Assembly: GCA_937873155.1 (NCBI GenBank)
Contig: CALMVZ010000010.1
Span: 62,001-126,000, forward strand
Direction: 5' to 3'
Origin: an uncultured Bacteroidota bacterium
GTDB lineage: Bacteria; Bacteroidota; Bacteroidia; B-17B0; Aurantibacillaceae
Length of the DNA: 64,000 bases
Position 1 is the stretch's first letter; every line of letters starts with the position of its first letter. The notes beneath the pieces are model-generated. The model had not been told where the DNA came from and ran no database searches. It saw only the letters and a program-made list of their open reading frames with translations. Shown piece by piece: positions 1 to 64,000 of the stretch. A program made the translations under genes and the position numbers.

Positions 1-50
1 GATATTTAATAAAATAATGAATAAATAATTTTATAGTATATATCATTGAC

Positions 51-467
51 ATGAAAACAAAAGAACCTAAGTATAAGTTCGGAAAAGTTATGTTGCTTGA
101 CGATAACGAACTCGATAATTTTATAAATCAAAAGATACTTGAATCTGTTCACTTTGCAAAGAATATTTATGTTAATACCAGTACGCAAAGTGCAATTGAA
201 TTTATAAGAAATTTAACTGTGGCACCTGAACTTTTGTCCAAAAGTTTACCAGAAGTTATTTTCATTGACATAAATATGCCAATAATCGACGGGTTTCAAT
301 TCATAACTCTTCTGAAAGAAATTCCTAGCGTAAATATAGACGTGGTGAAATTAGTTATACTGACCTCCTCGTTAGACGAACGGGATGAAGAAAAAGCAAA
401 GACAATATCGGAGGATATTGTATTCCTGAGAAAACCGCTGACAGGTGCCATGCTGGCTGCCTTATAA
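51..467 (+). CDS. Stand-alone response regulator receiver protein
   Basis: This is a 138-residue single receiver (CheY-like) domain with no output domain. The acidic pair D17-D18 (LLDDNE), the phospho-acceptor D73 in VIFIDINMP, the conserved Thr/Ser at 105-106 (LTSS) and the lysine K128 in RKPL are all present, so it should accept phosphate from a histidine kinase. It would signal by protein-protein contact. No kinase lies beside it in the window; the next gene is 430 bp away and belongs to the polysaccharide locus. The ATG at 51 fits the usual start just before the first beta strand. The partner kinase and output are unknown. Confidence 0.9.
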   Translation: MKTKEPKYKFGKVMLLDDNELDNFINQKILESVHFAKNIYVNTSTQSAIEFIRNLTVAPELLSKSLPEVIFIDINMPIIDGFQFITLLKEIPSVNIDVVKLVILTSSLDERDEEKAKTISEDIVFLRKPLTGAMLAAL

Positions 468-897
468 TAAGTTGAATCAATAAAATTGAGATGGCAGGAA
501 ACAAGGATCAAAATGTATTAACCGCAGATGACTACAAAGGCACATGAGCTTTAAAAAATAATCACTATCGTATCTAATGTATTGAAATGCAGATAGATAA
601 TTAAAATTGAAATGTAGTATAAGTCAGTAAAATATATTGATTAACTACCGGAAAAACACCAATCGAATTTATTATCCATTTTACAGGAACGCTGAAATTG
701 AGATCTTAATCAGCATTTTGAGAAAGGATATTAATAATTGCGTACTCCTTTATTAACACATTCCCGCTATTAACTTCATTGGGAGGTGCCCAAAGAAACC
801 CACTCTAAATCTTATTTTCACATGATATGAATCACTCAGACCGTTGCCCTATTTGTGACTGAGAACGGCGGAGCCATTATCAAGGCAAAAAAATACT
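468..897. other. Non-coding stretch between receiver gene and polysaccharide locus
   Basis: These 430 bases hold no convincing gene. The only ATG-led reading frame noticed is 18 codons at 491-547 without family resemblance. Short complementary blocks occur at 835-839/859-863 and 841-845/864-868, in an interleaved order, but they are only five base pairs each. The promoter of the polysaccharide locus probably lies here; no clear TAnnTTTG box was identified. Confidence 0.5.
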
Positions 898-2304
898 GTG
901 CTTTTTAATTCTTTACATTTCGTTTTCTTTTTCCTGATCATCAGCGCAGGTTATTTTACAATACCGCACCGTTTTCGCTGGATCTGGTTGTTATTTGCAA
1001 GTTGTTATTTCTACATGTCGTTCATACCGGTGTATATCCTCATTCTGGGTTTTACAATTGTTGTAGATTACATCGCCGGAATTTATATTGAAAGATCAGA
1101 AAGCAAAAAACGGAAATTATTTTTAGTATTGAGCCTGGCCGCCAACATCGGTGTGCTGATGTTCTTCAAGTATTGGAATTTCCTTAATGAGAATTTAACT
1201 GCATTATTGCACAAGGATCAAGCAACGCTTCCATATATCACTATTTTACTCCCTATAGGCTTATCGTTCCATACTTTCCAGGCTATGAGTTACACAATTG
1301 AAGTTTACCGCGGTAATCAAAAAGCAGAAAAACATTTTGGCCTCTATGCTTTGTATGTGATGTTCTATCCCCAATTGGTGGCAGGGCCAATCGAGCGCCC
1401 GCAAAACTTATTGCACCAGTTTAAAGAGAAGCACGAATTCGAAAACCAAAGAGTAGTGGATGGTTTGAAATTAATGTTGTGGGGCTTGTTCATGAAAGTG
1501 GTTATTGCAGACCGTCTCGCGATGTACGTGGATGCTGTATATGAAAATTCATCACAACATGGCGGAAAAACATTAGCGGCAGCAACCATTTTTTTCGCGA
1601 TCCAGATCTATTGTGATTTTGCAGGCTATAGTAACATTGCTATCGGTTCAGCAAAGGTGATGGGATTTAAACTCATGACCAATTTTAACCGACCGTATTT
1701 CTCAAGATCGATTTCAGAATTCTGGACACGCTGGCATATTTCGTTGTCAACCTGGTTCAGGGATTATTTGTACATAAGTTTAGGCGGAAACCGGGTTTCC
1801 ATTCCGAGATGGTATTTTAATTTATTCATTGTGTTTTTGATCAGCGGCTTCTGGCACGGCGCTAACTGGACCTTCGTAGCATGGGGCGCGTTAAATGGGA
1901 TTTACCTGATCTTCGCATTGATCACAAAGGATTGGCAGGACCATTTATGGAAAAATAATTTTATAAGTAACACGGTTCAATGTTTGATCACGTTTATTCT
2001 GATCTGTTTGTCGTGGGTATTTTTCAGGGCAGATAGTATCCAGGAAGCTAATTTAATTTTCACAAAGATCTTTTCGTTCGATGGAAAACTATTTTACGAT
2101 CAACCGTCAACCATTTTGTATTGCCTGCTGGGAATTTCCATTTTGTTTTTTGTGGAATCGTTTGATCACAAACACAATGAATTGCTTTACATCCTCAATA
2201 AACCAAAAGGGATCTTCAGGCAATTTTCTTATGCGCTATTGTTGGTCATGATCGTAATGATCGGTGTATTAGAGGGCAGTGAATTTATTTATTTTCAGTT
2301 TTAA
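898..2304 (+). CDS. MBOAT family O-acyltransferase (AlgI-like)
   Basis: This 468-residue polytopic membrane protein belongs to the MBOAT family, whose AlgI/DltB branch transfers acyl groups across the membrane onto extracytoplasmic glycans. The GTG start gives the family-typical opening MLFNSLHFVFFF. Conserved blocks include YPQLVAGPIERP (about 157-168), FWTRWHISLSTWFRDYLYISLGG with H280, and the catalytic-type H320 in FWHGANW. It is followed at once by an SGNH-type gene, the usual AlgI/AlgJ-like or DltB/DltD-like pairing. The context points to O-acetylation of the polysaccharide made by the downstream genes. The family is certain; the substrate is inferred. Confidence 0.93.
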   Translation: MLFNSLHFVFFFLIISAGYFTIPHRFRWIWLLFASCYFYMSFIPVYILILGFTIVVDYIAGIYIERSESKKRKLFLVLSLAANIGVLMFFKYWNFLNENLTALLHKDQATLPYITILLPIGLSFHTFQAMSYTIEVYRGNQKAEKHFGLYALYVMFYPQLVAGPIERPQNLLHQFKEKHEFENQRVVDGLKLMLWGLFMKVVIADRLAMYVDAVYENSSQHGGKTLAAATIFFAIQIYCDFAGYSNIAIGSAKVMGFKLMTNFNRPYFSRSISEFWTRWHISLSTWFRDYLYISLGGNRVSIPRWYFNLFIVFLISGFWHGANWTFVAWGALNGIYLIFALITKDWQDHLWKNNFISNTVQCLITFILICLSWVFFRADSIQEANLIFTKIFSFDGKLFYDQPSTILYCLLGISILFFVESFDHKHNELLYILNKPKGIFRQFSYALLLVMIVMIGVLEGSEFIYFQF

Positions 2305-2388
2305 GAAATCAACTCTAACAGTCAATATTTAACTTTTTTAAAAAGGACAGTTTCCTTTCTGCTTATCGTAATTGTTCTTGATCTTTCA

Positions 2389-3240
2389 TTGGGTAAACTA
2401 CTGGAGCATCTTTACTTTTCGCACACAAGTGGCATTCTCGGTCAGCTCAGAATAAACATCGAGAATACGAAAGAAGATATTTTGATCTTTGGTTCTTCAA
2501 GAGCAAGTCATCATTACAATTCACTAACACTCGCCGATGAAACTCATTTATCAACGTATAATCTGGGACAGGATGGTCAAGGCATGTACATGAACTACGC
2601 CTTGCTCAAAATAATCTTAGAACGGTATCAACCCAAGATGATCATTCTTGATCTCAACCTGAACGAGTTCACCAGCGAGAAAAAAAGATACGACCGCGTG
2701 AGCAGATTGTTGCCGTACTACAAACGATACGATGCTGTAAAAGAAGTTGTAGAGTTAAGATCAGACTTCGAGAAACTAAAAATGCTATCCTTCATTTATC
2801 CTTATAACTCCATGCTCTTAAAACTGCTGTTCGGAAGAACAGAGACCCAAACTCTTTCTTACAACGGGTACATCCCTTTAACAGAAAGCAAAAACCCGAA
2901 ACCCGAAACCCCAAATCCAAAACCCGAAACGCGAAACCCGAAACAGCAGACCGACCATGGCATTCTCAACTATTCTGTAAAATTCTTAAATTTAATAAAG
3001 GAAAGAAATATCAAATGTTATGTATTCACTTCCCCGCATTTTACAAATGAAAAAATATTCAGCCGGAGTGTAAGCATGATAGATTCAATTTGTGATTCTA
3101 TGGGAATAAAATATATTGATCTTAGTTTCACAAAAGGGATCTCGGATAATTCAGAATACTTCAGGGATGTTCATCATCTTAATTCCAAAGGAGCGGAGGT
3201 GTACACGAAGATGATCGCTGGTATGATAAGAGGGCAGTAG
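2389..3240 (+). CDS. SGNH-type acyltransferase partner of MBOAT protein
   Basis: The protein has the block I motif GSSRASH (about residues 35-41 from the TTG at 2389) and a block V pair DVHHLNS near residue 260, as in SGNH hydrolase/acyltransferases that work with MBOAT proteins. The frame continues upstream without a stop to 2305 and encodes a hydrophobic helix (LLIVIVLDLSL) just before the TTG, the expected membrane anchor. No ATG, GTG or TTG exists in that upstream part, so the true start is unclear. A Pro/Asn/Lys/Glu-rich insert (about 168-187, PKPETPNPKPET) comes from a DNA minisatellite. Function is inferred from motifs and from the adjacent MBOAT gene. Confidence 0.75.
   Translation: MGKLLEHLYFSHTSGILGQLRINIENTKEDILIFGSSRASHHYNSLTLADETHLSTYNLGQDGQGMYMNYALLKIILERYQPKMIILDLNLNEFTSEKKRYDRVSRLLPYYKRYDAVKEVVELRSDFEKLKMLSFIYPYNSMLLKLLFGRTETQTLSYNGYIPLTESKNPKPETPNPKPETRNPKQQTDHGILNYSVKFLNLIKERNIKCYVFTSPHFTNEKIFSRSVSMIDSICDSMGIKYIDLSFTKGISDNSEYFRDVHHLNSKGAEVYTKMIAGMIRGQ
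2885..2950 (+). repeat. Degenerate AACCCGAAA-type minisatellite inside a gene
   Basis: Repeated variants of AACCCGAAACC run through this part of the SGNH-type gene and are translated in frame as a PKPETPNPKPE-like linker between the two catalytic blocks. The same word family (ACTAAACCCGAAAC) fills the intergenic region at 3300-3362, so the two arrays are related in sequence. Confidence 0.7.
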
Positions 3241-3299
3241 CAGTAGGGAATTAAGAATGAGCATAATAGAATAAATTTTGAATTTTAAATATTGAATTT

Positions 3300-3362
3300 T
3301 TAATTACAAACACTAAACAACAGAACACTAAACCCGAAACACTAAACACTAAACCCGGAACA
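3300..3362. repeat. Intergenic ACTAAACCCGAAAC-type minisatellite
   Basis: Irregular tandem copies of AACACTAAAC and AAACCCGAAAC directly precede the ATG of the epimerase gene at 3367. There are no spacers of constant length, so it is not a CRISPR array. It resembles the in-frame repeat at 2885-2950. Confidence 0.7.
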
Positions 3363-3366
3363 AAAA

Positions 3367-4281
3367 ATGAATATACTAGTTACAGGAGGCGCAGGTTACA
3401 AAGGTATTGTGCTTACAACAAAACTTCTTGAAAAAGGTTATAAAGTAACTGTGCTTGATAATTTCATGTACGGCTATGAACCTATTTTGCATTTAGCGAA
3501 ACATAAAGATCTAACCATTATAAAAAAAGATATCCGCAATGGCATTGATGATCTTCACAAGTACGATGTGATCCTCCATTTAGCAGGTATCAGTGGATTT
3601 CCTGCATGTGCTTCAAATCCGCACTCTGCCCAACTGATCAATGTGGAAGCAACACGCCTGTTGGCAAAATCACTTTCTAAGAACCAAATGTTGATCAATG
3701 CGTCCACAACTTCCATGTATGGTAAATCAGGCGAACCTTGTGATGAGAACACCCCGCTTGATCCGGTGAGTACTTATGCACATACAAAACTTGAAGCAGA
3801 GAAAATTCTTAAAGGTATGGATAATGTGATCAACTTACGTTTTGCAACAGTATTTGGATTTGCACCAAAAATGCGGATGGACCTGATGGTAAACGATTTT
3901 ACTTACAAAGCCGTGAAAGAACGAGTGCTTGTCCTCTTCGATAGTTTTGCGAAGCGCACTTTCATTCACGTAGATGATGCGGCGCAATGTTATTTGTTTG
4001 CAATCGATAATTTTGATAAAATGAAAGGACAGGTCTACAATGCAGGAAATAATGATTTTAATTATTCAAAAGCGGATATTGCTAACCTGATCAAAAAGAA
4101 AATAGACTACAACATCATCAATTCAGAATTAAGCGATAAAGACCTCCGTCATTTCATTGTCAATTTTGATAAGATCGAGAAATTAGGATTCAAGCCGAAG
4201 ATCACGGTAGAAGAGGGGATCGAAGAACTGATCAAGATCTATAGTTTTTACGAATGTTTCTCACACTATAAAACTATTTAA
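3367..4281 (+). CDS. NAD-dependent sugar epimerase/dehydratase (extended SDR)
   Basis: This 304-residue protein is an extended short-chain dehydrogenase acting on nucleotide sugars. The NAD-binding glycine motif is GGAGYKG (7-13), D31 follows the second strand, and the catalytic YxxxK is Y137/K141 with the Ser/Thr cluster NASTTSMYG before it. It ends directly against the aminotransferase gene (TAA then ATG), and the two likely act in sequence on a UDP- or GDP-sugar. Whether it is an epimerase, dehydratase or reductase cannot be read from the sequence. Confidence 0.88.
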   Translation: MNILVTGGAGYKGIVLTTKLLEKGYKVTVLDNFMYGYEPILHLAKHKDLTIIKKDIRNGIDDLHKYDVILHLAGISGFPACASNPHSAQLINVEATRLLAKSLSKNQMLINASTTSMYGKSGEPCDENTPLDPVSTYAHTKLEAEKILKGMDNVINLRFATVFGFAPKMRMDLMVNDFTYKAVKERVLVLFDSFAKRTFIHVDDAAQCYLFAIDNFDKMKGQVYNAGNNDFNYSKADIANLIKKKIDYNIINSELSDKDLRHFIVNFDKIEKLGFKPKITVEEGIEELIKIYSFYECFSHYKTI

Positions 4282-5457
4282 ATGAATACCGGAAACAAAA
4301 ATCTCGCTATCAACGGAGGAAAAAAAGTATCTGAAGCCCCGGTCCTGATCCATAAACCTTATTTGGACGAGGCAGATTTTAAAATTGCAGATAAAACATT
4401 GCGTTCCACTTTTATTTCAGGTGATGGCCCTGAATGCCGCGAGTTTGAAAAAAAGTTATCGGAATACCTTGGTGTGAAGCATGTGTTATTCATGAATTCG
4501 GCTACTACGGCATTAGAGATTGCGTTCCGTGTAAAGAATTTTCCGCATGGTGCTGAAGTGATCTGTCCGGATTTTACCTACACCTCTACAGCAGTTGCAG
4601 CTGCATACAATAATTTAAAAATAGTTCTGGCAGATGTATATCCGGATAACGGCAGTCTCGATGTTTCTAAATTGGAGAGTTACATCACGAAAAAAACAGT
4701 TGCTATTGCGGCGGTAGATTACGGTGGAATTCCCGCTGAAATGGATAGGATCATGGCCATAGCAAAAAAACATGATTTGTATGTCGTTCATGATACCGCT
4801 CAATCGATAGGTTCGGTTTACAAAGGAAAAAAAACAGGTTGCCAGGGACATGTGTCCACTTTCAGTTTTCATGGCACAAAAAACCTGACGACCGGTGAGG
4901 GTGGTGCTTTAGTAACGGATGATGATGCAATTGCAGAGCGTGTGAAGATCTTACGTGAGAAAGGAACAGATAAATATTCTTTCTTAACCGACAATAAAGA
5001 CCGCGGGTATTATGAGTATGTCGACATCGGGAATTCATATGTTCAGTCTAACATCAATGGCGCTTTAGGAATTACACAGCTGGAAAAACTGGATTGGATG
5101 AACAGCGAAAGAAAAAAGATAGCTGAATATTATAAAAAGGAATTATCCGGGATCAAAGATTTAGATTTTATGCGGATCACGGAAGGTTCTGATCATAACT
5201 GGCATTTGTTTGGTATTTTGGTACCGGCAGAACACCGGTATTGGATAATGGATGCTCTAAGAGCAGAAGGTGTGATGAGTAATGTTCATTATACACCGTT
5301 GCACAGAAACAAATACTATAAAGATCTCGCTACAGATGAAAATATGCCGGGCTCTATGAAATTCTTTAACCGTTTACTAAGACTACCGATCTATCCTTCA
5401 TTAACAGAAACAGAACGCCGACTGGTAGTTGAAGCTGTAAAAAAAATATTTAACTAG
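4282..5457 (+). CDS. DegT/DnrJ/EryC1/StrS-family PLP aminotransferase
   Basis: This 391-residue PLP enzyme of the sugar aminotransferase family is expected to convert a keto-sugar nucleotide to an amino sugar. The Schiff-base lysine is K200 in SFHGTKNLTTGEGGAL, and D171 in VVHDTAQSIG is the PLP-pyridine aspartate. The start ATG follows the previous stop codon without a gap. With the upstream SDR and the GNAT enzyme two genes on, it forms a typical route to an N-acylated amino sugar. Confidence 0.92.
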   Translation: MNTGNKNLAINGGKKVSEAPVLIHKPYLDEADFKIADKTLRSTFISGDGPECREFEKKLSEYLGVKHVLFMNSATTALEIAFRVKNFPHGAEVICPDFTYTSTAVAAAYNNLKIVLADVYPDNGSLDVSKLESYITKKTVAIAAVDYGGIPAEMDRIMAIAKKHDLYVVHDTAQSIGSVYKGKKTGCQGHVSTFSFHGTKNLTTGEGGALVTDDDAIAERVKILREKGTDKYSFLTDNKDRGYYEYVDIGNSYVQSNINGALGITQLEKLDWMNSERKKIAEYYKKELSGIKDLDFMRITEGSDHNWHLFGILVPAEHRYWIMDALRAEGVMSNVHYTPLHRNKYYKDLATDENMPGSMKFFNRLLRLPIYPSLTETERRLVVEAVKKIFN

Positions 5458-6651
5458 TTGGATTCAATTTTAATTTTTGGCGGCGGAATAAATCAACTGA
5501 CTTTGATTGAGTCTGCCAAAGAACTAGGATACCGAACTATTGTCATTGATCCAATTGAAAGCGTTCCCGCTAAACAAGTAGCAGATATTTTTGAGTGCGT
5601 TGATCCGAAAGATTACGATAAAACAAAAGAGCTCGCCCTAAAATATGGTGTAAAAGGAATTGTGACCTGCCAAATGGAAAATCCTTTGTTGTTGATGGCG
5701 AAACTGGCAACAGAATTGAATTTTATTTTTCCAACTGAGAAAGCGGTTCTAAATGCACGGAATAAATTTTTAATGAAGGAATGTTTCATTAGAAATAATG
5801 TTCCGTGTGCTAAAGGAAAATTAGTTAAGCAGGGTGACAAGGTCACTTCTGAACTTTGTAATGAAATAGGATTTCCTCTTATCATTAAACCGGTAGATAG
5901 TTTTTCGAGTCGCGGTGTTTACAAAGTCAATAAAATAGAAGAAATTGAAAGTTATCTCAGCAATACAAAAAGTTTTTCTTCAACCGGTGATGTGATCATA
6001 GAGGAATTTATGGAAGGTCCTGAAGTGAGTGTTGAGAGTGTAACGCAGAATGGTGTAACAACAATGATCCAAATTACCGATAAAGTAATTACCCCTTATC
6101 CGACTGCAGTTGAAATGGCGCACATTCAACCTTCTTTTCTAAGCAAAGAGATAAAAGATCAAATAACAGAATTAGTAAAGAAAGCAATCGTTGCATTGGA
6201 GCTTGATAATTGCGCGTCTCATGCGGAAGTGAAAATAACAACAAAAGGAATTAAGATGGTTGAGCTTGGGGCAAGATTGGGAGGAGATTATATCACTTCA
6301 CATTTGGTTCCTTTATCAACCGGTATCAACATCGAAGCAGCTGCAATTCAGATCGCCATGGGAAAGAAACCTGATCTTAAAAAGAAATTCAGTAAAGGTG
6401 CCGTTATAGAATATATTCTGTTGGAACCAGGAAAGAAAATTTCTGAAATAAAGGATTGGAGAAACGTAAAAGTGCCTTCAGCAGTAAAACAAGCGTTCGT
6501 TTTTTGTAAGGCAGGCGATGTTGTATTACCTGTAACTGACAGCGCTAAAAGAGCGGGCTGTGTAATAGTTCAGGCTGATAACAGAAAGGGAGCGGTTGAA
6601 ATAGCACAACTGGCTTCTGAGGAATTAAAAGATAAAATTAGTCTAAGCTGA
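5458..6651 (+). CDS. ATP-grasp ligase
   Basis: This 397-residue ATP-grasp enzyme resembles the PurK/carbamoyl-phosphate-synthase branch. An N-terminal Rossmann-like part (ILIFGGGINQLTLIESAKELGY) is followed by the ATP-grasp fold with FPLIIKPVDSFSSRGVYKV, the IIEEFMEGPEVSVES strand pair and the metal-binding ELGARLGGD region. Such enzymes form amide or acyl-phosphate products from a carboxylate, ATP and a nucleophile. It begins with TTG directly after the TAG of the aminotransferase and overlaps the next gene in TGATGA, so translation is coupled. It may attach an amino acid to an amino sugar; this is inference. Confidence 0.85.
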   Translation: MDSILIFGGGINQLTLIESAKELGYRTIVIDPIESVPAKQVADIFECVDPKDYDKTKELALKYGVKGIVTCQMENPLLLMAKLATELNFIFPTEKAVLNARNKFLMKECFIRNNVPCAKGKLVKQGDKVTSELCNEIGFPLIIKPVDSFSSRGVYKVNKIEEIESYLSNTKSFSSTGDVIIEEFMEGPEVSVESVTQNGVTTMIQITDKVITPYPTAVEMAHIQPSFLSKEIKDQITELVKKAIVALELDNCASHAEVKITTKGIKMVELGARLGGDYITSHLVPLSTGINIEAAAIQIAMGKKPDLKKKFSKGAVIEYILLEPGKKISEIKDWRNVKVPSAVKQAFVFCKAGDVVLPVTDSAKRAGCVIVQADNRKGAVEIAQLASEELKDKISLS

Positions 6652-7184
6652 TGATAAAAGGTAAAAAAGTAAAATTACGTCCATTACAAATTGAGGATGC
6701 AAAAAAAACAATCATGTGGCGGAATGACCCAGTCATAAAAAAAATGGCAATGATGCATCCGTTCCAAGTGACAGAAGCGAACGAGAAGGAATGGTATGAA
6801 CAACTCCTGAAAGATAAAAACGGTAAGAGAATGTTCTTTGCGATCCTTGATGAAAAAAATGAGGCGATAGGTTTTGTCAGTTTGAATAATATCAATAAAA
6901 ATAGCCGCCATTGTACTTTAAGTATTGTTATTGGAGATGTTGCATCACAGGGAAAAGGATATGGTAAGGATACTATGATGACGATATTGAATTATGCCTT
7001 CACGGTCCTTGATCTTCACAAAGTTTCGCTCGAAGTGATCGACATCAATACAAAAGCTTTACAGCTCTATAAAGATCTTGGATTTACTGAAGAGGGACGA
7101 TTTAAGAAACATTTTTTTGTGGAAGGGAATTTCCATGATGTGATAAACCTGGCTTGTTTCAAGGAAACATTTAGTCTGCACTAA
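6651..7184 (+). CDS. GNAT acetyltransferase, RimJ/PseH-like
   Basis: This 177-residue GNAT-fold protein has the acetyl-CoA loop region GDVASQGKGYGKDTM and the typical C-terminal block LEVIDINTKALQLYKDLGFTEEG. The opening KGKKVKLRPLQIEDAKKTIMWRNDPVI is characteristic of RimJ/PseH-like enzymes, which N-acetylate nucleotide amino sugars. Its one-base overlap with the ATP-grasp gene and the aminotransferase nearby support an amino-sugar substrate. Confidence 0.85.
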   Translation: MIKGKKVKLRPLQIEDAKKTIMWRNDPVIKKMAMMHPFQVTEANEKEWYEQLLKDKNGKRMFFAILDEKNEAIGFVSLNNINKNSRHCTLSIVIGDVASQGKGYGKDTMMTILNYAFTVLDLHKVSLEVIDINTKALQLYKDLGFTEEGRFKKHFFVEGNFHDVINLACFKETFSLH

Positions 7185-7193
7185 GAACTGCTC

Positions 7194-8423
7194 TTGTTAA
7201 AGTATAAAAAGATATTCCTCAATTTTTCGATCCGGCTTTCAATGAATATCATTAGTAAGTTACTCGGACTGATCACACTTCCGATAATATCAAGGGCATT
7301 AGGACCGGAAGTATTCGGCCGCTGGAATTTAACTTTAACAATGTTGAGCTATATGGCCATTCCGTTCACGTTTGGGATCGTAAATTACGGGGTGAGGGAA
7401 GTCGCAAAAGGAAATGAACGTGAGGTTGGGAATATTTTATCTTCACGGATACTCTTATGCCTGACCTCTTATGTGGTAAGTTTATTTGTTATTTATTTTT
7501 TCATTGGCGTTTCACCTGAGATGTTCTTAGCGCTTACTATTGGGTTGATCTACTTGATGTCGATCGCTATGAATGTTGAGTATTATTACATCGGTACAAG
7601 CAATTTTAAATTACCTGCCATTAGCCAGATCACCGGGCAAGTGGTGTATGTTATTTGCATTCTGTTCTTTATTAAGAATCAAAACGATTTCATTTACTTG
7701 TCCATCATTTATTTCTGTTATTACTTTATCAGTTCTTCAGTTTTACTGTTTTGTTTTCCAAAGAAAAGCGAATTAAATTTTAATTTTAGCTATAAGAAGG
7801 CATTCACTTTACTTTCTAGATCATATAGATTAGGGATATCCGGATTAATAGAAAATTTCAGTATAAGTTTGCCTTTAATGATCATAGGTGCTTTATTAGG
7901 AAATTATGAGACGGGGATCTTTTCAGCCGCATTTAAATTAATAGCCATCTTACTTTTAGGTTTTCAAACGATCATCACTGTCGTTGCGCCTAACCTTATC
8001 AAATTAAAGAAGCAGCCGAAAGCAGAGATACTTTCAAAGATCAGGTTTGTTACATTGACCTTTGTTGGTATTGCTGCATTCTCATCCTTGTTCTCTTATA
8101 TTTTCGGTGAGCAGATCATTCATTTGGTTTACGGAGATAAATATCATGAAGCTGTAAGTCTGCTGAAATTATTTGGAATCATCTACTTGCCTATGCTGCC
8201 CCTGGGTATGTTGTTCAATAGTCTTTTGATTTACTTTGAAAAGGATAAGCACTATCTTTATACAACTATCACCTCGTTCTGCATCCTCGTTACGTTCACT
8301 CCGGTTTTGATCTATAAATTCTCAACTAACGGAGCTATATATGGTATGAGTTTGTATATGATAACTTACATGAGTTTGAGTCTTTATTTTGTTATAAAAG
8401 AATTAAGATCTATCCGTGATTAA
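7194..8423 (+). CDS. Wzx-type polysaccharide flippase (MOP superfamily)
   Basis: This 409-residue protein has about twelve hydrophobic segments and the family-typical start SKLLGLITLPIISRALGPEVFGRWN, which marks polysaccharide flippases. It should move undecaprenyl-linked repeat units across the inner membrane. The TTG start is supported by position, ten bases after the previous gene, and by the N-terminal pattern. It overlaps the following Wzy-like gene by eight bases. Confidence 0.92.
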   Translation: MLKYKKIFLNFSIRLSMNIISKLLGLITLPIISRALGPEVFGRWNLTLTMLSYMAIPFTFGIVNYGVREVAKGNEREVGNILSSRILLCLTSYVVSLFVIYFFIGVSPEMFLALTIGLIYLMSIAMNVEYYYIGTSNFKLPAISQITGQVVYVICILFFIKNQNDFIYLSIIYFCYYFISSSVLLFCFPKKSELNFNFSYKKAFTLLSRSYRLGISGLIENFSISLPLMIIGALLGNYETGIFSAAFKLIAILLLGFQTIITVVAPNLIKLKKQPKAEILSKIRFVTLTFVGIAAFSSLFSYIFGEQIIHLVYGDKYHEAVSLLKLFGIIYLPMLPLGMLFNSLLIYFEKDKHYLYTTITSFCILVTFTPVLIYKFSTNGAIYGMSLYMITYMSLSLYFVIKELRSIRD

Positions 8424-9801
8424 AAAGGAGCTAAAGATAATTTTGCAGTTTCTTTTCACCGTGTTTGTCACTATTGCTGTGACAGTAGCGGGTGGCAATA
8501 CGGTTGCAATTGTATGGTATTATATTTTACTGATCTTATACACAAGATCAAAGAACGAACCTTTTTGGTTAGCATTTTTCCTTGTGACCACGGATGGTTT
8601 CATGGGTTTTCTTGGCGTGTACTCAACACTTTTGCCTATCGTTCCCGGTTTGCCAGGAATTGAATTAGCACAGCTTTATATTTTTATTGCGATCTATAAG
8701 ATCTGGAAGCAAAAAATTAAAATGAGATCGTTTTATAGGGGTTGGGGATCCTTGTTATTTATTTATGTGATCCTTTTATTAGCTGTCGGTATAGCAAATG
8801 GTTTAAGCGGGGATCTGAATGTGTATTTTAAAGTAGGGAAGATGATATTCCCGTTGGCTTTATTCTACACCACACCACGACTCATAAACAGCATTGATAA
8901 ATACGCTTCTTTATTCAATATTTTATTTATTGTTTTCTTATTTGGTTTCGCGGCACAGCTTTTTACGGTGTTCACAGGATTTAGCCCGGCCGCAAGTTAT
9001 AAAGTAGAGGAGCAGCATGAAATGGAAGTAGGGAAGAATTTGAGGTCGTTCTATAATCCATTCATCACTTTAGTAGTACTTTGCGGTTCACTTTTTTTTG
9101 CCGCTATTAAAGAGCAGAAATATTTTACAAAAGTATATCTGAACCTGATCGCCATTCTGTGTTTTGGTATGGCCTTTCTTTCTGCAACACGGGGTTGGAT
9201 CATCGGTTTTGCGTTTACGATCATTATGTATAATATCATTGTACAGAAATTAGCACTTAAGAATTTTTTCTTCATTGCTATAATCTTTATGGTCGTGTTC
9301 GCGGTTTCCCTGAGTTTTGAAAAAATAAACCGTCAGATCATGTTCTCTCTTGAAAGAACATTAACATTGGAATCACTTGCAAAAGGCGATAAATCAGCCG
9401 ATGGAACCTTGGTACGTTTGGATGAACGTGCGCCAAAAGTAATGAACGCCTGGGCAGATAATCCGATCTTAGGATGGGGTTTCTCCAATACGTTCTTTGA
9501 TAAACTCGATGTACACGTAGGCAACCAAACTGTGCTTATGCATTCAGGTGTGATCGGAATTACCTTGCTGTATTCATTCCTTATTTTCGTCTGTAATAAA
9601 TTAATTAAGCACAGTAAGGATATAAAGGTAACGCACCCTTATAAGCGGGCCGGACTCGTCATTCCCATTTTTATAATTGGCTGGTTCTTTATTCATTCAA
9701 CTTCCAGTTTACAATTCGCTTTTTACGGTATTCCTTTGTACATCATGCCGCAGGCAATAGTTTTGTCGATGGCTAATTTTGTAGTTAATTATAAAGTATA
9801 A
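8416..9801 (+). CDS. O-antigen polymerase/ligase-like membrane protein (Wzy-type)
   Basis: This 461-residue polytopic membrane protein has roughly ten to twelve hydrophobic helices and a large soluble loop (about residues 300-360) that ends in WADNPILGWGFSNTF, a pattern common to Wzy/WaaL proteins. It probably polymerises the repeat units delivered by the flippase encoded just before it. GTG start; eight-base overlap. A ligase role cannot be excluded, but the neighbouring flippase and chain-length kinase favour a polymerase. Confidence 0.82.
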   Translation: MIKKELKIILQFLFTVFVTIAVTVAGGNTVAIVWYYILLILYTRSKNEPFWLAFFLVTTDGFMGFLGVYSTLLPIVPGLPGIELAQLYIFIAIYKIWKQKIKMRSFYRGWGSLLFIYVILLLAVGIANGLSGDLNVYFKVGKMIFPLALFYTTPRLINSIDKYASLFNILFIVFLFGFAAQLFTVFTGFSPAASYKVEEQHEMEVGKNLRSFYNPFITLVVLCGSLFFAAIKEQKYFTKVYLNLIAILCFGMAFLSATRGWIIGFAFTIIMYNIIVQKLALKNFFFIAIIFMVVFAVSLSFEKINRQIMFSLERTLTLESLAKGDKSADGTLVRLDERAPKVMNAWADNPILGWGFSNTFFDKLDVHVGNQTVLMHSGVIGITLLYSFLIFVCNKLIKHSKDIKVTHPYKRAGLVIPIFIIGWFFIHSTSSLQFAFYGIPLYIMPQAIVLSMANFVVNYKV

Positions 9802-9804
9802 AAA

Positions 9805-10869
9805 ATGGCTTCAACTTTCAATAAAACATTACTGCTGTGCCCCGAGAAATATTCTTTATTCAGGTCGTTCAGTGATGTGTTAAAAGTAGTTTCAAACGAA
9901 GTGGTTGGTTTTGATGTCAGAAAGAAGATCGATAAGAGATCATTTAGATTTGATGCGCAGATGTTCCGGTTTCCAAATAAGATCCGTACGAAATGGGAAG
10001 ATCATTTTTTTGGGAAAATAAATAAATTGATACTTGAGGAATTCAAAAGAGTAAAACCAGATCTTGTATTTATTTATAATAGCGAATTCTTATTGCCTGA
10101 GACCTGTGAAATGATGAAGAAAGATTCGAAGCTTATCTTTTTTATGGGAGATAGTCCATTTTATACGCCGGCTAACAACTATTATTTAACCGTATTAAGT
10201 TATGCTGACCTGGTTCTTGCCCCTGATTCCTTTTGGCTTGAACAATTGAATACGCTTGGTATAACTAAAACCGCTTTCTATTTGAACGCGATCGAATCGG
10301 ATTCTTATTTTGAATTGGAGAAGAGTAAAATAGAAGACATTCCTGAAACAGATGTTATGTATGTAGGTATGTGTTACGTGAATTCATGGGGCTATAAAAA
10401 AGCGTTGTTGATGGATCAGTTCACTAACTTCAATTTTAAATTGTATGGGAATACGGTGTGGAAACGCTGGTTCAATTATTTTCCTGAACTTGAAAATAAA
10501 TTTTCTTTATCAGGGCATATTCCTACCGAAAAACTGAACAAGATGTTCAACAAAACAAAATTGATCCCGGTGGATGGGAATCCTGCTATTATAAATGGGG
10601 TTCATGTCAGAGCATTGGAAGCTTTAGGTTCCGGTGCATTGCCATTGATGGAATACAGAAAGGATATCGACACCTTGATATTTAAAGAATTCGGAAAGGA
10701 TCTTCCGCTGATCCGGAATTATTCGAAAGCCTCAGAAGTGGCATCTTATTATTTAAAGAACGATACTGAACGAAAAGACCTTGCTGCCGCAATGAAAGAT
10801 TTTATCAGTAAAAAATACAGTGTTCAAAATAATGCTGCCATAATCACAGACTTGTTAAATAAGAAGTAG
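9805..10869 (+). CDS. CgeB-like glycosyltransferase
   Basis: This 354-residue protein resembles CgeB/DUF3880-type GT-B glycosyltransferases: an N-terminal part with KPDLVFIYNSEFLLPET, then MGDSPFYTP, and a C-terminal nucleotide-sugar domain with GVHVRALEALGSGALPLMEY. It lies three bases after the polymerase and one base before the next glycosyltransferase. It should add one sugar to the repeat unit; donor and linkage are unknown. Confidence 0.8.
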   Translation: MASTFNKTLLLCPEKYSLFRSFSDVLKVVSNEVVGFDVRKKIDKRSFRFDAQMFRFPNKIRTKWEDHFFGKINKLILEEFKRVKPDLVFIYNSEFLLPETCEMMKKDSKLIFFMGDSPFYTPANNYYLTVLSYADLVLAPDSFWLEQLNTLGITKTAFYLNAIESDSYFELEKSKIEDIPETDVMYVGMCYVNSWGYKKALLMDQFTNFNFKLYGNTVWKRWFNYFPELENKFSLSGHIPTEKLNKMFNKTKLIPVDGNPAIINGVHVRALEALGSGALPLMEYRKDIDTLIFKEFGKDLPLIRNYSKASEVASYYLKNDTERKDLAAAMKDFISKKYSVQNNAAIITDLLNKK

Positions 10870-10870
10870 A

Positions 10871-11923
10871 TTGCAAACTGTACATTTAGTTCATTATACT
10901 ACAAGGCCCGGAGGACTCGAAATAAAAATGCCGCTCAGGATAAGTGGTATTAAGAATTATAAAGTAAAGGTTTTTATTATCAGGGATAAGTCTTGGGAAA
11001 ATGTGTACAGGGAGACAAGCGTTGAGATCGCATACGGTTCAAATATCAAGATAATTGCTTTTATTAAATTTTTCTTATATGTTTTAAAGCAACGGAAAGA
11101 TATTTTTCATTTATTCAATGCAGGCCCGTTCTTTTTAGCCGTATTGAGTTTATTAGGCGCAAAAAGAGTTGTTTACTCTATACACGGAACAATTTATTGG
11201 AGATCTTCTTTTCAAAGGATAGTGAGAAAAATATTTTGGGGCTTGGGTTTGTCAAAGTATACTGTACTGACTTCTAATTCTGAATACAGCGCGAAAATAT
11301 TTAAAGAAAGGATAGCTCCGGATTCGTCACCTGTTTTACTTTATAATCCTATAGATCTGGGAAGATTCAGTAAGCCCGACGGTAAAATTACAGGTAAAAC
11401 TATAAAAGTAGTTTATGCGGGACGTTTGGTAGAAGGTAAAAATCTTGATAGATGGGTGGATGCAGCTGTGTTCTTATTGAAGAAGGAATTGGATGCTGTT
11501 TTTGAAATTTACGGTAACGGTAGTTATAAAAGTGAATTGCAGAGAAGGATAAATGAATCCGGCTACAATGAAAAAATAATTTTAAAAGGACACGAAAGCC
11601 ATATTGAAAATGTGTTCAGGAGTTCAGATTTGTTATTGTTTTTGTCGGAGTACGAATCTTTCGGAAATGTTGCAGTTGAGTCGGTGTTATGCGGAACGCC
11701 TGTGATTACCTTTAATATTCCACCCATGCTGGAGATATTTAAAAATTATCCTGAGTTTATCATTAAAAATGAAAAAGGTTTTGAAAGTGAATTGTACGGC
11801 CGAATTAAAACGATGGCACATTTAAGGATGCAGGCCGCTAAGGCTTCAAAAGAATTTGCGGATCGTTTTGGTGCGGACATCTATAAAAGAAAATTAGAGG
11901 AGATCTATGTCAAACTTAATTAA
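10871..11923 (+). CDS. GT4-type glycosyltransferase
   Basis: This 350-residue GT-B enzyme has the C-terminal block VVYAGRLVEGKNLDRWVDA and the E-x7-E element in ESFGNVAVESV, both typical of family GT4. The N-terminal glycine-rich acceptor loop (RPGGLEIK) is also visible. It starts with TTG one base after the previous stop and overlaps the deacetylase gene by 17 bases. It probably builds the repeat unit on the cytoplasmic face. Confidence 0.88.
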   Translation: MQTVHLVHYTTRPGGLEIKMPLRISGIKNYKVKVFIIRDKSWENVYRETSVEIAYGSNIKIIAFIKFFLYVLKQRKDIFHLFNAGPFFLAVLSLLGAKRVVYSIHGTIYWRSSFQRIVRKIFWGLGLSKYTVLTSNSEYSAKIFKERIAPDSSPVLLYNPIDLGRFSKPDGKITGKTIKVVYAGRLVEGKNLDRWVDAAVFLLKKELDAVFEIYGNGSYKSELQRRINESGYNEKIILKGHESHIENVFRSSDLLLFLSEYESFGNVAVESVLCGTPVITFNIPPMLEIFKNYPEFIIKNEKGFESELYGRIKTMAHLRMQAAKASKEFADRFGADIYKRKLEEIYVKLN

Positions 11924-13049
11924 GATCCCTGTAATATATTATCACTCTTTCGGCCCTATGCTAAAGGATTGGCCAAAAAGATTCCTTACACTTGACCTGA
12001 AGTATTTTGAAAGGCAACTGGAATATTTTAAGAAGAGTTATAATGTCATAACTTTAAACGAATATTACAATATAAAAAGCGGATCTTCAGTTTCTCCTCA
12101 AAATCCTTTAGTGATAACGATCGATGATGGTTATCTGGATAATTGGATATGGGCTTTTCCTTTACTTAAAAAATACAATTTACCGGCAACCATATTTGTA
12201 AGTCCTGAAATGGTGGATACAAGAAGTATTGTTCGCCCGAACCTTGAAGATCTTTGGAAGGGAAAAACAACAAAGGGGGAATTGAGTGTGAATGGTTATA
12301 TGTCGTGGGACGAAATGAAGATTATGACGACAAACGGATTGATCAATTTTCAGTCCCACACAATGTCGCACACCAAGTATTTTGTTTCGGATAGGATAAC
12401 AGGATTCCATCATCCGGGAGCAGATTGTATTTATCCAATTGGAAATCTGTTTCCGGAATTAAAACCCTTTTATATAAGTAACCCTGATTTTGAAAAAAAA
12501 GTACCTTACGGCACGCCTTTCTTTGAATGGAGATCGAGTATCGTGGCGAAGAAAGTGGATATCAATCCTGATTTTGTGAATGAGTGTGTACAGGCTTTAA
12601 AGGGTCTTGACCTTTCTAACTATGACTTCAAAACTGCCTTTAATAAAGTAGAACCGGTTTATAATGACTACAGAAAGGATGGGAAGATAATTTTAAGTAC
12701 CGAATCAGATGAAGCGCATAAGAAGAGAGTGCTATATGAATTAGTGGATTCTAAAAACATCATTGAAGAAAAATTAAATACTAAAGTAGAATTCCTGGCC
12801 TGGCCTCATGGAGATCATACGGAAGAACTGCATGAATTAGCATTAAAGAGCGGATACAAAGCAACAACAACAGGTAATTTAAAGGCAGGTGAGCGATCTG
12901 ACAGGATAGGTCCGAGAATTGGCATAAGAATTTATTATAAGAATTTAATGTTTGATACAATGCGATTGGATCTGAAAATAAAGGCCTTCAAAGGGAATGG
13001 CGTCGCCGGATTTGTAAAAAGCATATATAAAGCCTTTAAAGGTGGTTGA
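11907..13049 (+). CDS. Polysaccharide deacetylase family protein (NodB fold)
   Basis: This 380-residue protein carries NodB-fold motifs: the acidic pair D73-D74 in VITIDDGY and the metal-binding HxxxH at H149/H153 in SHTMSH. A late WPHG motif (residues about 297-300) provides further active-site residues. Such enzymes remove N- or O-acetyl groups from glycans. There is no signal peptide, so it may act in the cytoplasm on lipid-linked or nucleotide-linked sugar. The start lies inside the end of the upstream glycosyltransferase gene. Confidence 0.87.
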   Translation: MSNLIKIPVIYYHSFGPMLKDWPKRFLTLDLKYFERQLEYFKKSYNVITLNEYYNIKSGSSVSPQNPLVITIDDGYLDNWIWAFPLLKKYNLPATIFVSPEMVDTRSIVRPNLEDLWKGKTTKGELSVNGYMSWDEMKIMTTNGLINFQSHTMSHTKYFVSDRITGFHHPGADCIYPIGNLFPELKPFYISNPDFEKKVPYGTPFFEWRSSIVAKKVDINPDFVNECVQALKGLDLSNYDFKTAFNKVEPVYNDYRKDGKIILSTESDEAHKKRVLYELVDSKNIIEEKLNTKVEFLAWPHGDHTEELHELALKSGYKATTTGNLKAGERSDRIGPRIGIRIYYKNLMFDTMRLDLKIKAFKGNGVAGFVKSIYKAFKGG

Positions 13050-14739
13050 TTTTTTGATCTCGTTTAATGAAAAGAATTCTGAATTCAAATTTATTTCAGA
13101 ACCAATTTTTATTGTAGAAATAAACAACGGAAGTGTCATTTTAAAGCTGTGGGGTGATCCGATAGGCGTAAATGATCTGAAACTAAGTGATTCAACAACT
13201 GCAAAAGAGATCATTGAAAAAGTAAAAGGACATTTTTATTATGTGTTGTGGAATAAGGACAAAAAGGAATTTTCCATAGGTAATTCAGTTTTTTCTATTC
13301 TCCCGTTATATTATTCTTATTCACCTGAACATATTTATTTTTCGAATAGTCCTGTTGCACTGGCGAAAAAAGTAAGCGCCAAAGAGATCTCCAAGCGCTT
13401 TATTTTAGAGAATGTCTTATTTAATTACCAGTTGTTTGATCATTCCTGTATAAGCGGAATAAAACTATTACCAACGAATCATTGTTTCCATATCCGGGAT
13501 GGAAAAACCGAGAAGCAGGAATTATTCCGTATCGAGGATCATTTTGTTTCAGATCCAAAACCATGGAAGGAAAACATAAACGAATTGACGGATCAATTTT
13601 TAACTCACGTACAGCGTTATTTTCCCAACGAAAGCTACCTTGTTTCATTAACCGGAGGCTTTGATGGCAGGACGTTGGCGGCTTGTTCTCATTATCACAA
13701 AAAGAAATTCAAAACATTTAGTTTTGGTACGGCACATTCTTCTGATATAAAGATCCCGACTGAAATAGCAAAGAAAGCGGGAATTGAATACTCTTCGTTA
13801 ATATTAGATAAGAATTATATCAGTAAAGAAAGTTTTAATAAAGGAAAAGAATTTATAATTAATAGTAACGGCTGTGCCGGGTTTAGCCGTGCGCATTACG
13901 CTTACGCGGTCAATGAATTAAAGGATCGAAGCAGATATTGGATAACAGGTAATTTTGGCAGCGAGTTATTCAGGGCAGCACATGTTACAGGCGTAATGAT
14001 CAGTCAAAACCTTTACGAGTTATTCAATACTCAGCAGTACAATGAAGCGATCACGAAAATTGAAAATAGTAAGGAATGGGAAGCTTTAAACAGGAATGAG
14101 TTTGAAAAAGAATGGGAAGAGTTAAAGGAGGATATTAAACGTTTACCGTGTTTCGATCCGGAGTTTTCACGTTATTCAAAAAATCAAAGATTTTACATTT
14201 TTGTGTTCAATGAAGTATTCAGGAAGTATTTCGGTACTGAAATGGTCAATCAATATAGATCAGTAATTAACCGTACCCCTTTTTTAGATCTTACATTTAT
14301 AAAAAGTTTATTAAAAACAGATGCAGCAGCAGTTTATTCTGATTTCTTCGAACATAAACCTATTAAAAGATTTAAAGGACAGGTGATGTATGCTCATATC
14401 ATTAAAAAAACTTTTCCGCAATTAGGAAGGTTCGCTACTGATAAAGGATACAAACCTGATGACCTTTTAAGTACCCCGGGAAAACTCTCGATCCTTACGC
14501 AATTCATTAAGAAAAAGGTAAAGAGCAATCCTGAAACTGATAATTACGCTGTAAGAGCTGCTTTTGAGAACAACAGAACTCTTTTTGAAGAGGAGGTCAG
14601 TGATCATCCTTATTTCAATTCTTCATTTATTATAGAAGGTCTGAAAAACAACTACAGGAACAGGGATTCGTTTTTTATTGCATTAAGCCAATTATGGTGG
14701 TTAAACTATTTAAATAAAGAGCATGGCTTCAAAAATTAA
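13042..14739 (+). CDS. Asparagine-synthetase-like amidotransferase lacking the glutaminase Cys
   Basis: The 565-residue protein has the asparagine synthase C-terminal PP-loop domain, with the ATP-pyrophosphatase loop changed to LTGGFDGRT (about 203-211) instead of SGGLDSS. The N-terminal part keeps the length and beta-rich look of a class II glutamine amidotransferase domain, but there is no Cys at position 2 and no CGI motif. It therefore should not hydrolyse glutamine and may use ammonia or an amine directly, as beta-lactam-synthetase-like relatives do. GTG start, eight-base overlap with the deacetylase gene. Substrate unknown; a sugar carboxylate is a reasonable guess. Confidence 0.78.
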   Translation: MVDFLISFNEKNSEFKFISEPIFIVEINNGSVILKLWGDPIGVNDLKLSDSTTAKEIIEKVKGHFYYVLWNKDKKEFSIGNSVFSILPLYYSYSPEHIYFSNSPVALAKKVSAKEISKRFILENVLFNYQLFDHSCISGIKLLPTNHCFHIRDGKTEKQELFRIEDHFVSDPKPWKENINELTDQFLTHVQRYFPNESYLVSLTGGFDGRTLAACSHYHKKKFKTFSFGTAHSSDIKIPTEIAKKAGIEYSSLILDKNYISKESFNKGKEFIINSNGCAGFSRAHYAYAVNELKDRSRYWITGNFGSELFRAAHVTGVMISQNLYELFNTQQYNEAITKIENSKEWEALNRNEFEKEWEELKEDIKRLPCFDPEFSRYSKNQRFYIFVFNEVFRKYFGTEMVNQYRSVINRTPFLDLTFIKSLLKTDAAAVYSDFFEHKPIKRFKGQVMYAHIIKKTFPQLGRFATDKGYKPDDLLSTPGKLSILTQFIKKKVKSNPETDNYAVRAAFENNRTLFEEEVSDHPYFNSSFIIEGLKNNYRNRDSFFIALSQLWWLNYLNKEHGFKN

Positions 14740-15775
14740 GTTAGTGATACTTGGTAATGAATATCCCGAAGAGAATGCTCTTTGGATAAAAGCCTGTGAG
14801 AAGCGGAAAGAAAATGTCAGCTATCGTATAGTTGATCTTACGCGTGATAATTGGTTAGAAGAAATACAAAAGGAGGAATTCGATCACTTGTTATGTAAAC
14901 CATCCGGACTTACTTCTAAATTTAAAGAACTGTATGATGAGCGCGTTTATATTTTAGAGCGTACATTAAAGTATAAAGTATTCCCGACAGCGGAAGAAGT
15001 ATTCATCTATGAAAATAAAAGATTTCTTTCCTTCTGGTTAAAAGCAAATAAGATCCCGCATCCAAAAACAAATGTATTCTATGAAAAGCAGGATGCAATG
15101 GATTTTTTGAAGATTGCAAAGTATCCGGTCGTTGGCAAAGTAAATATAGGTGCTTCCGGAAGCGGGGTTCAGATACTGAAAGACCTCCGGAAAGCAAAAG
15201 AGTATGTCGAAACAACTTTCTCAGCGAAAGGTGCAAAACATCGTGTTGGTCCTAATATGGAAAAAGGTAATCTTATAAAGCGTGGACTCCATTATGTTTT
15301 TAATCCCGGAGATATAAAAAAGAAATTGAAATTCTACTCTACATTGAAGAACGATAAACAATCTGATTTTGTGATCTTCCAGGAATTCATTCCACACAAT
15401 TTTGAATGGCGTGTGGTAAGGATCGGAGATTCTTATTTTGCACATCAGAAAGTAGTGAAAGATGGAAAAGCAAGTGGTTCTTTGATCAAAGATTATCAAA
15501 ACCCGCCGCTAGCGATTTTTGATTTTGTGAAACAGATCACTGATAAATATAATTTCCACAGCCAAGCTATAGATATTTTTGAATCCGCTAATGGCTATTT
15601 AGTAAATGAAATGCAGTGTATATTCGGACAAAGTGATAGTTTTCAAATGAAGGTGAATGGTGTGATCGGGAGGTATATTCACATGAACGGAAAATGGGTA
15701 TTTGAACCCGGCGATTTTAACGCCAATGAAAGTTTTGATCTGAGATTGGATTGGATAATAAGTAAGGCACGATGA
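14723..15775 (+). CDS. RimK-like ATP-grasp ligase
   Basis: This 350-residue ATP-grasp protein has YPVVGKVNIGASGSGVQIL as its ATP-binding hairpin, the acidic strand FVIFQEFIPHNFEWRV and the metal-binding NEMQCIFGQSD region. It overlaps the preceding amidotransferase-like gene by 17 bases and the next gene by four, so the two ligase-type enzymes are probably co-produced. It likely forms an amide bond between a carboxylate and an amine on the glycan precursor; the substrates are not known. Confidence 0.8.
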   Translation: MASKIKLVILGNEYPEENALWIKACEKRKENVSYRIVDLTRDNWLEEIQKEEFDHLLCKPSGLTSKFKELYDERVYILERTLKYKVFPTAEEVFIYENKRFLSFWLKANKIPHPKTNVFYEKQDAMDFLKIAKYPVVGKVNIGASGSGVQILKDLRKAKEYVETTFSAKGAKHRVGPNMEKGNLIKRGLHYVFNPGDIKKKLKFYSTLKNDKQSDFVIFQEFIPHNFEWRVVRIGDSYFAHQKVVKDGKASGSLIKDYQNPPLAIFDFVKQITDKYNFHSQAIDIFESANGYLVNEMQCIFGQSDSFQMKVNGVIGRYIHMNGKWVFEPGDFNANESFDLRLDWIISKAR

Positions 15776-16746
15776 AGGTACTGTTTGTTTGCAGTGGTAA
15801 TTCCGCAAATGGAATAAACCCGATAATTGAACGTCAGGGAAATTCTTTGAAGGAAAAGGGGGTAAGTGTATCTTATTTTACAATTAACGGAAAAGGATTC
15901 AAAGGGTATTTCTCAGCGATCTTTAAATTGAGGAAGTTCCTGAAAAAAAATGATTTCGATGTCCTGCATGCGCACTATAGTTTATCGGGTTATGTAGCTA
16001 TTCTTGGAAGAGGGCATCAGAAAATTGTATTGTCTTTCATGGGTTCTGATCTCTTAGGTGATAACAATTGGAAGAAACAGGTGAAATTGAAGAGTAAGAT
16101 CTTTGCGAAAATAAATATAGTTATAGCAAAACTATTTTTTAATAAAGTGATCGTAAAATCCCCCGAAATGCTGAAGGCCTTTGGTGTTTCGGATAAAACT
16201 GTTGAACTTCCTAACGGGGTTAACTTATCAGTGTTCAGTAGCACTGATCTGACAGAGGCAAAAAAAGCAGTGAGGTTTAATATGGATAAACGTCATGTTG
16301 TTTTTATTTCTAACCCGGAACGCCCGGAAAAGAATTTTGCTTTGGCGAAACAAGCTTTTGCTTTATTAGATGCATCTCAATACGAATTGCATATCATTTT
16401 TGATCTTTCAACAGAACAACTGATCTCTTATTATAATGCTGCTGATGTAGTGTTGATGACATCTTTACATGAAGGATCACCCAATGTTATTAAAGAAGCG
16501 ATGGCATGTAATTGCCCGATCGTTAGCACGCCTGTAGGTGATGTTAAAAATCTGCTGGATGGAGTGGAAGGGTGTTATATCGCTGATCATGATCCTGAAA
16601 ATGTGAAAAATTATATTATAAAAGCGTGTGATTACAGGAGAGCAAAAGAATTTACAAATGGGAAGACGAGGTTAGTACAGCTGGAATTAAGTTCAGAAGC
16701 TGTGGCTGACAAATTAATAAATGTATATAAATCGATCTTAGTTTAA
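15772..16746 (+). CDS. GT4-type glycosyltransferase
   Basis: This 324-residue GT-B glycosyltransferase has the donor-site block SLHEGSPNVIKEAMACNCPIV, typical of GT4 enzymes, and an N-terminal acceptor region (DFDVLHAHYSLSGYVAI) of the same family. It overlaps the ATP-grasp gene by four bases (ATGA) and is followed by asnB. It is a further repeat-unit sugar transferase in the locus. Confidence 0.88.
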   Translation: MKVLFVCSGNSANGINPIIERQGNSLKEKGVSVSYFTINGKGFKGYFSAIFKLRKFLKKNDFDVLHAHYSLSGYVAILGRGHQKIVLSFMGSDLLGDNNWKKQVKLKSKIFAKINIVIAKLFFNKVIVKSPEMLKAFGVSDKTVELPNGVNLSVFSSTDLTEAKKAVRFNMDKRHVVFISNPERPEKNFALAKQAFALLDASQYELHIIFDLSTEQLISYYNAADVVLMTSLHEGSPNVIKEAMACNCPIVSTPVGDVKNLLDGVEGCYIADHDPENVKNYIIKACDYRRAKEFTNGKTRLVQLELSSEAVADKLINVYKSILV

Positions 16747-16749
16747 TTT

Positions 16750-18594
16750 ATGTGTGGAATCGCAGGAATAATTAATTTCCAAAACAAAGCGGTGAGAAAG
16801 CAGGATCTTGAGAACATGCTTTCGAAGATCAAATACCGCGGCCCTGATGATGAAGGTTACTTTACAGATGAGAATGCAGGACTTGGATTCGTCCGCTTAA
16901 GTATCATTGATCTCACTGATGCGGGACATCAGCCTAAAGTCTCAGCGGATGGCAGGTATGTTATTGTATTCAATGGAGAGATCTTTAATTATATAGAATT
17001 AAGGGAAGAGTTGATAAAGGAAGGAGTGAAGTTCAACACACAAAGCGATACAGAGGTTCTATTGAATGCTTACATAAAATGGGGTGAAGCCTGTTTGCAC
17101 AAATTTAATGGTATGTGGGCTTTTGCAATTTTTGATAAGCAACTAAAAAAATTGTTCATTTCCAGAGATCGTTATGGTATAAAACCATTTTATTATATCG
17201 AGCAACCCGGTCAATTTGTATTCTGTTCTGAAATACCACCATTACTGAAGTATTTAAATAAAGTAGAGGCGAACGGGCAAAATATATTGGATTATCTCGT
17301 ATTTAACAGAACGGATCAAAGCGAAACTACTTTTTTTAACGGGATCAAAAAACTGCAGCACGGTCATAATTTAAAAGTGGAGAATGGGAAAGTAACTATT
17401 TCAGAATGGTATAACTTGCGTGAAAGAATAAAGACTGAAAAAGGCTTTCAATCGCCAGGGGAATTTAAAGATGAATTTGTTGAAGCTGTTAAATTGAGGT
17501 TGCGGAGTGATGTTCCTGTGGGGGTTTGCATGAGTGGTGGACTTGATTCATCAAGTATAGTTTCGATAACAACAGATATTTTAAATGTAAAAGGGCTTAA
17601 TTCTTTTTCGTCTGTATATGAGAAAGGACAAAAAGGAGACGAAACGGAATTTATAAAACAGTATGAGAATAAAATCCCTCACATGCATTATGTCACGCCT
17701 AGCGGGACAACGTTAAAGGACGATCTTAATGATTTTATCCGGATTCATGCAGAGCCGCTTCCTTCTACTTCTCCTTACGCACAGTATAAAGTAATGAAAC
17801 TTGCCAAGGGAAAAGTTGTTGTTATATTGGATGGTCAGGGTGCTGACGAACATCTCGCCGGATACCATTATTTCTTTGGTTTTAATTTCAAACACTTATT
17901 TAAAAGTTTCAGATGGCTAACGCTGGTAAAGGAAATGTTCTATTATTTTAAGATACATAGAAGTATTTACGCTTTTAAAACGTTTATTTATTTTTTATTA
18001 CCCAAAAGTTTAAAACTTACTGCCAGATTGAACGAAAAAAATTACCTGACCAAAGAATTCAGTGACAGATACAGTGATAAAAATTCAATTACCGAAAACT
18101 TGTACGGGTCTTCAAATTTGCAGGAAGCATTATTAGATCATTTTGAGTATAAGCTTGAACATCTGTTAAAGTGGCAGGATAGAAACTCCATGTGTTTTTC
18201 ACTTGAGATCAGATCGCCATTCTTAGATTATCGTTTGGTCGAAAGATCGTTAGCCACAAGCAGTGATTGGAAAATAAAGAATGGCACAACGAAATTCATA
18301 TTAAGAGAATCGATGAAAGGGATCATGCCGGAGAAAATCCGCATGCGGCAGGATAAAATTGGATTTGGTACCCCTGAAGACGAATGGTTCAGAGAAAAGG
18401 AATGGCAAGAGATCATTCATGAAGTTTTAAATAGCGATTCATTCGCGAAGAGAAATATAATTAATGTTTTTAACGCAAAGTCCCAGTATCAACAGCATTT
18501 GAACAGAAAAATAAATATTGGCAAGGAGATCTGGAAATGGGTACATCTTGAATTATGGTTCAGGGAATTTATTGATAAGCCACAAGCGAAGTGA
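16750..18594 (+). CDS. asnB: Asparagine synthetase, glutamine-hydrolysing type
   Basis: This 614-residue enzyme has the catalytic Cys2 in MCGIAGI for glutamine hydrolysis, followed by the class II glutaminase domain (RGPDDEG, VFNGEIFNY) and the ATP-pyrophosphatase loop SGGLDSSSI near 262-270. It transfers ammonia from glutamine to an activated carboxylate. Inside a polysaccharide locus, such paralogues often amidate uronic acids rather than make asparagine. It is translationally coupled to the FemAB-like gene by a four-base overlap. The enzyme family is secure; the physiological acceptor is inferred. Confidence 0.88.
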   Translation: MCGIAGIINFQNKAVRKQDLENMLSKIKYRGPDDEGYFTDENAGLGFVRLSIIDLTDAGHQPKVSADGRYVIVFNGEIFNYIELREELIKEGVKFNTQSDTEVLLNAYIKWGEACLHKFNGMWAFAIFDKQLKKLFISRDRYGIKPFYYIEQPGQFVFCSEIPPLLKYLNKVEANGQNILDYLVFNRTDQSETTFFNGIKKLQHGHNLKVENGKVTISEWYNLRERIKTEKGFQSPGEFKDEFVEAVKLRLRSDVPVGVCMSGGLDSSSIVSITTDILNVKGLNSFSSVYEKGQKGDETEFIKQYENKIPHMHYVTPSGTTLKDDLNDFIRIHAEPLPSTSPYAQYKVMKLAKGKVVVILDGQGADEHLAGYHYFFGFNFKHLFKSFRWLTLVKEMFYYFKIHRSIYAFKTFIYFLLPKSLKLTARLNEKNYLTKEFSDRYSDKNSITENLYGSSNLQEALLDHFEYKLEHLLKWQDRNSMCFSLEIRSPFLDYRLVERSLATSSDWKIKNGTTKFILRESMKGIMPEKIRMRQDKIGFGTPEDEWFREKEWQEIIHEVLNSDSFAKRNIINVFNAKSQYQQHLNRKINIGKEIWKWVHLELWFREFIDKPQAK

Positions 18595-19583
18595 AAGTAA
18601 GACAGAATATTGATCAAGCAGTCTGGAATGAATTTGTAAAAGAGAGTCCATATCGAACTCCATTCCAAACAAAACACTTTTTTGACCTGATCAATTCAAT
18701 TGATGGCTACGAGGCAAAAGTATTTGCTGCAGAAGAAAATGGAATTGAAGCTCTGTGCGTGGTTACTTTTCAGAAGGAAAAAGGCATCAAAGGATTTTTT
18801 TCAAGACGCGCGATAATTTATGGAGGGCCAATACTGACCCAAAATAAACAGGCTGTCACTTTACTCTTAAAGGAAATATCTGCAATTTATAGAAACGCGA
18901 TCTATATTGAAACCAGGAATTTTAATGATTACAAAGACTATAGTAAAGAATTTAAAGAAGCAGGATGGCAATTCGAACCATACCAAAATTTTCATCTGAA
19001 TTGTTCTTCCGAAGATGTTGTTTGGAATAATTTTAATAGTAACCGTCAGAGACAAATCAAAAAAGCGCTGAAGACCGGTGTCAAAACAGAAGAGGCAAAA
19101 ACTGCAGAGGACGTTAAGCAATTTTACAATATTCTTGAGGACCTTTATAATTCTAAAGTTAAAAAACCATTATTTCCAATCGAATTCTTTGAAAATTTAG
19201 TTAAGAGTGAAGTCGGAAAGATCTTATTGGTAAAGTTTGAAGAAAAGATCATTGGAGGAATTGCCTGTCCTATCATGCCGGGAAAAACAATTTATGAATT
19301 ATACATTTGTGGTTTAGACCAGGAATACAAAGATTGTTATCCTAGTGTAATGGCTACTTATGCAGCCATTGAATATGGTTTTAAGAATAACATCAGCCGT
19401 TTTGATTTTATGGGAGCAGGTAAAGCAGGAGAGGATTACGGTGTTAGGGATTTCAAAGGTAAGTTCGGTGGTGAATTGGTTGAACACGGACGTTTCATAA
19501 AGGTTAACAATAAATTCTTTTACGGTTTAGGAAAATTGGCAATTGGTATTTTGTCCGGAAGAAAAAGCAAAGCAAAAAAATAA
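18591..19583 (+). CDS. FemAB-like aminoacyl/acyl transferase (GNAT fold)
   Basis: This 330-residue protein resembles the FemAB/BioF2-like GNAT family: the N-terminal GNAT unit includes NSNRQRQIKKALKTGVK, and the C-terminal unit shows IGGIACPI, IYELYICGLD and FDFMGAGKAGEDYGVRDFKGKFGG. The last block is a hallmark of the family. Relatives add amino acids from aminoacyl-tRNA to peptidoglycan stems or other acceptors. Its place behind asnB suggests amino-acid decoration of the glycan. The GTG start overlaps asnB by four bases. Confidence 0.78.
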   Translation: MKVRQNIDQAVWNEFVKESPYRTPFQTKHFFDLINSIDGYEAKVFAAEENGIEALCVVTFQKEKGIKGFFSRRAIIYGGPILTQNKQAVTLLLKEISAIYRNAIYIETRNFNDYKDYSKEFKEAGWQFEPYQNFHLNCSSEDVVWNNFNSNRQRQIKKALKTGVKTEEAKTAEDVKQFYNILEDLYNSKVKKPLFPIEFFENLVKSEVGKILLVKFEEKIIGGIACPIMPGKTIYELYICGLDQEYKDCYPSVMATYAAIEYGFKNNISRFDFMGAGKAGEDYGVRDFKGKFGGELVEHGRFIKVNNKFFYGLGKLAIGILSGRKSKAKK

Positions 19584-20659
19584 TGCGCATCCTTATTGAT
19601 ATTGGTCACCCGGGCCACGTTCATTTGTTCAAACACTTTGCAATGAAAATGTCAGATAAAGGGCACAGCATACTTTTTACCTGCCGTGAAAAGGAATTTG
19701 AGGCAGAGTTATTAAGGTCATACGGGTTTCAGTTTATTTCATTCGGAAAAAAATTCAGATCAACTATTGGTAAAATATCGGGATTACTGAAATTCGATCT
19801 TTTAGAACTAAAGGCCGCCTTAAAATTCAGGCCGGATATTTTTTTAAGTCATGGTTCTCCTTATGCTGCACATGCCGCATGGTTATTACAGAAACCACAT
19901 ATTTCTTTAGAAGATACATTTAATTTTGAGCAGATCAGGTTATATAAACCATTCACGGATGTTATTCTTACATCAACTTATTCTCATCCTGAATTGGGTG
20001 AAAAGAACATAAAATATTCAGGTTACCATGAATTAGCGTATTTACATCCTAAGGTCTTTGAACCAAATGCAGAAATATTAAAAGAGCTTGGAATAAAAAG
20101 CGGGGAGAAATATGTGATCATGCGATTTATTTCCTGGAATGCGACTCATGATATCGGACATAAAGGAATGAGTTTAAAAGACAAACTGGAAGCAGTTAAC
20201 CGGATCTCAAAGTACGCAAAAGTGTTTATTAGTTCTGAAAATGAACTTCCTTCAGAACTAAAAAAATATAAATTCCCGCTTTCACCAAACAAAATGCATG
20301 ACGTTATTGCATTTGCTGAATTGGTTTTTGGAGAAAGTGCAACTATGGCAACTGAAGGTGCTGTTCTTGGAGTGCCGGCGATCTATATTGATAACACCAG
20401 TCGCTTCTATACAAAAGATATTGAAACCAATTTTGGAACACTATTTAATTATTCAGAATCGGATGCTGATCAGTTAAAAGCAATTGATAAAGCATGCGAA
20501 TTACTATTGAAGCAAAATATTGACAGAGATGCCCGGCGGAAAAAAATTGCGGAGAGTAAAATAAATGTCACAGAATTTCTTGTGTGGTTCGTTGAGAATT
20601 ATCCCGGGAGTAAAATGGTCATGAAAAAGGATCCGCAATATCAATTGAATTTTAGATGA
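19583..20659 (+). CDS. DUF354 family, GT-B-like protein
   Basis: This 358-residue protein begins MRILIDIGHPGHVHLFKHFA, the signature of the DUF354 family, a group with a GT-B-like fold common in archaeal and bacterial glycan loci. A later block, FGESATMATEGAVLGVPAIY, looks like the nucleotide-sugar binding region of MurG-type enzymes. It shares one base with the preceding gene and four with the next. It is probably a glycosyltransferase or sugar epimerase-like enzyme; no substrate can be named. Confidence 0.8.
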   Translation: MRILIDIGHPGHVHLFKHFAMKMSDKGHSILFTCREKEFEAELLRSYGFQFISFGKKFRSTIGKISGLLKFDLLELKAALKFRPDIFLSHGSPYAAHAAWLLQKPHISLEDTFNFEQIRLYKPFTDVILTSTYSHPELGEKNIKYSGYHELAYLHPKVFEPNAEILKELGIKSGEKYVIMRFISWNATHDIGHKGMSLKDKLEAVNRISKYAKVFISSENELPSELKKYKFPLSPNKMHDVIAFAELVFGESATMATEGAVLGVPAIYIDNTSRFYTKDIETNFGTLFNYSESDADQLKAIDKACELLLKQNIDRDARRKKIAESKINVTEFLVWFVENYPGSKMVMKKDPQYQLNFR

Positions 20660-21414
20660 GGGATTTTACCATCTCAAAATATATTGAGTTATTAGATCTC
20701 CTTGTAGAAAAAGGATATTCTTTCCAGACATTGGATGAATACTTGCGTTCTCCGGAAGAAAGAGCGGTTGTATTAAGACATGATGTGGATCAGCTCCCTG
20801 AAAACTCTTTGGCATTCGCGAAACTTCAGAATCAAAAAAAAGTAAAGGGTGTTTATTATTTCAGGGCAGTTCCGGAAAGTTGGGATGAAAAAGTAATTAA
20901 AGGAATTTCCGCGTTAGGACATGAGATCGGTTATCATTATGAATGTTTGACTACAACCAATGGGAATCTTGAAAAAGGAATCACGGATTTTGAGAAAAAT
21001 CTTAATGCACTAAGGAAACTCGCGCCTGTTTTAACTATCTGCATGCATGGTAGTCCTACCAGTAAATATGATTCAAAAGATCTTTGGAAAAAGTATGATT
21101 ACAAAAGGTATGATATAACCGGAGAGCCTTATTTTGATGTTGATTTTAAAAAGATGTTATACCTGACTGATACCGGGCGGTGTTGGAACGGTGATGAGTT
21201 TAACGTTCGTGATAAGGTGAATTCCGGGTTCAACTTATCATTTCATTCGACGGATGATATAATAGGAGCATTAAAGAGGAATGAATTGCCTTCGAAAATA
21301 ATGTTCACGTTTCATCCTCAAAGATGGAATAATAATAAATTGAAATGGCTGAAGGAGTTAATCACTCAAAATCTAAAAAACCAGCTAAAAAAAATGTTCT
21401 ATGTTAAGCGGTAA
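20656..21414 (+). CDS. Divergent polysaccharide deacetylase-like protein
   Basis: This 252-residue protein has a NodB-like start motif VVLRHDVDQLPEN, with the paired aspartates of the deacetylase fold, the IGYHYE block and a late FHPQRW histidine region. These place it in the short polysaccharide-deacetylase-like group found next to DUF354 and FemAB-like genes. It has no signal peptide. The start overlaps DUF354 in ATGA and the end overlaps the sugar transferase gene by 14 bases. It likely removes an acyl group from a sugar intermediate. Confidence 0.75.
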   Translation: MRDFTISKYIELLDLLVEKGYSFQTLDEYLRSPEERAVVLRHDVDQLPENSLAFAKLQNQKKVKGVYYFRAVPESWDEKVIKGISALGHEIGYHYECLTTTNGNLEKGITDFEKNLNALRKLAPVLTICMHGSPTSKYDSKDLWKKYDYKRYDITGEPYFDVDFKKMLYLTDTGRCWNGDEFNVRDKVNSGFNLSFHSTDDIIGALKRNELPSKIMFTFHPQRWNNNKLKWLKELITQNLKNQLKKMFYVKR

Positions 21415-22507
21415 AGGACGCTATCTTTTTTTGGGTATGAAAGGATGTAGTGGTAACTTAGCTCCTGAACCTGAAATGAAAAAGATCCCGACACAGATCT
21501 CTGCAGACGTGCAAGAATACCTGAACAGTTACGTAAATTTAACTGCAGAAAAAACTTTGTTAGTGGAAGCTTCTGACGAGTATGCAATAAGTGAATGCAC
21601 CGGAGAGGTTAATGCGATAGTTAATCTTGAAAAAGTAAACAATATCCGGTTCATCAATAAATTCTTTGAATCTGTAAATAGTAAGTTAAAGAATGAAGAT
21701 TTTTTTATCTGCCGCTTTGAAACTATCGGGGCTAGAAGAGAACGCCACCGTTATCTCGGAATTCCTGTAGTAAGAAGTATATTCTTTGGTTTCGAATTTA
21801 TTTTCCTTAGGGTATTTCCGAAAATATGGGGATTTAAAAAAATCTATTTTTTGATCAGTAAAGGACGAAATCGTTTATTGTCAAAAGCAGAAGTGCTTGG
21901 TCGCCTTGTTAGCTGCGGATTTGAGATCGTGAGTTTTGAATCGTTCGACGGATTAATGTATGTAATAAGTAAAAAAATTAAGGCACCTGAATTCAATATG
22001 AATGTAAGTTACGGTCCTATATTTAAAATGCAGCGTCTTGGTAAAGATAGAAAATTGATCGGTGTTTATAAATTCAGGACGATGCATCCTTATGCTGAAT
22101 ATTTGCAAAGGTATGTTTTAGGGCTAAGTGGTTATTCAGAGAGCGGAAAGCCTGCAAATGATTTCCGTTTAACACCGTGGGGCGCTTTTTTAAGAAAGTA
22201 TTGGCTGGATGAATTACCGCAGATCATAAACATTTTAAAAGGTGAAATGAAATTGGTGGGGGTACGGCCGGTCTCAGAAAGTTACCTGCCGGATATACCT
22301 AAGGAATTACAGGATTTACGTTTCAAACAAAAACCCGGCTGTATACCTCCCTATGTCGCTCTCGGCAGAAAGAGCTCTGTAGAATCGGTTTTACAGGCAG
22401 AACAGGATTATTTAGTGGAAAAAGCCCGAAACCCATACTTTACCGATACTCGCTATTTTTTCAAAGCTCTTTTTAACATAATCTTCAGAAGAAGACGCAG
22501 TGCCTGA
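21401..22507 (+). CDS. Sugar transferase with unusual N-terminal half
   Basis: Residues from about 200 to 368 form the bacterial sugar transferase domain, which attaches the first sugar phosphate to undecaprenyl phosphate: GPIFKMQRLGKDRK, YKFRTMHPYAEY, LRKYWLDELPQIINILKGEMKLVGVRP. The normal membrane-hairpin entry (KRxxD... just before the domain) is missing. Instead about 190 residues precede it, with IFFGFEFIFLRVFPKIWG as a possible membrane helix and SKAEVLGRLVSCGFEIVSFESFDGLMYVI, which resembles the C-terminal end of a SAM-methyltransferase fold. It should start repeat-unit synthesis for the locus. It is the last gene before the export genes. Confidence 0.82.
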   Translation: MLSGKGRYLFLGMKGCSGNLAPEPEMKKIPTQISADVQEYLNSYVNLTAEKTLLVEASDEYAISECTGEVNAIVNLEKVNNIRFINKFFESVNSKLKNEDFFICRFETIGARRERHRYLGIPVVRSIFFGFEFIFLRVFPKIWGFKKIYFLISKGRNRLLSKAEVLGRLVSCGFEIVSFESFDGLMYVISKKIKAPEFNMNVSYGPIFKMQRLGKDRKLIGVYKFRTMHPYAEYLQRYVLGLSGYSESGKPANDFRLTPWGAFLRKYWLDELPQIINILKGEMKLVGVRPVSESYLPDIPKELQDLRFKQKPGCIPPYVALGRKSSVESVLQAEQDYLVEKARNPYFTDTRYFFKALFNIIFRRRRSA

Positions 22508-22556
22508 TACTGTTTTTTCATTGGTATTTTCTGTTAATTCATGTTCATAAATAACG

Positions 22557-22564
22557 TATCTTTA
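22557..22564 (+). promoter_or_regulatory. Candidate -7 box before the export gene
   Basis: TATCTTTA lies 18 bases before the ATG at 22582, close to the Bacteroidota -7 consensus TAnnTTTG. It suggests that the wza-like/wzc-like pair can be transcribed separately from the upstream glycan genes. Confidence 0.45.
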
Positions 22565-22581
22565 ATCTTTAATTAGTTGCA

Positions 22582-23364
22582 ATGAAAAAGATCCTTTTCA
22601 AGTATTTATTCTGTTTAACTATCCCCGTGATTTTTCTGTCGTGTACAGCAAAAAAGAAAATGGTTTATTTTCAAACGCCTTTAAATACTGCTGAGTCTAA
22701 TAAAAATTATAATCCTGTTCTGCATACCGATGATCTCCTTTCTATTATTGTTTTAGGAATGGATGTTGAGACCGTTAAGCCATTCAACATACCTGCACAG
22801 AATATAACGAATAGCCTGGGAGGCGGCTATAGCCAGGGAACACAAACATCAGCCGGATATTTAATTGATGCAGATGGAAATATTGATTTTCCTGTTATTG
22901 GTAAGATCAAAGCTGCAGGATTAACAAGAAGCGCACTTATTGATACATTAAAAGGAAGACTAAAACCACATCTTGTCAACCCAACTTTAATAGTAAGAAT
23001 GCTGAATTATAAGGTCACAGTATTAGGTGAGGTTCGTAATCCGGGTACATTCACAATTCCGAATGAGCGTGTTACATTACCGGAAGCGTTAGGAATTGCA
23101 GGCGATCTTTTAATTACAGCGAAACGGAAGAATGTTCTGGTAGTAAGAGATGTTGAAGGAAAGAAAACCGAATTCAGGGTGGACCTTACTTCAAAGGACC
23201 TGTTCTCTTCGCCTGTGTATTATCTGAATCAGAATGATCTTGTTTACGTTGAACCTAACCGTGCTAAAATGAATTCTTCAGTTATAAACCAGGCTAACGC
23301 AAGTTTAATAGTTTCAATTTCCTCGCTGATAGTAACCGTTATAGTCCTCATCCGAAATAAGTAG
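22582..23364 (+). CDS. Polysaccharide export outer-membrane lipoprotein (Wza-like)
   Basis: This 260-residue protein has a lipoprotein signal ending in VIFLSC (Cys21), then a polysaccharide-export domain (VLHTDDLLSIIVLGMD, YLIDADGNIDFPVIGKI) and an SLBB-type domain (YKVTVLGEVRNPGTFTIP). A hydrophobic segment (SLIVSISSLIVTVIVLI) closes it, as usual in Bacteroidota homologues. It forms the export channel with the Wzc-like protein, whose gene begins two bases after the stop. Confidence 0.92.
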   Translation: MKKILFKYLFCLTIPVIFLSCTAKKKMVYFQTPLNTAESNKNYNPVLHTDDLLSIIVLGMDVETVKPFNIPAQNITNSLGGGYSQGTQTSAGYLIDADGNIDFPVIGKIKAAGLTRSALIDTLKGRLKPHLVNPTLIVRMLNYKVTVLGEVRNPGTFTIPNERVTLPEALGIAGDLLITAKRKNVLVVRDVEGKKTEFRVDLTSKDLFSSPVYYLNQNDLVYVEPNRAKMNSSVINQANASLIVSISSLIVTVIVLIRNK

Positions 23365-23366
23365 TT

Positions 23367-25742
23367 ATGGAAACAGAACAACACCAGACCTTAAGCGATA
23401 CAGGACAAACCAACCTGAAGGATATCCTGTTCAAATATCTTTATCACTGGAAATGGTTTGTGTTAAGTACTATGGCAGGCCTTGCCCTGGGTTTTGTTTA
23501 TTTGCGATATCAGACACCTGTATTCGAAGTGAATGCCAGTATCCTGATCAAAGATGATAAAAAGGGCGGAGGGATCTCTGATGAATTAACTGCTTTCGAA
23601 GACCTGGGCATTTTAAAGAACAACAAGAACATTGATAATGAAATTGAGATCCTGAAATCACGTTCGTTAATGACGCTCGTTGTAAAAGAACTTAAGCTCA
23701 ACGTCAGATATTTTTCATACGGCCGTCCGATCGAGCATGAGCGTTATTTCGATACACCGTTCCTTGCCAATTATATTTTAAACGATTCAACAACAAATGT
23801 CTCCGGTAATTGGGTGATCTACCCGGAAGATGCAACTAAATTTATTTTAAAGACAGGCAAGGACGAGACCGTTATTGGTAATTATAAATTCGGAGATGCC
23901 ATTGAGACCCCGTTTGGCAGATTGATCATCACCACTACAAAATTCCTGTCGCCTTCGTATATGAAGAAAGATTTCAGGATCATGATCAGTTCGATTGATG
24001 CGGTTGTCGACCGCTATATATCTGCGATCAAGGTCACTCCTGTGAATAAGAACGCGAATGCTATTACCATTTCATTAAGGGATGCCTTACCTAAAAAAGC
24101 AGCGATCATTGTCGATAACCTGATCAAGCAACACAACCTCGACGCGATCGCTGATAAGAACCAGGTGAGTTTGAATACTTATAATTTTATTTCGGAGCGT
24201 ATCAATTTTATCGCAAAGGAATTAAATGAAGTGGAAGGTATCGCTGAAGAATTCAAAAGCAAGAATAAACTGGTCGACCCGAAAACGGATGGAGCGATGT
24301 TCCTGGAAACCGGCAGTGAAAGTGAAAAGATCCTCCTGGAAGCAACCACGCAAAAACAAGTGGCTGATTTCATGGTGGATTATCTTAATAAACACCAGGA
24401 TCTCACAAATCTTATTCCAACTAATATGGGGATCACAGATATCCCTTTATCAGGACAGATCACCGAATACAATTTATTAGTAATGGAACGAAGCAGGTTG
24501 TTAAAGTATTCCGGAGAAAAGAATCCTGTTGTCAATAGTTTAGAAAACCAGATCGTAAGTATGCGGAATGCGATCGTTGGAAGTTTTAAGAATTACCAGA
24601 ATGCATTGGATATCCGTGTGCGCGAATTAAGTAAAAAAGATAATGAGATCAACTCAAAGATAAGTACTGTACCAAAATACGAAAGGGAATACCGTAATAT
24701 ACAGCGTCAACAACAAATAAAGGAAGCGTTATATCTCTACTTGTTGCAAAAACGTGAAGAAACAAATATTGCTTTAGCCGTTACTGTGGCAAATGCGAAG
24801 GTTATTGATTACGCTTATAGTAACGGTCAGGTGGTTGCTCCTAAGAAGCAGATCATTTATTTAGCCTCATTCCTGTTAGGACTTCTTTTTCCTGCTCTTG
24901 TATTATATCTTATAGAAGTATTGGATACCAAAGTGAATTCAAAAAAAGATATTGAGGATATTAAAATGCCTTATATAGGTGATATCCCTGAAACTGAATC
25001 GAAGAAAAAAGTAGTGATCTCGAAAGGAGATAACTCAAGTGTAGCAGAAGCCTTCAGGTTATTACGGACAAACCTGGATTTTCTATTGGGAACAACCGTA
25101 AAAAAGGGACAAACTATATTTATCACTTCAACAGTTGGTAAAGAAGGAAAGACATTTGTGGCATTAAATCTCGCTGCGTCTATTGCCTTATCAGGAAAAA
25201 AAGTGTTGTTAATGGGAATGGATTTCAGGGCACCAAAAATTTTAAAGTATCTTGAATTGACCGACAGGGAAGGATTGACAAATTATATTTCTGACGTTAA
25301 CTCGGATGCTGATATCAAAAGCATGATCTTTAAAACAACGGATACCGGTAATCTCGATATTTTAGTTTCAGGAACGATCCCTCCCAATCCGGCTGAGCTA
25401 TTAATGAGTGAGCGCGTCGCTTCTGTATTCGAAAAATTAAAAGCAGAATACGATTATATAGTAGTGGATACGGCCCCTGTTGGCATGGTGACAGATACAT
25501 TATTGATCGGTAAGTATGCAGATGCAGTACTGTTTGTAGTAAGGGCAGGCGTAATTGAAAAGCGTATGCTTAATACTGCCGAAAGGGTTTACCGGGAAAA
25601 ACGATTACCTAATATTGCTGTTCTGCTGAACGGTACTTCCCCTAAAAAAGGATATGGTTATGGTTACGGCTATGGTTATGGATACGGTAACGAAAACATA
25701 AAGAAGAGCTGGTTTCAAAAATTGATCTCAAAAAAGGGATAG
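23367..25742 (+). CDS. Chain-length determinant / tyrosine kinase (Wzc-like)
   Basis: The 791-residue protein has an N-terminal Wzz domain (membrane helix WKWFVLSTMAGLALGFVYL), a long periplasmic coiled region, a second membrane helix (IIYLASFLLGLLFPALVLYL) and a cytoplasmic BY-kinase domain. The latter has Walker A TSTVGKEGKT (about 586-595), a Walker A'-type VLLMGMDFRAP and Walker B YIVVDTAP. The C-terminus has a tyrosine cluster with six GY pairs (about 764-776) as the autophosphorylation tail. It controls polymer length and export with the lipoprotein encoded upstream. Confidence 0.93.
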   Translation: METEQHQTLSDTGQTNLKDILFKYLYHWKWFVLSTMAGLALGFVYLRYQTPVFEVNASILIKDDKKGGGISDELTAFEDLGILKNNKNIDNEIEILKSRSLMTLVVKELKLNVRYFSYGRPIEHERYFDTPFLANYILNDSTTNVSGNWVIYPEDATKFILKTGKDETVIGNYKFGDAIETPFGRLIITTTKFLSPSYMKKDFRIMISSIDAVVDRYISAIKVTPVNKNANAITISLRDALPKKAAIIVDNLIKQHNLDAIADKNQVSLNTYNFISERINFIAKELNEVEGIAEEFKSKNKLVDPKTDGAMFLETGSESEKILLEATTQKQVADFMVDYLNKHQDLTNLIPTNMGITDIPLSGQITEYNLLVMERSRLLKYSGEKNPVVNSLENQIVSMRNAIVGSFKNYQNALDIRVRELSKKDNEINSKISTVPKYEREYRNIQRQQQIKEALYLYLLQKREETNIALAVTVANAKVIDYAYSNGQVVAPKKQIIYLASFLLGLLFPALVLYLIEVLDTKVNSKKDIEDIKMPYIGDIPETESKKKVVISKGDNSSVAEAFRLLRTNLDFLLGTTVKKGQTIFITSTVGKEGKTFVALNLAASIALSGKKVLLMGMDFRAPKILKYLELTDREGLTNYISDVNSDADIKSMIFKTTDTGNLDILVSGTIPPNPAELLMSERVASVFEKLKAEYDYIVVDTAPVGMVTDTLLIGKYADAVLFVVRAGVIEKRMLNTAERVYREKRLPNIAVLLNGTSPKKGYGYGYGYGYGYGNENIKKSWFQKLISKKG

Positions 25743-25775
25743 AGTTAAGAAAAAATAGAAAAAACAGGATAATAA

Positions 25776-25816
25776 AAACCCTGGAGCGTGCTTATTCTGC
25801 TTCCGGGTTTTTTATT
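25776..25816 (+). terminator. Rho-independent terminator of the polysaccharide locus
   Basis: Arms AAACCCTGGAGC and GCTTCCGGGTTT (one mismatch, one wobble) with an 11-base loop are followed by a T run. It ends the locus and also separates it from the convergent gene. Confidence 0.85.
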
Positions 25817-25835
25817 TTCTGATAAGAAAGAATTA

Positions 25836-27848
25836 TTAAAGTACTTTCTTAATATTATGTTTCTTGAATTTATAGCGGTTACCACTTGATTTCGGCTTGA
25901 TAGCGATCTTATAAACTATACTCGCAGAATGTTGCAGGTAATTTGTTCCCGCATGAGGGAAGCGGTCCTCCAGGCCGAATTTGGCAATGCTTTGAACCTG
26001 CACACCAAAACCTTTATAAACCCATACATTAAATCCTAAACCTAAATTAGCCGTAGCTGAATTCGGATGTGTTGGTAATGACCTGTTCGTGTAACCTAAA
26101 CCGAATGTTCCGTAAGGCTGGAAAATATCTTTTGCATTACTTCCGCCAATCAGTTTATTCAGATTCACTAATTGATTGAAATCATATTTCAAATGAAGAT
26201 CAAACGACATGAGGCTGTAATTTTTAGGCACTAAGATCTCCGGTGTTTGATCCACTAAATAATTTCCGATCCCATATTGATTATAAGCCGCCATAAATTC
26301 AACACTCCATCCTTTGAACTTCGATAAAGAATCATTTTTACTCAGAACTTTTTCGCAGGTCACGCGTAATGCATAAGGAGCGATGTTCCATGCTTTATCT
26401 GTATTGAAAAGATTCTTGAACCATTTTCCGGCATCATCGTGCACGATATTATATCCTAAACCAACGATCCAGGGTGTTTCTCTCAGGTCATCCCTGAATT
26501 TTTCTTTCTTATAAGCATCCTCCGGAGTTTCTTCTTTAGGTGTGATCTTGTAAACTAAGCCGGCCGAATGCTGTAGGTAATTTGTTCCTGCATGCGGAAA
26601 GCGATCCGCTAAACCAAACTTAGCAATACTTTGAACCTGGATTCCCAAACCTTTATACATCCACACATTAAAACCAAGTCCGACATTGAAGGTGGCTGAA
26701 TGTTCACGATTCGGTAATGTTCTGTAAGTATATCCGAAACCAAAAGTTCCGTAAGGCTGGAAAATATCTTTTGTTGAACCCAGAACCTTATTCAAATTCA
26801 CGAGTCGGTTAAAATCATATTTCATATGAAGATCGAAAGATAAGAGAGTGTAATTCTCTTTGACAAGAATAACAGGAGTCTGATCTACTAAATAATTTTC
26901 TTTGCCATAACGGTTATAAGCCGCCATGAATTCCAAACTCCAGCCTTTGAATTTCGATGCAGAATCATTTTTTCTTAATACTTTTTCACATGTACCTCGT
27001 AAAGAATACGGCGCAACGTTCCAGGCTTTATCAGTATTGAAAAGATTTTTGAACCATTTTCCCGCATCGTCATGAACAACATTGTAGCCTAAACCAACGA
27101 TCCATGGTGTCTTCTTCAGATCCTTAATGAATTTTTCTTTTCGGAATGCGTCATCAGCAGTTTTAACCCTAGGCGTTCTCTTGTAAACTACACCGGCAGA
27201 GTGTTGTAAATAATTTGTTCCCGCATGCGGAAATTTATTTGCTAAACCGAATTTCGCTAAACTTTGAATTTGTACGCCGAGTCCTTTATAGATCCAAACA
27301 TTAAAACCAAGGCCAACATTAAATGTCGCAGAATGTTCACGTGTCGGTAAAGTTCTGTAAGTATATCCGAAACCAAAAGTTCCGTAAGGCTGGAAAATAT
27401 CTTTTGTTGAACCCATAATTCTATTGAGATTAACCAAATGGTTAAAATCATATTTACCATGAAGGTCGAAGGATAGTAATGTATAATTTTCCGTTACTAA
27501 AATAACCGGTGTTTGATCCACTAAATAATTCCCCTTGCCATAACGGTTATAAGCCGTCATGAATTCTAAACTCCATCCCCGCGCTTTCGATAACGAATCA
27601 CCTAATGGTTTTTCCCATGTAAAGCGTAATGGGAATGGGGTAGCATTCCAGGTGTTCCTTGTATTGAAAAGATCTTTGAACCATTTCCCGGCATCATCAT
27701 GCACTATATTCCAGCCATGACCAAAGATCCAGGGTGTTGAACGCATTTTAGTGCGGAACTTTTCGAACTTACTTACAGACTGCGTTTGTGCCTGGCTCAG
27801 AAATACAGGGAACAAAAGAAATATAATGGCAGTCTTGAGACTTTTCAT
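25836..27848 (-). CDS. Tandem triple outer-membrane beta-barrel-like protein
   Basis: This protein of about 670 residues starts best at the ATG at 27848, which gives a clean signal peptide (MKSLKTAIIFLLFPVFLSQAQ); an in-frame start 16 codons earlier adds nothing signal-like. It consists of three homologous units of 209-211 residues. Each begins TPWI.G.G.N.VHDDAGKWFK.LFNT and ends with LQHSA..VYK, and each has about eight alternating amphipathic strands (FQPYGTFGFGYTYRTLP, GFNVW.YKG.G.Q). One unit looks like a complete OmpA-type eight-stranded barrel. Function unknown; outer-membrane location inferred. Convergent with the polysaccharide locus. Confidence 0.7.
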   Translation of the reverse strand: MKSLKTAIIFLLFPVFLSQAQTQSVSKFEKFRTKMRSTPWIFGHGWNIVHDDAGKWFKDLFNTRNTWNATPFPLRFTWEKPLGDSLSKARGWSLEFMTAYNRYGKGNYLVDQTPVILVTENYTLLSFDLHGKYDFNHLVNLNRIMGSTKDIFQPYGTFGFGYTYRTLPTREHSATFNVGLGFNVWIYKGLGVQIQSLAKFGLANKFPHAGTNYLQHSAGVVYKRTPRVKTADDAFRKEKFIKDLKKTPWIVGLGYNVVHDDAGKWFKNLFNTDKAWNVAPYSLRGTCEKVLRKNDSASKFKGWSLEFMAAYNRYGKENYLVDQTPVILVKENYTLLSFDLHMKYDFNRLVNLNKVLGSTKDIFQPYGTFGFGYTYRTLPNREHSATFNVGLGFNVWMYKGLGIQVQSIAKFGLADRFPHAGTNYLQHSAGLVYKITPKEETPEDAYKKEKFRDDLRETPWIVGLGYNIVHDDAGKWFKNLFNTDKAWNIAPYALRVTCEKVLSKNDSLSKFKGWSVEFMAAYNQYGIGNYLVDQTPEILVPKNYSLMSFDLHLKYDFNQLVNLNKLIGGSNAKDIFQPYGTFGLGYTNRSLPTHPNSATANLGLGFNVWVYKGFGVQVQSIAKFGLEDRFPHAGTNYLQHSASIVYKIAIKPKSSGNRYKFKKHNIKKVL

Positions 27849-28069
27849 GGCAATAGCAGGCAAAAAGCCCGGCTTTTTGAATAATATAGATAGCAATTAT
27901 AGTGATTTTTAGGCAATTAGGCAAGTTTAGAAGGGTGTATCAGATTTCACAGGTTTTTTTAAATATTACAATACCCAAACAGCATAAATTTTATTTATAA
28001 TATTAATAATCAATTCATTAAAATTGTTAAGTTTACGACACCTAAACAGTTTTTTAGAAATAATTTAAG

Positions 28070-28077
28070 TAAGTTTG
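28070..28077 (+). promoter_or_regulatory. -7 box of apt
   Basis: TAAGTTTG matches TAnnTTTG and lies seven bases before the ATG of apt at 28085, implying a very short leader. Confidence 0.5.
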
Positions 28078-28084
28078 TAAAAGA

Positions 28085-28612
28085 ATGAATTTGGTTGATC
28101 AGATCAAGAAAACCATCCGTGATGTTGCAGATTTTCCAAAACCGGGAATAATGTTCAAAGACATTACGCCAATTTTAGAAGATCAGGAATTATGTTCAGC
28201 AATTGTGAATGGATTTATTGAGAAGCTTGGTTACAAACCGGATGCGATCGTTGGAGTTGAGAGCCGCGGGTTTTTGTTTGGTGTACTTATGGCAAACAAA
28301 TTAAATGTGCCTTTCATTATGGTCCGTAAAGCAGGAAAACTTCCTTACAAGACTATCCACTGCGAGTACGCCCTGGAATACGGAACAGCAAAAATTGAAA
28401 TGCACATAGATGCATTAAAAAAAGGTTGGAACGTTTTAATTCATGATGATCTGTTAGCAACAGGAGGAACAGCCGAAGCAGCAGCTCAATTGGTAAAACA
28501 GCAAGGCGCAAACGTAAGTGGTTTTGCATTTGTAGTTGAACTTGAATTTTTAAAAGGAAAAGAAAAATTAAAAACACATTCAAATAATATAACATGTCTG
28601 GTGCAGTATTAG
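28085..28612 (+). CDS. apt: Adenine phosphoribosyltransferase
   Basis: This 175-residue protein converts adenine and PRPP to AMP in purine salvage. It has the family start IRDVADFPKPGIMFKDITPIL, the VGVESRGFLFG block and the PRPP-binding loop VLIHDDLLATGGTA (about 117-130). Length matches the family. Its end overlaps the acyl-CoA dehydrogenase start by 19 bases, so the two are co-transcribed. Confidence 0.96.
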   Translation: MNLVDQIKKTIRDVADFPKPGIMFKDITPILEDQELCSAIVNGFIEKLGYKPDAIVGVESRGFLFGVLMANKLNVPFIMVRKAGKLPYKTIHCEYALEYGTAKIEMHIDALKKGWNVLIHDDLLATGGTAEAAAQLVKQQGANVSGFAFVVELEFLKGKEKLKTHSNNITCLVQY

Positions 28613-29766
28613 AACAAAACGTAGGTATGAGTTTCATGCCAAGTGAGAATCAGCAAATGATAGCTGATATGATCCGTAAATTCGGGAAAGAACACATCTA
28701 TCCAAAATACATGGAGTGGGATGAGTCGCAGGAATTCCCTGTTCACGTTTTCAAAAAATTAGGCGAGCTTGGTTTAATGGGCGTTTTAGTTCCGACTGAA
28801 TACGGCGGTTCAGGATTTTCATATACTGAGTATGTAACAGCGATCATCGAGTTGTCGAAGATCTGCGGGTCTATCGGTTTATCAATGGCTGCGCATAATT
28901 CATTATGTACAGGCCATATTTTACAGTTCGGTAACGAAGCGCAAAAGAAAAAATATTTGCCAAAATTAGCTACTGCTGAGTGGATCGGCGCTTGGGGCCT
29001 AACCGAAACAGGTACAGGTTCTGATGCCGGAGGGATGGCAACCGTTGCAGTAAAAGACGGCGATCATTATGTGATCAACGGAAGCAAAAACTTTATCACC
29101 CACGCTATAACAGGAAACGTTGCAGTCGTAATTGTGCGTACCGGAGAAAAAGGTGATAGTCATGGTATGACCGCTTTCGTAATTGAAAAAGGAACTCCCG
29201 GATTTAAATCAGGAAAAAAAGAAAATAAATTAGGCATGCGTGCAAGCGAGACTGCTGAATTGATATTTGAGAATTGCCGTGTACATAAAGACCAGGTATT
29301 AGGAAAAGAAGGAGAAGGATTTATCCAGGCAATGAAAGTATTGGATGGCGGCCGTATCTCTATTGCAGCATTAAGTTGTGGTATTGCCCGTGGGGCTTAT
29401 GAGTGCGCATTAAAATATTCAAAAGAGCGTGAGCAATTCGGAAAACCGATCTCTACATTCCAGGCGATCAGCTTTAAATTAGCCGATATGGCTACAGAAT
29501 TAGAAGCGGCTGAATTGTTGACCTTCAAAGCTGCGGACATGAAGAACCGCGGTTTGAAAATGACCAAAGAAGGCGCGTTTGCAAAATATTACGCATCGGA
29601 AGTTTGTGTGAAGAACGGAACTGAAGCTGTGCAGATATTCGGAGGCTACGGATATACAAAAGATTTTCCGGCCGAAAAATATTACCGCGACAGCAAATTG
29701 TGTACCATAGGCGAAGGAACCAGTGAAATTCAGAAACTGGTGATCAGTCGCGAATTGTTAAAGTAG
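28594..29766 (+). CDS. Acyl-CoA dehydrogenase (short/medium-chain type)
   Basis: This 390-residue FAD enzyme oxidises acyl-CoA to trans-2-enoyl-CoA in beta-oxidation. Signature blocks include GAWGLTETGTGSDAGGM for FAD binding, GGRISIAALSCGIARGAYE and FGGYGYTKDFPAEKYYRD. The catalytic Glu is E375 in IGEGTSEI. The ATG at 28594 lies inside apt; the ATG at 28627 is a possible alternative start. Chain-length preference cannot be decided; butyryl-CoA dehydrogenase-like enzymes look most similar. Confidence 0.94.
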   Translation: MSGAVLEQNVGMSFMPSENQQMIADMIRKFGKEHIYPKYMEWDESQEFPVHVFKKLGELGLMGVLVPTEYGGSGFSYTEYVTAIIELSKICGSIGLSMAAHNSLCTGHILQFGNEAQKKKYLPKLATAEWIGAWGLTETGTGSDAGGMATVAVKDGDHYVINGSKNFITHAITGNVAVVIVRTGEKGDSHGMTAFVIEKGTPGFKSGKKENKLGMRASETAELIFENCRVHKDQVLGKEGEGFIQAMKVLDGGRISIAALSCGIARGAYECALKYSKEREQFGKPISTFQAISFKLADMATELEAAELLTFKAADMKNRGLKMTKEGAFAKYYASEVCVKNGTEAVQIFGGYGYTKDFPAEKYYRDSKLCTIGEGTSEIQKLVISRELLK

Positions 29767-29804
29767 TGCTAAGTTTAATTTGTTTATCCTGAAGTCAGCG
29801 TACT

Positions 29805-31292
29805 TCAAGGTTTGTGTAGCCCCGGAGTGTTGTTACTTCGGGGCTTTTTTTGCACCCTTACTATCAGGTTCTTTGTATTTGGAGAAACGGAAACGTAAGT
29901 CAAATGCACATCTGAGTTCTTATAATACGTCAGATCATAAGGCGGATATAAGACCAGGTAATCAAACTCTGCAAGCTTATTTTCAACCGGACAAATCCCT
30001 TTGGGATAATACGTTTCGATCCTGTCGCCAATGTAATTGTATTTTTTTGTATTGCTGGTATAATAGTAATTCACGAATACGCCGTATAATTCAGGAGAGA
30101 TGCCAACGTGTTTTGCGTTTAACTTTTGTAATTCATCAAAACTTTCTTTCGAATCGGTTTGTTCTATGAAATCAAAAGCGTGTTTTAAATTAATACTCAT
30201 CATGAAATTGATGATCAGTAAAAATGAAAAAACTAAAATGACCGGTTTGTAAAAAATGAATTTGAACCGGATAAAGGAAACAAATGAGACCGCTGATGGA
30301 ACGATCAATAATTGCGCGGCCCTGTAAAAAGGATATGGAGCATGGAAACAAAGATAATTTAGTATCATGGGTAGTATCATTAGCGGAAAGATCAATGAAG
30401 AATAATAGTAAAGAGCATTCTGATGTTCTTTACGTTTGAATATTCCAAAATAACATGAAAGAGAAATGCAAAAGAAAATTCCCAATGAGATCCCGAATTG
30501 AATTAATTTTGGAAGAACTAGTTTGTGATAAAAAAAACCGTCCGATAACACATGGAACATTGCAAGGAAACTTGGTTCGCCGGCTCCTTTGAAATCGCCT
30601 GAACAGCGGATCATGAATAAAATGGCACGGCCAATCAATAAAAATGTACCAAGGCAGATCAGCGCATCAACATAAAAACTTTTGCGTTTGTAAAAACCGT
30701 TTAGTCCCTTAAAATAAACGGTATAAAAATAGATGAGCGCAAAAGCAAAAAAGAAATACACAAAACTATAATTGGAAATGGAAGATAACCCTGCAAAGGC
30801 AATTGAAAGAAAAAGAGTCAGCCGTTTATTTTTGTTAATTCCTTTAACAAAAAACCATAAAGCCAAACACTGGAACATAATACCTGCCGCATAACCGCGC
30901 GCTAACCCGAAATAATCGAGCAGGTAAGGATTTAAAAAAAGCACGCAGAATCCAAGTAATTTTATGGATGTTGAGGAAAATGTCTTAAGCCACCACCACC
31001 CAAAACAACAAGTAAGAATAAACGAAAAGACACTAAACCAACGCAAACAAAAAACAGATTCGCATCCGGATAAAAGTGAAAGCTTCATGGCTGCGCTATT
31101 GATCCAATGCGAATTGCCGGTACATAAGAATTCGCTGATCCAGAAATTTTTTACGTTGTGGAAAGAGTAGGCTTCATCGTGCGTTATATTTACAAGGGCT
31201 GCGCGCAAGACAACATAAACGATAAGAAGCAAAAAACCTAAACTTAAAACAGGTTGGTTTTTTAAGAAGCTTTTTACTGTTTGCATATACAT
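29805..31292 (-). CDS. GT-C-type integral membrane protein (GT39/ArnT-like)
   Basis: This 495-residue protein has about eleven hydrophobic helices. After the first helix comes the acidic loop motif ITHDEAYSF, which resembles the D-E catalytic loop of GT-C glycosyltransferases such as PMT/ArnT that use polyprenyl-phosphate sugars. The soluble C-terminal end is short. The last 13 codons contain the terminator hairpin of the convergent acyl-CoA dehydrogenase gene, so its C-terminus (SNNTPGLHKP) may be a by-product of that overlap. Specific substrate unknown. Confidence 0.7.
   Translation of the reverse strand: MYMQTVKSFLKNQPVLSLGFLLLIVYVVLRAALVNITHDEAYSFHNVKNFWISEFLCTGNSHWINSAAMKLSLLSGCESVFCLRWFSVFSFILTCCFGWWWLKTFSSTSIKLLGFCVLFLNPYLLDYFGLARGYAAGIMFQCLALWFFVKGINKNKRLTLFLSIAFAGLSSISNYSFVYFFFAFALIYFYTVYFKGLNGFYKRKSFYVDALICLGTFLLIGRAILFMIRCSGDFKGAGEPSFLAMFHVLSDGFFYHKLVLPKLIQFGISLGIFFCISLSCYFGIFKRKEHQNALYYYSSLIFPLMILPMILNYLCFHAPYPFYRAAQLLIVPSAVSFVSFIRFKFIFYKPVILVFSFLLIINFMMSINLKHAFDFIEQTDSKESFDELQKLNAKHVGISPELYGVFVNYYYTSNTKKYNYIGDRIETYYPKGICPVENKLAEFDYLVLYPPYDLTYYKNSDVHLTYVSVSPNTKNLIVRVQKKPRSNNTPGLHKP
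29818..29851 (+). terminator. Terminator shared by convergent genes
   Basis: Arms GCCCCGGAGT and ACTTCGGGGC (one wobble) with a GTTGTT loop are followed by a T run. The hairpin ends the acyl-CoA dehydrogenase transcript, and it lies within the last codons of the convergent membrane-protein gene. Confidence 0.85.
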
Positions 31293-31323
31293 TAAAGATA
31301 CTATTTTGCCTGTATAAAATTAG

Positions 31324-31331
31324 TATCTTTG
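31324..31331 (+). promoter_or_regulatory. -7 box of pssA
   Basis: TATCTTTG matches TAnnTTTG exactly and lies seven bases before the TTG start of pssA; a TTTG at about 31305 is placed as a -33 element. Confidence 0.55.
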
Positions 31332-31338
31332 TTTTGCT

Positions 31339-32124
31339 TTGAAGATTAAACAAAACATACCCAATTTTTTAACCTGTTGTAATTTATTGTGCGGTTGTTT
31401 GGCAATTCAGCAGGCATTCCAGGGAAGTTTAGTTAATTCTGCTTATTTAGTCGGGATTGCGGCCATATTCGATTTCTTTGATGGGTTTGCTGCAAGAGCA
31501 TTAAGAGTTAGTTCTCCAATTGGAAAAGATTTGGATTCTTTAGCCGATCTGGTAACCTTTGGAGTTGTGCCTGGAATAATGTTGTTTCAAATGATAAGAG
31601 TAACATCAGGTACAGATCTTACAACTTTTTTGCCGTCATCATGGACTCCTGAAGGAGAAGGCGTAAACTTATTGCCATACGTAGCTTTTCTTATTCCGAT
31701 CTTCTCCGCTATTCGCTTGGCAAAATTTAATAATGATACTCGTCAATCTGAATCTTTTATTGGTTTACCAACTCCGGCAAACGCTATTTTTATTTCTTCT
31801 TTTCCTTTAATGGATAGATTTTATATAGACCTAAAAGGTTCCGCATATGAAGATCAACCTATCATGTTCCTTTTTGACCCCGCTTTTCTAGCCGTGCTTT
31901 CTTGCGTTCTAAGTATTTTATTAATAGCCCCCATTCCTCTTTTTGCGCTAAAATTCAGATTTTTTGGATGGAGAGGTAATCGGATACGCTACATATTTTT
32001 AGGGCTTAGTCTGGGCCTTTTAATTGGCTTTCAATATTTGGGAATACCTCTTATTATCATTCTATATATTCTTATGTCCCTAATAAACAATCTCATTCAG
32101 AGGCGGAATATTTCGTCTCCATGA
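31339..32124 (+). CDS. pssA: CDP-diacylglycerol-serine O-phosphatidyltransferase
   Basis: This 261-residue membrane enzyme makes phosphatidylserine, the precursor of phosphatidylethanolamine. The CDP-alcohol phosphotransferase motif D-G-x2-A-R-x8-G-x3-D-x3-D is complete in DGFAARALRVSSPIG followed by KDLDSLAD. The start KIKQNIPNFLTCCNLLCGCLAI is family-typical and requires the TTG start. Six or more hydrophobic helices follow. The last residues (LIQRRNISSP) are repeated, in another frame, in a mini-ORF that overlaps the stop codon. Confidence 0.94.
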   Translation: MKIKQNIPNFLTCCNLLCGCLAIQQAFQGSLVNSAYLVGIAAIFDFFDGFAARALRVSSPIGKDLDSLADLVTFGVVPGIMLFQMIRVTSGTDLTTFLPSSWTPEGEGVNLLPYVAFLIPIFSAIRLAKFNNDTRQSESFIGLPTPANAIFISSFPLMDRFYIDLKGSAYEDQPIMFLFDPAFLAVLSCVLSILLIAPIPLFALKFRFFGWRGNRIRYIFLGLSLGLLIGFQYLGIPLIIILYILMSLINNLIQRRNISSP

Positions 32125-32168
32125 GTAAACTAATTCAGAGACGTGATATTTCCTCTCCTTTAGGATAG
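32121..32168 (+). CDS. 15-residue mini-ORF duplicating the PssA C-terminus
   Basis: An ATG overlapping the pssA stop in ATGA opens a 15-codon frame reading MSKLIQRRDISSPLG. Ten residues repeat the end of PssA (LIQRRNISSP) with one change. Between the two 30-base copies, five of six differences fall on third codon positions and are synonymous, which suggests selection on the peptide. It could instead be a decayed duplication of the gene end. Too short to call with confidence. Confidence 0.35.
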   Translation: MSKLIQRRDISSPLG

Positions 32169-32198
32169 GCCGTTTCGACAAAGTCGGAACGGGAGAGG
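32152..32198 (+). other. Nested hairpin after pssA
   Basis: The inner stem CCGTTTCGAC/GTCGGAACGG (AAA loop, one wobble) is enclosed by the outer stem CCTCTCC/GGAGAGG. No T run follows, so it is not a standard terminator; it could stabilise the pssA mRNA 3' end or be part of a dispersed repeat. Confidence 0.55.
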
Positions 32199-32253
32199 TT
32201 ATCGGAGCCCAGGAATATTCATAAATACCTGAAATTTTATTGAGTTCCATGCC

Positions 32254-32283
32254 TTGCAATTAATACCTAAAACAGTATCTTAG
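32254..32283 (+). promoter_or_regulatory. Promoter of purS
   Basis: TTG at 32254-32256 and TATCTTAG at 32276-32283 are 19 bases apart, matching the Bacteroidota -33/-7 arrangement. purS starts 22 bases downstream of the -7 box. Confidence 0.5.
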
Positions 32284-32305
32284 CACCTCAATTTTAAAAC
32301 TCACG

Positions 32306-32563
32306 ATGGCAAAATTTATTGCAGATATTGATGTAATGCCGCTTAAAGCGTTACTCGATCCACAAGGCAAAGCTGTTACCGGCTCTATGAAAAACCTGGG
32401 TTTACCCGAAATTCAAAATGTACGTATCGGTAAGCACATCACTTTAGAAATTGAGGCAGTAAACAAAGAAGCTGCATCTGCTAAAGTTGACGAAGCCTGC
32501 AAAAAATTACTTTGCAACCAGATCATGGAAGGCTACGAATTCAAATTAACTGAAACCAAATAA
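32306..32563 (+). CDS. purS: Phosphoribosylformylglycinamidine synthase subunit PurS
   Basis: This 85-residue protein matches PurS in length and layout: an opening strand KFIADIDVMPLKALLDPQGKAV, the central GLPEIQNVRIGKHITLEIEA and the end CNQIMEGYEFKL. PurS bridges PurL and PurQ in the purine-pathway FGAM synthase. No purL or purQ lies in the window, so it stands apart from its partners. metK follows 39 bases downstream, possibly in the same transcript. Confidence 0.88.
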   Translation: MAKFIADIDVMPLKALLDPQGKAVTGSMKNLGLPEIQNVRIGKHITLEIEAVNKEAASAKVDEACKKLLCNQIMEGYEFKLTETK

Positions 32564-32602
32564 CTCACTAACTATAAAACTCACCATTTCACTAATTAAA
32601 TT

Positions 32603-33856
32603 ATGGGATATCTTTTCACCTCCGAATCAGTATCAGAAGGCCACCCGGATAAAGTGGCTGACCAAATATCAGATGCATTAATTGATAATTTCTTAGCTTT
32701 CGACCCTGAAAGTAAAGTAGCTTGTGAAACTTTAGTTACTACAGGACAAGTTGTTCTTGCAGGAGAAGTAAAATCAAAAGCCTATTTGGATGTACAGGAG
32801 ATCGCTCGTGAAGTGATCCGTAAGATAGGTTATACAAAATCTGAGTATATGTTCGAAGCGAATTCTTGCGGTATTTTATCTGCAATTCACGAACAATCTT
32901 CAGATATTAATCAAGGTGTTGACCGTAAGAAAAAAGAAGAACAAGGTGCAGGTGACCAGGGTATGATGTTCGGATATGCAACAAATGAAACTGCTAACTA
33001 CATGCCTTTAGCATTAGATTTAGCTCATGGTATCCTATTAGAACTTGCAGCATTACGCCGCGAAAATAAAGAAATAAAATATTTACGTCCGGATGCAAAA
33101 TCGCAAGTAACCTTAGAGTACGATGATAAGAACAATCCTATCCGTATCGATGCTATCGTTGTTTCTACACAGCATGATGATTTTGACGCTGAAGCAAAAA
33201 TGTTAGCGAAAATTAAAAAGGACATCATCGATATTTTAATTCCGCGAGTGAAAAAGAAATATCCGAAATACGCTCATTTATTCAATTCGAAAATTAATTA
33301 CCATATCAATCCAACCGGTAAATTCGTTATTGGTGGTCCGCACGGTGATACAGGTTTGACAGGCCGTAAGATCATCGTTGATACTTATGGTGGAAAAGGT
33401 GCTCACGGTGGTGGTGCTTTCTCAGGAAAAGATCCGAGTAAAGTTGACCGTTCTGCCGCATATGCTACCCGTCACATTGCAAAAAACTTAGTAGCTGCAG
33501 GTCTTTGTTCTGAAGTATTGGTTCAAGTTTCTTATGCGATCGGTGTTGCACAGCCGATGGGTATCTTTGTTGATACTTACGGAACTGCAAAAGTGAAAAT
33601 GACCGATGGTCAAATTGCAAAAATTGTTCAGGAAGTATTTGATATGCGTCCGTACTTTATCGAGCAGCGTTTCAAATTACGTACACCGATGTACAGCGAA
33701 ACAGCAGCTTACGGACATATGGGCCGTAAGAATGAGACCGTAACTAAAACATTTAAATCTCCTGACGGTAAAACCAAGACCATGAAAGTGGAGTTATTTA
33801 CATGGGAGAAATTAGACTATGTTGATAAGGTTAAAAAGGCGTTCAAACTTAAATAA
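32603..33856 (+). CDS. metK: S-adenosylmethionine synthetase
   Basis: This 417-residue enzyme makes S-adenosylmethionine from methionine and ATP. It contains the start [21 protein letters not shown], the hexapeptide GAGDQG and the phosphate-binding loop [19 protein letters not shown]. Length agrees with Bacteroidota homologues, which carry the insert near [18 protein letters not shown]. Highly expressed-type codon choice is visible by eye. It ends 18 bases before a strong terminator. Confidence 0.97.
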
Positions 33857-33874
33857 TTGCCGATAAAATCCATT

Positions 33875-33908
33875 AAAAAGGCTACCTAAAACAGTGTAGC
33901 CTTTTTTA
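33875..33908 (+). terminator. Terminator after metK
   Basis: Perfect 11-bp arms AAAAAGGCTAC/GTAGCCTTTTT with a ten-base loop and T run. Confidence 0.9.
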
Positions 33909-33965
33909 TTTTGCAGACTTTTTAACACAAGTAGGAATTATGCAAATCCCGCAATTAAAATGACG

Positions 33966-33973
33966 TATCTTCG
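33966..33973 (+). promoter_or_regulatory. Candidate -7 box of first T9SS giant gene
   Basis: TATCTTCG, one base off TAnnTTTG, lies 19 bases before the ATG at 33993. Confidence 0.4.
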
Positions 33974-33992
33974 GAGTTCAATAATTTTATAG

Positions 33993-36900
33993 ATGAAAAA
34001 AATATATACTTTAATTCTGGCCTTCATTTTTGTTGGCGGAATAGTTAGATCACAAGTAACGGTTACAGGTGGAGTTACCTTAAGTTACACAACTTTAGGA
34101 GCGGCTTTTTCTGCTATTAACTCGGGTGTTCATACGGGGGCTATCACAGTCGATATTTCGGCAAGCACTACCGAAACAGCTTCGGCAGTTCTTAATTCAT
34201 CAGGAACAGGTGGAGCTAATTATACTTCACTTCTTATCTTCCCGTCTGTTGATGGTGTTGCGGTCAATGGCTCAACAACTACAGCAGCCGGGCGTGGTGT
34301 TATTGAATTGAACGGGGCGGATTTTGTTACGATCGATGGTGACAATCCGAATACACCGGGTATAAACAGGAATTTGACAATTATCAATAACAACACAGTA
34401 ACTACAAATTATACTTCGGGTATAAGGATCGCTACGGCAGCAGGTACAGGTTTTGTTGATGCCAATAACATTACCATTATGAATGTTATCGTAAATGGCA
34501 GCGCTGTCGGATTGAATATTGCAGGGACAACTTCTACTACGGGTCCGCAAAACACAACTTTCGGAATTGTAACAGGTCCTAACGGCGGAGCTGTTATTGG
34601 ATCCCTTTCATCAGTAACAACAGGTATGGCAGCGGGTATGCCGGCGAATAATCTTGTGATAAGCAACAATGCAATCAATCAATGCGCCCGTGGTATTGCA
34701 TTTTTAGGTAACACTACAACTCCTACAACAAACAGCATTACTATTACTAATAACCTTATTGGTGCGAACGTTGCACTTGCAGGTAGTTGGCCTTATACCT
34801 CACCTGTAACAACAGTTTACACAAAAGGTATTTTTCTTCAGGGTGCAACAGGAATTAATATTTCAGGAAATACCATTAAGAATGTAATGTCGTACGTAGC
34901 GACAGGTATTACTGCAATGGAATTCAGTACCGGCACAGGGGCAGGTGGTATCACTATCGCGAGCAATACTATCACTGGTATTTCTCATAACGGAGTTGGT
35001 TCTTCTACAGCACGCGCTATCAATCTAGCAAGTACGGCAGCCACCGCAACTTATTTAGTACGTTCTAATATTATCAATAATGTACAATGTAATTCTGCTA
35101 CTTATCCTGCGGGTATATATTTGAATACAACAGCTACTTCAGGTATTGCAGAAAATAACCAGGTTAGCATGGTTTATAATAATCAGGCAGGTACCTCAGG
35201 TGTTGCAGGTATAGATCTTTCGGCAGGCAGTAATGTTACTGTACGTAATAACTTCATCTGGGATATCAATGAAGTGATGACAGGCGGAGGTTTCAGTACA
35301 ACCTTTGGTATTTACGGCATACGAGTTTCTTCCGGAACAGGACATAAGATACTGCACAATACAGTCAGTCTTTCAGGTACCCCATTCGGAACCGGAGCAA
35401 CACTTCTTTCAGCGGCATTGTGTATCGTGAACACTTCCCAAACAGGTATGGAGGTAAGGAACAATGTTTTTTCAAACACAATTCTTAGCGGGGCCGCATC
35501 AAATGCACACGTATGTATTTATCTTCCTTCCACTGCAACCAGCGCAATGAATTTGATGCTGAATAATAATGCTTATTATTCGGGTGGCACAGCGGCTGAA
35601 CAAGGTATTGCACAATTAGGAACAACAGCGGGAACTAATTTTTACCTTGCATCTAATTTTAATGCCAGCTCAACTACACCGGCAAGTAATTTCAGAGCCT
35701 TCTCAAGTACACTTGGAAATTTAACTAATGACAATTCTTCTTTTGCCACAACTTCAGCAGCTCCGTTTATTTCAGCAACAAATCTCCACATTAGTAACGC
35801 AACTTATAATCCATTGGAGTCGGGCGCAGTTGTAACAACTGTTACGTTAGATATCGACAATGATGTTCGTCCGGGACCAATTGGTTCTGTGAATGGTGGC
35901 GGAACTATTCCTGATATCGGTGCAGATGAATTCGACGGATTAGTGATCAATACCGATCTTTCTGCATTTGGTTTAGCAAGCCCGGTATTACCTCCGTCTT
36001 GTTATGGTCCAAACCAAACTGTTTCGGTTGTAATTAAGAATACAGGCGTAAGTGCTATAGACTTTGCTTTAAACAATGCTACAGTAACTGCTTTTGCAAG
36101 CGGTGTGAATCCACAGGTATTTCCAAATGTGGTTATCACATCCGGAACACTGGTTGCAGGCGCTACGCAAACTGTTGTTATGTCTACAACTTATAATATG
36201 ACGACCGCAGGTACTTATTCATTTAACGGAACTGCAACAGTTGCCGGTGATGGAAATTCGTCAAATGACGTTATGGGAGTTGCTACAAGAACGGTTGCCC
36301 CATTGGTAGCATTGCCTGAAACCGTGGATTTCACCGGGTTTACAGGCGCTAATCTTACAACGGTATTTCCTAATTGGTATGAAGCTAATGGCGCTGCAGT
36401 TCCTACACCAAGTGCTACAGCATGGACCAGTCAGACCGGTCTGAATGCGGTCGGTAATATTACTGCACGTGTTAATTTATTTAGTACTATTAAAGATGAG
36501 TGGATCGTTGGCCCTAAATTCACAGCCGCAGCGAACACACAAATATCTTTTGATGCAGCTGTTACAAATGGTGCAAGTACAACTGTTGGTGATATAATGG
36601 GAAGTGATGACATGGTACGTGTGATGGTTTCAACTAATTGCGGCGTTTCTTATACACCGATCTTTACAGTAAGTGCAACCAACAGCTTAGCTGTTACATT
36701 CACTAATTTTGTTATTTCATTAAGTGCTTATGCAGGACAGGACATTATTGTTGCTTTCCTTGCACAGGACGGTCCGGTAGATGATATTGAGAATTACGAT
36801 TTCCATCTTGATAACATTAACATCCAAAACCTTGCTGCTTCAGATGCGGGTGTATCTGCTTTAGTTTCTCCGTTTACAACAGGTTGCTATGGTTCTTCGG

Positions 36901-39719
36901 AGAATTTAGTTGTAACGATCAATAATTATGGCGTAACGCCAATAACCAACATTCCTGTTACTGTTATTGTTTCCGGTGCTGCAACACAAACCAGCAATGC
37001 AGTGTATACAGGAACGATCGCCCCGGCTTCTTCAGTGAGCTTTACAGTGGCTACATTGAACATGACAGCACCGGGAACTTATTCATTCAATTCATTCACA
37101 TCTTTGCCTGGAGACGGAAATGCGACCAATGATAACATGGCAACAGCAACAAGAACAAATGTTGCGCCCGTAGCATTACCGCAACAAGTAAATTTCACGG
37201 GTTTTACAGGAGCTAATTTAACTACTGTTTTCCCTAACTGGTATGAGGCTACAGGAGCAGTTGTTCCCGCTGGAACAACATCTACTTTCACTTATCAAAC
37301 CGGTTTAGGCGGTGTTGGAAATATTACAGCGCGGGTTAATCTTTTTGGTAATACCAAAAATGAATGGATCGTTGGCCCGAAATTCACTGCCGCAGCGAAC
37401 AGCGCAATTACTTTCGATGCAGCGGTTACAAACTGGAACAGTATCACAGTTGCTGACTTAATGGGAAGTGATGATAATGTACGCGTAATGGTTTCAACCG
37501 ATTGCGGTGTTTCATATGCACCTGTATTTACCGTCAGTGCAACTAACAGTTTATCAATTAACCTTACAAACTTCTCAGTTCCTCTAGGAACATATGCAGG
37601 TCAGGATATCATTGTAGCATTCCTTGCAAGTGAAGGAACAGTTAATGACGCTGAAGATTATGATTTCCATATCGACAATATCAATATTTTAAATGTGCCA
37701 TTACAGGATGCGGGTATTACGGCGTTAACATCACCGGGAACTACAGGTTGTTATGGTGCTTCTGAGAATCTTGTTGTAACGATCAATAATTTTGGCTCTT
37801 CCCCTATAACAAACGTACCGGTTACGGTTATTGTTTCAGGTGCTGCAACACAAACTTTGAACGCTGCTTATACAGGCACTATTGCTCCGGCTGCAAGTGC
37901 CAGCTTCACTGTTGGTACACTTAACATGACGGCCTTCGGAACTTATTCTTTTAACGCCTTCACTTCCTTGCCGGGCGACGGGAATAGTGCAAACGATAAC
38001 ATGGCCACTGCAACAAGAACTAATGTAGCTCCTGTTACATTACCACAACAAGTTGATTTCACCGGATTCACCGGAGCTAATCTTACAACGGTTTTTCCTA
38101 ACTGGTACGAAGCATCAGGAGCAACAATTCCTGTAGGAACTACTTCTACCTTCACTTACCAGACCGGTTTAACTGCTGTAGGAAATATAACTGCACGCGT
38201 TAATCTTTTTGGAAATACTAAGAACGAATGGATCGTTGGCCCGAAATTAACCGCATCTTCAAACAGTCAGTTAACTTTTGATGCAGCTGTAACAAACTGG
38301 AATAGCATAACAGTTGCAGACTTAATGGGAAGTGACGATATGGTGCGTGTAATGGTATCTACTGATTGCGGTTTTTCTTATGCTCCTGTATTTACAGTAA
38401 GTGCAACCAATAGTTTAGCAATTACATTCACTAAATTCTCAGTTCCGTTATCGGCTTACGCTGGTCAGGATATCATTGTTGCATTCCTCGCAAGTGAAGG
38501 AACTGTTAATGACGCAGAAGATTACGACTTCCATTTAGATAACATTAATATCTGTAATCTTCCGTCTGCCCCTGTTTCTCCTGCCGGTTCTGCAATTTGT
38601 AGCGGATCTACGGCGGCCATCAATGCTTCTACAGTAACCGGAACACCATATTGGTATAACGTTTCTGTTGGTGGTTCGGTAATATCTACATCAACTGTTT
38701 ATACAACACCTTCATTAACTGCAAACGCAACTTATTATCTGGCCGATTCAACCGGTTGTGGAATTGGTCCGCGTGCTGGAGTAACGATCACAGTTAATCC
38801 AACCCCAACCATTACTGCGGTCATAAGCCCGACTGCAATTTGTTCAGGCGGTTCAGCAACCTTAACTGCAGGCGGTGCGAATACTTATTCGATGAACGCC
38901 GTAAGTATACCTTCAGTTTCTGTGCTAACCCCATCTACATCTATAAGCTTCACTTTGTCAGGTACCGATGTCAATGGTTGTACGGCAAGTGTTTTTCCCG
39001 GACTTAATGTAAATCCAAACCCAACTGTAACACCCGTTTCAACTTCAAGCGCAGTTTGTGCAGGAAGTTCAGCAACGTTAACAGCAAGCGGTGCTAATAC
39101 ATATTCGTGGACAAGTGTTGGAACAGGATCAATGATCGTTGTTACACCAACAGCTAACACAACTTATACAGTTGAAGGAATTGATGTGAATGGCTGCATG
39201 GATGTTCAAATGATCTCAGTGAATACAAATTCATTGCCTGTAATGTCAGCAAATACAAGTGCAAGCGTGTTGTGTGTTGGTAGTTCAGCTACATTAACTG
39301 CAAGTGGCGCAAATACATATTCATGGACAGGAGTTGGTTCCGGTGCAAGTATTGTGGTTAGCCCGACAACCACTGTAACTTATACTGTTGAAGGAACTGA
39401 TGTGAATGGCTGTACGGATACTATCAGCATCCAGCAAGTTGTTTCTACATGTACGGGTATTCAAAATATCCCGGCGAATAGTAATGGTGTTAGTGTTTAT
39501 CCCAATCCATCTAACGGCTTAATTACTTTAATTGTAACGGATGCTACAAAAGCAATGTCTTTTGAAGTTTACGATGCAGTAGGTAAACAAGTTGTGCTAA
39601 AAGAGGTTACTACCAACGAAACGCAGATCAACCTTTCTGAATTAGCGAACGGTGTTTATTCATTCCGTTTAGTTAGTACAAATGGTTTTGTTTCCCAGGG
39701 TAAACTCATCAAGAATTAA
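33993..39719 (+). CDS. Giant T9SS-secreted surface protein, paralogue A
   Basis: This 1908-residue protein has a signal peptide (MKKIYTLILAFIFVGGIVRSQ), a beta-helix-like region of repeated NN.I/N.I motifs to about residue 640, then alternating CARDB-like (GCYG.SENLVVTINN.G) and choice-of-anchor-J-like domains (FTGFTGANLTTVFPNWYEA to DYDFHLDNINI). The anchor-J starts lie at residues 777, 1065 and 1353, exactly 288 apart. Ig-like repeats (CAGSSATLTASGANTYSW) follow, and a T9SS type A sorting domain (VYPNPSNGLITL to GKLIKN) ends it. It is probably a cell-surface or secreted adhesin. The next giant gene is its paralogue. Confidence 0.9.
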   Translation: MKKIYTLILAFIFVGGIVRSQVTVTGGVTLSYTTLGAAFSAINSGVHTGAITVDISASTTETASAVLNSSGTGGANYTSLLIFPSVDGVAVNGSTTTAAGRGVIELNGADFVTIDGDNPNTPGINRNLTIINNNTVTTNYTSGIRIATAAGTGFVDANNITIMNVIVNGSAVGLNIAGTTSTTGPQNTTFGIVTGPNGGAVIGSLSSVTTGMAAGMPANNLVISNNAINQCARGIAFLGNTTTPTTNSITITNNLIGANVALAGSWPYTSPVTTVYTKGIFLQGATGINISGNTIKNVMSYVATGITAMEFSTGTGAGGITIASNTITGISHNGVGSSTARAINLASTAATATYLVRSNIINNVQCNSATYPAGIYLNTTATSGIAENNQVSMVYNNQAGTSGVAGIDLSAGSNVTVRNNFIWDINEVMTGGGFSTTFGIYGIRVSSGTGHKILHNTVSLSGTPFGTGATLLSAALCIVNTSQTGMEVRNNVFSNTILSGAASNAHVCIYLPSTATSAMNLMLNNNAYYSGGTAAEQGIAQLGTTAGTNFYLASNFNASSTTPASNFRAFSSTLGNLTNDNSSFATTSAAPFISATNLHISNATYNPLESGAVVTTVTLDIDNDVRPGPIGSVNGGGTIPDIGADEFDGLVINTDLSAFGLASPVLPPSCYGPNQTVSVVIKNTGVSAIDFALNNATVTAFASGVNPQVFPNVVITSGTLVAGATQTVVMSTTYNMTTAGTYSFNGTATVAGDGNSSNDVMGVATRTVAPLVALPETVDFTGFTGANLTTVFPNWYEANGAAVPTPSATAWTSQTGLNAVGNITARVNLFSTIKDEWIVGPKFTAAANTQISFDAAVTNGASTTVGDIMGSDDMVRVMVSTNCGVSYTPIFTVSATNSLAVTFTNFVISLSAYAGQDIIVAFLAQDGPVDDIENYDFHLDNINIQNLAASDAGVSALVSPFTTGCYGSSENLVVTINNYGVTPITNIPVTVIVSGAATQTSNAVYTGTIAPASSVSFTVATLNMTAPGTYSFNSFTSLPGDGNATNDNMATATRTNVAPVALPQQVNFTGFTGANLTTVFPNWYEATGAVVPAGTTSTFTYQTGLGGVGNITARVNLFGNTKNEWIVGPKFTAAANSAITFDAAVTNWNSITVADLMGSDDNVRVMVSTDCGVSYAPVFTVSATNSLSINLTNFSVPLGTYAGQDIIVAFLASEGTVNDAEDYDFHIDNINILNVPLQDAGITALTSPGTTGCYGASENLVVTINNFGSSPITNVPVTVIVSGAATQTLNAAYTGTIAPAASASFTVGTLNMTAFGTYSFNAFTSLPGDGNSANDNMATATRTNVAPVTLPQQVDFTGFTGANLTTVFPNWYEASGATIPVGTTSTFTYQTGLTAVGNITARVNLFGNTKNEWIVGPKLTASSNSQLTFDAAVTNWNSITVADLMGSDDMVRVMVSTDCGFSYAPVFTVSATNSLAITFTKFSVPLSAYAGQDIIVAFLASEGTVNDAEDYDFHLDNINICNLPSAPVSPAGSAICSGSTAAINASTVTGTPYWYNVSVGGSVISTSTVYTTPSLTANATYYLADSTGCGIGPRAGVTITVNPTPTITAVISPTAICSGGSATLTAGGANTYSMNAVSIPSVSVLTPSTSISFTLSGTDVNGCTASVFPGLNVNPNPTVTPVSTSSAVCAGSSATLTASGANTYSWTSVGTGSMIVVTPTANTTYTVEGIDVNGCMDVQMISVNTNSLPVMSANTSASVLCVGSSATLTASGANTYSWTGVGSGASIVVSPTTTVTYTVEGTDVNGCTDTISIQQVVSTCTGIQNIPANSNGVSVYPNPSNGLITLIVTDATKAMSFEVYDAVGKQVVLKEVTTNETQINLSELANGVYSFRLVSTNGFVSQGKLIKN
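36324..38915 (+). repeat. Three 864-nt tandem units in T9SS protein A
   Basis: The anchor-J domain start (VDFTGFTGANL) recurs at 36324, 37188 and 38052, a period of exactly 864 nt. DNA words such as GAATGGATCGTTGGCC are nearly identical between units. The end given is three periods from the first start; the last unit grades into other repeats. Confidence 0.8.
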
Positions 39720-39738
39720 TTGATTTTTAATCATATTA

Positions 39739-39776
39739 AAACCCTGAAGCGTAATGTTCTGCTTCAGGGTTTTTTA
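39739..39776 (+). terminator. Terminator between giant gene A and the convergent gene
   Basis: Perfect 12-bp arms AAACCCTGAAGC/GCTTCAGGGTTT with a T run on + and an A run on the other side, so it can serve both convergent genes. Confidence 0.9.
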
Positions 39777-41198
39777 TTTACGGTATTCGATGAGGTATAA
39801 AGAAATAAAATTTTTGTAAACTGATTTATTCTCCGCTTCCAGGCTTTTAGTGATCCTATTATGAAGATTGGTATAATGTGATCTTTCTTCAGGGGATTGA
39901 ATTATTTTTCCTATAAGATTTGGGATCTCTTTTTCAAAAGCAAAAGGCAGATCAGGATCAGAAAGGAGGCGCTTGAACGAATTCAGTTTGGATTCCAGGA
40001 GCTGAATATTAGCAAGTAAATAATGAACCGTTAATTCCGATATAAGCGCAAGGTGATAAACGTCTTTTCTGAATTTCTCTGCACCCTTTAGAACGTAATT
40101 GATCTGTTTCAGCGCTTTCCTGTAATTACCGCCATGTATATTTATCAGTGAAAAACTGATATTGGCATTCAACCGCTCATTCATTGGTAACAGATCTTTC
40201 AGGTCGTTGTATTTCGATTCCAGTTCCGTAACTTCTTTGGTGTAATCAGGAATCTTACCTGATGAAATAATGATGTCTAATTTGATAAGAACACCTAAAG
40301 TGAAATACTCAGTGATCACATCAGCATTCTTGTTTTTAATAAATTCAAATCCTTTATTCTCAAGTTCGTCAATAAGCTTTTCAGCCTCATCATACATTTT
40401 ATTAAAAATAAGTGATATGCAAATGTTGCGGATGGATCTTAAATAATCGCCTGGATCTTTTTTAATAAGGTAAGGAAACTGATCATACAGGAATTTGGTA
40501 CGGTTGGCATAAAAATTCGCAGCAGGGTAATTTCCCTCTTTGATGGAGATAAAACCTTTTATCTTATTGAAAAGTACTTTAGCGGTTGGGCTAATCGCTT
40601 TATCCTCACTCTTTAATAAATTTGAACCCGACGTGTTTTTATCGCCATAGAAATAGGAGGTGGTAGATTCTAATTTAAAAGACGCCCAAAGTGTTTCGTA
40701 ATCTACAAGATTAAAATATTCTTTTGATAATTCTTCGAGTCTTTGTTTATCATTATGGAAATCTGTATTCAGGTAATCTACATCGGATGACTTTAATGCA
40801 TTCAATATCCGCATTTCTATCACTTCTATCTTTAAGAGATGGTTCTCGTGCGGATTTTGTTTCAGGATCTTATCGGTTATCTTATAAGCCTCTCTGTGAA
40901 ATCCTTTATTATAAAGCACGCGTGCCCTCCTGATGTATTGTTTTTCATCAGGCAGTATTGCATCCTGGTGAAATAAAAATAAAGCATCGAGTATCTTATA
41001 ATACAAGCGTGTTGTGTTTCCTTCTGTTATCTTTCTTTTAACTCCTTTAGGATTCTTGGCAATCCGCTGAAGTGTTTTAAGGTCAGTCAAACTTTTATTC
41101 GTTTCGTTTTTGTTGCTGAAAGTTTTGAGATAAAGGTTGCAGTATCTTTTCTCGGCACTATTTAACGTATTTAACAGGTGTAGGAGGGTGAGGCTCAT
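39774..41198 (-). CDS. Helical-repeat (TPR-like) protein of unknown function
   Basis: I do not recognise a named family for this 474-residue protein. It is almost entirely alpha-helical and charged, with TPR-like helix pairs (YIRRARVLYNKGFHREAYKITDKILKQNPHE; ISLIFNKMYDEAEKLIDELENKGFE; GGNYRKALKQINYVLKGAEKF). The N-terminal region (LLNTLNSAEKRYCNLYLKTFSNKNE) looks like a small helical domain. No signal peptide, so it is probably cytoplasmic. It sits convergent to giant gene A and divergent from giant gene B. A scaffold or regulatory role is possible but unsupported. Confidence 0.75.
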   Translation of the reverse strand: MSLTLLHLLNTLNSAEKRYCNLYLKTFSNKNETNKSLTDLKTLQRIAKNPKGVKRKITEGNTTRLYYKILDALFLFHQDAILPDEKQYIRRARVLYNKGFHREAYKITDKILKQNPHENHLLKIEVIEMRILNALKSSDVDYLNTDFHNDKQRLEELSKEYFNLVDYETLWASFKLESTTSYFYGDKNTSGSNLLKSEDKAISPTAKVLFNKIKGFISIKEGNYPAANFYANRTKFLYDQFPYLIKKDPGDYLRSIRNICISLIFNKMYDEAEKLIDELENKGFEFIKNKNADVITEYFTLGVLIKLDIIISSGKIPDYTKEVTELESKYNDLKDLLPMNERLNANISFSLINIHGGNYRKALKQINYVLKGAEKFRKDVYHLALISELTVHYLLANIQLLESKLNSFKRLLSDPDLPFAFEKEIPNLIGKIIQSPEERSHYTNLHNRITKSLEAENKSVYKNFISLYLIEYRK

Positions 41199-41413
41199 TT
41201 TATATCCCCGATTAAAAGTTGTTTATCGAAGCATAGAGTAAATATAGAGAATAATTATTGTATTAAAGTTGTAAAAATATTATGTCATAAATATGTGTAA
41301 ATCAGTTAATTAAGTGTTGAATATTTAATTTTGAAACGTAATTAAAATAAGAATTATGTAACAGTAAATAGTAGTGTTTCCCGAAATTTGTAGGACTATA
41401 ACTTACAAAAAAA

Positions 41414-44400
41414 ATGAAAAAACAATTACAGTTCATTACAGCTCTGCTGTTTATCACAGCATCTTTATTTTCGCAAGTAAATGTTTCCGGCGGTTCAACT
41501 GCTACTTATTCTACTGTTAATGCAGCATTCGCAGCAATTAACGCGGGAACACATTTCGGTGCGATCACAATTAGTGTAACGGCCAGCACATCTGAGCCCG
41601 CAACACCAACACCTTTAATGGCAAGCGGACAAGGTGCGGCTAACTACACTTCTATTAACATGAGACCAACTGTCGCAGCTACTATCAGCGGTGTTATGGT
41701 TACAGGTCGTGGTGTTTTAGAATTTGATGGTGTAGATAACTTTAATATCAACGGTGATATTCCCGGAGGCCCTGTTACACGAGATCTTACGATCTCTAAC
41801 GATGCCGCAATCACTGTAGCAAATACTGCAGCTATCCGTTTTATCGGAAGAGCAACAGGTGGTTTGGGAGCAACTACCAATACTGTACAAAACAGTATCA
41901 TTAGCGGTAATACTCCCGGTAATGATGGTTCGAGCGGGAGTACCGTAACCAGCAGTTATGGAATTTACGCAGGTGGTAACGGTACAACCTTAACAAGCGG
42001 GGGTACCGGAAATGATTATGATGATCTTGTGATCCGCAATAATCAGTTCAGAAGCGCTTATTTCGGATTATACATTGGTTGTCTTACAGCAGGTACAGGC
42101 GATAATAACCTTATCACCAATAATATTTTCGGATCGAATACTGTTGGTCAGACACTTTCTTTCAGGGGGATCTTATTAAATGGTGTAACTAACAGTACTG
42201 TTGCTTTGAACGATGTGGCGAATTTAAAAGTTACTACCAGTGTGTCTAACGCAGGTATTGAAGTTTCAGGCGCATCTTCAAATTCAGTTGTGATCTCAAG
42301 AAATAAAGTTTATGAGATGGCATCGTCAAGCACAGGCGGCTGGGGATGTTATGGTATCAGTTTAGCCGGTGGTACAAATCACCAGGTTATCAATAACGTG
42401 ATCTATGATATCGTTACTACTAATTACTCATCAACAAGTCAAACCTTTAATGCATTTGGTATCCGCCTTTCTTCCGGAACAGGTCACCAGATCTATTATA
42501 ACAGTGTGAACATGTTCGGCAGTTACACAATGGGTAATACTACAGCAGCATCTGCTGCTTTTGTAGTTACTACTACTGGTGTAACCGGTCTTGATATCAG
42601 GAATAACATTTTCAATAATAAAATGACCTCTACTGCTGCAACCAGAAAATTCATGGCTGTATGGTTCCCTACATCTTATAATTTTGCTAACGCTAATTTA
42701 GAACGCAATGCTTATACGGTTACTAATGACCCTGAGCATTTTGTTGGAAAGATCGGAATCACAAACGGAGTGAATGAGTTCGCTAATTTATCAGCATGGC
42801 AAGCCGTTTCACAAGTTGGTAATCCATCAAACGATGTGAATTCAGTTCCCCCTGCAAATTCACCGGCTCCTTTCGTTGCCGATAATAATTTAACCTTTGC
42901 AACTAACGCTGTAACGCCAATCGAATCAGGTGCTATATTAATTCCGGCATTAGGAACTAATATCGATCATAACGGAGCTGTGCGTCCTTTATCCGGAACA
43001 AATCCAAACTTAAATCCTGATATGGGTGCTTATGAATTTGATGGCCAGGCAGGGATCGCTTCTGACGCCGGAGTTCAGGCTATGGTTAGTCCTGTAAATG
43101 GCGGATGTTATACAGCTGCAGAAAATATTGTTGTTACTATCAAGAATTACGGAACTTCTGCGATCTCTAATATTCCTGTAACGGTTACAGTTTCGGGTGC
43201 AGCTTCTCAAACAACAACAAATACATATTTAGGAACTCTTGGTGTGGGATCAACTTTAAACTTTACAGTTGGTACTGTGAACATGACAGCAGCAGGTGTT
43301 TATTCTTTTAACGCAGCAACATCTTTAAGCGGTGATACAAATACACCAAACGATGCAATGTCTACTGAAACACGTACAGTTACTGCTGCGGTTGCATTAC
43401 CACAATCGGTAAGCTTCACCGGGTTTACAGGCGCTAACTTAACAACCGTATTCCCGAATTGGAATGAATCAGTCGGAGTAACTACACCTACAGGTGTTAC
43501 TTCAGCATGGACAAGCCAAACAGGATTGAATGGTGCAGGAAATATTACGGCACGTTTAAATATGTTCGGAACAGCCCGTAACGAATGGATCGTTGGCCCT
43601 AAGTTCCTGGCTACTTCAGCTTCACAAATTTCTTTTGATGCTGCTGTTACAAATTTCGCCAGCACAACTGTTGGTGATATTATGGGTAGTGATGATATGG
43701 TCCGTGTAATGGTTTCAACTGATTGCGGATTAACGTATTCTCCTGTTTTTACAGTGAGCGCTACAAATAGTTTATCAACTACATTTACAAACTTTGTAGT
43801 TAACCTTGGTTCTTATTCAGGACAAAATGTCATCGTTGCTTTTTTAGCACAGGATGGCCCGACTGATGACATTGAAGATTACGATTTTCATTTAGATAAT
43901 ATCAATTTATACACTGCATCTGCAACTGATGCAGGGGTTACAGCTTTAACAAGTCCTGCTATTGGAGGTTGTTATGGATCTGCAGAGAATTTAGTGGTAA
44001 CCATTAAGAACTTCGGTACATCTGCAATTTCGAATATTCCTGTTACAGTTACTGTTTCAGGTGCTGCTACACAAACTACAACAGGAACTTATACAGGAAC
44101 AATTCCTGTAAGCGGTACAGCCAGTTTCACAGTTGGAACACTGAACATGCTTGCAGCAGGAACTTATTCTTTTGATGCTGCAACATCTTTACCCGGTGAT
44201 GGTAATGCTACTAATGATGCAATGGCTCAAACAACCCGTACTGTAATGCCAACAGTTGCACTACCGCAAACGGTTGACTTCACAGGATTCACCGGCGCTA
44301 ACCTTCCTACCTTCTTCCCGAACTGGAGAGAAGGAAATACAGCAACCGTTCCTACAGGTACAACTTCATTATGGACCAGTCAGACAGGTTTGAACAGCGC

Positions 44401-47143
44401 AGGAAATATTACAGCACGTATAAACATGTTCACTACAACGCGTAACGAATGGATCGTTGGTCCGAAATTTACAGCTGCAGCTGCTACACAGATCACTTTT
44501 GATGCTGCTGTTACAAATTTCGGAAGCACAACTGTTGGTGATGCAATGGGAAGTGATGATAAAGTACGTGTAATGGTCTCAACAGATTGCGGCGTTTCTT
44601 ATACCCCGATCTACACCATAAGCGCTACAAATAGTTTATCAACTACATTTACAAACTTTACAGTCCCTTTAGGTTCTTATGCAGGACAGGATATCATTGT
44701 TGCGTTCTTAGCACAGGATGGTCCGACTGACGATCTTGAAGATTATGATTTTCATTTAGATAATATCAATCTGTATACCGCTGTTCCGGTTGACGTTGGT
44801 GTACAAGCATTGGTTAGTCCGGCCACAAGCGGATGTTATGGTGCTAATGAAAACATGGATGTGATCATCAAGAATTATGGAACAGGTTCTGTTTCAAATA
44901 TTCCTGTGACCATTGTTGTTTCAGGTGCCACTTCACAAACCTCTACTGCAACTTATACAGGAACGATCACCGGAGGAGGTACTGCTAACTTTACCGTTGC
45001 TACTGTAAATATGCTTACACCGGGTGTATACTCTTTCAAAGCGTATACAACTTTAACCGGCGATGCTGTTTTAGTAAATGACACAATGCCGGTAGTTACA
45101 CGTACAGTTGTTGCTCCGGTATCTATTCCGCAAACAGTAGACTTTACAGGATTTACCGGCGCTAATTTGCCAACTCCTTTCCCGAATTGGAAAGAAGCAA
45201 CAGGAGCAACGGTTCCTACAGGTACAACTTCTTTGTGGACAAGCCAAACCGGTTTGAATGCGGCTGGAAATATTACTGCTCGGATCAATTTATATACTAC
45301 TACACGTAACGAATGGATAGTCGGTCCGAAATTCTCAGCTACTTCTGCAACGCAACTTTCATTTGACGCTGCGGTTACAGATTGGAATAGTATTACTATG
45401 GCTGCCAATATGGGAAGCGATGATAAAGTACGTGTGATGGTTTCTACAGATTGCGGTTTGACTTATTTACCGATCTATACTGTTAGCGCTACAAATAGTT
45501 TAACTACATCATTCACTAATTTTAGCATCCCATTAGGTGCTTATGCAGGACAAGATATTATTGTAGCGTTCTTAGCGCAGGATGGCCCTGTTGATGATAT
45601 TGAAGATTACGATTTCCATTTAGAGAACATTAATATCTTTATGGGATCAGCAACTGATGCGGGTGTATCTGCATTAGCAGCTCCAACAGCCACTTCATGT
45701 TATACAGCTGCAGAAAATGTGGTTGTAGATATTAAGAACTATGGTGTAGGTGCAATTTCAAATGTGCCCGTTACAGTTAATATTTCAGGGCCAATTCCTG
45801 CAGTAGTAACAGGAACTTATACCGGTTCAATCGGAGTTGGCGCAACAGTTACATTTACAGTTGGTACAGCTAACTTATCAGCTGCGGGTATCTATACTTT
45901 CGCTTCAGTTACAAGTTTAACAGGAGATGCAAACACATTCAATGATGCTAACACTTCTACAAGAACTGTAACACCATTGTTCACAGTGGCAGGAAATCCA
46001 ACAATTTGTGCGGGAAATTCAGGTACATTCACTGCTTCAGGTTCTGCTACTACTTATTCATGGAGTACAAGTGCTACCACAAATAGTATTGTAGTAAGCC
46101 CGACAGTAAATACAACTTATACAGTGACCGGATCAAATGCAACTTGTTCTTTAGTTCTAACCCAATCTGTAGCTGTTACTAATCCTACAATTACAGGAAC
46201 AGGTGCAATTGCTTGTGCTCCTTCAGGAACAGGAACTTTAACAGCAAACGGTTTCGCAACTGTTAACTGGTACGCAAGCCCAACATCAACAGTATCATTG
46301 GCAACAGGTAACAACTACGTACCACCTGCGGCATCTACAAGTACAACTTATTATGCAGAAGCACAATCTTCAGCTACAGGCAGCATCCAAACTTTATTTT
46401 CAGGCGGAAATGGTTGCGGTGGTGGAAATATGTTCGATATCACGCCAACTGCGGGTCCAATACAAATTGATAGTTTAGATGTGAATACATCGGTAGCTAT
46501 GACCAGCACATTTAACGTGATCGTATACTATAAAACAGGTGGTTATTTAGGAAATGAAACAACCCCTGGTGCATGGACTGCATGGGATACTATCACTGTT
46601 ATGAGTGCAGGTGCAGGAAACCCTTCAAGAGTAAAATTATTTGCGCCGCTTTACTTACCTCCAAGTTTACATGCACTTTACATTAGCTACGGTGCGAATT
46701 ATACTAACGGAACAAATGCATACACTAATCCTGATCTGACAATTCAGACAGGTGCAGGTTTATGTTCTAATTTCGGTGGTGTGAATGCAGGACGTATGTT
46801 CAATGGTAATATCTACTATACTAAACCTGGTTGTACCAGCCCGCGTATCGGTGTAACATTAACTATCACACCTTGTACAGGAATTGAGCAATCAGCTGCA
46901 ACTTCTAACGGTGTTGTTATCTATCCAAATCCTGCAAAAGATGAGGTGAATGTTTTTGTATCATCTGTTTCTAAGCACACAAAACTTAAAGTATATAATG
47001 CGCTTGGACAACTTGTTCTTGCTGCAAACCTTAACGATAATAACACAAGGATCAATATTTCAGGTCTGAGTGAAGGAATCTATGTATATAGAGTAGAGGA
47101 GAACGAGTCGGTTATTAAACAAGGTAAATTAATAAAGGATTAA
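41414..47143 (+). CDS. Giant T9SS-secreted surface protein, paralogue B
   Basis: This 1909-residue protein shares the architecture of the upstream giant: signal peptide (MKKQLQFITALLFITASLFSQ), beta-helix-like N-terminal half, then four CARDB-like blocks (GCYTAAENIVVTIKNYG and variants) with three anchor-J domains starting at residues 665, 953 and 1241, again exactly 288 apart. A different C-terminal module (about 1490-1820, with GGNGCGGGNMFDITPTAGPIQIDSL) precedes the T9SS type A sorting domain (IYPNPAKDEVNVFV to GKLIKD). It probably arose by duplication from gene A or a common parent. Surface exposure is inferred from the sorting signal. Confidence 0.9.
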   Translation: MKKQLQFITALLFITASLFSQVNVSGGSTATYSTVNAAFAAINAGTHFGAITISVTASTSEPATPTPLMASGQGAANYTSINMRPTVAATISGVMVTGRGVLEFDGVDNFNINGDIPGGPVTRDLTISNDAAITVANTAAIRFIGRATGGLGATTNTVQNSIISGNTPGNDGSSGSTVTSSYGIYAGGNGTTLTSGGTGNDYDDLVIRNNQFRSAYFGLYIGCLTAGTGDNNLITNNIFGSNTVGQTLSFRGILLNGVTNSTVALNDVANLKVTTSVSNAGIEVSGASSNSVVISRNKVYEMASSSTGGWGCYGISLAGGTNHQVINNVIYDIVTTNYSSTSQTFNAFGIRLSSGTGHQIYYNSVNMFGSYTMGNTTAASAAFVVTTTGVTGLDIRNNIFNNKMTSTAATRKFMAVWFPTSYNFANANLERNAYTVTNDPEHFVGKIGITNGVNEFANLSAWQAVSQVGNPSNDVNSVPPANSPAPFVADNNLTFATNAVTPIESGAILIPALGTNIDHNGAVRPLSGTNPNLNPDMGAYEFDGQAGIASDAGVQAMVSPVNGGCYTAAENIVVTIKNYGTSAISNIPVTVTVSGAASQTTTNTYLGTLGVGSTLNFTVGTVNMTAAGVYSFNAATSLSGDTNTPNDAMSTETRTVTAAVALPQSVSFTGFTGANLTTVFPNWNESVGVTTPTGVTSAWTSQTGLNGAGNITARLNMFGTARNEWIVGPKFLATSASQISFDAAVTNFASTTVGDIMGSDDMVRVMVSTDCGLTYSPVFTVSATNSLSTTFTNFVVNLGSYSGQNVIVAFLAQDGPTDDIEDYDFHLDNINLYTASATDAGVTALTSPAIGGCYGSAENLVVTIKNFGTSAISNIPVTVTVSGAATQTTTGTYTGTIPVSGTASFTVGTLNMLAAGTYSFDAATSLPGDGNATNDAMAQTTRTVMPTVALPQTVDFTGFTGANLPTFFPNWREGNTATVPTGTTSLWTSQTGLNSAGNITARINMFTTTRNEWIVGPKFTAAAATQITFDAAVTNFGSTTVGDAMGSDDKVRVMVSTDCGVSYTPIYTISATNSLSTTFTNFTVPLGSYAGQDIIVAFLAQDGPTDDLEDYDFHLDNINLYTAVPVDVGVQALVSPATSGCYGANENMDVIIKNYGTGSVSNIPVTIVVSGATSQTSTATYTGTITGGGTANFTVATVNMLTPGVYSFKAYTTLTGDAVLVNDTMPVVTRTVVAPVSIPQTVDFTGFTGANLPTPFPNWKEATGATVPTGTTSLWTSQTGLNAAGNITARINLYTTTRNEWIVGPKFSATSATQLSFDAAVTDWNSITMAANMGSDDKVRVMVSTDCGLTYLPIYTVSATNSLTTSFTNFSIPLGAYAGQDIIVAFLAQDGPVDDIEDYDFHLENINIFMGSATDAGVSALAAPTATSCYTAAENVVVDIKNYGVGAISNVPVTVNISGPIPAVVTGTYTGSIGVGATVTFTVGTANLSAAGIYTFASVTSLTGDANTFNDANTSTRTVTPLFTVAGNPTICAGNSGTFTASGSATTYSWSTSATTNSIVVSPTVNTTYTVTGSNATCSLVLTQSVAVTNPTITGTGAIACAPSGTGTLTANGFATVNWYASPTSTVSLATGNNYVPPAASTSTTYYAEAQSSATGSIQTLFSGGNGCGGGNMFDITPTAGPIQIDSLDVNTSVAMTSTFNVIVYYKTGGYLGNETTPGAWTAWDTITVMSAGAGNPSRVKLFAPLYLPPSLHALYISYGANYTNGTNAYTNPDLTIQTGAGLCSNFGGVNAGRMFNGNIYYTKPGCTSPRIGVTLTITPCTGIEQSAATSNGVVIYPNPAKDEVNVFVSSVSKHTKLKVYNALGQLVLAANLNDNNTRINISGLSEGIYVYRVEENESVIKQGKLIKD
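43409..46000 (+). repeat. Three 864-nt tandem units in T9SS protein B
   Basis: Anchor-J domain starts lie at 43409, 44273 and 45137, again exactly 864 nt apart and alignable to the units in gene A. The end is three periods from the first start. Confidence 0.8.
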
Positions 47144-47168
47144 TCGTTTTTTTTGTTTGTTTAAAGGT

Positions 47169-47199
47169 ACCCTTCCCTCGAAAGAGGGAAGGGTTTTTT
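47169..47199 (+). terminator. Terminator of giant gene B
   Basis: Perfect 11-bp arms ACCCTTCCCTC/GAGGGAAGGGT around a GAAA loop, then a T run. It shows that the next gene must start downstream of it, not at the upstream TTG at 47157. Confidence 0.93.
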
Positions 47200-47237
47200 A
47201 TTGGGCTAATTTTCTTATTTTTACTTCAAATAACCCA

Positions 47238-48116
47238 ATGGCAGCTGTAGGCTTTTATATCCTTTTACCGTTCTTGTATCTGATATCGGTACTGCCTTTC
47301 CCTATATTCTATTTAGTCTCTGACCTGTTCTGTTTCCTGTTGTATTATGTTGTTGGTTACAGAAAAAAAGTGGTTTATCAGAATTTGAAAAATTCTTTTC
47401 CTGAAAAGTCGCATAAAGAAATAAAAAAGATCGAGCGTGAATTCTATTCATATCTGTGCGATCTCTTTTTAGAAACATTTAAAACATTGACAATTTCAAG
47501 AAAGCAGGCTGCGAGACGTTGTGCTTTCACTCCAAAAACGAAGGAATTGTTTGATAAACTTTATGCTGAAAAAAAGAGCTGCATTATTGTGATGGGACAT
47601 TTCGGGAATTGGGAGTGGGCCGGAAATTCATTCGGAATTTTGTGTAAGCAAAAATTATATGTGATCTATCATCCGCTGCATAACAAACAATTCAATGATC
47701 TGATCTATAAAATGCGTACGCGTTTTGGAAATGGTTTATATGCGATGCGTGATACCATTCGTGAAATGATCAGGAACAGGAATGAAGTGAATTGTACTGC
47801 TTTCATCGCTGATCAAACGCCAGCACCGGAAAGTGCTTATTGGACCACATTTTTAAACCAGGATACGCCTATTTTCCGGGGTACGGAAAAGATCGCACAA
47901 AAATTAAATTTCCCTGTGGTTTATGTAACGGTCAACAGAGTAAAAAGAGGTTTTTATGAAGTGAATGCTGAGATCTTAGTTGAAGATCCGAAGAGTACAA
48001 AAGAAGGAGAAATATCAGAATTACACACTAAAAAACTGGAGGCGGATATTAAGGCTCAGCCTGAAGTCTGGCTCTGGAGTCACCGCCGCTGGAAGCATAA
48101 GAAGCCTGAGGCTTAG
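47238..48116 (+). CDS. Lysophospholipid / lipid A acyltransferase (LpxL/HtrB family)
   Basis: The ATG at 47238 gives a 292-residue protein starting MAAVGFYILLPFLYLISVLP, a membrane anchor as in the LpxL family; a longer frame from 47157 would run through the terminator. The catalytic HxxxxE motif is in MGHFGNWEW, and later blocks (FIADQTPAPESAYW, FLNQDTPIFRGTEKIA, FPVVYV) are family-typical. It adds a secondary acyl chain to lipid A or a related lipid. The end is close to the desaturase gene, whose promoter lies in the gap. Confidence 0.92.
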   Translation: MAAVGFYILLPFLYLISVLPFPIFYLVSDLFCFLLYYVVGYRKKVVYQNLKNSFPEKSHKEIKKIEREFYSYLCDLFLETFKTLTISRKQAARRCAFTPKTKELFDKLYAEKKSCIIVMGHFGNWEWAGNSFGILCKQKLYVIYHPLHNKQFNDLIYKMRTRFGNGLYAMRDTIREMIRNRNEVNCTAFIADQTPAPESAYWTTFLNQDTPIFRGTEKIAQKLNFPVVYVTVNRVKRGFYEVNAEILVEDPKSTKEGEISELHTKKLEADIKAQPEVWLWSHRRWKHKKPEA

Positions 48117-48142
48117 GCCTTTCCTATTAGTCCCTTCTTTCG

Positions 48143-48150
48143 TATATTTG
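48143..48150 (+). promoter_or_regulatory. -7 box of the desaturase gene
   Basis: TATATTTG matches TAnnTTTG exactly and lies six bases before the ATG at 48157; it decides the start in favour of that ATG. Confidence 0.65.
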
Positions 48151-48156
48151 CACCTG

Positions 48157-49122
48157 ATGTTAGAAGGAAAACAGCTGATACTCGCTACCAAACCTTACAT
48201 GAAGGAAGACCGACTGAAAAGCTGGTACTATACTTTAAGCACTTTATTTATTTTGCTTACCCTTTTATTCGGAACTGTTTACAATTATCACTGGAGTTTA
48301 AAGTTCGTTTGCAGCATACTTGCCGGATTTACAATTGTTCGTTTGTTCGTTATCTATCACGATCATCAACACCGTTCAATTTTAAATAAATCGGTTGCTG
48401 CAGATATTCTCTTTACGATTTTCGGATTTTATGTTCTGGCGCCTGCCGGAATATGGAGCCGTAGCCATGATTATCACCATAAGAACAATTCAAAATTATT
48501 CAGCGCAAGTATTGGTTCGTACCCGATCTATTCAAAAGCTAAATTTGAAAAGTGTAGCCGCACTGAGCAATTACATTATTTATTTATCCGTCACCCTTTA
48601 ACGATTACGTTTGGATATTTCTTCGCGTTTATGTGGGGGATGTGTTATAAATCTATCATCAACCGTTTCAGTAAGCATATTGATTCATTGATTGCTCTGA
48701 TAGTGCATTATACTTACCAGATCGCCGTATTTTATTTTTTAGGCTGGCAGACCTGGATCTTTCTGTGCGCAATTCCGCATCTGATCTCAGGAGCGATGGG
48801 CGCTTATTTATTTTATGCGCAACATAATTTTCCGGGCACAACATTTAAGGGAAATGAAGACTGGACCTATGAAGGTGCTGCAATGGAATCATCAAGCTAT
48901 ATGGAACTAAGTGCTCCTTTACGTTGGGCAACAGCGAATATTGGTTACCATCATATCCATCACATTAATGCACGGATTCCTTTTTACCGTTTACCGGAAG
49001 TAATGGAAGCGATCCCTGAATTAAAGAATTGTAAAAAAACTTCATTGAAGCCTAAAGATATTATCGCTTGTTTCAAACTAAAAGTTTGGGATCACGAAAA
49101 ACAAGAAATGGTTGGCGTTTAA
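48157..49122 (+). CDS. Membrane fatty acid desaturase
   Basis: From the ATG at 48157 the protein has 321 residues. Three histidine clusters bind the di-iron centre: HDHQHRS, HDYHHKN and YHHIHHIN. Hydrophobic helices (TLSTLFILLTLLFGTVY, IFLCAIPHLISGAMGAYLF) place it in the membrane. It introduces double bonds into fatty acyl chains. The frame stays open 59 codons upstream, overlapping the acyltransferase gene, but that part is basic and without family features, and the -7 box lies inside it. It is next to a lipid acyltransferase, fitting a membrane lipid role. Confidence 0.9.
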   Translation: MLEGKQLILATKPYMKEDRLKSWYYTLSTLFILLTLLFGTVYNYHWSLKFVCSILAGFTIVRLFVIYHDHQHRSILNKSVAADILFTIFGFYVLAPAGIWSRSHDYHHKNNSKLFSASIGSYPIYSKAKFEKCSRTEQLHYLFIRHPLTITFGYFFAFMWGMCYKSIINRFSKHIDSLIALIVHYTYQIAVFYFLGWQTWIFLCAIPHLISGAMGAYLFYAQHNFPGTTFKGNEDWTYEGAAMESSSYMELSAPLRWATANIGYHHIHHINARIPFYRLPEVMEAIPELKNCKKTSLKPKDIIACFKLKVWDHEKQEMVGV

Positions 49123-50352
49123 TTAAAAGGTTACTTTCACTTCAACTTCTTTTCCGTCACGCAAAACTTTAACAGGAATTGTATCTCCTTTTTTGTGTTC
49201 AGAAAGCGCTTTCATGTATGCCTGGATATCTTTTATTTCCATATTACCCATTTTCACCACCACATCGCCTTTTTGAATACCGGCTGCTGCTGCAGGTTTT
49301 CCATCCGTAACACCATCAATACGTAAACCTTTTCCTTCATAAGCATAATCAGGCATAACACCCATTGTAACTTTGAAAGAAGATTTTCCTCCTGTATCAG
49401 GATTCCTGGTTTTTAAGAAAACCAGTTTTTCTTGTTGGGGGGTTGCATTAACCACGCGGATGATATATTCCAGAACAGCCGCTTCACCTTCGTAATTAAT
49501 TTTATCTGCGTCATCACTTGGCTTGTGGTAATCTTCATGTTGCCCGGTAAAGAAATGCAACACTGGGATATTTTTTAAGTAGAAAGAAGTTTGATCACTC
49601 GGGCCAATTCCTGCGCTGTCTTTTTTAATTGAGAAATTCGATTTGATAGAATCAAGAATAGGAACCCAAACAGGACTGGTGCCAACACCGTATACAATTA
49701 ATTTTTTGGTGCTGTCGTTAAGCCGGCCGATCATATCCATATTGATCATATAAGTTATTTTATCAAGAGGATAGGATGGGGCCTCACACCATTTTTTAGA
49801 ACCGATCAAGCCAAGCTCTTCACCTGAGTAGCACATGAAAAGAAAATTAAATTTCTCAGTTTTTTTATTGTTAGAAAAATAATTGGCTAATTCTAAAACT
49901 CCGGCAGTACCGCTTGCGTTATCATCAGCTCCGTTATGGATCTTTCCTTCGGGGTTTGCTTCGCGGCTGTTTTTATCATGACCTAAACCTAAGTGATCGT
50001 AATGCGCACCAATAACAATTGTATATGGCGCTTTGTTATCCAGGAATCCAATTACATCATTCCCTTTTCTTTCAGTAACATTTGCTGTTGAGGTATCATG
50101 CGGGTCTAAATTCTTTTTGAAGTTGAAAGCATATAAGTAAGAATCTTTATTTCCGGGTTTCAAGCCATATTTTTTAAATTCATTGGCGAGATACTCTGCG
50201 GCTTTCTTTTCTTCTTCGCTGGAAGTACCACGCCCTTTTAAAATATCAGAAGCAAGATAAGAGATGTGTTTTTTTAAAGTTGGAACTGAAATATTCTGCG
50301 ATTGAACCTTAATGAAAGCGGAGAACAGAATAAGAAAAATTATTTTTTTCAT
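49123..50352 (-). CDS. M28-family zinc aminopeptidase with C-terminal PDZ domain
   Basis: This 409-residue secreted peptidase has a signal peptide (MKKIIFLILFSAFIKVQSQ), then the M28 metal ligands in GAHYDHLG, GADDNASGTAG and the catalytic CYSGEELGLIGS, plus a late histidine in FFTGQHEDYHKPSDD. A PDZ domain (about 345-409, GLRIDGVTDGKPAAAAGIQKGDVVVKM) closes it. It probably trims peptides in the periplasm or outside. It is convergent with the desaturase gene, directly abutting it. Confidence 0.93.
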   Translation of the reverse strand: MKKIIFLILFSAFIKVQSQNISVPTLKKHISYLASDILKGRGTSSEEEKKAAEYLANEFKKYGLKPGNKDSYLYAFNFKKNLDPHDTSTANVTERKGNDVIGFLDNKAPYTIVIGAHYDHLGLGHDKNSREANPEGKIHNGADDNASGTAGVLELANYFSNNKKTEKFNFLFMCYSGEELGLIGSKKWCEAPSYPLDKITYMINMDMIGRLNDSTKKLIVYGVGTSPVWVPILDSIKSNFSIKKDSAGIGPSDQTSFYLKNIPVLHFFTGQHEDYHKPSDDADKINYEGEAAVLEYIIRVVNATPQQEKLVFLKTRNPDTGGKSSFKVTMGVMPDYAYEGKGLRIDGVTDGKPAAAAGIQKGDVVVKMGNMEIKDIQAYMKALSEHKKGDTIPVKVLRDGKEVEVKVTF

Positions 50353-50363
50353 GGTGCGGGAAT

Positions 50364-50393
50364 AAAAAACCCTGAAGTACGGAGACTTCAGGG
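50364..50393 (-). terminator. Terminator of the SRPBCC gene
   Basis: Perfect 9-bp arms ACTTCAGGG/CCCTGAAGT, T run on the minus strand at 50364-50369. It lies between the SRPBCC gene and the M28 peptidase gene, both on minus. Confidence 0.88.
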
Positions 50394-50416
50394 CTATAAA
50401 GGTAATGATTTAGAGA

Positions 50417-51277
50417 TTAAAAATAAGAACCCATTACATGAAGTAATTTGTCGATCTGACTTTGCCACAGTAGTTTTGAAGATTCCTGTTCTGCCTTATC
50501 GGTAGCGAAATCGGTAATGATCAAAGAAATATCGTTGGTGAGGTCATCACGCTGAATTTTGAATTCGAAATAGCTGCCATCAGTTTTATCAACCCATTGG
50601 TAACGCACTAATTGCTCTTCAACGGTTTTTAATAAGCGGGCTTGTTGTAATTGGCCATCCCAGATGAACGTGTAAATACCATTACGGATGTTCACATCAT
50701 CACAGAACCATTCTGAAAGTCCGCTTGGTGTAACTAAGAATTCGTAAAGTATACCTGCAGAAGCACGGATCACAATTTCAATTTCAAATTTCCCAGGAGG
50801 TTCTTTTTCAGGTTTAATAGAGTAGGAATCAGCTTTTTTAATTGGTGTAGAAACAAATGAAGCTGAACTTGTACTTTTTAGTGTCGAGAAACTGTCTTTC
50901 GATTTATCTTCAGTTTTCGAAGCAGTTTGAATGATTGGTTTGAATTCAGGGATCGGAGAGCTGTCTTTTTTCAGAAGAACAGGATTTTTAATTTCCTGAT
51001 CCGGTTTGTTATATTCTTTTATAGAACCTTTAATAATTGTTTTTTGAGTTTTCGCATTTGAAACAACTTTCTCAGGTTTTGAAGCTTTAATTTTTTTTGC
51101 TACAACTTTTTTTGCAGGTTTTGCTTTTTTAATTACAATTTTTTTCGCAGGTTTTTTCTTTGCAGCAGGTTTTGCTGCTTTTTTCTTAGGCGCAGACTTC
51201 GAAGGTTTTTTCTTCGCTAATTTTTTTGCGGGTTTCTTCTTATTTTTTGCTGACGAACCCTTATTTTTCTTCGACAT
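50417..51277 (-). CDS. SRPBCC (AHSA1-like) protein with histone-H1-like basic tail
   Basis: Starting at the ATG at 51277 the protein has 286 residues. The first 75 or so are Lys/Ala/Pro-rich (KKKPAKKLAKKKPSKSAPKK) like bacterial H1-type proteins. A Ser/Thr-rich linker follows, then from about residue 165 an SRPBCC/START-type domain (FEIEIVIRASAGILYEFLVTPSGLSEWFCDDV to LLWQSQIDKLLHVMGSYF). The C-terminal domain alone is common in Bacteroidota; the basic tail suggests nucleic-acid association. An upstream start (51325) adds unlikely sequence. Function unknown. Confidence 0.8.
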   Translation of the reverse strand: MSKKNKGSSAKNKKKPAKKLAKKKPSKSAPKKKAAKPAAKKKPAKKIVIKKAKPAKKVVAKKIKASKPEKVVSNAKTQKTIIKGSIKEYNKPDQEIKNPVLLKKDSSPIPEFKPIIQTASKTEDKSKDSFSTLKSTSSASFVSTPIKKADSYSIKPEKEPPGKFEIEIVIRASAGILYEFLVTPSGLSEWFCDDVNIRNGIYTFIWDGQLQQARLLKTVEEQLVRYQWVDKTDGSYFEFKIQRDDLTNDISLIITDFATDKAEQESSKLLWQSQIDKLLHVMGSYF

Positions 51278-51396
51278 AGCCCTTGGATTTTTTATGAAAT
51301 ATATTAAATATTTCTTATCTCTCAAGTAGTTTCATTAAATAAAGTTTGATTTAGAAGCATTTAATTTATATTACTGACAATCAAATATATACAAAT

Positions 51397-51424
51397 AAAA
51401 AAAGTCCTCTTGAAAAGAGGACTT
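51397..51424 (-). terminator. Terminator of tRNA transcript
   Basis: Perfect 10-bp arms AAGTCCTCTT/AAGAGGACTT with a three-base loop and a T run on minus, directly 3' of the tRNA. Confidence 0.9.
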
Positions 51425-51427
51425 GTG

Positions 51428-51501
51428 TAGCGGAGGGGGAGCTCGAATCCCCGACCTCAGGGTTATGAATCCTGTGCTCTAACCAGCTGAGCTACCCCGC
51501 C
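51428..51501 (-). tRNA. tRNA-Met (CAT anticodon)
   Basis: A 74-base cloverleaf on minus: acceptor GGCGGGG/CTCCGCT with two G-U pairs, D stem GCTC/GAGC, anticodon loop TTCATAA, and T stem GGGGA/TCCCC with loop TTCGAGC. CCA is not encoded. The paired first base argues for elongator Met over initiator; an Ile tRNA with lysidine-modified CAT cannot be excluded. It has its own promoter and terminator. Confidence 0.93.
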
Positions 51502-51511
51502 ATAAGGGCTG

Positions 51512-51519
51512 CAAATATA
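51512..51519 (-). promoter_or_regulatory. -7 box of the tRNA gene
   Basis: TATATTTG on minus lies ten bases upstream of the mature 5' end of the tRNA, an exact TAnnTTTG match. Confidence 0.6.
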
Positions 51520-51595
51520 CTATTTTTTGTTCTTTATCATGACCAAAATGATAAAATTTAAGAGGATAATCTCCTTACCTATTAATAACAGAAAT

Positions 51596-51628
51596 AAAAA
51601 AACCGCCCTGTTTTACAAGGCGGTTTTT
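51596..51628 (-). terminator. Terminator of the PKD/gliding-type gene
   Basis: Perfect 10-bp arms AAAAACCGCC/GGCGGTTTTT with T runs on both strands; it lies 16 bases after the end of the minus-strand gene. Confidence 0.9.
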
Positions 51629-51644
51629 AAAAGGTTAATATATT

Positions 51645-54368
51645 TTATTTCATTAAAGTTACATGGCCTGTTAACTCATGGCGTTTTTTCTTTGCATCCA
51701 CAACAATAGCTTTCCAAACATAAACGGAGTTCTCAGATAGTTTTCCTTTGTATATACCATCCCAGCCTTTGTGAATATCATCGGAGCTGAATACTTGCTC
51801 GCCCCAACGGTCGAAGATCACCATTTCAAACTTATTGATATAATATCCTTTCGCCTGGAATACATCATTTAATCCGTCACCATTCGGTGTAAATGCATTC
51901 GGGATATAAATTACATATGCAGGATCAATTACTACTAAACGCTGTGTTGTGTCTGTACAACCGAATTCGTTCTTCACAATTAATGTTGTCATATATTGTG
52001 TAGCGTACTCATCACTGTAAGTATGTGTCGGATGAACGTGAGTTGAGTCAACACCACTACCCGGATCACCAAAATACCACCAGAACTGATTGTAACCTGC
52101 ACTTGTGTTGTTGAAGTTCACAATTGGTTCTAACACATCAGCTGTTTGAGGGTTTGCAAAATAATCTGCAACCGGAGTTGGCCAAACATCAATGTATTTA
52201 GGTTTGATCTTAGTAGCCACACAACCACTGTCAGATACTGCAGTTAATGTTACTGAATATAAACCTGCAGGATATGAATGGGCCATGGTATAACTTTGTG
52301 CAGCTGTATTATCACCAACATTCCACGAATAAGTAGTAACGCTTCCTACCGGAATGTAAGAGTTGTTTGTGAATATTACAGGTAATAGTTCACAACCGGT
52401 AGTTTTATCGGCAGTAAAATCAACTACAGGTATCGGGTTAACATAAATATTCAATGTTGTTGTATTCTTACATCCGAATGAAGTGGTCACAGTTAAACCA
52501 ACAGCATGGTTACCATAAGTATTGAACATCGTATTCGTGTTTGGTCCTGTAGCTTCAACAGATCCGATGAATCCGTCAAGATCCCATTCCCACTGATTAA
52601 TGAAACCATTATTACCGATCAGGAAAGAATTATCCCAGAAGTTGGTGTAATCTCCCAAACAAGTTTTTGTATAACCAAAACGTGCAATTGGGTTTGAGAA
52701 TACATTCACTGTTTTCTGTATCGAATCCCTGCAGCCCAAATTGGTCACGCCGGTCAATATTACATTATAACTGCCACTGCTCGCATAAGTAAGGGTAGGA
52801 TTCATTGTAAAGTTTTCATCAATTCCATCACCATTAAAATCCCAATACCAGTTACTCATGGTATTACCGTTCGGATTTGTTGTGTTATTGAAATTTGTTG
52901 GCGCACCTTCACAAATATTATTGAAGCTAAAATCGACTATAGGCAATCCGTTCACAGTTACGTTCTGCGTTATACTGTCTTTACAACCGTCGACATTCGT
53001 GACGACGAGCTGGACGGGAAATACTCCCGCGGCGGCGTAAGTATGTTGTGTTGTTCCATTTAATGGCCCGATCGTATTAGCGGTAGCGTCTCCCCATGTC
53101 CAGTTATAGTTATTGATGCCTGAACCACCATTTAAAGTTGATGTACTGGTGAATGAAGTCGGAGCGCCAAAACAAGAAGTATTATTTACAAATGAAGCAA
53201 TCGGTGAAGGCTTCACAACGTAAGTATAAGTTTTACCCGGCTGGCAAGTAATGAAGCCTGTTGTACTGCAAATATAAGTTCCCGGAGTTGTTGCCATTAA
53301 GGTTTGAGTATTTACAGTTGGTCCCACCGGAGGAGTCCATGTGTAACTAACCATACCCGGAGGGCCTGTCAGTAAACCTGTACAAGAAGTGATAGGAACT
53401 GTTGGAGCTGTTGGCCCGCAATCAGCGTCAATATAACCATAAGCCCAATCGTATTGGTACAAACACCAGTCAGCATTGATCACAACTTTAACGTTGGTGA
53501 AATTATATGCACTTAAGTCAACACCTACAGTTTGCCAAGGTACGTAGGTTACAGGATAGTTTCCGTAGTTACAAACTTGTGGCCCTTGAATTGGTGCATT
53601 TTGAGGAACACCCGGAGGTAAACCGATAAATGATCCCGGAGGATTTGCATAATAGCAAGAGTAAGAAGGACAAGCTAATAATTGGTTGTTTTGATCGTAG
53701 AACTGAATTTTCATACGCGCTGCATCCATTGATGAGTGAGGGAAATTCAGAACCACCATTGCGAAATGTAACTGGAATTGGTTGTTCAACGGAGATACAG
53801 CAATAGTTCTTGTTGCAGAAGCTGAGAAGGTCGTTTTGCTGCCGGGAGGACTGCAACTTGATGCTAAAACGTTATCATCATTTAATTTTAATGAGTAGTT
53901 ACCACCACCAGGATATACACGGGGAAATCCACCATAAGCATCCGTTCCACCACTCATAATAGAGAAATCACCTGTTAATACCCATCCTGAAGTATTGTTT
54001 GCTTCAAAGTCAACATTAGTACAACCTACAGGTTGGTTACCTTGTGACATGGTATTATTACCCGGGCCTTTAGCATATAAACCATTCTTTTGATTTTGAT
54101 AAAATTCAGCACTGCTTCTTTCGCCGTTCGGATTGGTTTGCTGATCCTGGTTATACAATTTAAACTTATTGTTTATATAGTTACGCTTAGCCTGCTCGAT
54201 CATGTGATGCTTATGTATATCAGATTTTGCATGGTTAGCATGGCTATGTGAGCCGATAAAATTAAATCCTTCTAAAGAGTCGATGGGACCTTTATTCTTA
54301 TTATTATTCTGAGACAGTAATAAAGTCGACAAACTTAATAAGACCGCAGATAAGATGTTTTTTTTCAT
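51645..54368 (-). CDS. PKD-repeat surface protein with gliding-motility (T9SS type B) C-terminus
   Basis: This 907-residue protein has a signal peptide (MKKNILSAVLLSLSTLLLSQ), a lectin/anchor-like region (about 110-330; TSGWVLTGDFSIMSGG), and five or so PKD-like domains (YNWTWGDATANT, WYWDFNGDGIDE, QWEWDLDGFIG, YSWNVGDNTAAQ, FWWYFGDPGSG). It ends with the gliding-motility-associated CHU_C domain (IPNAFTPNGDGLNDVF to LTGHVTLMK), the type B T9SS signal. It should be exported to and kept at the cell surface or secreted. A terminator follows, so it is a single-gene unit. Confidence 0.93.
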   Translation of the reverse strand: MKKNILSAVLLSLSTLLLSQNNNKNKGPIDSLEGFNFIGSHSHANHAKSDIHKHHMIEQAKRNYINNKFKLYNQDQQTNPNGERSSAEFYQNQKNGLYAKGPGNNTMSQGNQPVGCTNVDFEANNTSGWVLTGDFSIMSGGTDAYGGFPRVYPGGGNYSLKLNDDNVLASSCSPPGSKTTFSASATRTIAVSPLNNQFQLHFAMVVLNFPHSSMDAARMKIQFYDQNNQLLACPSYSCYYANPPGSFIGLPPGVPQNAPIQGPQVCNYGNYPVTYVPWQTVGVDLSAYNFTNVKVVINADWCLYQYDWAYGYIDADCGPTAPTVPITSCTGLLTGPPGMVSYTWTPPVGPTVNTQTLMATTPGTYICSTTGFITCQPGKTYTYVVKPSPIASFVNNTSCFGAPTSFTSTSTLNGGSGINNYNWTWGDATANTIGPLNGTTQHTYAAAGVFPVQLVVTNVDGCKDSITQNVTVNGLPIVDFSFNNICEGAPTNFNNTTNPNGNTMSNWYWDFNGDGIDENFTMNPTLTYASSGSYNVILTGVTNLGCRDSIQKTVNVFSNPIARFGYTKTCLGDYTNFWDNSFLIGNNGFINQWEWDLDGFIGSVEATGPNTNTMFNTYGNHAVGLTVTTSFGCKNTTTLNIYVNPIPVVDFTADKTTGCELLPVIFTNNSYIPVGSVTTYSWNVGDNTAAQSYTMAHSYPAGLYSVTLTAVSDSGCVATKIKPKYIDVWPTPVADYFANPQTADVLEPIVNFNNTSAGYNQFWWYFGDPGSGVDSTHVHPTHTYSDEYATQYMTTLIVKNEFGCTDTTQRLVVIDPAYVIYIPNAFTPNGDGLNDVFQAKGYYINKFEMVIFDRWGEQVFSSDDIHKGWDGIYKGKLSENSVYVWKAIVVDAKKKRHELTGHVTLMK

Positions 54369-54387
54369 TGCTTAAATTTTAACATTA

Positions 54388-54395
54388 CAAATATA
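54388..54395 (-). promoter_or_regulatory. -7 box of the PKD/gliding-type gene
   Basis: TATATTTG on minus, 19 bases upstream of the ATG at 54368. Confidence 0.55.
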
Positions 54396-54549
54396 GACCT
54401 AATGGCAAGAATGCACTAAAATCTAAATAACTGTTCGGGCAGTTTGACGAGAAAATAGGGGAGTTTTACTCAAATCGCTGATTGAGTGAATGGAATGTAG
54501 TATTATTTGAAGAATTAAGGCCAGTTTAAATTTCACTCTGAAAAACAAA

Positions 54550-54582
54550 AAACCCCTGAAGTTTGAACTTCAGGGGTTTTAT
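54550..54582 (-). terminator. Terminator of the TPR lipoprotein gene
   Basis: Perfect 14-bp arms AAACCCCTGAAGTT/AACTTCAGGGGTTT; T-rich on both sides, so it can act in either direction. It lies 18 bases after the lipoprotein gene. Confidence 0.9.
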
Positions 54583-54600
54583 CATTAAGAATATAATATC

Positions 54601-56340
54601 TTAGTTAACTAAAGCAGTAAATCCTGAATCAGCTTTTAATTTGATGAACTCAGCATCATCTTTAGCGGCTGCTTTTAAAGTACCATCTTTTTCGATAGCA
54701 GTTTTTAAGTTGCTGATAACATCGGCTGTTGCGCTTCTGCGTGCTGCAGAAACTGCTTTTAAATAATAACTTAAAGCAAGATCTTTTTCGTTACCTGCAT
54801 CAATTGTAGCACCAACTTCACCAGCGTTACCTGCTAATAACTGAGCTAAAGCTTTATTGAAGCTTTTTGAATCACCGAAGCTGGATACAGCATCGCTGTA
54901 TTTACCATCGCGGATCTGGACGATACCTTTGTTGTAACCAACTTCAGGACCTGCACCGTTTGCTTTGTTATATAGTTCCATAGCAGCCGTACGGTTACCA
55001 TTTTTAGATTGGATAGTACCAAGGTTGTTAGCGATGATCGGGTTATTTGCATTAGCTGCATCAGCACGTTTAAACGCGTCGCCTGCTTCTGTTACTTTAT
55101 TTTGAGCTAATAATGCAACACCTAAGTTGTTTGAAGTTCTCCAGTCAGATGCGTATTGTTTTTCAGCAGCTGTATAGATCTGAACTTTAGTATTGATATC
55201 GTTAGTTAAAGTAGCACCGTATAATAACTCTTCAACTGATAAACTATCAGGGTGAGAAGTTGCTAAAGCAGAGATCATTTCGTCAGTACGTGATTTTTTA
55301 TCTACGTTGATGATGATCTCAGAGCGGCGTAATTTTGGCAATACTTTCTCAGCTAATTCTTTGTAGGTCTTAGATAAATTCTTGATCTCAGTACGGCGTT
55401 GGTTAGGATCAGAATACATAGTAAGAACACGTAAGATAAGATCTTTGTCAGCCATTGTAGATTGCTCCATCAATGATTTAAAACCTTCCCAGTCTTCTTT
55501 AGTTGTACCTACAACGTATTGTTCTTTTTCTTTACCGAACTTATTGTCTTTGTTCTTATTCTTTTTGAATTCGTTCATGAAAGCCGCTGATCCGCTTTTT
55601 GCACGGTCCATAGCTAAGTTCTCATTCTTATCAGTTTCACCATCAGGAGAAGCATAAGCGTTAACGTTAATACCTTTGAATTCATACCAGGTACTGTTGA
55701 TATTAGCGTTGATGAAAGCTAAAGTGCTTTTCACTTCTTCGCTCTTCATCTCAGCAGGACGAACAGTAGAGTTATTGATCGTATAGTAAATATGAGCTGT
55801 TTGGTTAACAGGAGTTACTTTTACGAAAGCATCTTTACCGTAAATTCCTTTTTCGTCGTTACGAACTAATAATGGAGTTACGATAGTACCATCAGCGATC
55901 TCAACAGGATCAAACTTCTTGATCTTTTTCTTAACCTGGCCCTCAGCGCGAAGTTCAACTTTCGCTACTTTCATTGCCGGTTCGTATAAGAATTTATCAG
56001 AAGTGTAGCTGAATGTACCTCCTTTATCGAAGCTGATCTTTTGACCGCTTCCTGTAGCTTTGTCACCAACTAAAACAACTGGTTTCATTGCTTTTTCACC
56101 ACCGTTGTATTTAACAACCGGTGTAATGGTCATTGTTATCTTTTTCCCGAATAATTTAGGGTTGAATTTTCCGCTAACGCTGAACTGTACGCTATCACCA
56201 TGCATCTCGATCGGATTCGGGGTTGCGCTATAGTTAATGTCCTTTTGTTTTTTGATCATTTTGCCAAGTCCGTTACAGCCGGTCAATACCACTGCAACTG
56301 ATAAACTTGCGCCTAGAGTCCTTAATAATTTTGAATTCAT
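54601..56340 (-). CDS. TPR lipoprotein with OmpA-like segment
   Basis: The ATG at 56340 gives a 579-residue lipoprotein (lipobox VVLTGC). The first 200 residues are beta-rich (YSATPNPIEMHGDSVQFSVSGKF). Around 225-250 is INVNAYASPDGETDKNENLAMDRAKS, which follows the OmpA C-terminal pattern of a Gly/Asp turn and N..La..RA, and may touch peptidoglycan. TPR motifs cover about 400-500 (NNLGVALLAQNKVTEAGDAFKRAD). It likely sits in the outer membrane facing the periplasm. Role unknown; it resembles lipoproteins seen in many Bacteroidota. Confidence 0.8.
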   Translation of the reverse strand: MNSKLLRTLGASLSVAVVLTGCNGLGKMIKKQKDINYSATPNPIEMHGDSVQFSVSGKFNPKLFGKKITMTITPVVKYNGGEKAMKPVVLVGDKATGSGQKISFDKGGTFSYTSDKFLYEPAMKVAKVELRAEGQVKKKIKKFDPVEIADGTIVTPLLVRNDEKGIYGKDAFVKVTPVNQTAHIYYTINNSTVRPAEMKSEEVKSTLAFINANINSTWYEFKGINVNAYASPDGETDKNENLAMDRAKSGSAAFMNEFKKNKNKDNKFGKEKEQYVVGTTKEDWEGFKSLMEQSTMADKDLILRVLTMYSDPNQRRTEIKNLSKTYKELAEKVLPKLRRSEIIINVDKKSRTDEMISALATSHPDSLSVEELLYGATLTNDINTKVQIYTAAEKQYASDWRTSNNLGVALLAQNKVTEAGDAFKRADAANANNPIIANNLGTIQSKNGNRTAAMELYNKANGAGPEVGYNKGIVQIRDGKYSDAVSSFGDSKSFNKALAQLLAGNAGEVGATIDAGNEKDLALSYYLKAVSAARRSATADVISNLKTAIEKDGTLKAAAKDDAEFIKLKADSGFTALVN

Positions 56341-56374
56341 AATTGATCGTGGTTTTAGTTTAAACACGCTGAGC

Positions 56375-56382
56375 CAAAATTA
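56375..56382 (-). promoter_or_regulatory. -7 box of the TPR lipoprotein gene
   Basis: TAATTTTG on minus, matching TAnnTTTG, 34 bases before the ATG at 56340. Confidence 0.5.
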
Positions 56383-56431
56383 GAAAATATTTGATTAAAG
56401 CCAAGCTAAATGCGTGAAATTTGTTAAAAAT

Positions 56432-56456
56432 AAAAAAGCCCCGGAAAACCGAGGCT
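56432..56456 (-). terminator. Terminator of rpsT
   Basis: Arms AGCCTCGG/CCGGGGCT (one wobble), TTTT loop and T run on minus, 25 bases after the stop codon of rpsT. Confidence 0.88.
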
Positions 56457-56480
56457 ATTATATTGAAAATCAGTGTTTTG

Positions 56481-56738
56481 TTACTTAGCCAAAGCGTTAA
56501 CTTTTTTGGTCAGTTTTGATTTTAGATTTGAGGCTTTGTTTTTATGGATAACGTTACGTTTTGCAAGCTTATCCAACATAGCAGAAACCTTTGGCAAAAG
56601 GTCCTGAGCTTCCTTTTTAGCTGTAGCAGTACGAAGACTTTTTATAGCTGTACGGGTAGATTTAGCATAATAACGGTTTTGTAAACGCTTTGCGTTGTTC
56701 GAACGAATTCTCTTAATTGATGACTTATGATTTGCCAT
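56481..56738 (-). CDS. rpsT: 30S ribosomal protein S20
   Basis: From the ATG at 56738 the protein has 85 residues, the usual S20 length, and starts [22 protein letters not shown]. The Lys/Arg-rich helices ([35 protein letters not shown]) match S20, which binds 16S rRNA early in 30S assembly. Upstream in-frame codons to 56807 are not S20-like and include the promoter. It is a one-gene unit with its own -7 box and terminator. Confidence 0.96.
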
Positions 56739-56778
56739 TCTTTTACTTTTTAAATTTCTTTCCCCAAAATTGGGAGTG

Positions 56779-56786
56779 CAAATATA
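56779..56786 (-). promoter_or_regulatory. -7 box of rpsT
   Basis: TATATTTG on minus, exact match, giving a leader of about 35 bases before the ATG at 56738. Confidence 0.6.
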
Positions 56787-56949
56787 CATTATTTTTTGAA
56801 TATACAAGTGTTAAAAACAATTCCTTAATTCCGCAGACATCTGCGCTGGGGTAAAATTAACAAAAAAATCAGGTAGTAGACTGATCTTAGGCGCGTTTTA
56901 ACATTTCTACTATCACAAATTTTAACAGTTCAGGTTAATATGATATTAT

Positions 56950-56981
56950 ATAATATTATATATATTTGTAATAATATTATA
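56950..56981. promoter_or_regulatory. Twin palindromic boxes around the -7 box of the 145-residue gene
   Basis: ATAATATTATA occurs at 56950-56960 and again, identical, at 56971-56981, 21 bases apart (two helical turns). TATATTTG (56961-56968), the -7 box of the gene at 57002, lies between them. The arrangement suits a repressor binding both sites on one face of the DNA. Confidence 0.5.
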
Positions 56982-57001
56982 AAGTAAAGCAAAGTAAATT
57001 C

Positions 57002-57439
57002 ATGGCGAAAAGAAATAAACTTGAGCAGTTAATGCAGTTGCAGATGACTTTGATGAAGAAGCGAGAAAAGATAAGAGAGGATTTGAATAAAACGGAATCA
57101 GAGTTAGACACAGTTAATAGAGAAATATTAATGGAAGGATTAATTAAGTTAAAAGGTAAGGATATTCAGCCGACAGGGGTTACGATCGGCGATCTGAAAA
57201 TTCCAATTGAATGGAAAACAGATCTTCCGCAAGAAGGTAAAGTTCTTTATGCGTTGAGTTTTCTGAAGAAAGCTACAGTTAGGGAAATTGCCGATCATTT
57301 AATACAGTTTGAAAAGGAAATGAAACCGGATGCAGTTTATAAGATGGTGCAGCAGGTAATTAATAAATTGAAAAAAGAATTTAAAATTAAAGGAACAGAA
57401 GGATATAAAAGTAAATATGAACTTATGATCAGAGGTTAA
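57002..57439 (+). CDS. Small coiled-coil / winged-helix-like protein
   Basis: This 145-residue protein is not a family I recognise. Residues 1-50 form a charged heptad-rich coiled coil (LEQLMQLQMTLMKKREKIREDLNKTESELDTVNREI). Residues 75-145 read like a winged helix: GKVLYALSFLKKATVREIADHL, then a recognition-helix-like DAVYKMVQQVINKLKKEF and a wing with YKSKYEL. A DNA-binding role is plausible. Twin palindromes flank its own -7 box, which would fit autoregulation. It stands alone between rpsT and the transposase. Confidence 0.72.
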   Translation: MAKRNKLEQLMQLQMTLMKKREKIREDLNKTESELDTVNREILMEGLIKLKGKDIQPTGVTIGDLKIPIEWKTDLPQEGKVLYALSFLKKATVREIADHLIQFEKEMKPDAVYKMVQQVINKLKKEFKIKGTEGYKSKYELMIRG

Positions 57440-57440
57440 A

Positions 57441-57475
57441 AAAGAGCCCCGAACGTGGAAGGTTCAGGGCCTTAA
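57441..57475 (-). terminator. Hairpin after the 145-residue gene (T run on minus)
   Basis: Arms GCCCCGAAC/GTTCAGGGC with one mismatch. The run of six A lies 5' of the hairpin on +, so a classical T run exists only for minus-strand transcription; the + side has no T run. Confidence 0.5.
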
Positions 57476-57500
57476 ACCTAAATTTTGACGTGAATCAATG

Positions 57501-57548
57501 TTTTTAGATTAGTATTTCTACCAATACAAATCTAATAAAAATATTGGT
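57501..57548 (+). other. Alternative hairpins upstream of the transposase gene
   Basis: TTAGATT-A-GTATT (from 57504) pairs with AATAC-A-AATCTAA ending near 57536. The same segment ACCAATA (57520-57526) can pair instead with TATTGGT (57542-57548). The two folds exclude each other, as in attenuators, just 5' of the transposase start. Confidence 0.4.
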
Positions 57549-57575
57549 ACGGGTCAAGACATCTTGCTCGTAACA

Positions 57576-58907
57576 ATGTTTAAAGGAACATATACCAAAA
57601 AGCACTTCAACATGCGGGGAGGAATGGATATTCTAATATCTCATTTCTCAAAAATAGGTATATGGAAGAAAATAAATACTCATTTAGGTAATAGATCGCC
57701 GCGAGCAGAATATCGAAATGATGAGGTTTTGCAAACCTGGGTGATTAATGCTTTAAGTGGCAGTAATAGATTAGAACATTCTCAATCAAACAGGCTTTCA
57801 TTATTAAGTCATCCTAAACTAAACAAAGGTATTTCACCAGATACTATTTCCCGGGTTTTCAAATCCTGGGCAACGGATAATATTTATTTTTCAAAAGGTG
57901 AGGGGAGACACAAAAATGCGCCATTGGACAAAGATGAGTATTTAAGAATGCCGCCTGAAGAAAAATTGAAAGCTCATGAGGTAAACATTAATGATAAACT
58001 AAATGATCTTTTAATTGACACTGTAATTAATCTTGGACTTTTAGAAATAGGTAAAGAATATATTTTGGATGTTGATGCGTCCATAATTGAAACTCGTGTT
58101 TCAGATAGCAGGCCTCACTACAAAAGAACAGGGGTTGGTTATTGTCCGGTATTTGCATTACTTGGAGGAGTTCCAATTTACTTAGAAGCAAGAAATGGAA
58201 ATTCAAATGCGGTATTTAGATTAAAAACCGTAATAAAAGCCGCAGTCGAATTAGCCGAATCAAGAGGATTGAAAATAAAATTTGTTAGAAGTGATGCAGC
58301 GGGTAGTGTGCCGGTAACAATAGGATACCTAATTAAGAATAAAATAAATTTTATAATAAGGGCCCACGGCGCATTTACGAAAAACAATGATGGCCATAGA
58401 CCATGGAAAGAATATACGGGAGAAACTTCGCACATACATAGTTTTGCAAATTCTCAGCTTAAATTGAATGATGAGTATGTGAGGCTACTATGGTACAACG
58501 CAACATTCAAATCAAGCAGACCTGGTAGTAAACTTGATGGCCGAAAAAAAATATTTGGAATTCTGACAAGTTTCGAAGATTTAAATGAAAGTGAAATAGT
58601 AAAACTATATAATCAAAGAGGGGGTATGGAACAAGTGTTTTCTTATTTAAATGATCTTGGTATGAAATATATGCCACATCGAGAATTAAAATATAATACC
58701 GTGTTTATGATCGTAACGCTGATCTCTTACACGTTTTTTCTTTACGCAAAAAAGTATCTTGGAACTAAATTACCTTTTGTTAAAGATAACATGGAACCTA
58801 GAACTTTTATTAAAGCATTCATTGAGGTCATCACTAAATGGCACGGAAGAGGGCTAAGGTTTTATACCCGGGCCGAACAGTTCAGGATATTTTCCGGTGT
58901 ACCATAA
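57576..58907 (+). mobile_element. IS1380-like DDE transposase gene
   Basis: The ATG at 57576 (or TTG at 57564) opens a protein of about 443 residues with the IS4/IS1380-type DDE layout: first Asp in YILDVDASIIETR, second Asp in KFVRSDAAGS, and the Glu in LYNQRGGMEQVFSYLNDLG, which follows the YREK-like signature, then PHRELKYN. The gene is full length without frameshift, so it may be active. No matching terminal inverted repeats or target duplication could be seen on either side, so element borders are not defined. It marks the start of the accessory region. Confidence 0.85.
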
Positions 58908-58945
58908 CTTATAAAGCCCAATATATTTACAAATATGTTGTAAAG

Positions 58946-58984
58946 TTGTACCTCGTTGTACACAGCCTGTACAAAATAAATTTG
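58946..58984 (+). promoter_or_regulatory. Promoter with TTGTAC operator-like sites
   Basis: TTG at 58956 and TAAATTTG at 58977-58984 are separated by 18 bases, a good Bacteroidota promoter. The -33 region is covered by the perfect inverted repeat TTGTAC-7 nt-GTACAA (58956-58974), with an extra direct TTGTAC ten bases upstream (58946-58951). It should drive the 56-residue gene at 59059 and looks repressor-controlled. Confidence 0.5.
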
Positions 58985-59058
58985 CGAATTCAATTGTTAA
59001 TTCTCTTGATTAAAGAATGATCATGGGTTAACTTTATGTAACTCATAAATTATTAATC

Positions 59059-59229
59059 ATGGAAAATAAAAAAACAACTTTCTTTCTGGAAGATCATAAC
59101 AGGAGAATGAAAGAAGCAATTGATCAGGCGAAAATGGTACAGGCTGTTTTTACCCTCACGTTTTGCGCGTTCGCATTGACCTACAATGCCGGCGTACAAA
59201 AGGGATTAAGAATGGCGGCAGGAAGTTAA
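59059..59229 (+). CDS. Small protein with one hydrophobic helix
   Basis: A 56-residue frame starting MENKKTTFFLEDHNRRMKEA, with a charged amphipathic helix first and then a hydrophobic stretch MVQAVFTLTFCAFALTYNAG that could span a membrane. It has a good promoter 75-110 bases upstream and ends four bases into the convergent 64-residue gene. No family recognised. Length makes the call tentative, but promoter, composition and tail-to-tail packing support it. Confidence 0.55.
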   Translation: MENKKTTFFLEDHNRRMKEAIDQAKMVQAVFTLTFCAFALTYNAGVQKGLRMAAGS

Positions 59230-59420
59230 TCCTGCCGTTGCCATTCGTTTTTAAAATTATCCAGAACTTCCAGTTTATATGGATCCGGTAAAGTATTTGC
59301 CAAAAAATTCTGTATTTCGGTTTTATCACAGAACGTACTGGCTATTGAGCATAATGTCGGCAAATCAAGTTCGTTAACCAATTTGATGAAATTGGAGTTA
59401 ACGTCGTTTTTTTCCGCCAT
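59226..59420 (-). CDS. Small acidic helical protein, unknown
   Basis: A 64-residue, helix-rich protein (NFIKLVNELDLPTLCSIASTFC, then LPDPYKLEVLDNFKNEW). Its ATG overlaps the stop of the upstream lipoprotein gene by one base (TAATG), so the two are translated together. The second half loosely resembles the end of the 80-residue protein at 61878 (LPNEYYEVCAVAKDVLE). No signal peptide; function unknown. Confidence 0.6.
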   Translation of the reverse strand: MAEKNDVNSNFIKLVNELDLPTLCSIASTFCDKTEIQNFLANTLPDPYKLEVLDNFKNEWQRQD

Positions 59421-59926
59421 TAATCCTGAAGATTGAATGTAGCCTTTACTTCTGAATAATTGCTGTAATCAACATTAGGGTGTTTCTTGATCTGACTACT
59501 TTTGATTAAGACCGCCTTGAATTGGAACGTAGCTGGTGATGTCCAGGGTGATCCGGCAGAACCGTCAGCTTTATCTGTGTTAATGTAGATACTTCCATTC
59601 TCGCCTACTTCAGCATAAACGTTAACGAATCCGCTTACCACATAAGGCAACATAACATAATAATCCGTACCACCGTAATTCGCGTTAAAAATGTAAGTTA
59701 TTACCACATCATCAGCATCAAAACTTGACATCAATCCAGTGTAATAGATAAACTGGGTTGTGGAGTTAAAGTTCCCCGTAAACGTAAAGGTTTTCGCTGA
59801 TGGTCCAGATGCACCTTGCGGCCCTGTTGCACCTTGATCGCCTTTAGGTCCCTGTTTCTTTTCACATCCTGTAATAGCCATCAGTATTATCAATACTACT
59901 GGCAAAAGAGCCTTAATTGTCTTCAT
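59420..59926 (-). CDS. Lipoprotein with short collagen-like repeat
   Basis: A 168-residue lipoprotein: signal peptide with lipobox AITGC (Cys21), then six Gly-X-Y triplets (GPKGDQGATGPQGASGPS, 26-43) and a beta-rich domain of about 120 residues (TFTFTGNFNSTTQFIYYTGL to EVKATFNLQD). Collagen-like stalks in bacterial lipoproteins usually hold a domain away from the membrane. Its -7 box (59942-59949) and a 20-base palindrome lie upstream, shared with the divergent XRE gene. Confidence 0.82.
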   Translation of the reverse strand: MKTIKALLPVVLIILMAITGCEKKQGPKGDQGATGPQGASGPSAKTFTFTGNFNSTTQFIYYTGLMSSFDADDVVITYIFNANYGGTDYYVMLPYVVSGFVNVYAEVGENGSIYINTDKADGSAGSPWTSPATFQFKAVLIKSSQIKKHPNVDYSNYSEVKATFNLQD

Positions 59927-59941
59927 AATGTTTTTTTAAAC

Positions 59942-59949
59942 CAAAAATA
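59942..59949 (-). promoter_or_regulatory. -7 box of the collagen-like lipoprotein gene
   Basis: TATTTTTG on minus matches TAnnTTTG, 15 bases before the ATG at 59926; the palindrome at 59963-59982 covers the -33 position. Confidence 0.5.
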
Positions 59950-59962
59950 TGCAAAAAATACA

Positions 59963-59982
59963 AGGTATGATATATCATACCT
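59963..59982. promoter_or_regulatory. Perfect 20-bp palindrome, likely operator
   Basis: AGGTATGATATATCATACCT is fully self-complementary. It lies between the divergent lipoprotein and XRE-regulator genes, 14-33 bases upstream of the lipoprotein -7 box, where it would block the -33 element. The neighbouring XRE protein is the obvious candidate binder. Confidence 0.6.
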
Positions 59983-60031
59983 AAAAATAAATGGATAAAG
60001 ACCAACTTAATAGCTCAAAGTTTTGAACTAC

Positions 60032-60247
60032 ATGACCGAAAAGGAACTATTTATAAGAATCGGCAAGAACATTACCAGGATCAGAAAATCTAAAGGTTAC
60101 ACTATAAACCATGTTGCTGCTGAATGTGATATGGAAAAAAGCAATCTTATTCCAATCGAGAAAGGCAGAATCAATGTAACAGCCGGAACATTGTTAAGAA
60201 TAGCTGAAGTTTTGGAAGTGGATGTTAAGGAGTTTTTTAAAATTTAG
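60032..60247 (+). CDS. XRE-family HTH regulator
   Basis: A 71-residue protein that is one Cro/C1-type helix-turn-helix domain: IGKNITRIRKSKGYTINHVAAECDMEKSNLIPIEKGRINVTAGTLLRIAEVLEVDVKEFF. The ATG at 60032 is preferred over a TTG three codons earlier. It is divergent from the collagen-like lipoprotein gene, with a 20-base palindrome between them, and probably represses one or both. Confidence 0.88.
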   Translation: MTEKELFIRIGKNITRIRKSKGYTINHVAAECDMEKSNLIPIEKGRINVTAGTLLRIAEVLEVDVKEFFKI

Positions 60248-60366
60248 CTAAAAATATCATTGGGGACTTTAACTAAAAGTTAAATTTTAGATTATTGCTA
60301 CTTAGGTAATTAAGGTCAAAAAATTCCCGTTATAACATTTTAACATTTTTAATCGTTTAAATGCCG

Positions 60367-60374
60367 TATCTTTG
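60367..60374 (+). promoter_or_regulatory. -7 box four bases before the ATG at 60379
   Basis: TATCTTTG, an exact consensus match. With the usual distance from -7 box to transcript start, the mRNA would begin at or next to the ATG, hence leaderless. Confidence 0.5.
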
Positions 60375-60378
60375 AATC

Positions 60379-61077
60379 ATGGCAAAGAACATTTTCATTA
60401 ACCATAATAGCAATGATGCAAAACAACTAAATGATCTGGTTGTTTTACGTGAGTCTATTAATAAATATTATGAAAATGTATCTACCGTATCTAAAGGTGC
60501 CTGTGAGAACTACTTAGAAAATCCGGATGTTTATTATTATGAATGGGATGACGAGCCATTAGTTCATATTCCATATACGGAAGATCCGATACAACATTCA
60601 GTTGGTAAAAAAGTCAAGAAGAAAGAAAGTCTTGTTGAGTATTTTAAAAGCCAATTCGAAAAAATAAAAGAAAAGTATTATCTCGGTGAGTGCGACGAGG
60701 AAATACTCAGAATGCAGTTAGAGTGTTCAGATAACATGATGTTAGCTGAACAGGTAGAAAGACGCTTAACCGTTCAACTGAAAAAATGTTTAGCTGAAGC
60801 GCGCGAATCAAAAACACTTGCATGTGAGATCCTTCTCTTTAAGATAGATCGTATCATTCGAGGCCTTAGTAAGAACAAATACATAAACAATAATTTTATA
60901 AGAGCTCATTTTATTCATGCTCTTATAAGATCACATTTTAGAACATCTCCAGGTGAAAACGATGGTGAACAAGCTCAGTCATTAAACAACGAGAGCACTA
61001 TCAACCCTTATTTAAAAATAATTCACCAGGATGAAATCAAAGAAACAAATTTTAAAGACTGCGAAGCAGCTGCTTAA
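60379..61077 (+). CDS. Unknown 232-residue protein
   Basis: Not recognised. The protein is hydrophilic and mostly helical. Its start AKNIFINHNSNDAKQLNDLVVLRESINKYYENV is followed by a Tyr/Asp-rich patch (DVYYYEWDDEPLVHIPYTEDP), a basic KKVKKKES segment and a long helical part with cysteines (LGECDEEILRMQLECSDNMM). No membrane segment or signal peptide. It begins a three-gene overlapping set (232 residues, 68 residues, XRE), which suggests one transcript with its own regulator. Confidence 0.7.
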   Translation: MAKNIFINHNSNDAKQLNDLVVLRESINKYYENVSTVSKGACENYLENPDVYYYEWDDEPLVHIPYTEDPIQHSVGKKVKKKESLVEYFKSQFEKIKEKYYLGECDEEILRMQLECSDNMMLAEQVERRLTVQLKKCLAEARESKTLACEILLFKIDRIIRGLSKNKYINNNFIRAHFIHALIRSHFRTSPGENDGEQAQSLNNESTINPYLKIIHQDEIKETNFKDCEAAA

Positions 61078-61237
61078 AAAGCATAAAAAAAGCTTAACAA
61101 AAAAGGAAATTGTACTGTATCAGTCAATAATTGAAAGAATAAAATACAGCGCCACAGCAGAAGAAATTCTGAAATGGGTGCTGAAGCTCGCCGCACTTTT
61201 AGCCGGCGTGCATGAGTTAAAGGACTTACTACATTGA
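61031..61237 (+). CDS. Small basic amphipathic protein
   Basis: A 68-residue protein with a Lys-rich N-terminal half (KSKKQILKTAKQLLKKHKKSLTKKEIVL) and a hydrophobic/amphipathic end (EILKWVLKLAALLAGVHELKDLLH). It overlaps the 232-residue gene by 47 bases and the following XRE gene by four, so expression is coupled. The pattern could fit a small toxin or a membrane-associating peptide, but no family is recognised. Its tail resembles that of the 52-residue protein at 61534-61692. Confidence 0.55.
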   Translation: MKSKKQILKTAKQLLKKHKKSLTKKEIVLYQSIIERIKYSATAEEILKWVLKLAALLAGVHELKDLLH

Positions 61238-61527
61238 AAATTGGTTTAGCCATAAAAAAAATCAGAGCCGAAAAAGATATTTCGCAAAAGGAGTTATCCA
61301 AGCGAACTAAAATTTCTGCTACATCGTTATCTCAGATCGAAAAAGGCACAAAGCGCCCTAGCGCGAAAAACCTCACTAAGATCTGCAAAGCACTGGATGT
61401 TCCTGAGTCCTTAATTTATTTCTATGGGCTTGAGGAAAAAGACATACCAGCGAAGAATAGAAAGCTCTATTCAGTAGTTTTTCCTGCCCTGGAAGAAATG
61501 GTCAAAAAATTAATTGTCGCTTCCTAA
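61234..61527 (+). CDS. XRE-family HTH regulator, second copy
   Basis: A 97-residue Cro/C1-type HTH protein: IGLAIKKIRAEKDISQKELSKRTKISATSLSQIEKGTKRPSAKNLTKICKALDVPESLIYFYGL, with a 30-residue tail. The TTG start overlaps the preceding stop (TTGA). Its place as last gene of an overlapping set is typical of antitoxin or autoregulator genes. DNA target unknown. Confidence 0.85.
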   Translation: MKIGLAIKKIRAEKDISQKELSKRTKISATSLSQIEKGTKRPSAKNLTKICKALDVPESLIYFYGLEEKDIPAKNRKLYSVVFPALEEMVKKLIVAS

Positions 61528-61533
61528 AGGCTC

Positions 61534-61692
61534 TTAAAACAACCCCTGGAGGAATTCTATCACTACTGGCATTAATTCCTTTGCCGCCTCAGTTATTAAT
61601 TCATATAACCACTTTACCACTTCTGCCGTGTGTACCATATCGATGAATTTTAAATCGGATTTTTCTTTTGTTTCTTCTATCTTGTTTCTCAT
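61534..61692 (-). CDS. 52-residue amphipathic small protein
   Basis: A frame of 52 codons on minus: MRNKIEETKEKSDLKFIDMV, then AEVVKWLYELITEAAKELMP and VVIEFLQGLF. The first half is charged, the second amphipathic to hydrophobic. The tail pattern AE-hydrophobic2-KW-aliphatic parallels AEEILKWVLKL in the 68-residue protein. It fills an otherwise empty gap and is convergent with the XRE gene. No family recognised; its shortness keeps confidence moderate. Confidence 0.45.
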   Translation of the reverse strand: MRNKIEETKEKSDLKFIDMVHTAEVVKWLYELITEAAKELMPVVIEFLQGLF

Positions 61693-61772
61693 ATTTATAC
61701 GTAGTACCTGATTTTACCTGTACCTTTCTATATATATTTTTGAAAAAAGTAGAATCCGGTCAAAACGTCGAT

Positions 61773-61810
61773 CATTGACAAAATTCTTTGTAAAGTACTG
61801 AATGTCAATG
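61773..61810. promoter_or_regulatory. CATTGACA/TGTCAATG inverted repeat
   Basis: Perfect 8-bp arms separated by 22 bases, with a smaller palindrome CTTTGTAAAG inside. It lies in the divergent promoter region of the 52-residue and 80-residue genes, 57 bases upstream of a -7 box. Confidence 0.4.
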
Positions 61811-61866
61811 CTATTATTTTAAAAAATATTGTTTTTAACCTCAGTTTTATGCCAACACAAATAGTT

Positions 61867-61874
61867 TATATTTG
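61867..61874 (+). promoter_or_regulatory. -7 box three bases before the ATG at 61878
   Basis: TATATTTG, an exact consensus match, three bases from the ATG; again a leaderless transcript is implied. Confidence 0.5.
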
Positions 61875-61877
61875 ATC

Positions 61878-62120
61878 ATGGCCAATAATGAGGAGTTAAA
61901 AATTATTGATGAGATTCAGAACATGCTTCAACAAATGCATGCTGATGGCGTGCTGAAAATGTTGGATTTTTTAAAAGATAAATCTAAAGATGAGATGAAA
62001 GAAATATTCCGGCACTTATCTAAATCCAATCTTAAATACCTTTGTGAAGACATTGCTCTTCCCAACGAATATTATGAAGTATGCGCTGTTGCAAAAGATG
62101 TTCTGGAATCAAAAAAGTAA
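61878..62120 (+). CDS. Small helical protein, unknown
   Basis: An 80-residue acidic, all-helical protein (MANNEELKIIDEIQNMLQQM, LKMLDFLKDKSKDEMKEIFRHLSKS, LPNEYYEVCAVAKDVLESKK). The ATG at 61878 is preferred over the TTG at 61872, which lies inside the -7 box. It is three bases from the next gene and probably co-transcribed with it. No family recognised; its end loosely resembles the 64-residue protein at 59226-59420. Confidence 0.62.
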   Translation: MANNEELKIIDEIQNMLQQMHADGVLKMLDFLKDKSKDEMKEIFRHLSKSNLKYLCEDIALPNEYYEVCAVAKDVLESKK

Positions 62121-62123
62121 ATC

Positions 62124-62426
62124 ATGAAATTAGAGAACATTGTATTAGATAAAACTAAACCGGAATCAGATGTAATCGTTTTAGAACCGGGTACAAATTA
62201 TATTAGCATGCATGGAAAATTGCCTAGTGATGCTGATGTATGGATACAACTTGATAATGTTGGCTTAGGAAGTGTGAAGCTATTGATTCCACATGTCGAT
62301 TTCAATCAAAATTTATTTGAATCATTACAACAACACAAGAGGTTTTTTGCTTCTATTCAGTTTAGTTCAAATAGTGTAGTCAATGGAAATTCCTATGTGA
62401 TAACCGTAAAACACGGAATTATTTAA
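62124..62426 (+). CDS. Small beta-rich protein, unknown
   Basis: A 100-residue protein with alternating strands (ENIVLDKTKPESDVIVLEPGTNYISMHG, ADVWIQLDNVGLGSVKLLIPHVDF, FFASIQFSSNSVVNGNSYVITVKHG). It looks like a small beta-sandwich. No signal peptide. It follows the 80-residue gene by three bases and overlaps the convergent gene by eight bases. Function unknown. Confidence 0.6.
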   Translation: MKLENIVLDKTKPESDVIVLEPGTNYISMHGKLPSDADVWIQLDNVGLGSVKLLIPHVDFNQNLFESLQQHKRFFASIQFSSNSVVNGNSYVITVKHGII

Positions 62427-62877
62427 TTGGTATAACAAAAGTACTTGCAGCAAACTTTATTTTTGGTGTACCATCACTTCTATCGGTTCTTATCACTAGC
62501 ATACCAGCAAGTGACATGTAATCGATAGTTCTGTAAATTTCTTCTCTTGTGAAACCTTCCTGTGGATCCGACGCGTAAGAGTATGGGAAACCCTGATCAA
62601 GACGATTTTTAATCATGTAGTCCATTGCTTCGGATTTACTAAACCATCCTGGTTGATCTTTTATAGAAAGTCCCATTTTCACGATATGCATAATAGCTGA
62701 TGCAGTTCGGAAAGATCTTGTTTTTGTTAAATCGTATAATTCCTCTTTTGGGAGACTAGAAATATCTCGGTTTTCATTAAGCCAATTTCGGCCTTCAGAA
62801 TCGGGGTTTTCTGGGTTTTTTGAGGAGTTTTCCTGATGCATGCAAAACTGATTTAAAATGTAAAACAAGTCCTGCAT
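62419..62877 (-). CDS. Unknown 152-residue protein, possible winged helix
   Basis: Not recognised. The protein has a disordered polar N-terminus (HQENSSKNPENPDSEG), then helices (TASAIMHIVKMGLSIKD; FSKSEAMDYMIKNRL) and an end GFTREEIYRTIDYMSLAGMLVIRTDRSDGTPKIKFAAS, which has the helix-helix-wing order of a winged-helix domain. It could bind DNA. Directly upstream of its ATG lie two overlapping inverted repeats (62882-62912). Confidence 0.6.
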   Translation of the reverse strand: MQDLFYILNQFCMHQENSSKNPENPDSEGRNWLNENRDISSLPKEELYDLTKTRSFRTASAIMHIVKMGLSIKDQPGWFSKSEAMDYMIKNRLDQGFPYSYASDPQEGFTREEIYRTIDYMSLAGMLVIRTDRSDGTPKIKFAASTFVIPIK

Positions 62878-62881
62878 GACC

Positions 62882-62912
62882 CCTTGAAACCCGCGTCAAT
62901 TCAAGGACGCGG
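62882..62912 (-). promoter_or_regulatory. Interlocked inverted repeats at the start of the 152-residue gene
   Basis: CCTTGAA (62882-62888) pairs with TTCAAGG (62900-62906), and CCGCGT (62891-62896) with ACGCGG (62907-62912). The order is interleaved and the spacing too tight for a pseudoknot, so the hairpins are alternatives. They lie five bases 5' of the ATG on minus and could control translation. Confidence 0.4.
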
Positions 62913-63097
62913 AATTTCGGACGTTTCCCAGAAGAATTCTAAGGTCAAATGTTGATAAAAAACGCCCTTGTACCAATTTAACAACCCCTCCTTTTTATAT
63001 AATTGTCTTAGTTTAAGGGAATATGGGGCTAATTAGATTGATGTTTGCGGAGTTAACGCAATTATTAATCCCCCCGGAGGCCATATTGCTTAAAAAC

Positions 63098-63105
63098 TAT
63101 ATTTG
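63098..63105 (+). promoter_or_regulatory. -7 box of the OmpA-domain gene
   Basis: TATATTTG, exact match, seven bases before the ATG at 63113. Confidence 0.55.
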
Positions 63106-63112
63106 TTTTAGT

Positions 63113-64000
63113 ATGAATAGGTTAAAAACCACTTTTTTGGTGCTTTGTATTGCCGCGTCCGGACTCTTAAAAGCCCAAACGGTAACCCCTGTTCAGAAGA
63201 ACCTGGTGCCAAACGGGAGCTTCGAAAATTACCGCAAAAAATCAGGAAGTATAAAACAAGCCATTCCATGGACCCAGCAAGGATCGGTTGATTTTTACCA
63301 ATCGCCGGTTGGGGATGATACTTGTCACATCCGCGGTGGTTATTACAGCGATTGTTATGCGGGATTAAGATTTCAGAAACGGTATAAAGAATTTGCGCAG
63401 GTGAGATTAGCAGAAGCGCTTCACCGTGGGACAGTTTATGATTTTGAAATGCATGTACGTTTAGCTTATTGGAGTAATGCACTTGTGAAATCTTTAGGCG
63501 TCCTGATCTCAAAAGGCGGCTATCATAGCCAGGGTGATGCTGTAAGATCAAATATCATTGATAGTGTTTGCAAAAAAGGCGGCTTCATCAATAATTATCA
63601 ATGGTTCACTATTAAAGGAAAATACAAAGCAGATGGCGGTGAAAAATATATTACGATCGGGAATTTTTTTCCGAGAATTGAAAAGGACATGGTCCGCATT
63701 AATATTTTCAAATTCGGATTCCGCGAAGCGTATTATTTTATTGATGAGGTAAGTTTATATAAAGCAAAAGAAGCAGAAGAGAAAGTGGCGGTCGAATATG
63801 TCGGCAGTATAAAACCGAATTACGAAGATTCTATTTTGTCAGTTAAGAAAGATATTAAAGTGGGGGAGAAAGTTGCTTTAAAAAATATCTTTTTCGAGAA
63901 TGGGAAATATTACCTGTTGCCTGAATCATACCAGGAATTAAATAAATTATCTCAATATCTCCTTCGTAATCCCCAAATGCAAATTCAAATTAACGGACAT
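63113..64000 (+). CDS. OmpA-domain outer-membrane protein (partial, runs off the window)
   Basis: An open frame of 296 codons continues past the end of the window. It has a signal peptide (MNRLKTTFLVLCIAASGLLKAQ), then a carbohydrate-binding-like jelly-roll region (LVPNGSFENYRK, PWTQQGSVDFYQSP, YYFIDEVSLYKAKE). From about residue 260 it enters an OmpA-type domain (ALKNIFFENGKYYLLPESYQELNKL, MQIQINGH at the edge). It should anchor to peptidoglycan at the outer membrane. The shadow frame on the other strand is not coding. Confidence 0.85.
   Translation, partial: MNRLKTTFLVLCIAASGLLKAQTVTPVQKNLVPNGSFENYRKKSGSIKQAIPWTQQGSVDFYQSPVGDDTCHIRGGYYSDCYAGLRFQKRYKEFAQVRLAEALHRGTVYDFEMHVRLAYWSNALVKSLGVLISKGGYHSQGDAVRSNIIDSVCKKGGFINNYQWFTIKGKYKADGGEKYITIGNFFPRIEKDMVRINIFKFGFREAYYFIDEVSLYKAKEAEEKVAVEYVGSIKPNYEDSILSVKKDIKVGEKVALKNIFFENGKYYLLPESYQELNKLSQYLLRNPQMQIQINGH

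Follow-up and report, generated by a model that had tools for sequence, protein, structure and literature searches.

The window analysed here, a stretch of 64,000 nucleotides from an uncultured Bacteroidota bacterium, carries a gene whose product very probably folds into three separate eight-stranded barrels within a single chain. The gene is convergent with a Wzc-like gene at the end of a polysaccharide cluster (Table 1). Taken as a whole, we consider it fairly probable that the three barrels are tethered, were duplicated at the apt-Wzc site, and are accessory to Wza/Wzc export.

Table 1. Features of the window discussed in the text, with the basis of each assignment.
Feature	Coordinates	Strand	Basis
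Predicted triple-barrel outer-membrane protein gene, ATG start, 670 aa plus stop	25836-27848	-	Open frame and translation
Signal-peptide-like N-terminus, residues 1-21, MKSLKTAIIFLLFPVFLSQAQ	27786-27848	-	Read from sequence; cleavage site assumed
Unit 1, residues 27-235, 209 aa, predicted 8-stranded barrel	27144-27770	-	Match to OprF barrel
Unit 2, residues 236-446, 211 aa, predicted 8-stranded barrel	26511-27143	-	Match to OmpA barrel
Unit 3, residues 447-670, 224 aa, predicted 8-stranded barrel and C-terminal tail	25839-26510	-	Match to OmpW
Helix in unit 1/unit 2 linker, residues 231-246	27111-27158	-	DSSP on full-length model, model residues 210-225
Helix in unit 2/unit 3 linker, residues 442-457	26478-26525	-	DSSP on full-length model, model residues 421-436
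Lysine-rich C-terminal tail, KIAIKPKSSGNRYKFKKHNIKKVL, once per protein	25839-25910	-	Sequence comparison
Wzx-like flippase	7194-8423	+	Pfam PF01943
Wzy/ligase-like polymerase	8416-9801	+	Pfam PF04932
Bacterial sugar transferase (priming glycosyltransferase)	21401-22507	+	Pfam PF02397
Wza-like OPX protein, 260 aa, lipobox-like N-terminus, hydrophobic C-terminal stretch	22582-23364	+	Pfam Poly_export, SLBB; hydrophobicity
Wzc-like chain-length/tyrosine-kinase protein, 791 aa, convergent with barrel gene	23367-25742	+	Pfam Wzz, GNVR, AAA_31
Phosphoribosyltransferase (apt-like), conserved flank marking the locus	28085-28612	+	Pfam PF00156; beside barrel gene in G003, G004, G006, G007

Repeat units and predicted fold

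The translation of the gene contains no internal stop. An alternative TTG start 48 bases upstream of the ATG would extend it to 686 aa, and the same frame is found on contig C10 of the source genome. The first-pass annotation of this DNA had described three repeat units of 209-211 residues joined by short linkers (DAF/YRKEKF). Three units are indeed found, and this length holds for units 1 and 2, whereas the third is longer when counted with its tail. The units are joined, but by linkers of 24 residues, TPRVKTADDAFRKEKFIKDLKKTP and TPKEETPEDAYKKEKFRDDLRETP, each with a predicted helix of 15-16 residues (DSSP, full-length model; 16 as delimited in Table 1). The linker stretch is also occupied by residues in single-unit relatives, so the helix is the N-terminal part of each unit rather than a purpose-built linker. 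Similar basic tails are found in L004 and L005, two relatives with a single unit, and the double gene of G004 ends in one as well.

Pairwise, the units are identical at 159/209, 161/211 and 143/209 amino-acid positions (76, 76 and 68 %). A DNA repeat finder reports three copies at a spacing of 627-639 bases and 71-78 % identity, and identity at third codon positions is 50-58 %. NG86 estimates between the units give dN 0.16-0.24 and dS 1.1-2.7, the latter near saturation and indicative only. Nearly saturated third codon positions combined with low dN/dS argue for an old duplication under purifying selection and not for an assembly artefact. On this evidence the copies are old and purifying selection has maintained every one of them, a pattern not expected of unrelated sequence, of an assembly echo or of a tandem duplication of recent date.

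Modelled alone with AlphaFold from 55 aligned sequences, one unit is predicted to form an eight-stranded barrel (pLDDT 86.8, pTM 0.82). The best structural matches of this model are solved eight-stranded barrels, namely OmpW, NspA, OmpA, OprF and a Thermus outer-membrane protein, with Z 14.4-15.8 over approximately 130-150 residues. The first-pass annotation had counted about eight amphipathic strands per unit; eight are predicted, and most of them are polar on one face and apolar on the other. The more polar strand face carries the invariant residues D104, G137, G139, N155, G159 and K177. The long first loop (DDAGKWFKNLFNTDKAWN...) reveals a mean entropy of 1.51 vs 1.57 for all strands, and 20 of its 59 columns differ among the three units; loops L2-L4 are more variable than the first loop.

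Family profiles match the barrel protein below their curated cut-offs: PF13505 (OMP_b-brl) at E 4.9e-6 with 27.3 bits (cut-off 28.7; the best single stretch scores lower), and TIGR04565 (OMP_myx_plus, NCBIfam) at E 2.5e-7 with 30.9 bits (cut-off 60). No OmpA domain (PF00691) was found in the protein up to E 10, and a search of solved-structure sequences with the whole protein yielded nothing up to E 10. The same search with the family profile gave two unrelated weak matches only (E 0.23 and 0.39), and no PHROGs family matched unit 3 up to E 1. The C-terminal beta-signal for BAM has the form polar-x-Gly-x-x-aromatic-x-hydrophobic in the last strand. Of the three window units, only unit 2 matches this motif strictly: unit 1 has R at its end, and in unit 3 the G is replaced by S. 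Among 58 family rows, 37 match strictly and 8 were unscorable.

In the full-length AlphaFold model, each unit consists of eight long strands preceded by a helix of 15-16 residues, and each finds its own structural match: model residues 16-203 (unit 1) the OprF barrel with Z 14.8, residues 225-415 (unit 2) the OmpA barrel with Z 16.0, and residues 436-628 (unit 3) OmpW with Z 16.0. The first larger barrel among the matches of this model is BamA (Z 6.9, 9.6 A rmsd). The suggestion of three barrel-like units in one chain is borne out by the fold predicted for the single unit and by the three separate matches. Prediction of the full protein and of a single unit alike gives eight-stranded barrels that match solved ones, and two or more complete barrel domains are predicted for this one chain. 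A non-barrel fold was set aside, since both models match eight-stranded outer-membrane barrels. The full-length model has a mean pLDDT of 73.4 and a pTM of 0.45, and does not fix the relative placement of the three barrels. Nearly all single-unit relatives in its alignment were placed on unit 3, so that units 1 and 2 were predicted almost without an alignment of their own. When the whole triple was submitted to Foldseek, large barrels (siderophore receptors) came top by E-value with TM-scores of 0.12-0.19 and an rmsd of approximately 17-27 A, as expected from many strands matching piecemeal. The predicted fold, the signal-peptide-like start and the amphipathic strands together point to insertion of the barrels in the outer membrane.

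Relatives and unit number at the apt locus

Among 87 genomes of the family, 30 contain members of the barrel family, giving 66 match rows. More than one unit per frame was found only in the window gene (3 rows, 686-residue frame) and in one gene of G004 (2 rows, 475-residue frame). The remaining relatives are single genes of approximately 190-270 residues, frequently as tandem pairs, or combine a barrel with an OmpA domain (396 residues). Barrels with a C-terminal OmpA domain (PF00691) occur in L020, L077 and L100, which come from other families. In three genomes, G026, G030 and G013, the barrel pair is also directly adjoined by OmpA-domain proteins (PF00691; L068:7230-8375, L070:8030-9112 and L069:10991-12112).

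At higher taxonomic levels, class and phylum samples of 395 overlapping genomes each, with 7 candidates scored in most genomes, gave matches in 46 and 50 genomes, respectively. They contained no further multi-unit frame, where weakly similar multi-unit proteins could escape. Homologues with one unit are thus many and one has two, as a search along the lines of the first-pass annotation could reveal; a four-unit homologue was not found in the 87 family genomes or in the class and phylum samples. The order-level census comprised the same 87 genomes and therefore adds no independent data. No relative turned up in viral contigs searched with tblastn, and the three loci obtained by scanning named genomes all belong to congeners already seen, labelled as Sphingobacteriaceae or Bacteroidia metagenome assemblies. 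In G123, two fragmentary barrel-gene rows that contain several internal stops overlap at G123:C85:10151-10821; flanked by two intact copies, they look like a decayed third tandem copy.

The barrel gene is divergent from apt and from a gene that we take to be acyl-CoA-dehydrogenase-like in five of the eight genomes of the genus, namely the window's own genome (G000), G003, G004, G006 and G007. At this site three units are found in G000, two in G004, one each in G006 and G007, and at least one in G003, whose gene (L067:3-635) is cut short within unit 1 by the end of the contig. In the G003 species, too, there may thus be a multi-unit form at which the assembly broke. The number of barrels seems to differ between close relatives at one and the same site. 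In G006 and G007 (L065 and L064) the barrel beside apt is followed by a frame of approximately 1300 aa in place of Wza/Wzc, with an fn3 match in L064. A probable multi-spanning membrane protein of 495 aa (29805-31292, reverse strand) occupies the same place in G006 and G007 at 38-39 % and is absent at that place in G003.

In the tree, from which rows below 150 residues (one fragment) were dropped, the three window units form one clade (support 96/94), and the two units of G004 form a weakly supported clade (90/87). Orthology of unit 3 to the second G004 unit was rejected (p-AU 0.008), as was orthology to the first G004 unit for units 1 and 2 together (p-AU 0.005) and for unit 1 alone (p-AU 0.03). 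The fusion junctions of the window triple and the G004 double are alike by eye, so that homogenisation after a shared fusion stays in play. Lineage-specific amplification, or later homogenisation by gene conversion after a shared fusion, is the likely origin of this pattern. The fusion itself would have arisen when a single-barrel gene was duplicated in frame at the apt-Wzc site. Solan, Pereira, Lupas, Kolodny and Ben-Tal (PNAS 2021, e2104059118) reportedly found that eight-stranded combinations prevail among multi-barrel proteins, with lineage-specific fusion and amplification. Such proteins have more than one barrel domain per chain, as is predicted here, and the lineage-specific amplification attributed to them fits the window triple.

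Polysaccharide cluster and co-occurrence with Wzc

By their Pfam matches, the adjacent genes are a Wzx/Wzy-type polysaccharide cluster. Its end reads OPX, then Wzc, then the convergent barrel gene, with a distance of 109 bases between the latter two, and upstream it also includes glycosyltransferase, polysaccharide deacetylase, O-acyltransferase and asparagine-synthase-like genes. Wza_C gave no match in the OPX protein at E 0.01. Beyond apt, the window contains two very long frames on the forward strand, 33993-39719 and 41414-47143, of 1908 and 1909 aa. Pfam identifies an Ig-like domain and a type 9 secretion sorting tail in the former, which also contains three near-identical stretches starting DFTGFTGANLTTVFPNWYEA. 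Both frames likely encode secreted surface proteins.

Within the 87 family genomes and among the Wzc matches listed, the barrel gene is present in 24 of 24 genomes with a close Wzc vs 6 of 63 others. Close Wzc here means 54 % identity or more, the top of the sorted list of Wzc matches; seven weaker Wzc rows outside this set (G058, G012, G021, G040, G031, G020 and G054) were used for distances. The same distribution is seen within one genus (14/14 vs 2/26, p 5e-9) and within a second (5/5 vs 3/15, p 0.004), while the window's own genus gives 5/5 vs 1/3, which is not significant (p 0.11); all are Fisher tests among the Wzc matches listed, and their p-values overstate independence because the genomes are related.

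Again among the Wzc matches listed, a Wzc lies within 10 kb of 18 of 41 barrel loci and is convergent in 17 of these 18; the convergent adjacency recurs with different spacers. The other 23 of the 41 loci, some of them on short contigs or contig ends, have no listed Wzc within 10 kb. Barrel and Wzc lie apart in G032, for the second barrel type of several genomes, and in G006 and G007, where the barrel is at apt and Wzc elsewhere. Of 12 loci from other families, seven (L101-L104, L108, L110 and L111) have a match to a gene of the window's polysaccharide cluster near the barrel, some of these weak, and five have no such match near the barrel.

Proposed role, alternatives and comparison with described systems

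The protein would be exported by its signal peptide, after which each unit would fold into its own outer-membrane barrel. Given the even number of strands, both termini, the 24-residue helical linkers and the basic tail would lie on the periplasmic side, with the three barrels tethered side by side. In the outer membrane, the barrel family would be an accessory to Wza/Wzc export that keeps the export complex or its polymer in place, or organises it, at the surface. A functional tie of the family to polysaccharide export is, from gene content and order, just probable. An eight-stranded barrel has no channel wide enough for polysaccharide; should the tie exist, an accessory role rather than a pore is therefore quite likely. 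Such a role at the Wza exit fits the co-occurrence, and a connection to the cell wall would likewise be compatible with the barrel-OmpA fusions and the OmpA-domain proteins nearby. Against the tie speaks that the OPX protein has a hydrophobic C-terminal stretch of its own and may need no barrel partner.

That the triple is an artefact of assembly or gene calling is scarcely credible. Fusions are known from two genomes only, one of them an 84 % complete draft; however, about one quarter of the bases differ between the units, so that short reads can tell them apart, the frame is open over the entire gene, and a second species has a fusion at the same place. It is also highly improbable that the 24 strands form one large barrel through which the polysaccharide leaves, comparable to the 18-stranded Wzp porins of Myxococcus. 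Each unit occurs alone as a complete gene in relatives, the single unit is predicted as an eight-stranded barrel, and the units of the triple individually match small barrels, the best larger one reaching Z 6.9 at 9.6 A rmsd. The large barrels heading Foldseek's whole-model list speak for the single large barrel, as does an OPX protein that comprises only Poly_export and SLBB in 260 aa, like those of class 3, which are paired with a barrel porin in Myxococcus.

Three separate barrels could alternatively belong to a general OmpA-like protein for envelope structure and stability, whose Wza/Wzc neighbourhood is inherited linkage with little functional meaning. We regard this as somewhat unlikely. 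The peptidoglycan-binding-type OmpA domains fused to barrels of other families (L020, L077, L100), the OmpA-domain proteins that come after the paired barrel genes of G026, G030 and G013, and the five of 12 distant loci that lack a polysaccharide-gene match near the barrel are in its favour. It accounts less well for the barrel in all 24 close-Wzc genomes among the matches listed, a distribution seen also within genera, for the convergent adjacency recurring with different spacers, and for the seven of 12 distant loci that keep a nearby cluster match, some of them weak. A surface receptor or adhesin, in which unequal crossing-over shifts the copy number and thereby varies the surface, e.g., against phages, is improbable: the first loop is as conserved as the strands (entropy 1.51 vs 1.57), unlike a diversifying surface, and only 20 of its 59 columns differ among the three units, even though unit number differs among congeners, the trees suggest separate amplification, and G123 has an apparent decayed copy.

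In the open-licence literature, no paper was found on this barrel family, on a triple eight-stranded barrel or on a tie of either to Wza/Wzc. Multi-barrel outer-membrane proteins as such have already been described (Solan et al. 2021, as cited in PMC11494523, PMC8592465, PMC9603273 and PMC10745669). The first-pass annotation held a covalent triple barrel to be unusual for the assembly machinery, and with multi-barrel proteins in print this surprise is less justified. Several barrels per chain are known; what is new is the context beside a Wza/Wzc polysaccharide cluster. GfcD of the capsule operon is a two-barrel protein with 12 and 13 predicted strands and a middle periplasmic domain (PMC11494523, PMC8592465). 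GfcD and YjbH (group 4 capsule and yjbEFGH operons) resemble the window protein in having several barrels per chain in a polysaccharide export locus. They differ in that their barrels, of 12 and 13 strands, flank a periplasmic alpha/beta domain, whereas the window protein is predicted to have three near-identical units of eight strands and short linkers, to judge by strand counts and element order in the full-length model. In Myxococcus, class 3 OPX proteins (median 256 aa) pair with the 18-stranded porin Wzp (PMC9603273). Both Wzp and the window barrel are encoded next to an OPX gene that lacks Wza_C. Wzp forms a single PgaA-like barrel of 18 strands, whereas the window protein has eight predicted strands per unit and no expected pore. 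With OmpA, OmpW, NspA and OprF each window unit shares the predicted closed, eight-stranded fold, but three units stand in one chain here. The Bacteroidota barrel-OmpA proteins (L020, L077, L100) belong to the same barrel family, and several are also near polysaccharide genes; they consist of one barrel and a C-terminal OmpA domain, which the window triple lacks.

It is doubtful, though conceivable, that the small barrels are a dedicated component of one Bacteroidota Wza/Wzc system, a tethered cluster around the OPX exit and thus a second architecture beside Wzp. If so, congeners with one, two and three joined barrels would constitute a dose series for the number of barrels per chain handed to the assembly machinery.

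The reading of three tethered barrels accessory to Wza/Wzc export proposes a small-barrel partner for exopolysaccharide export in Bacteroidota, for which the co-occurrence is strong and the function putative. If it is right, a single family would offer a natural series of single gene, tandem pair, double and triple of nearly the same barrel. Such a series would allow a test of how the assembly machinery deals with a chain of several complete barrels that each carry their own end signal, and of whether covalent tethering takes the place of oligomer formation.
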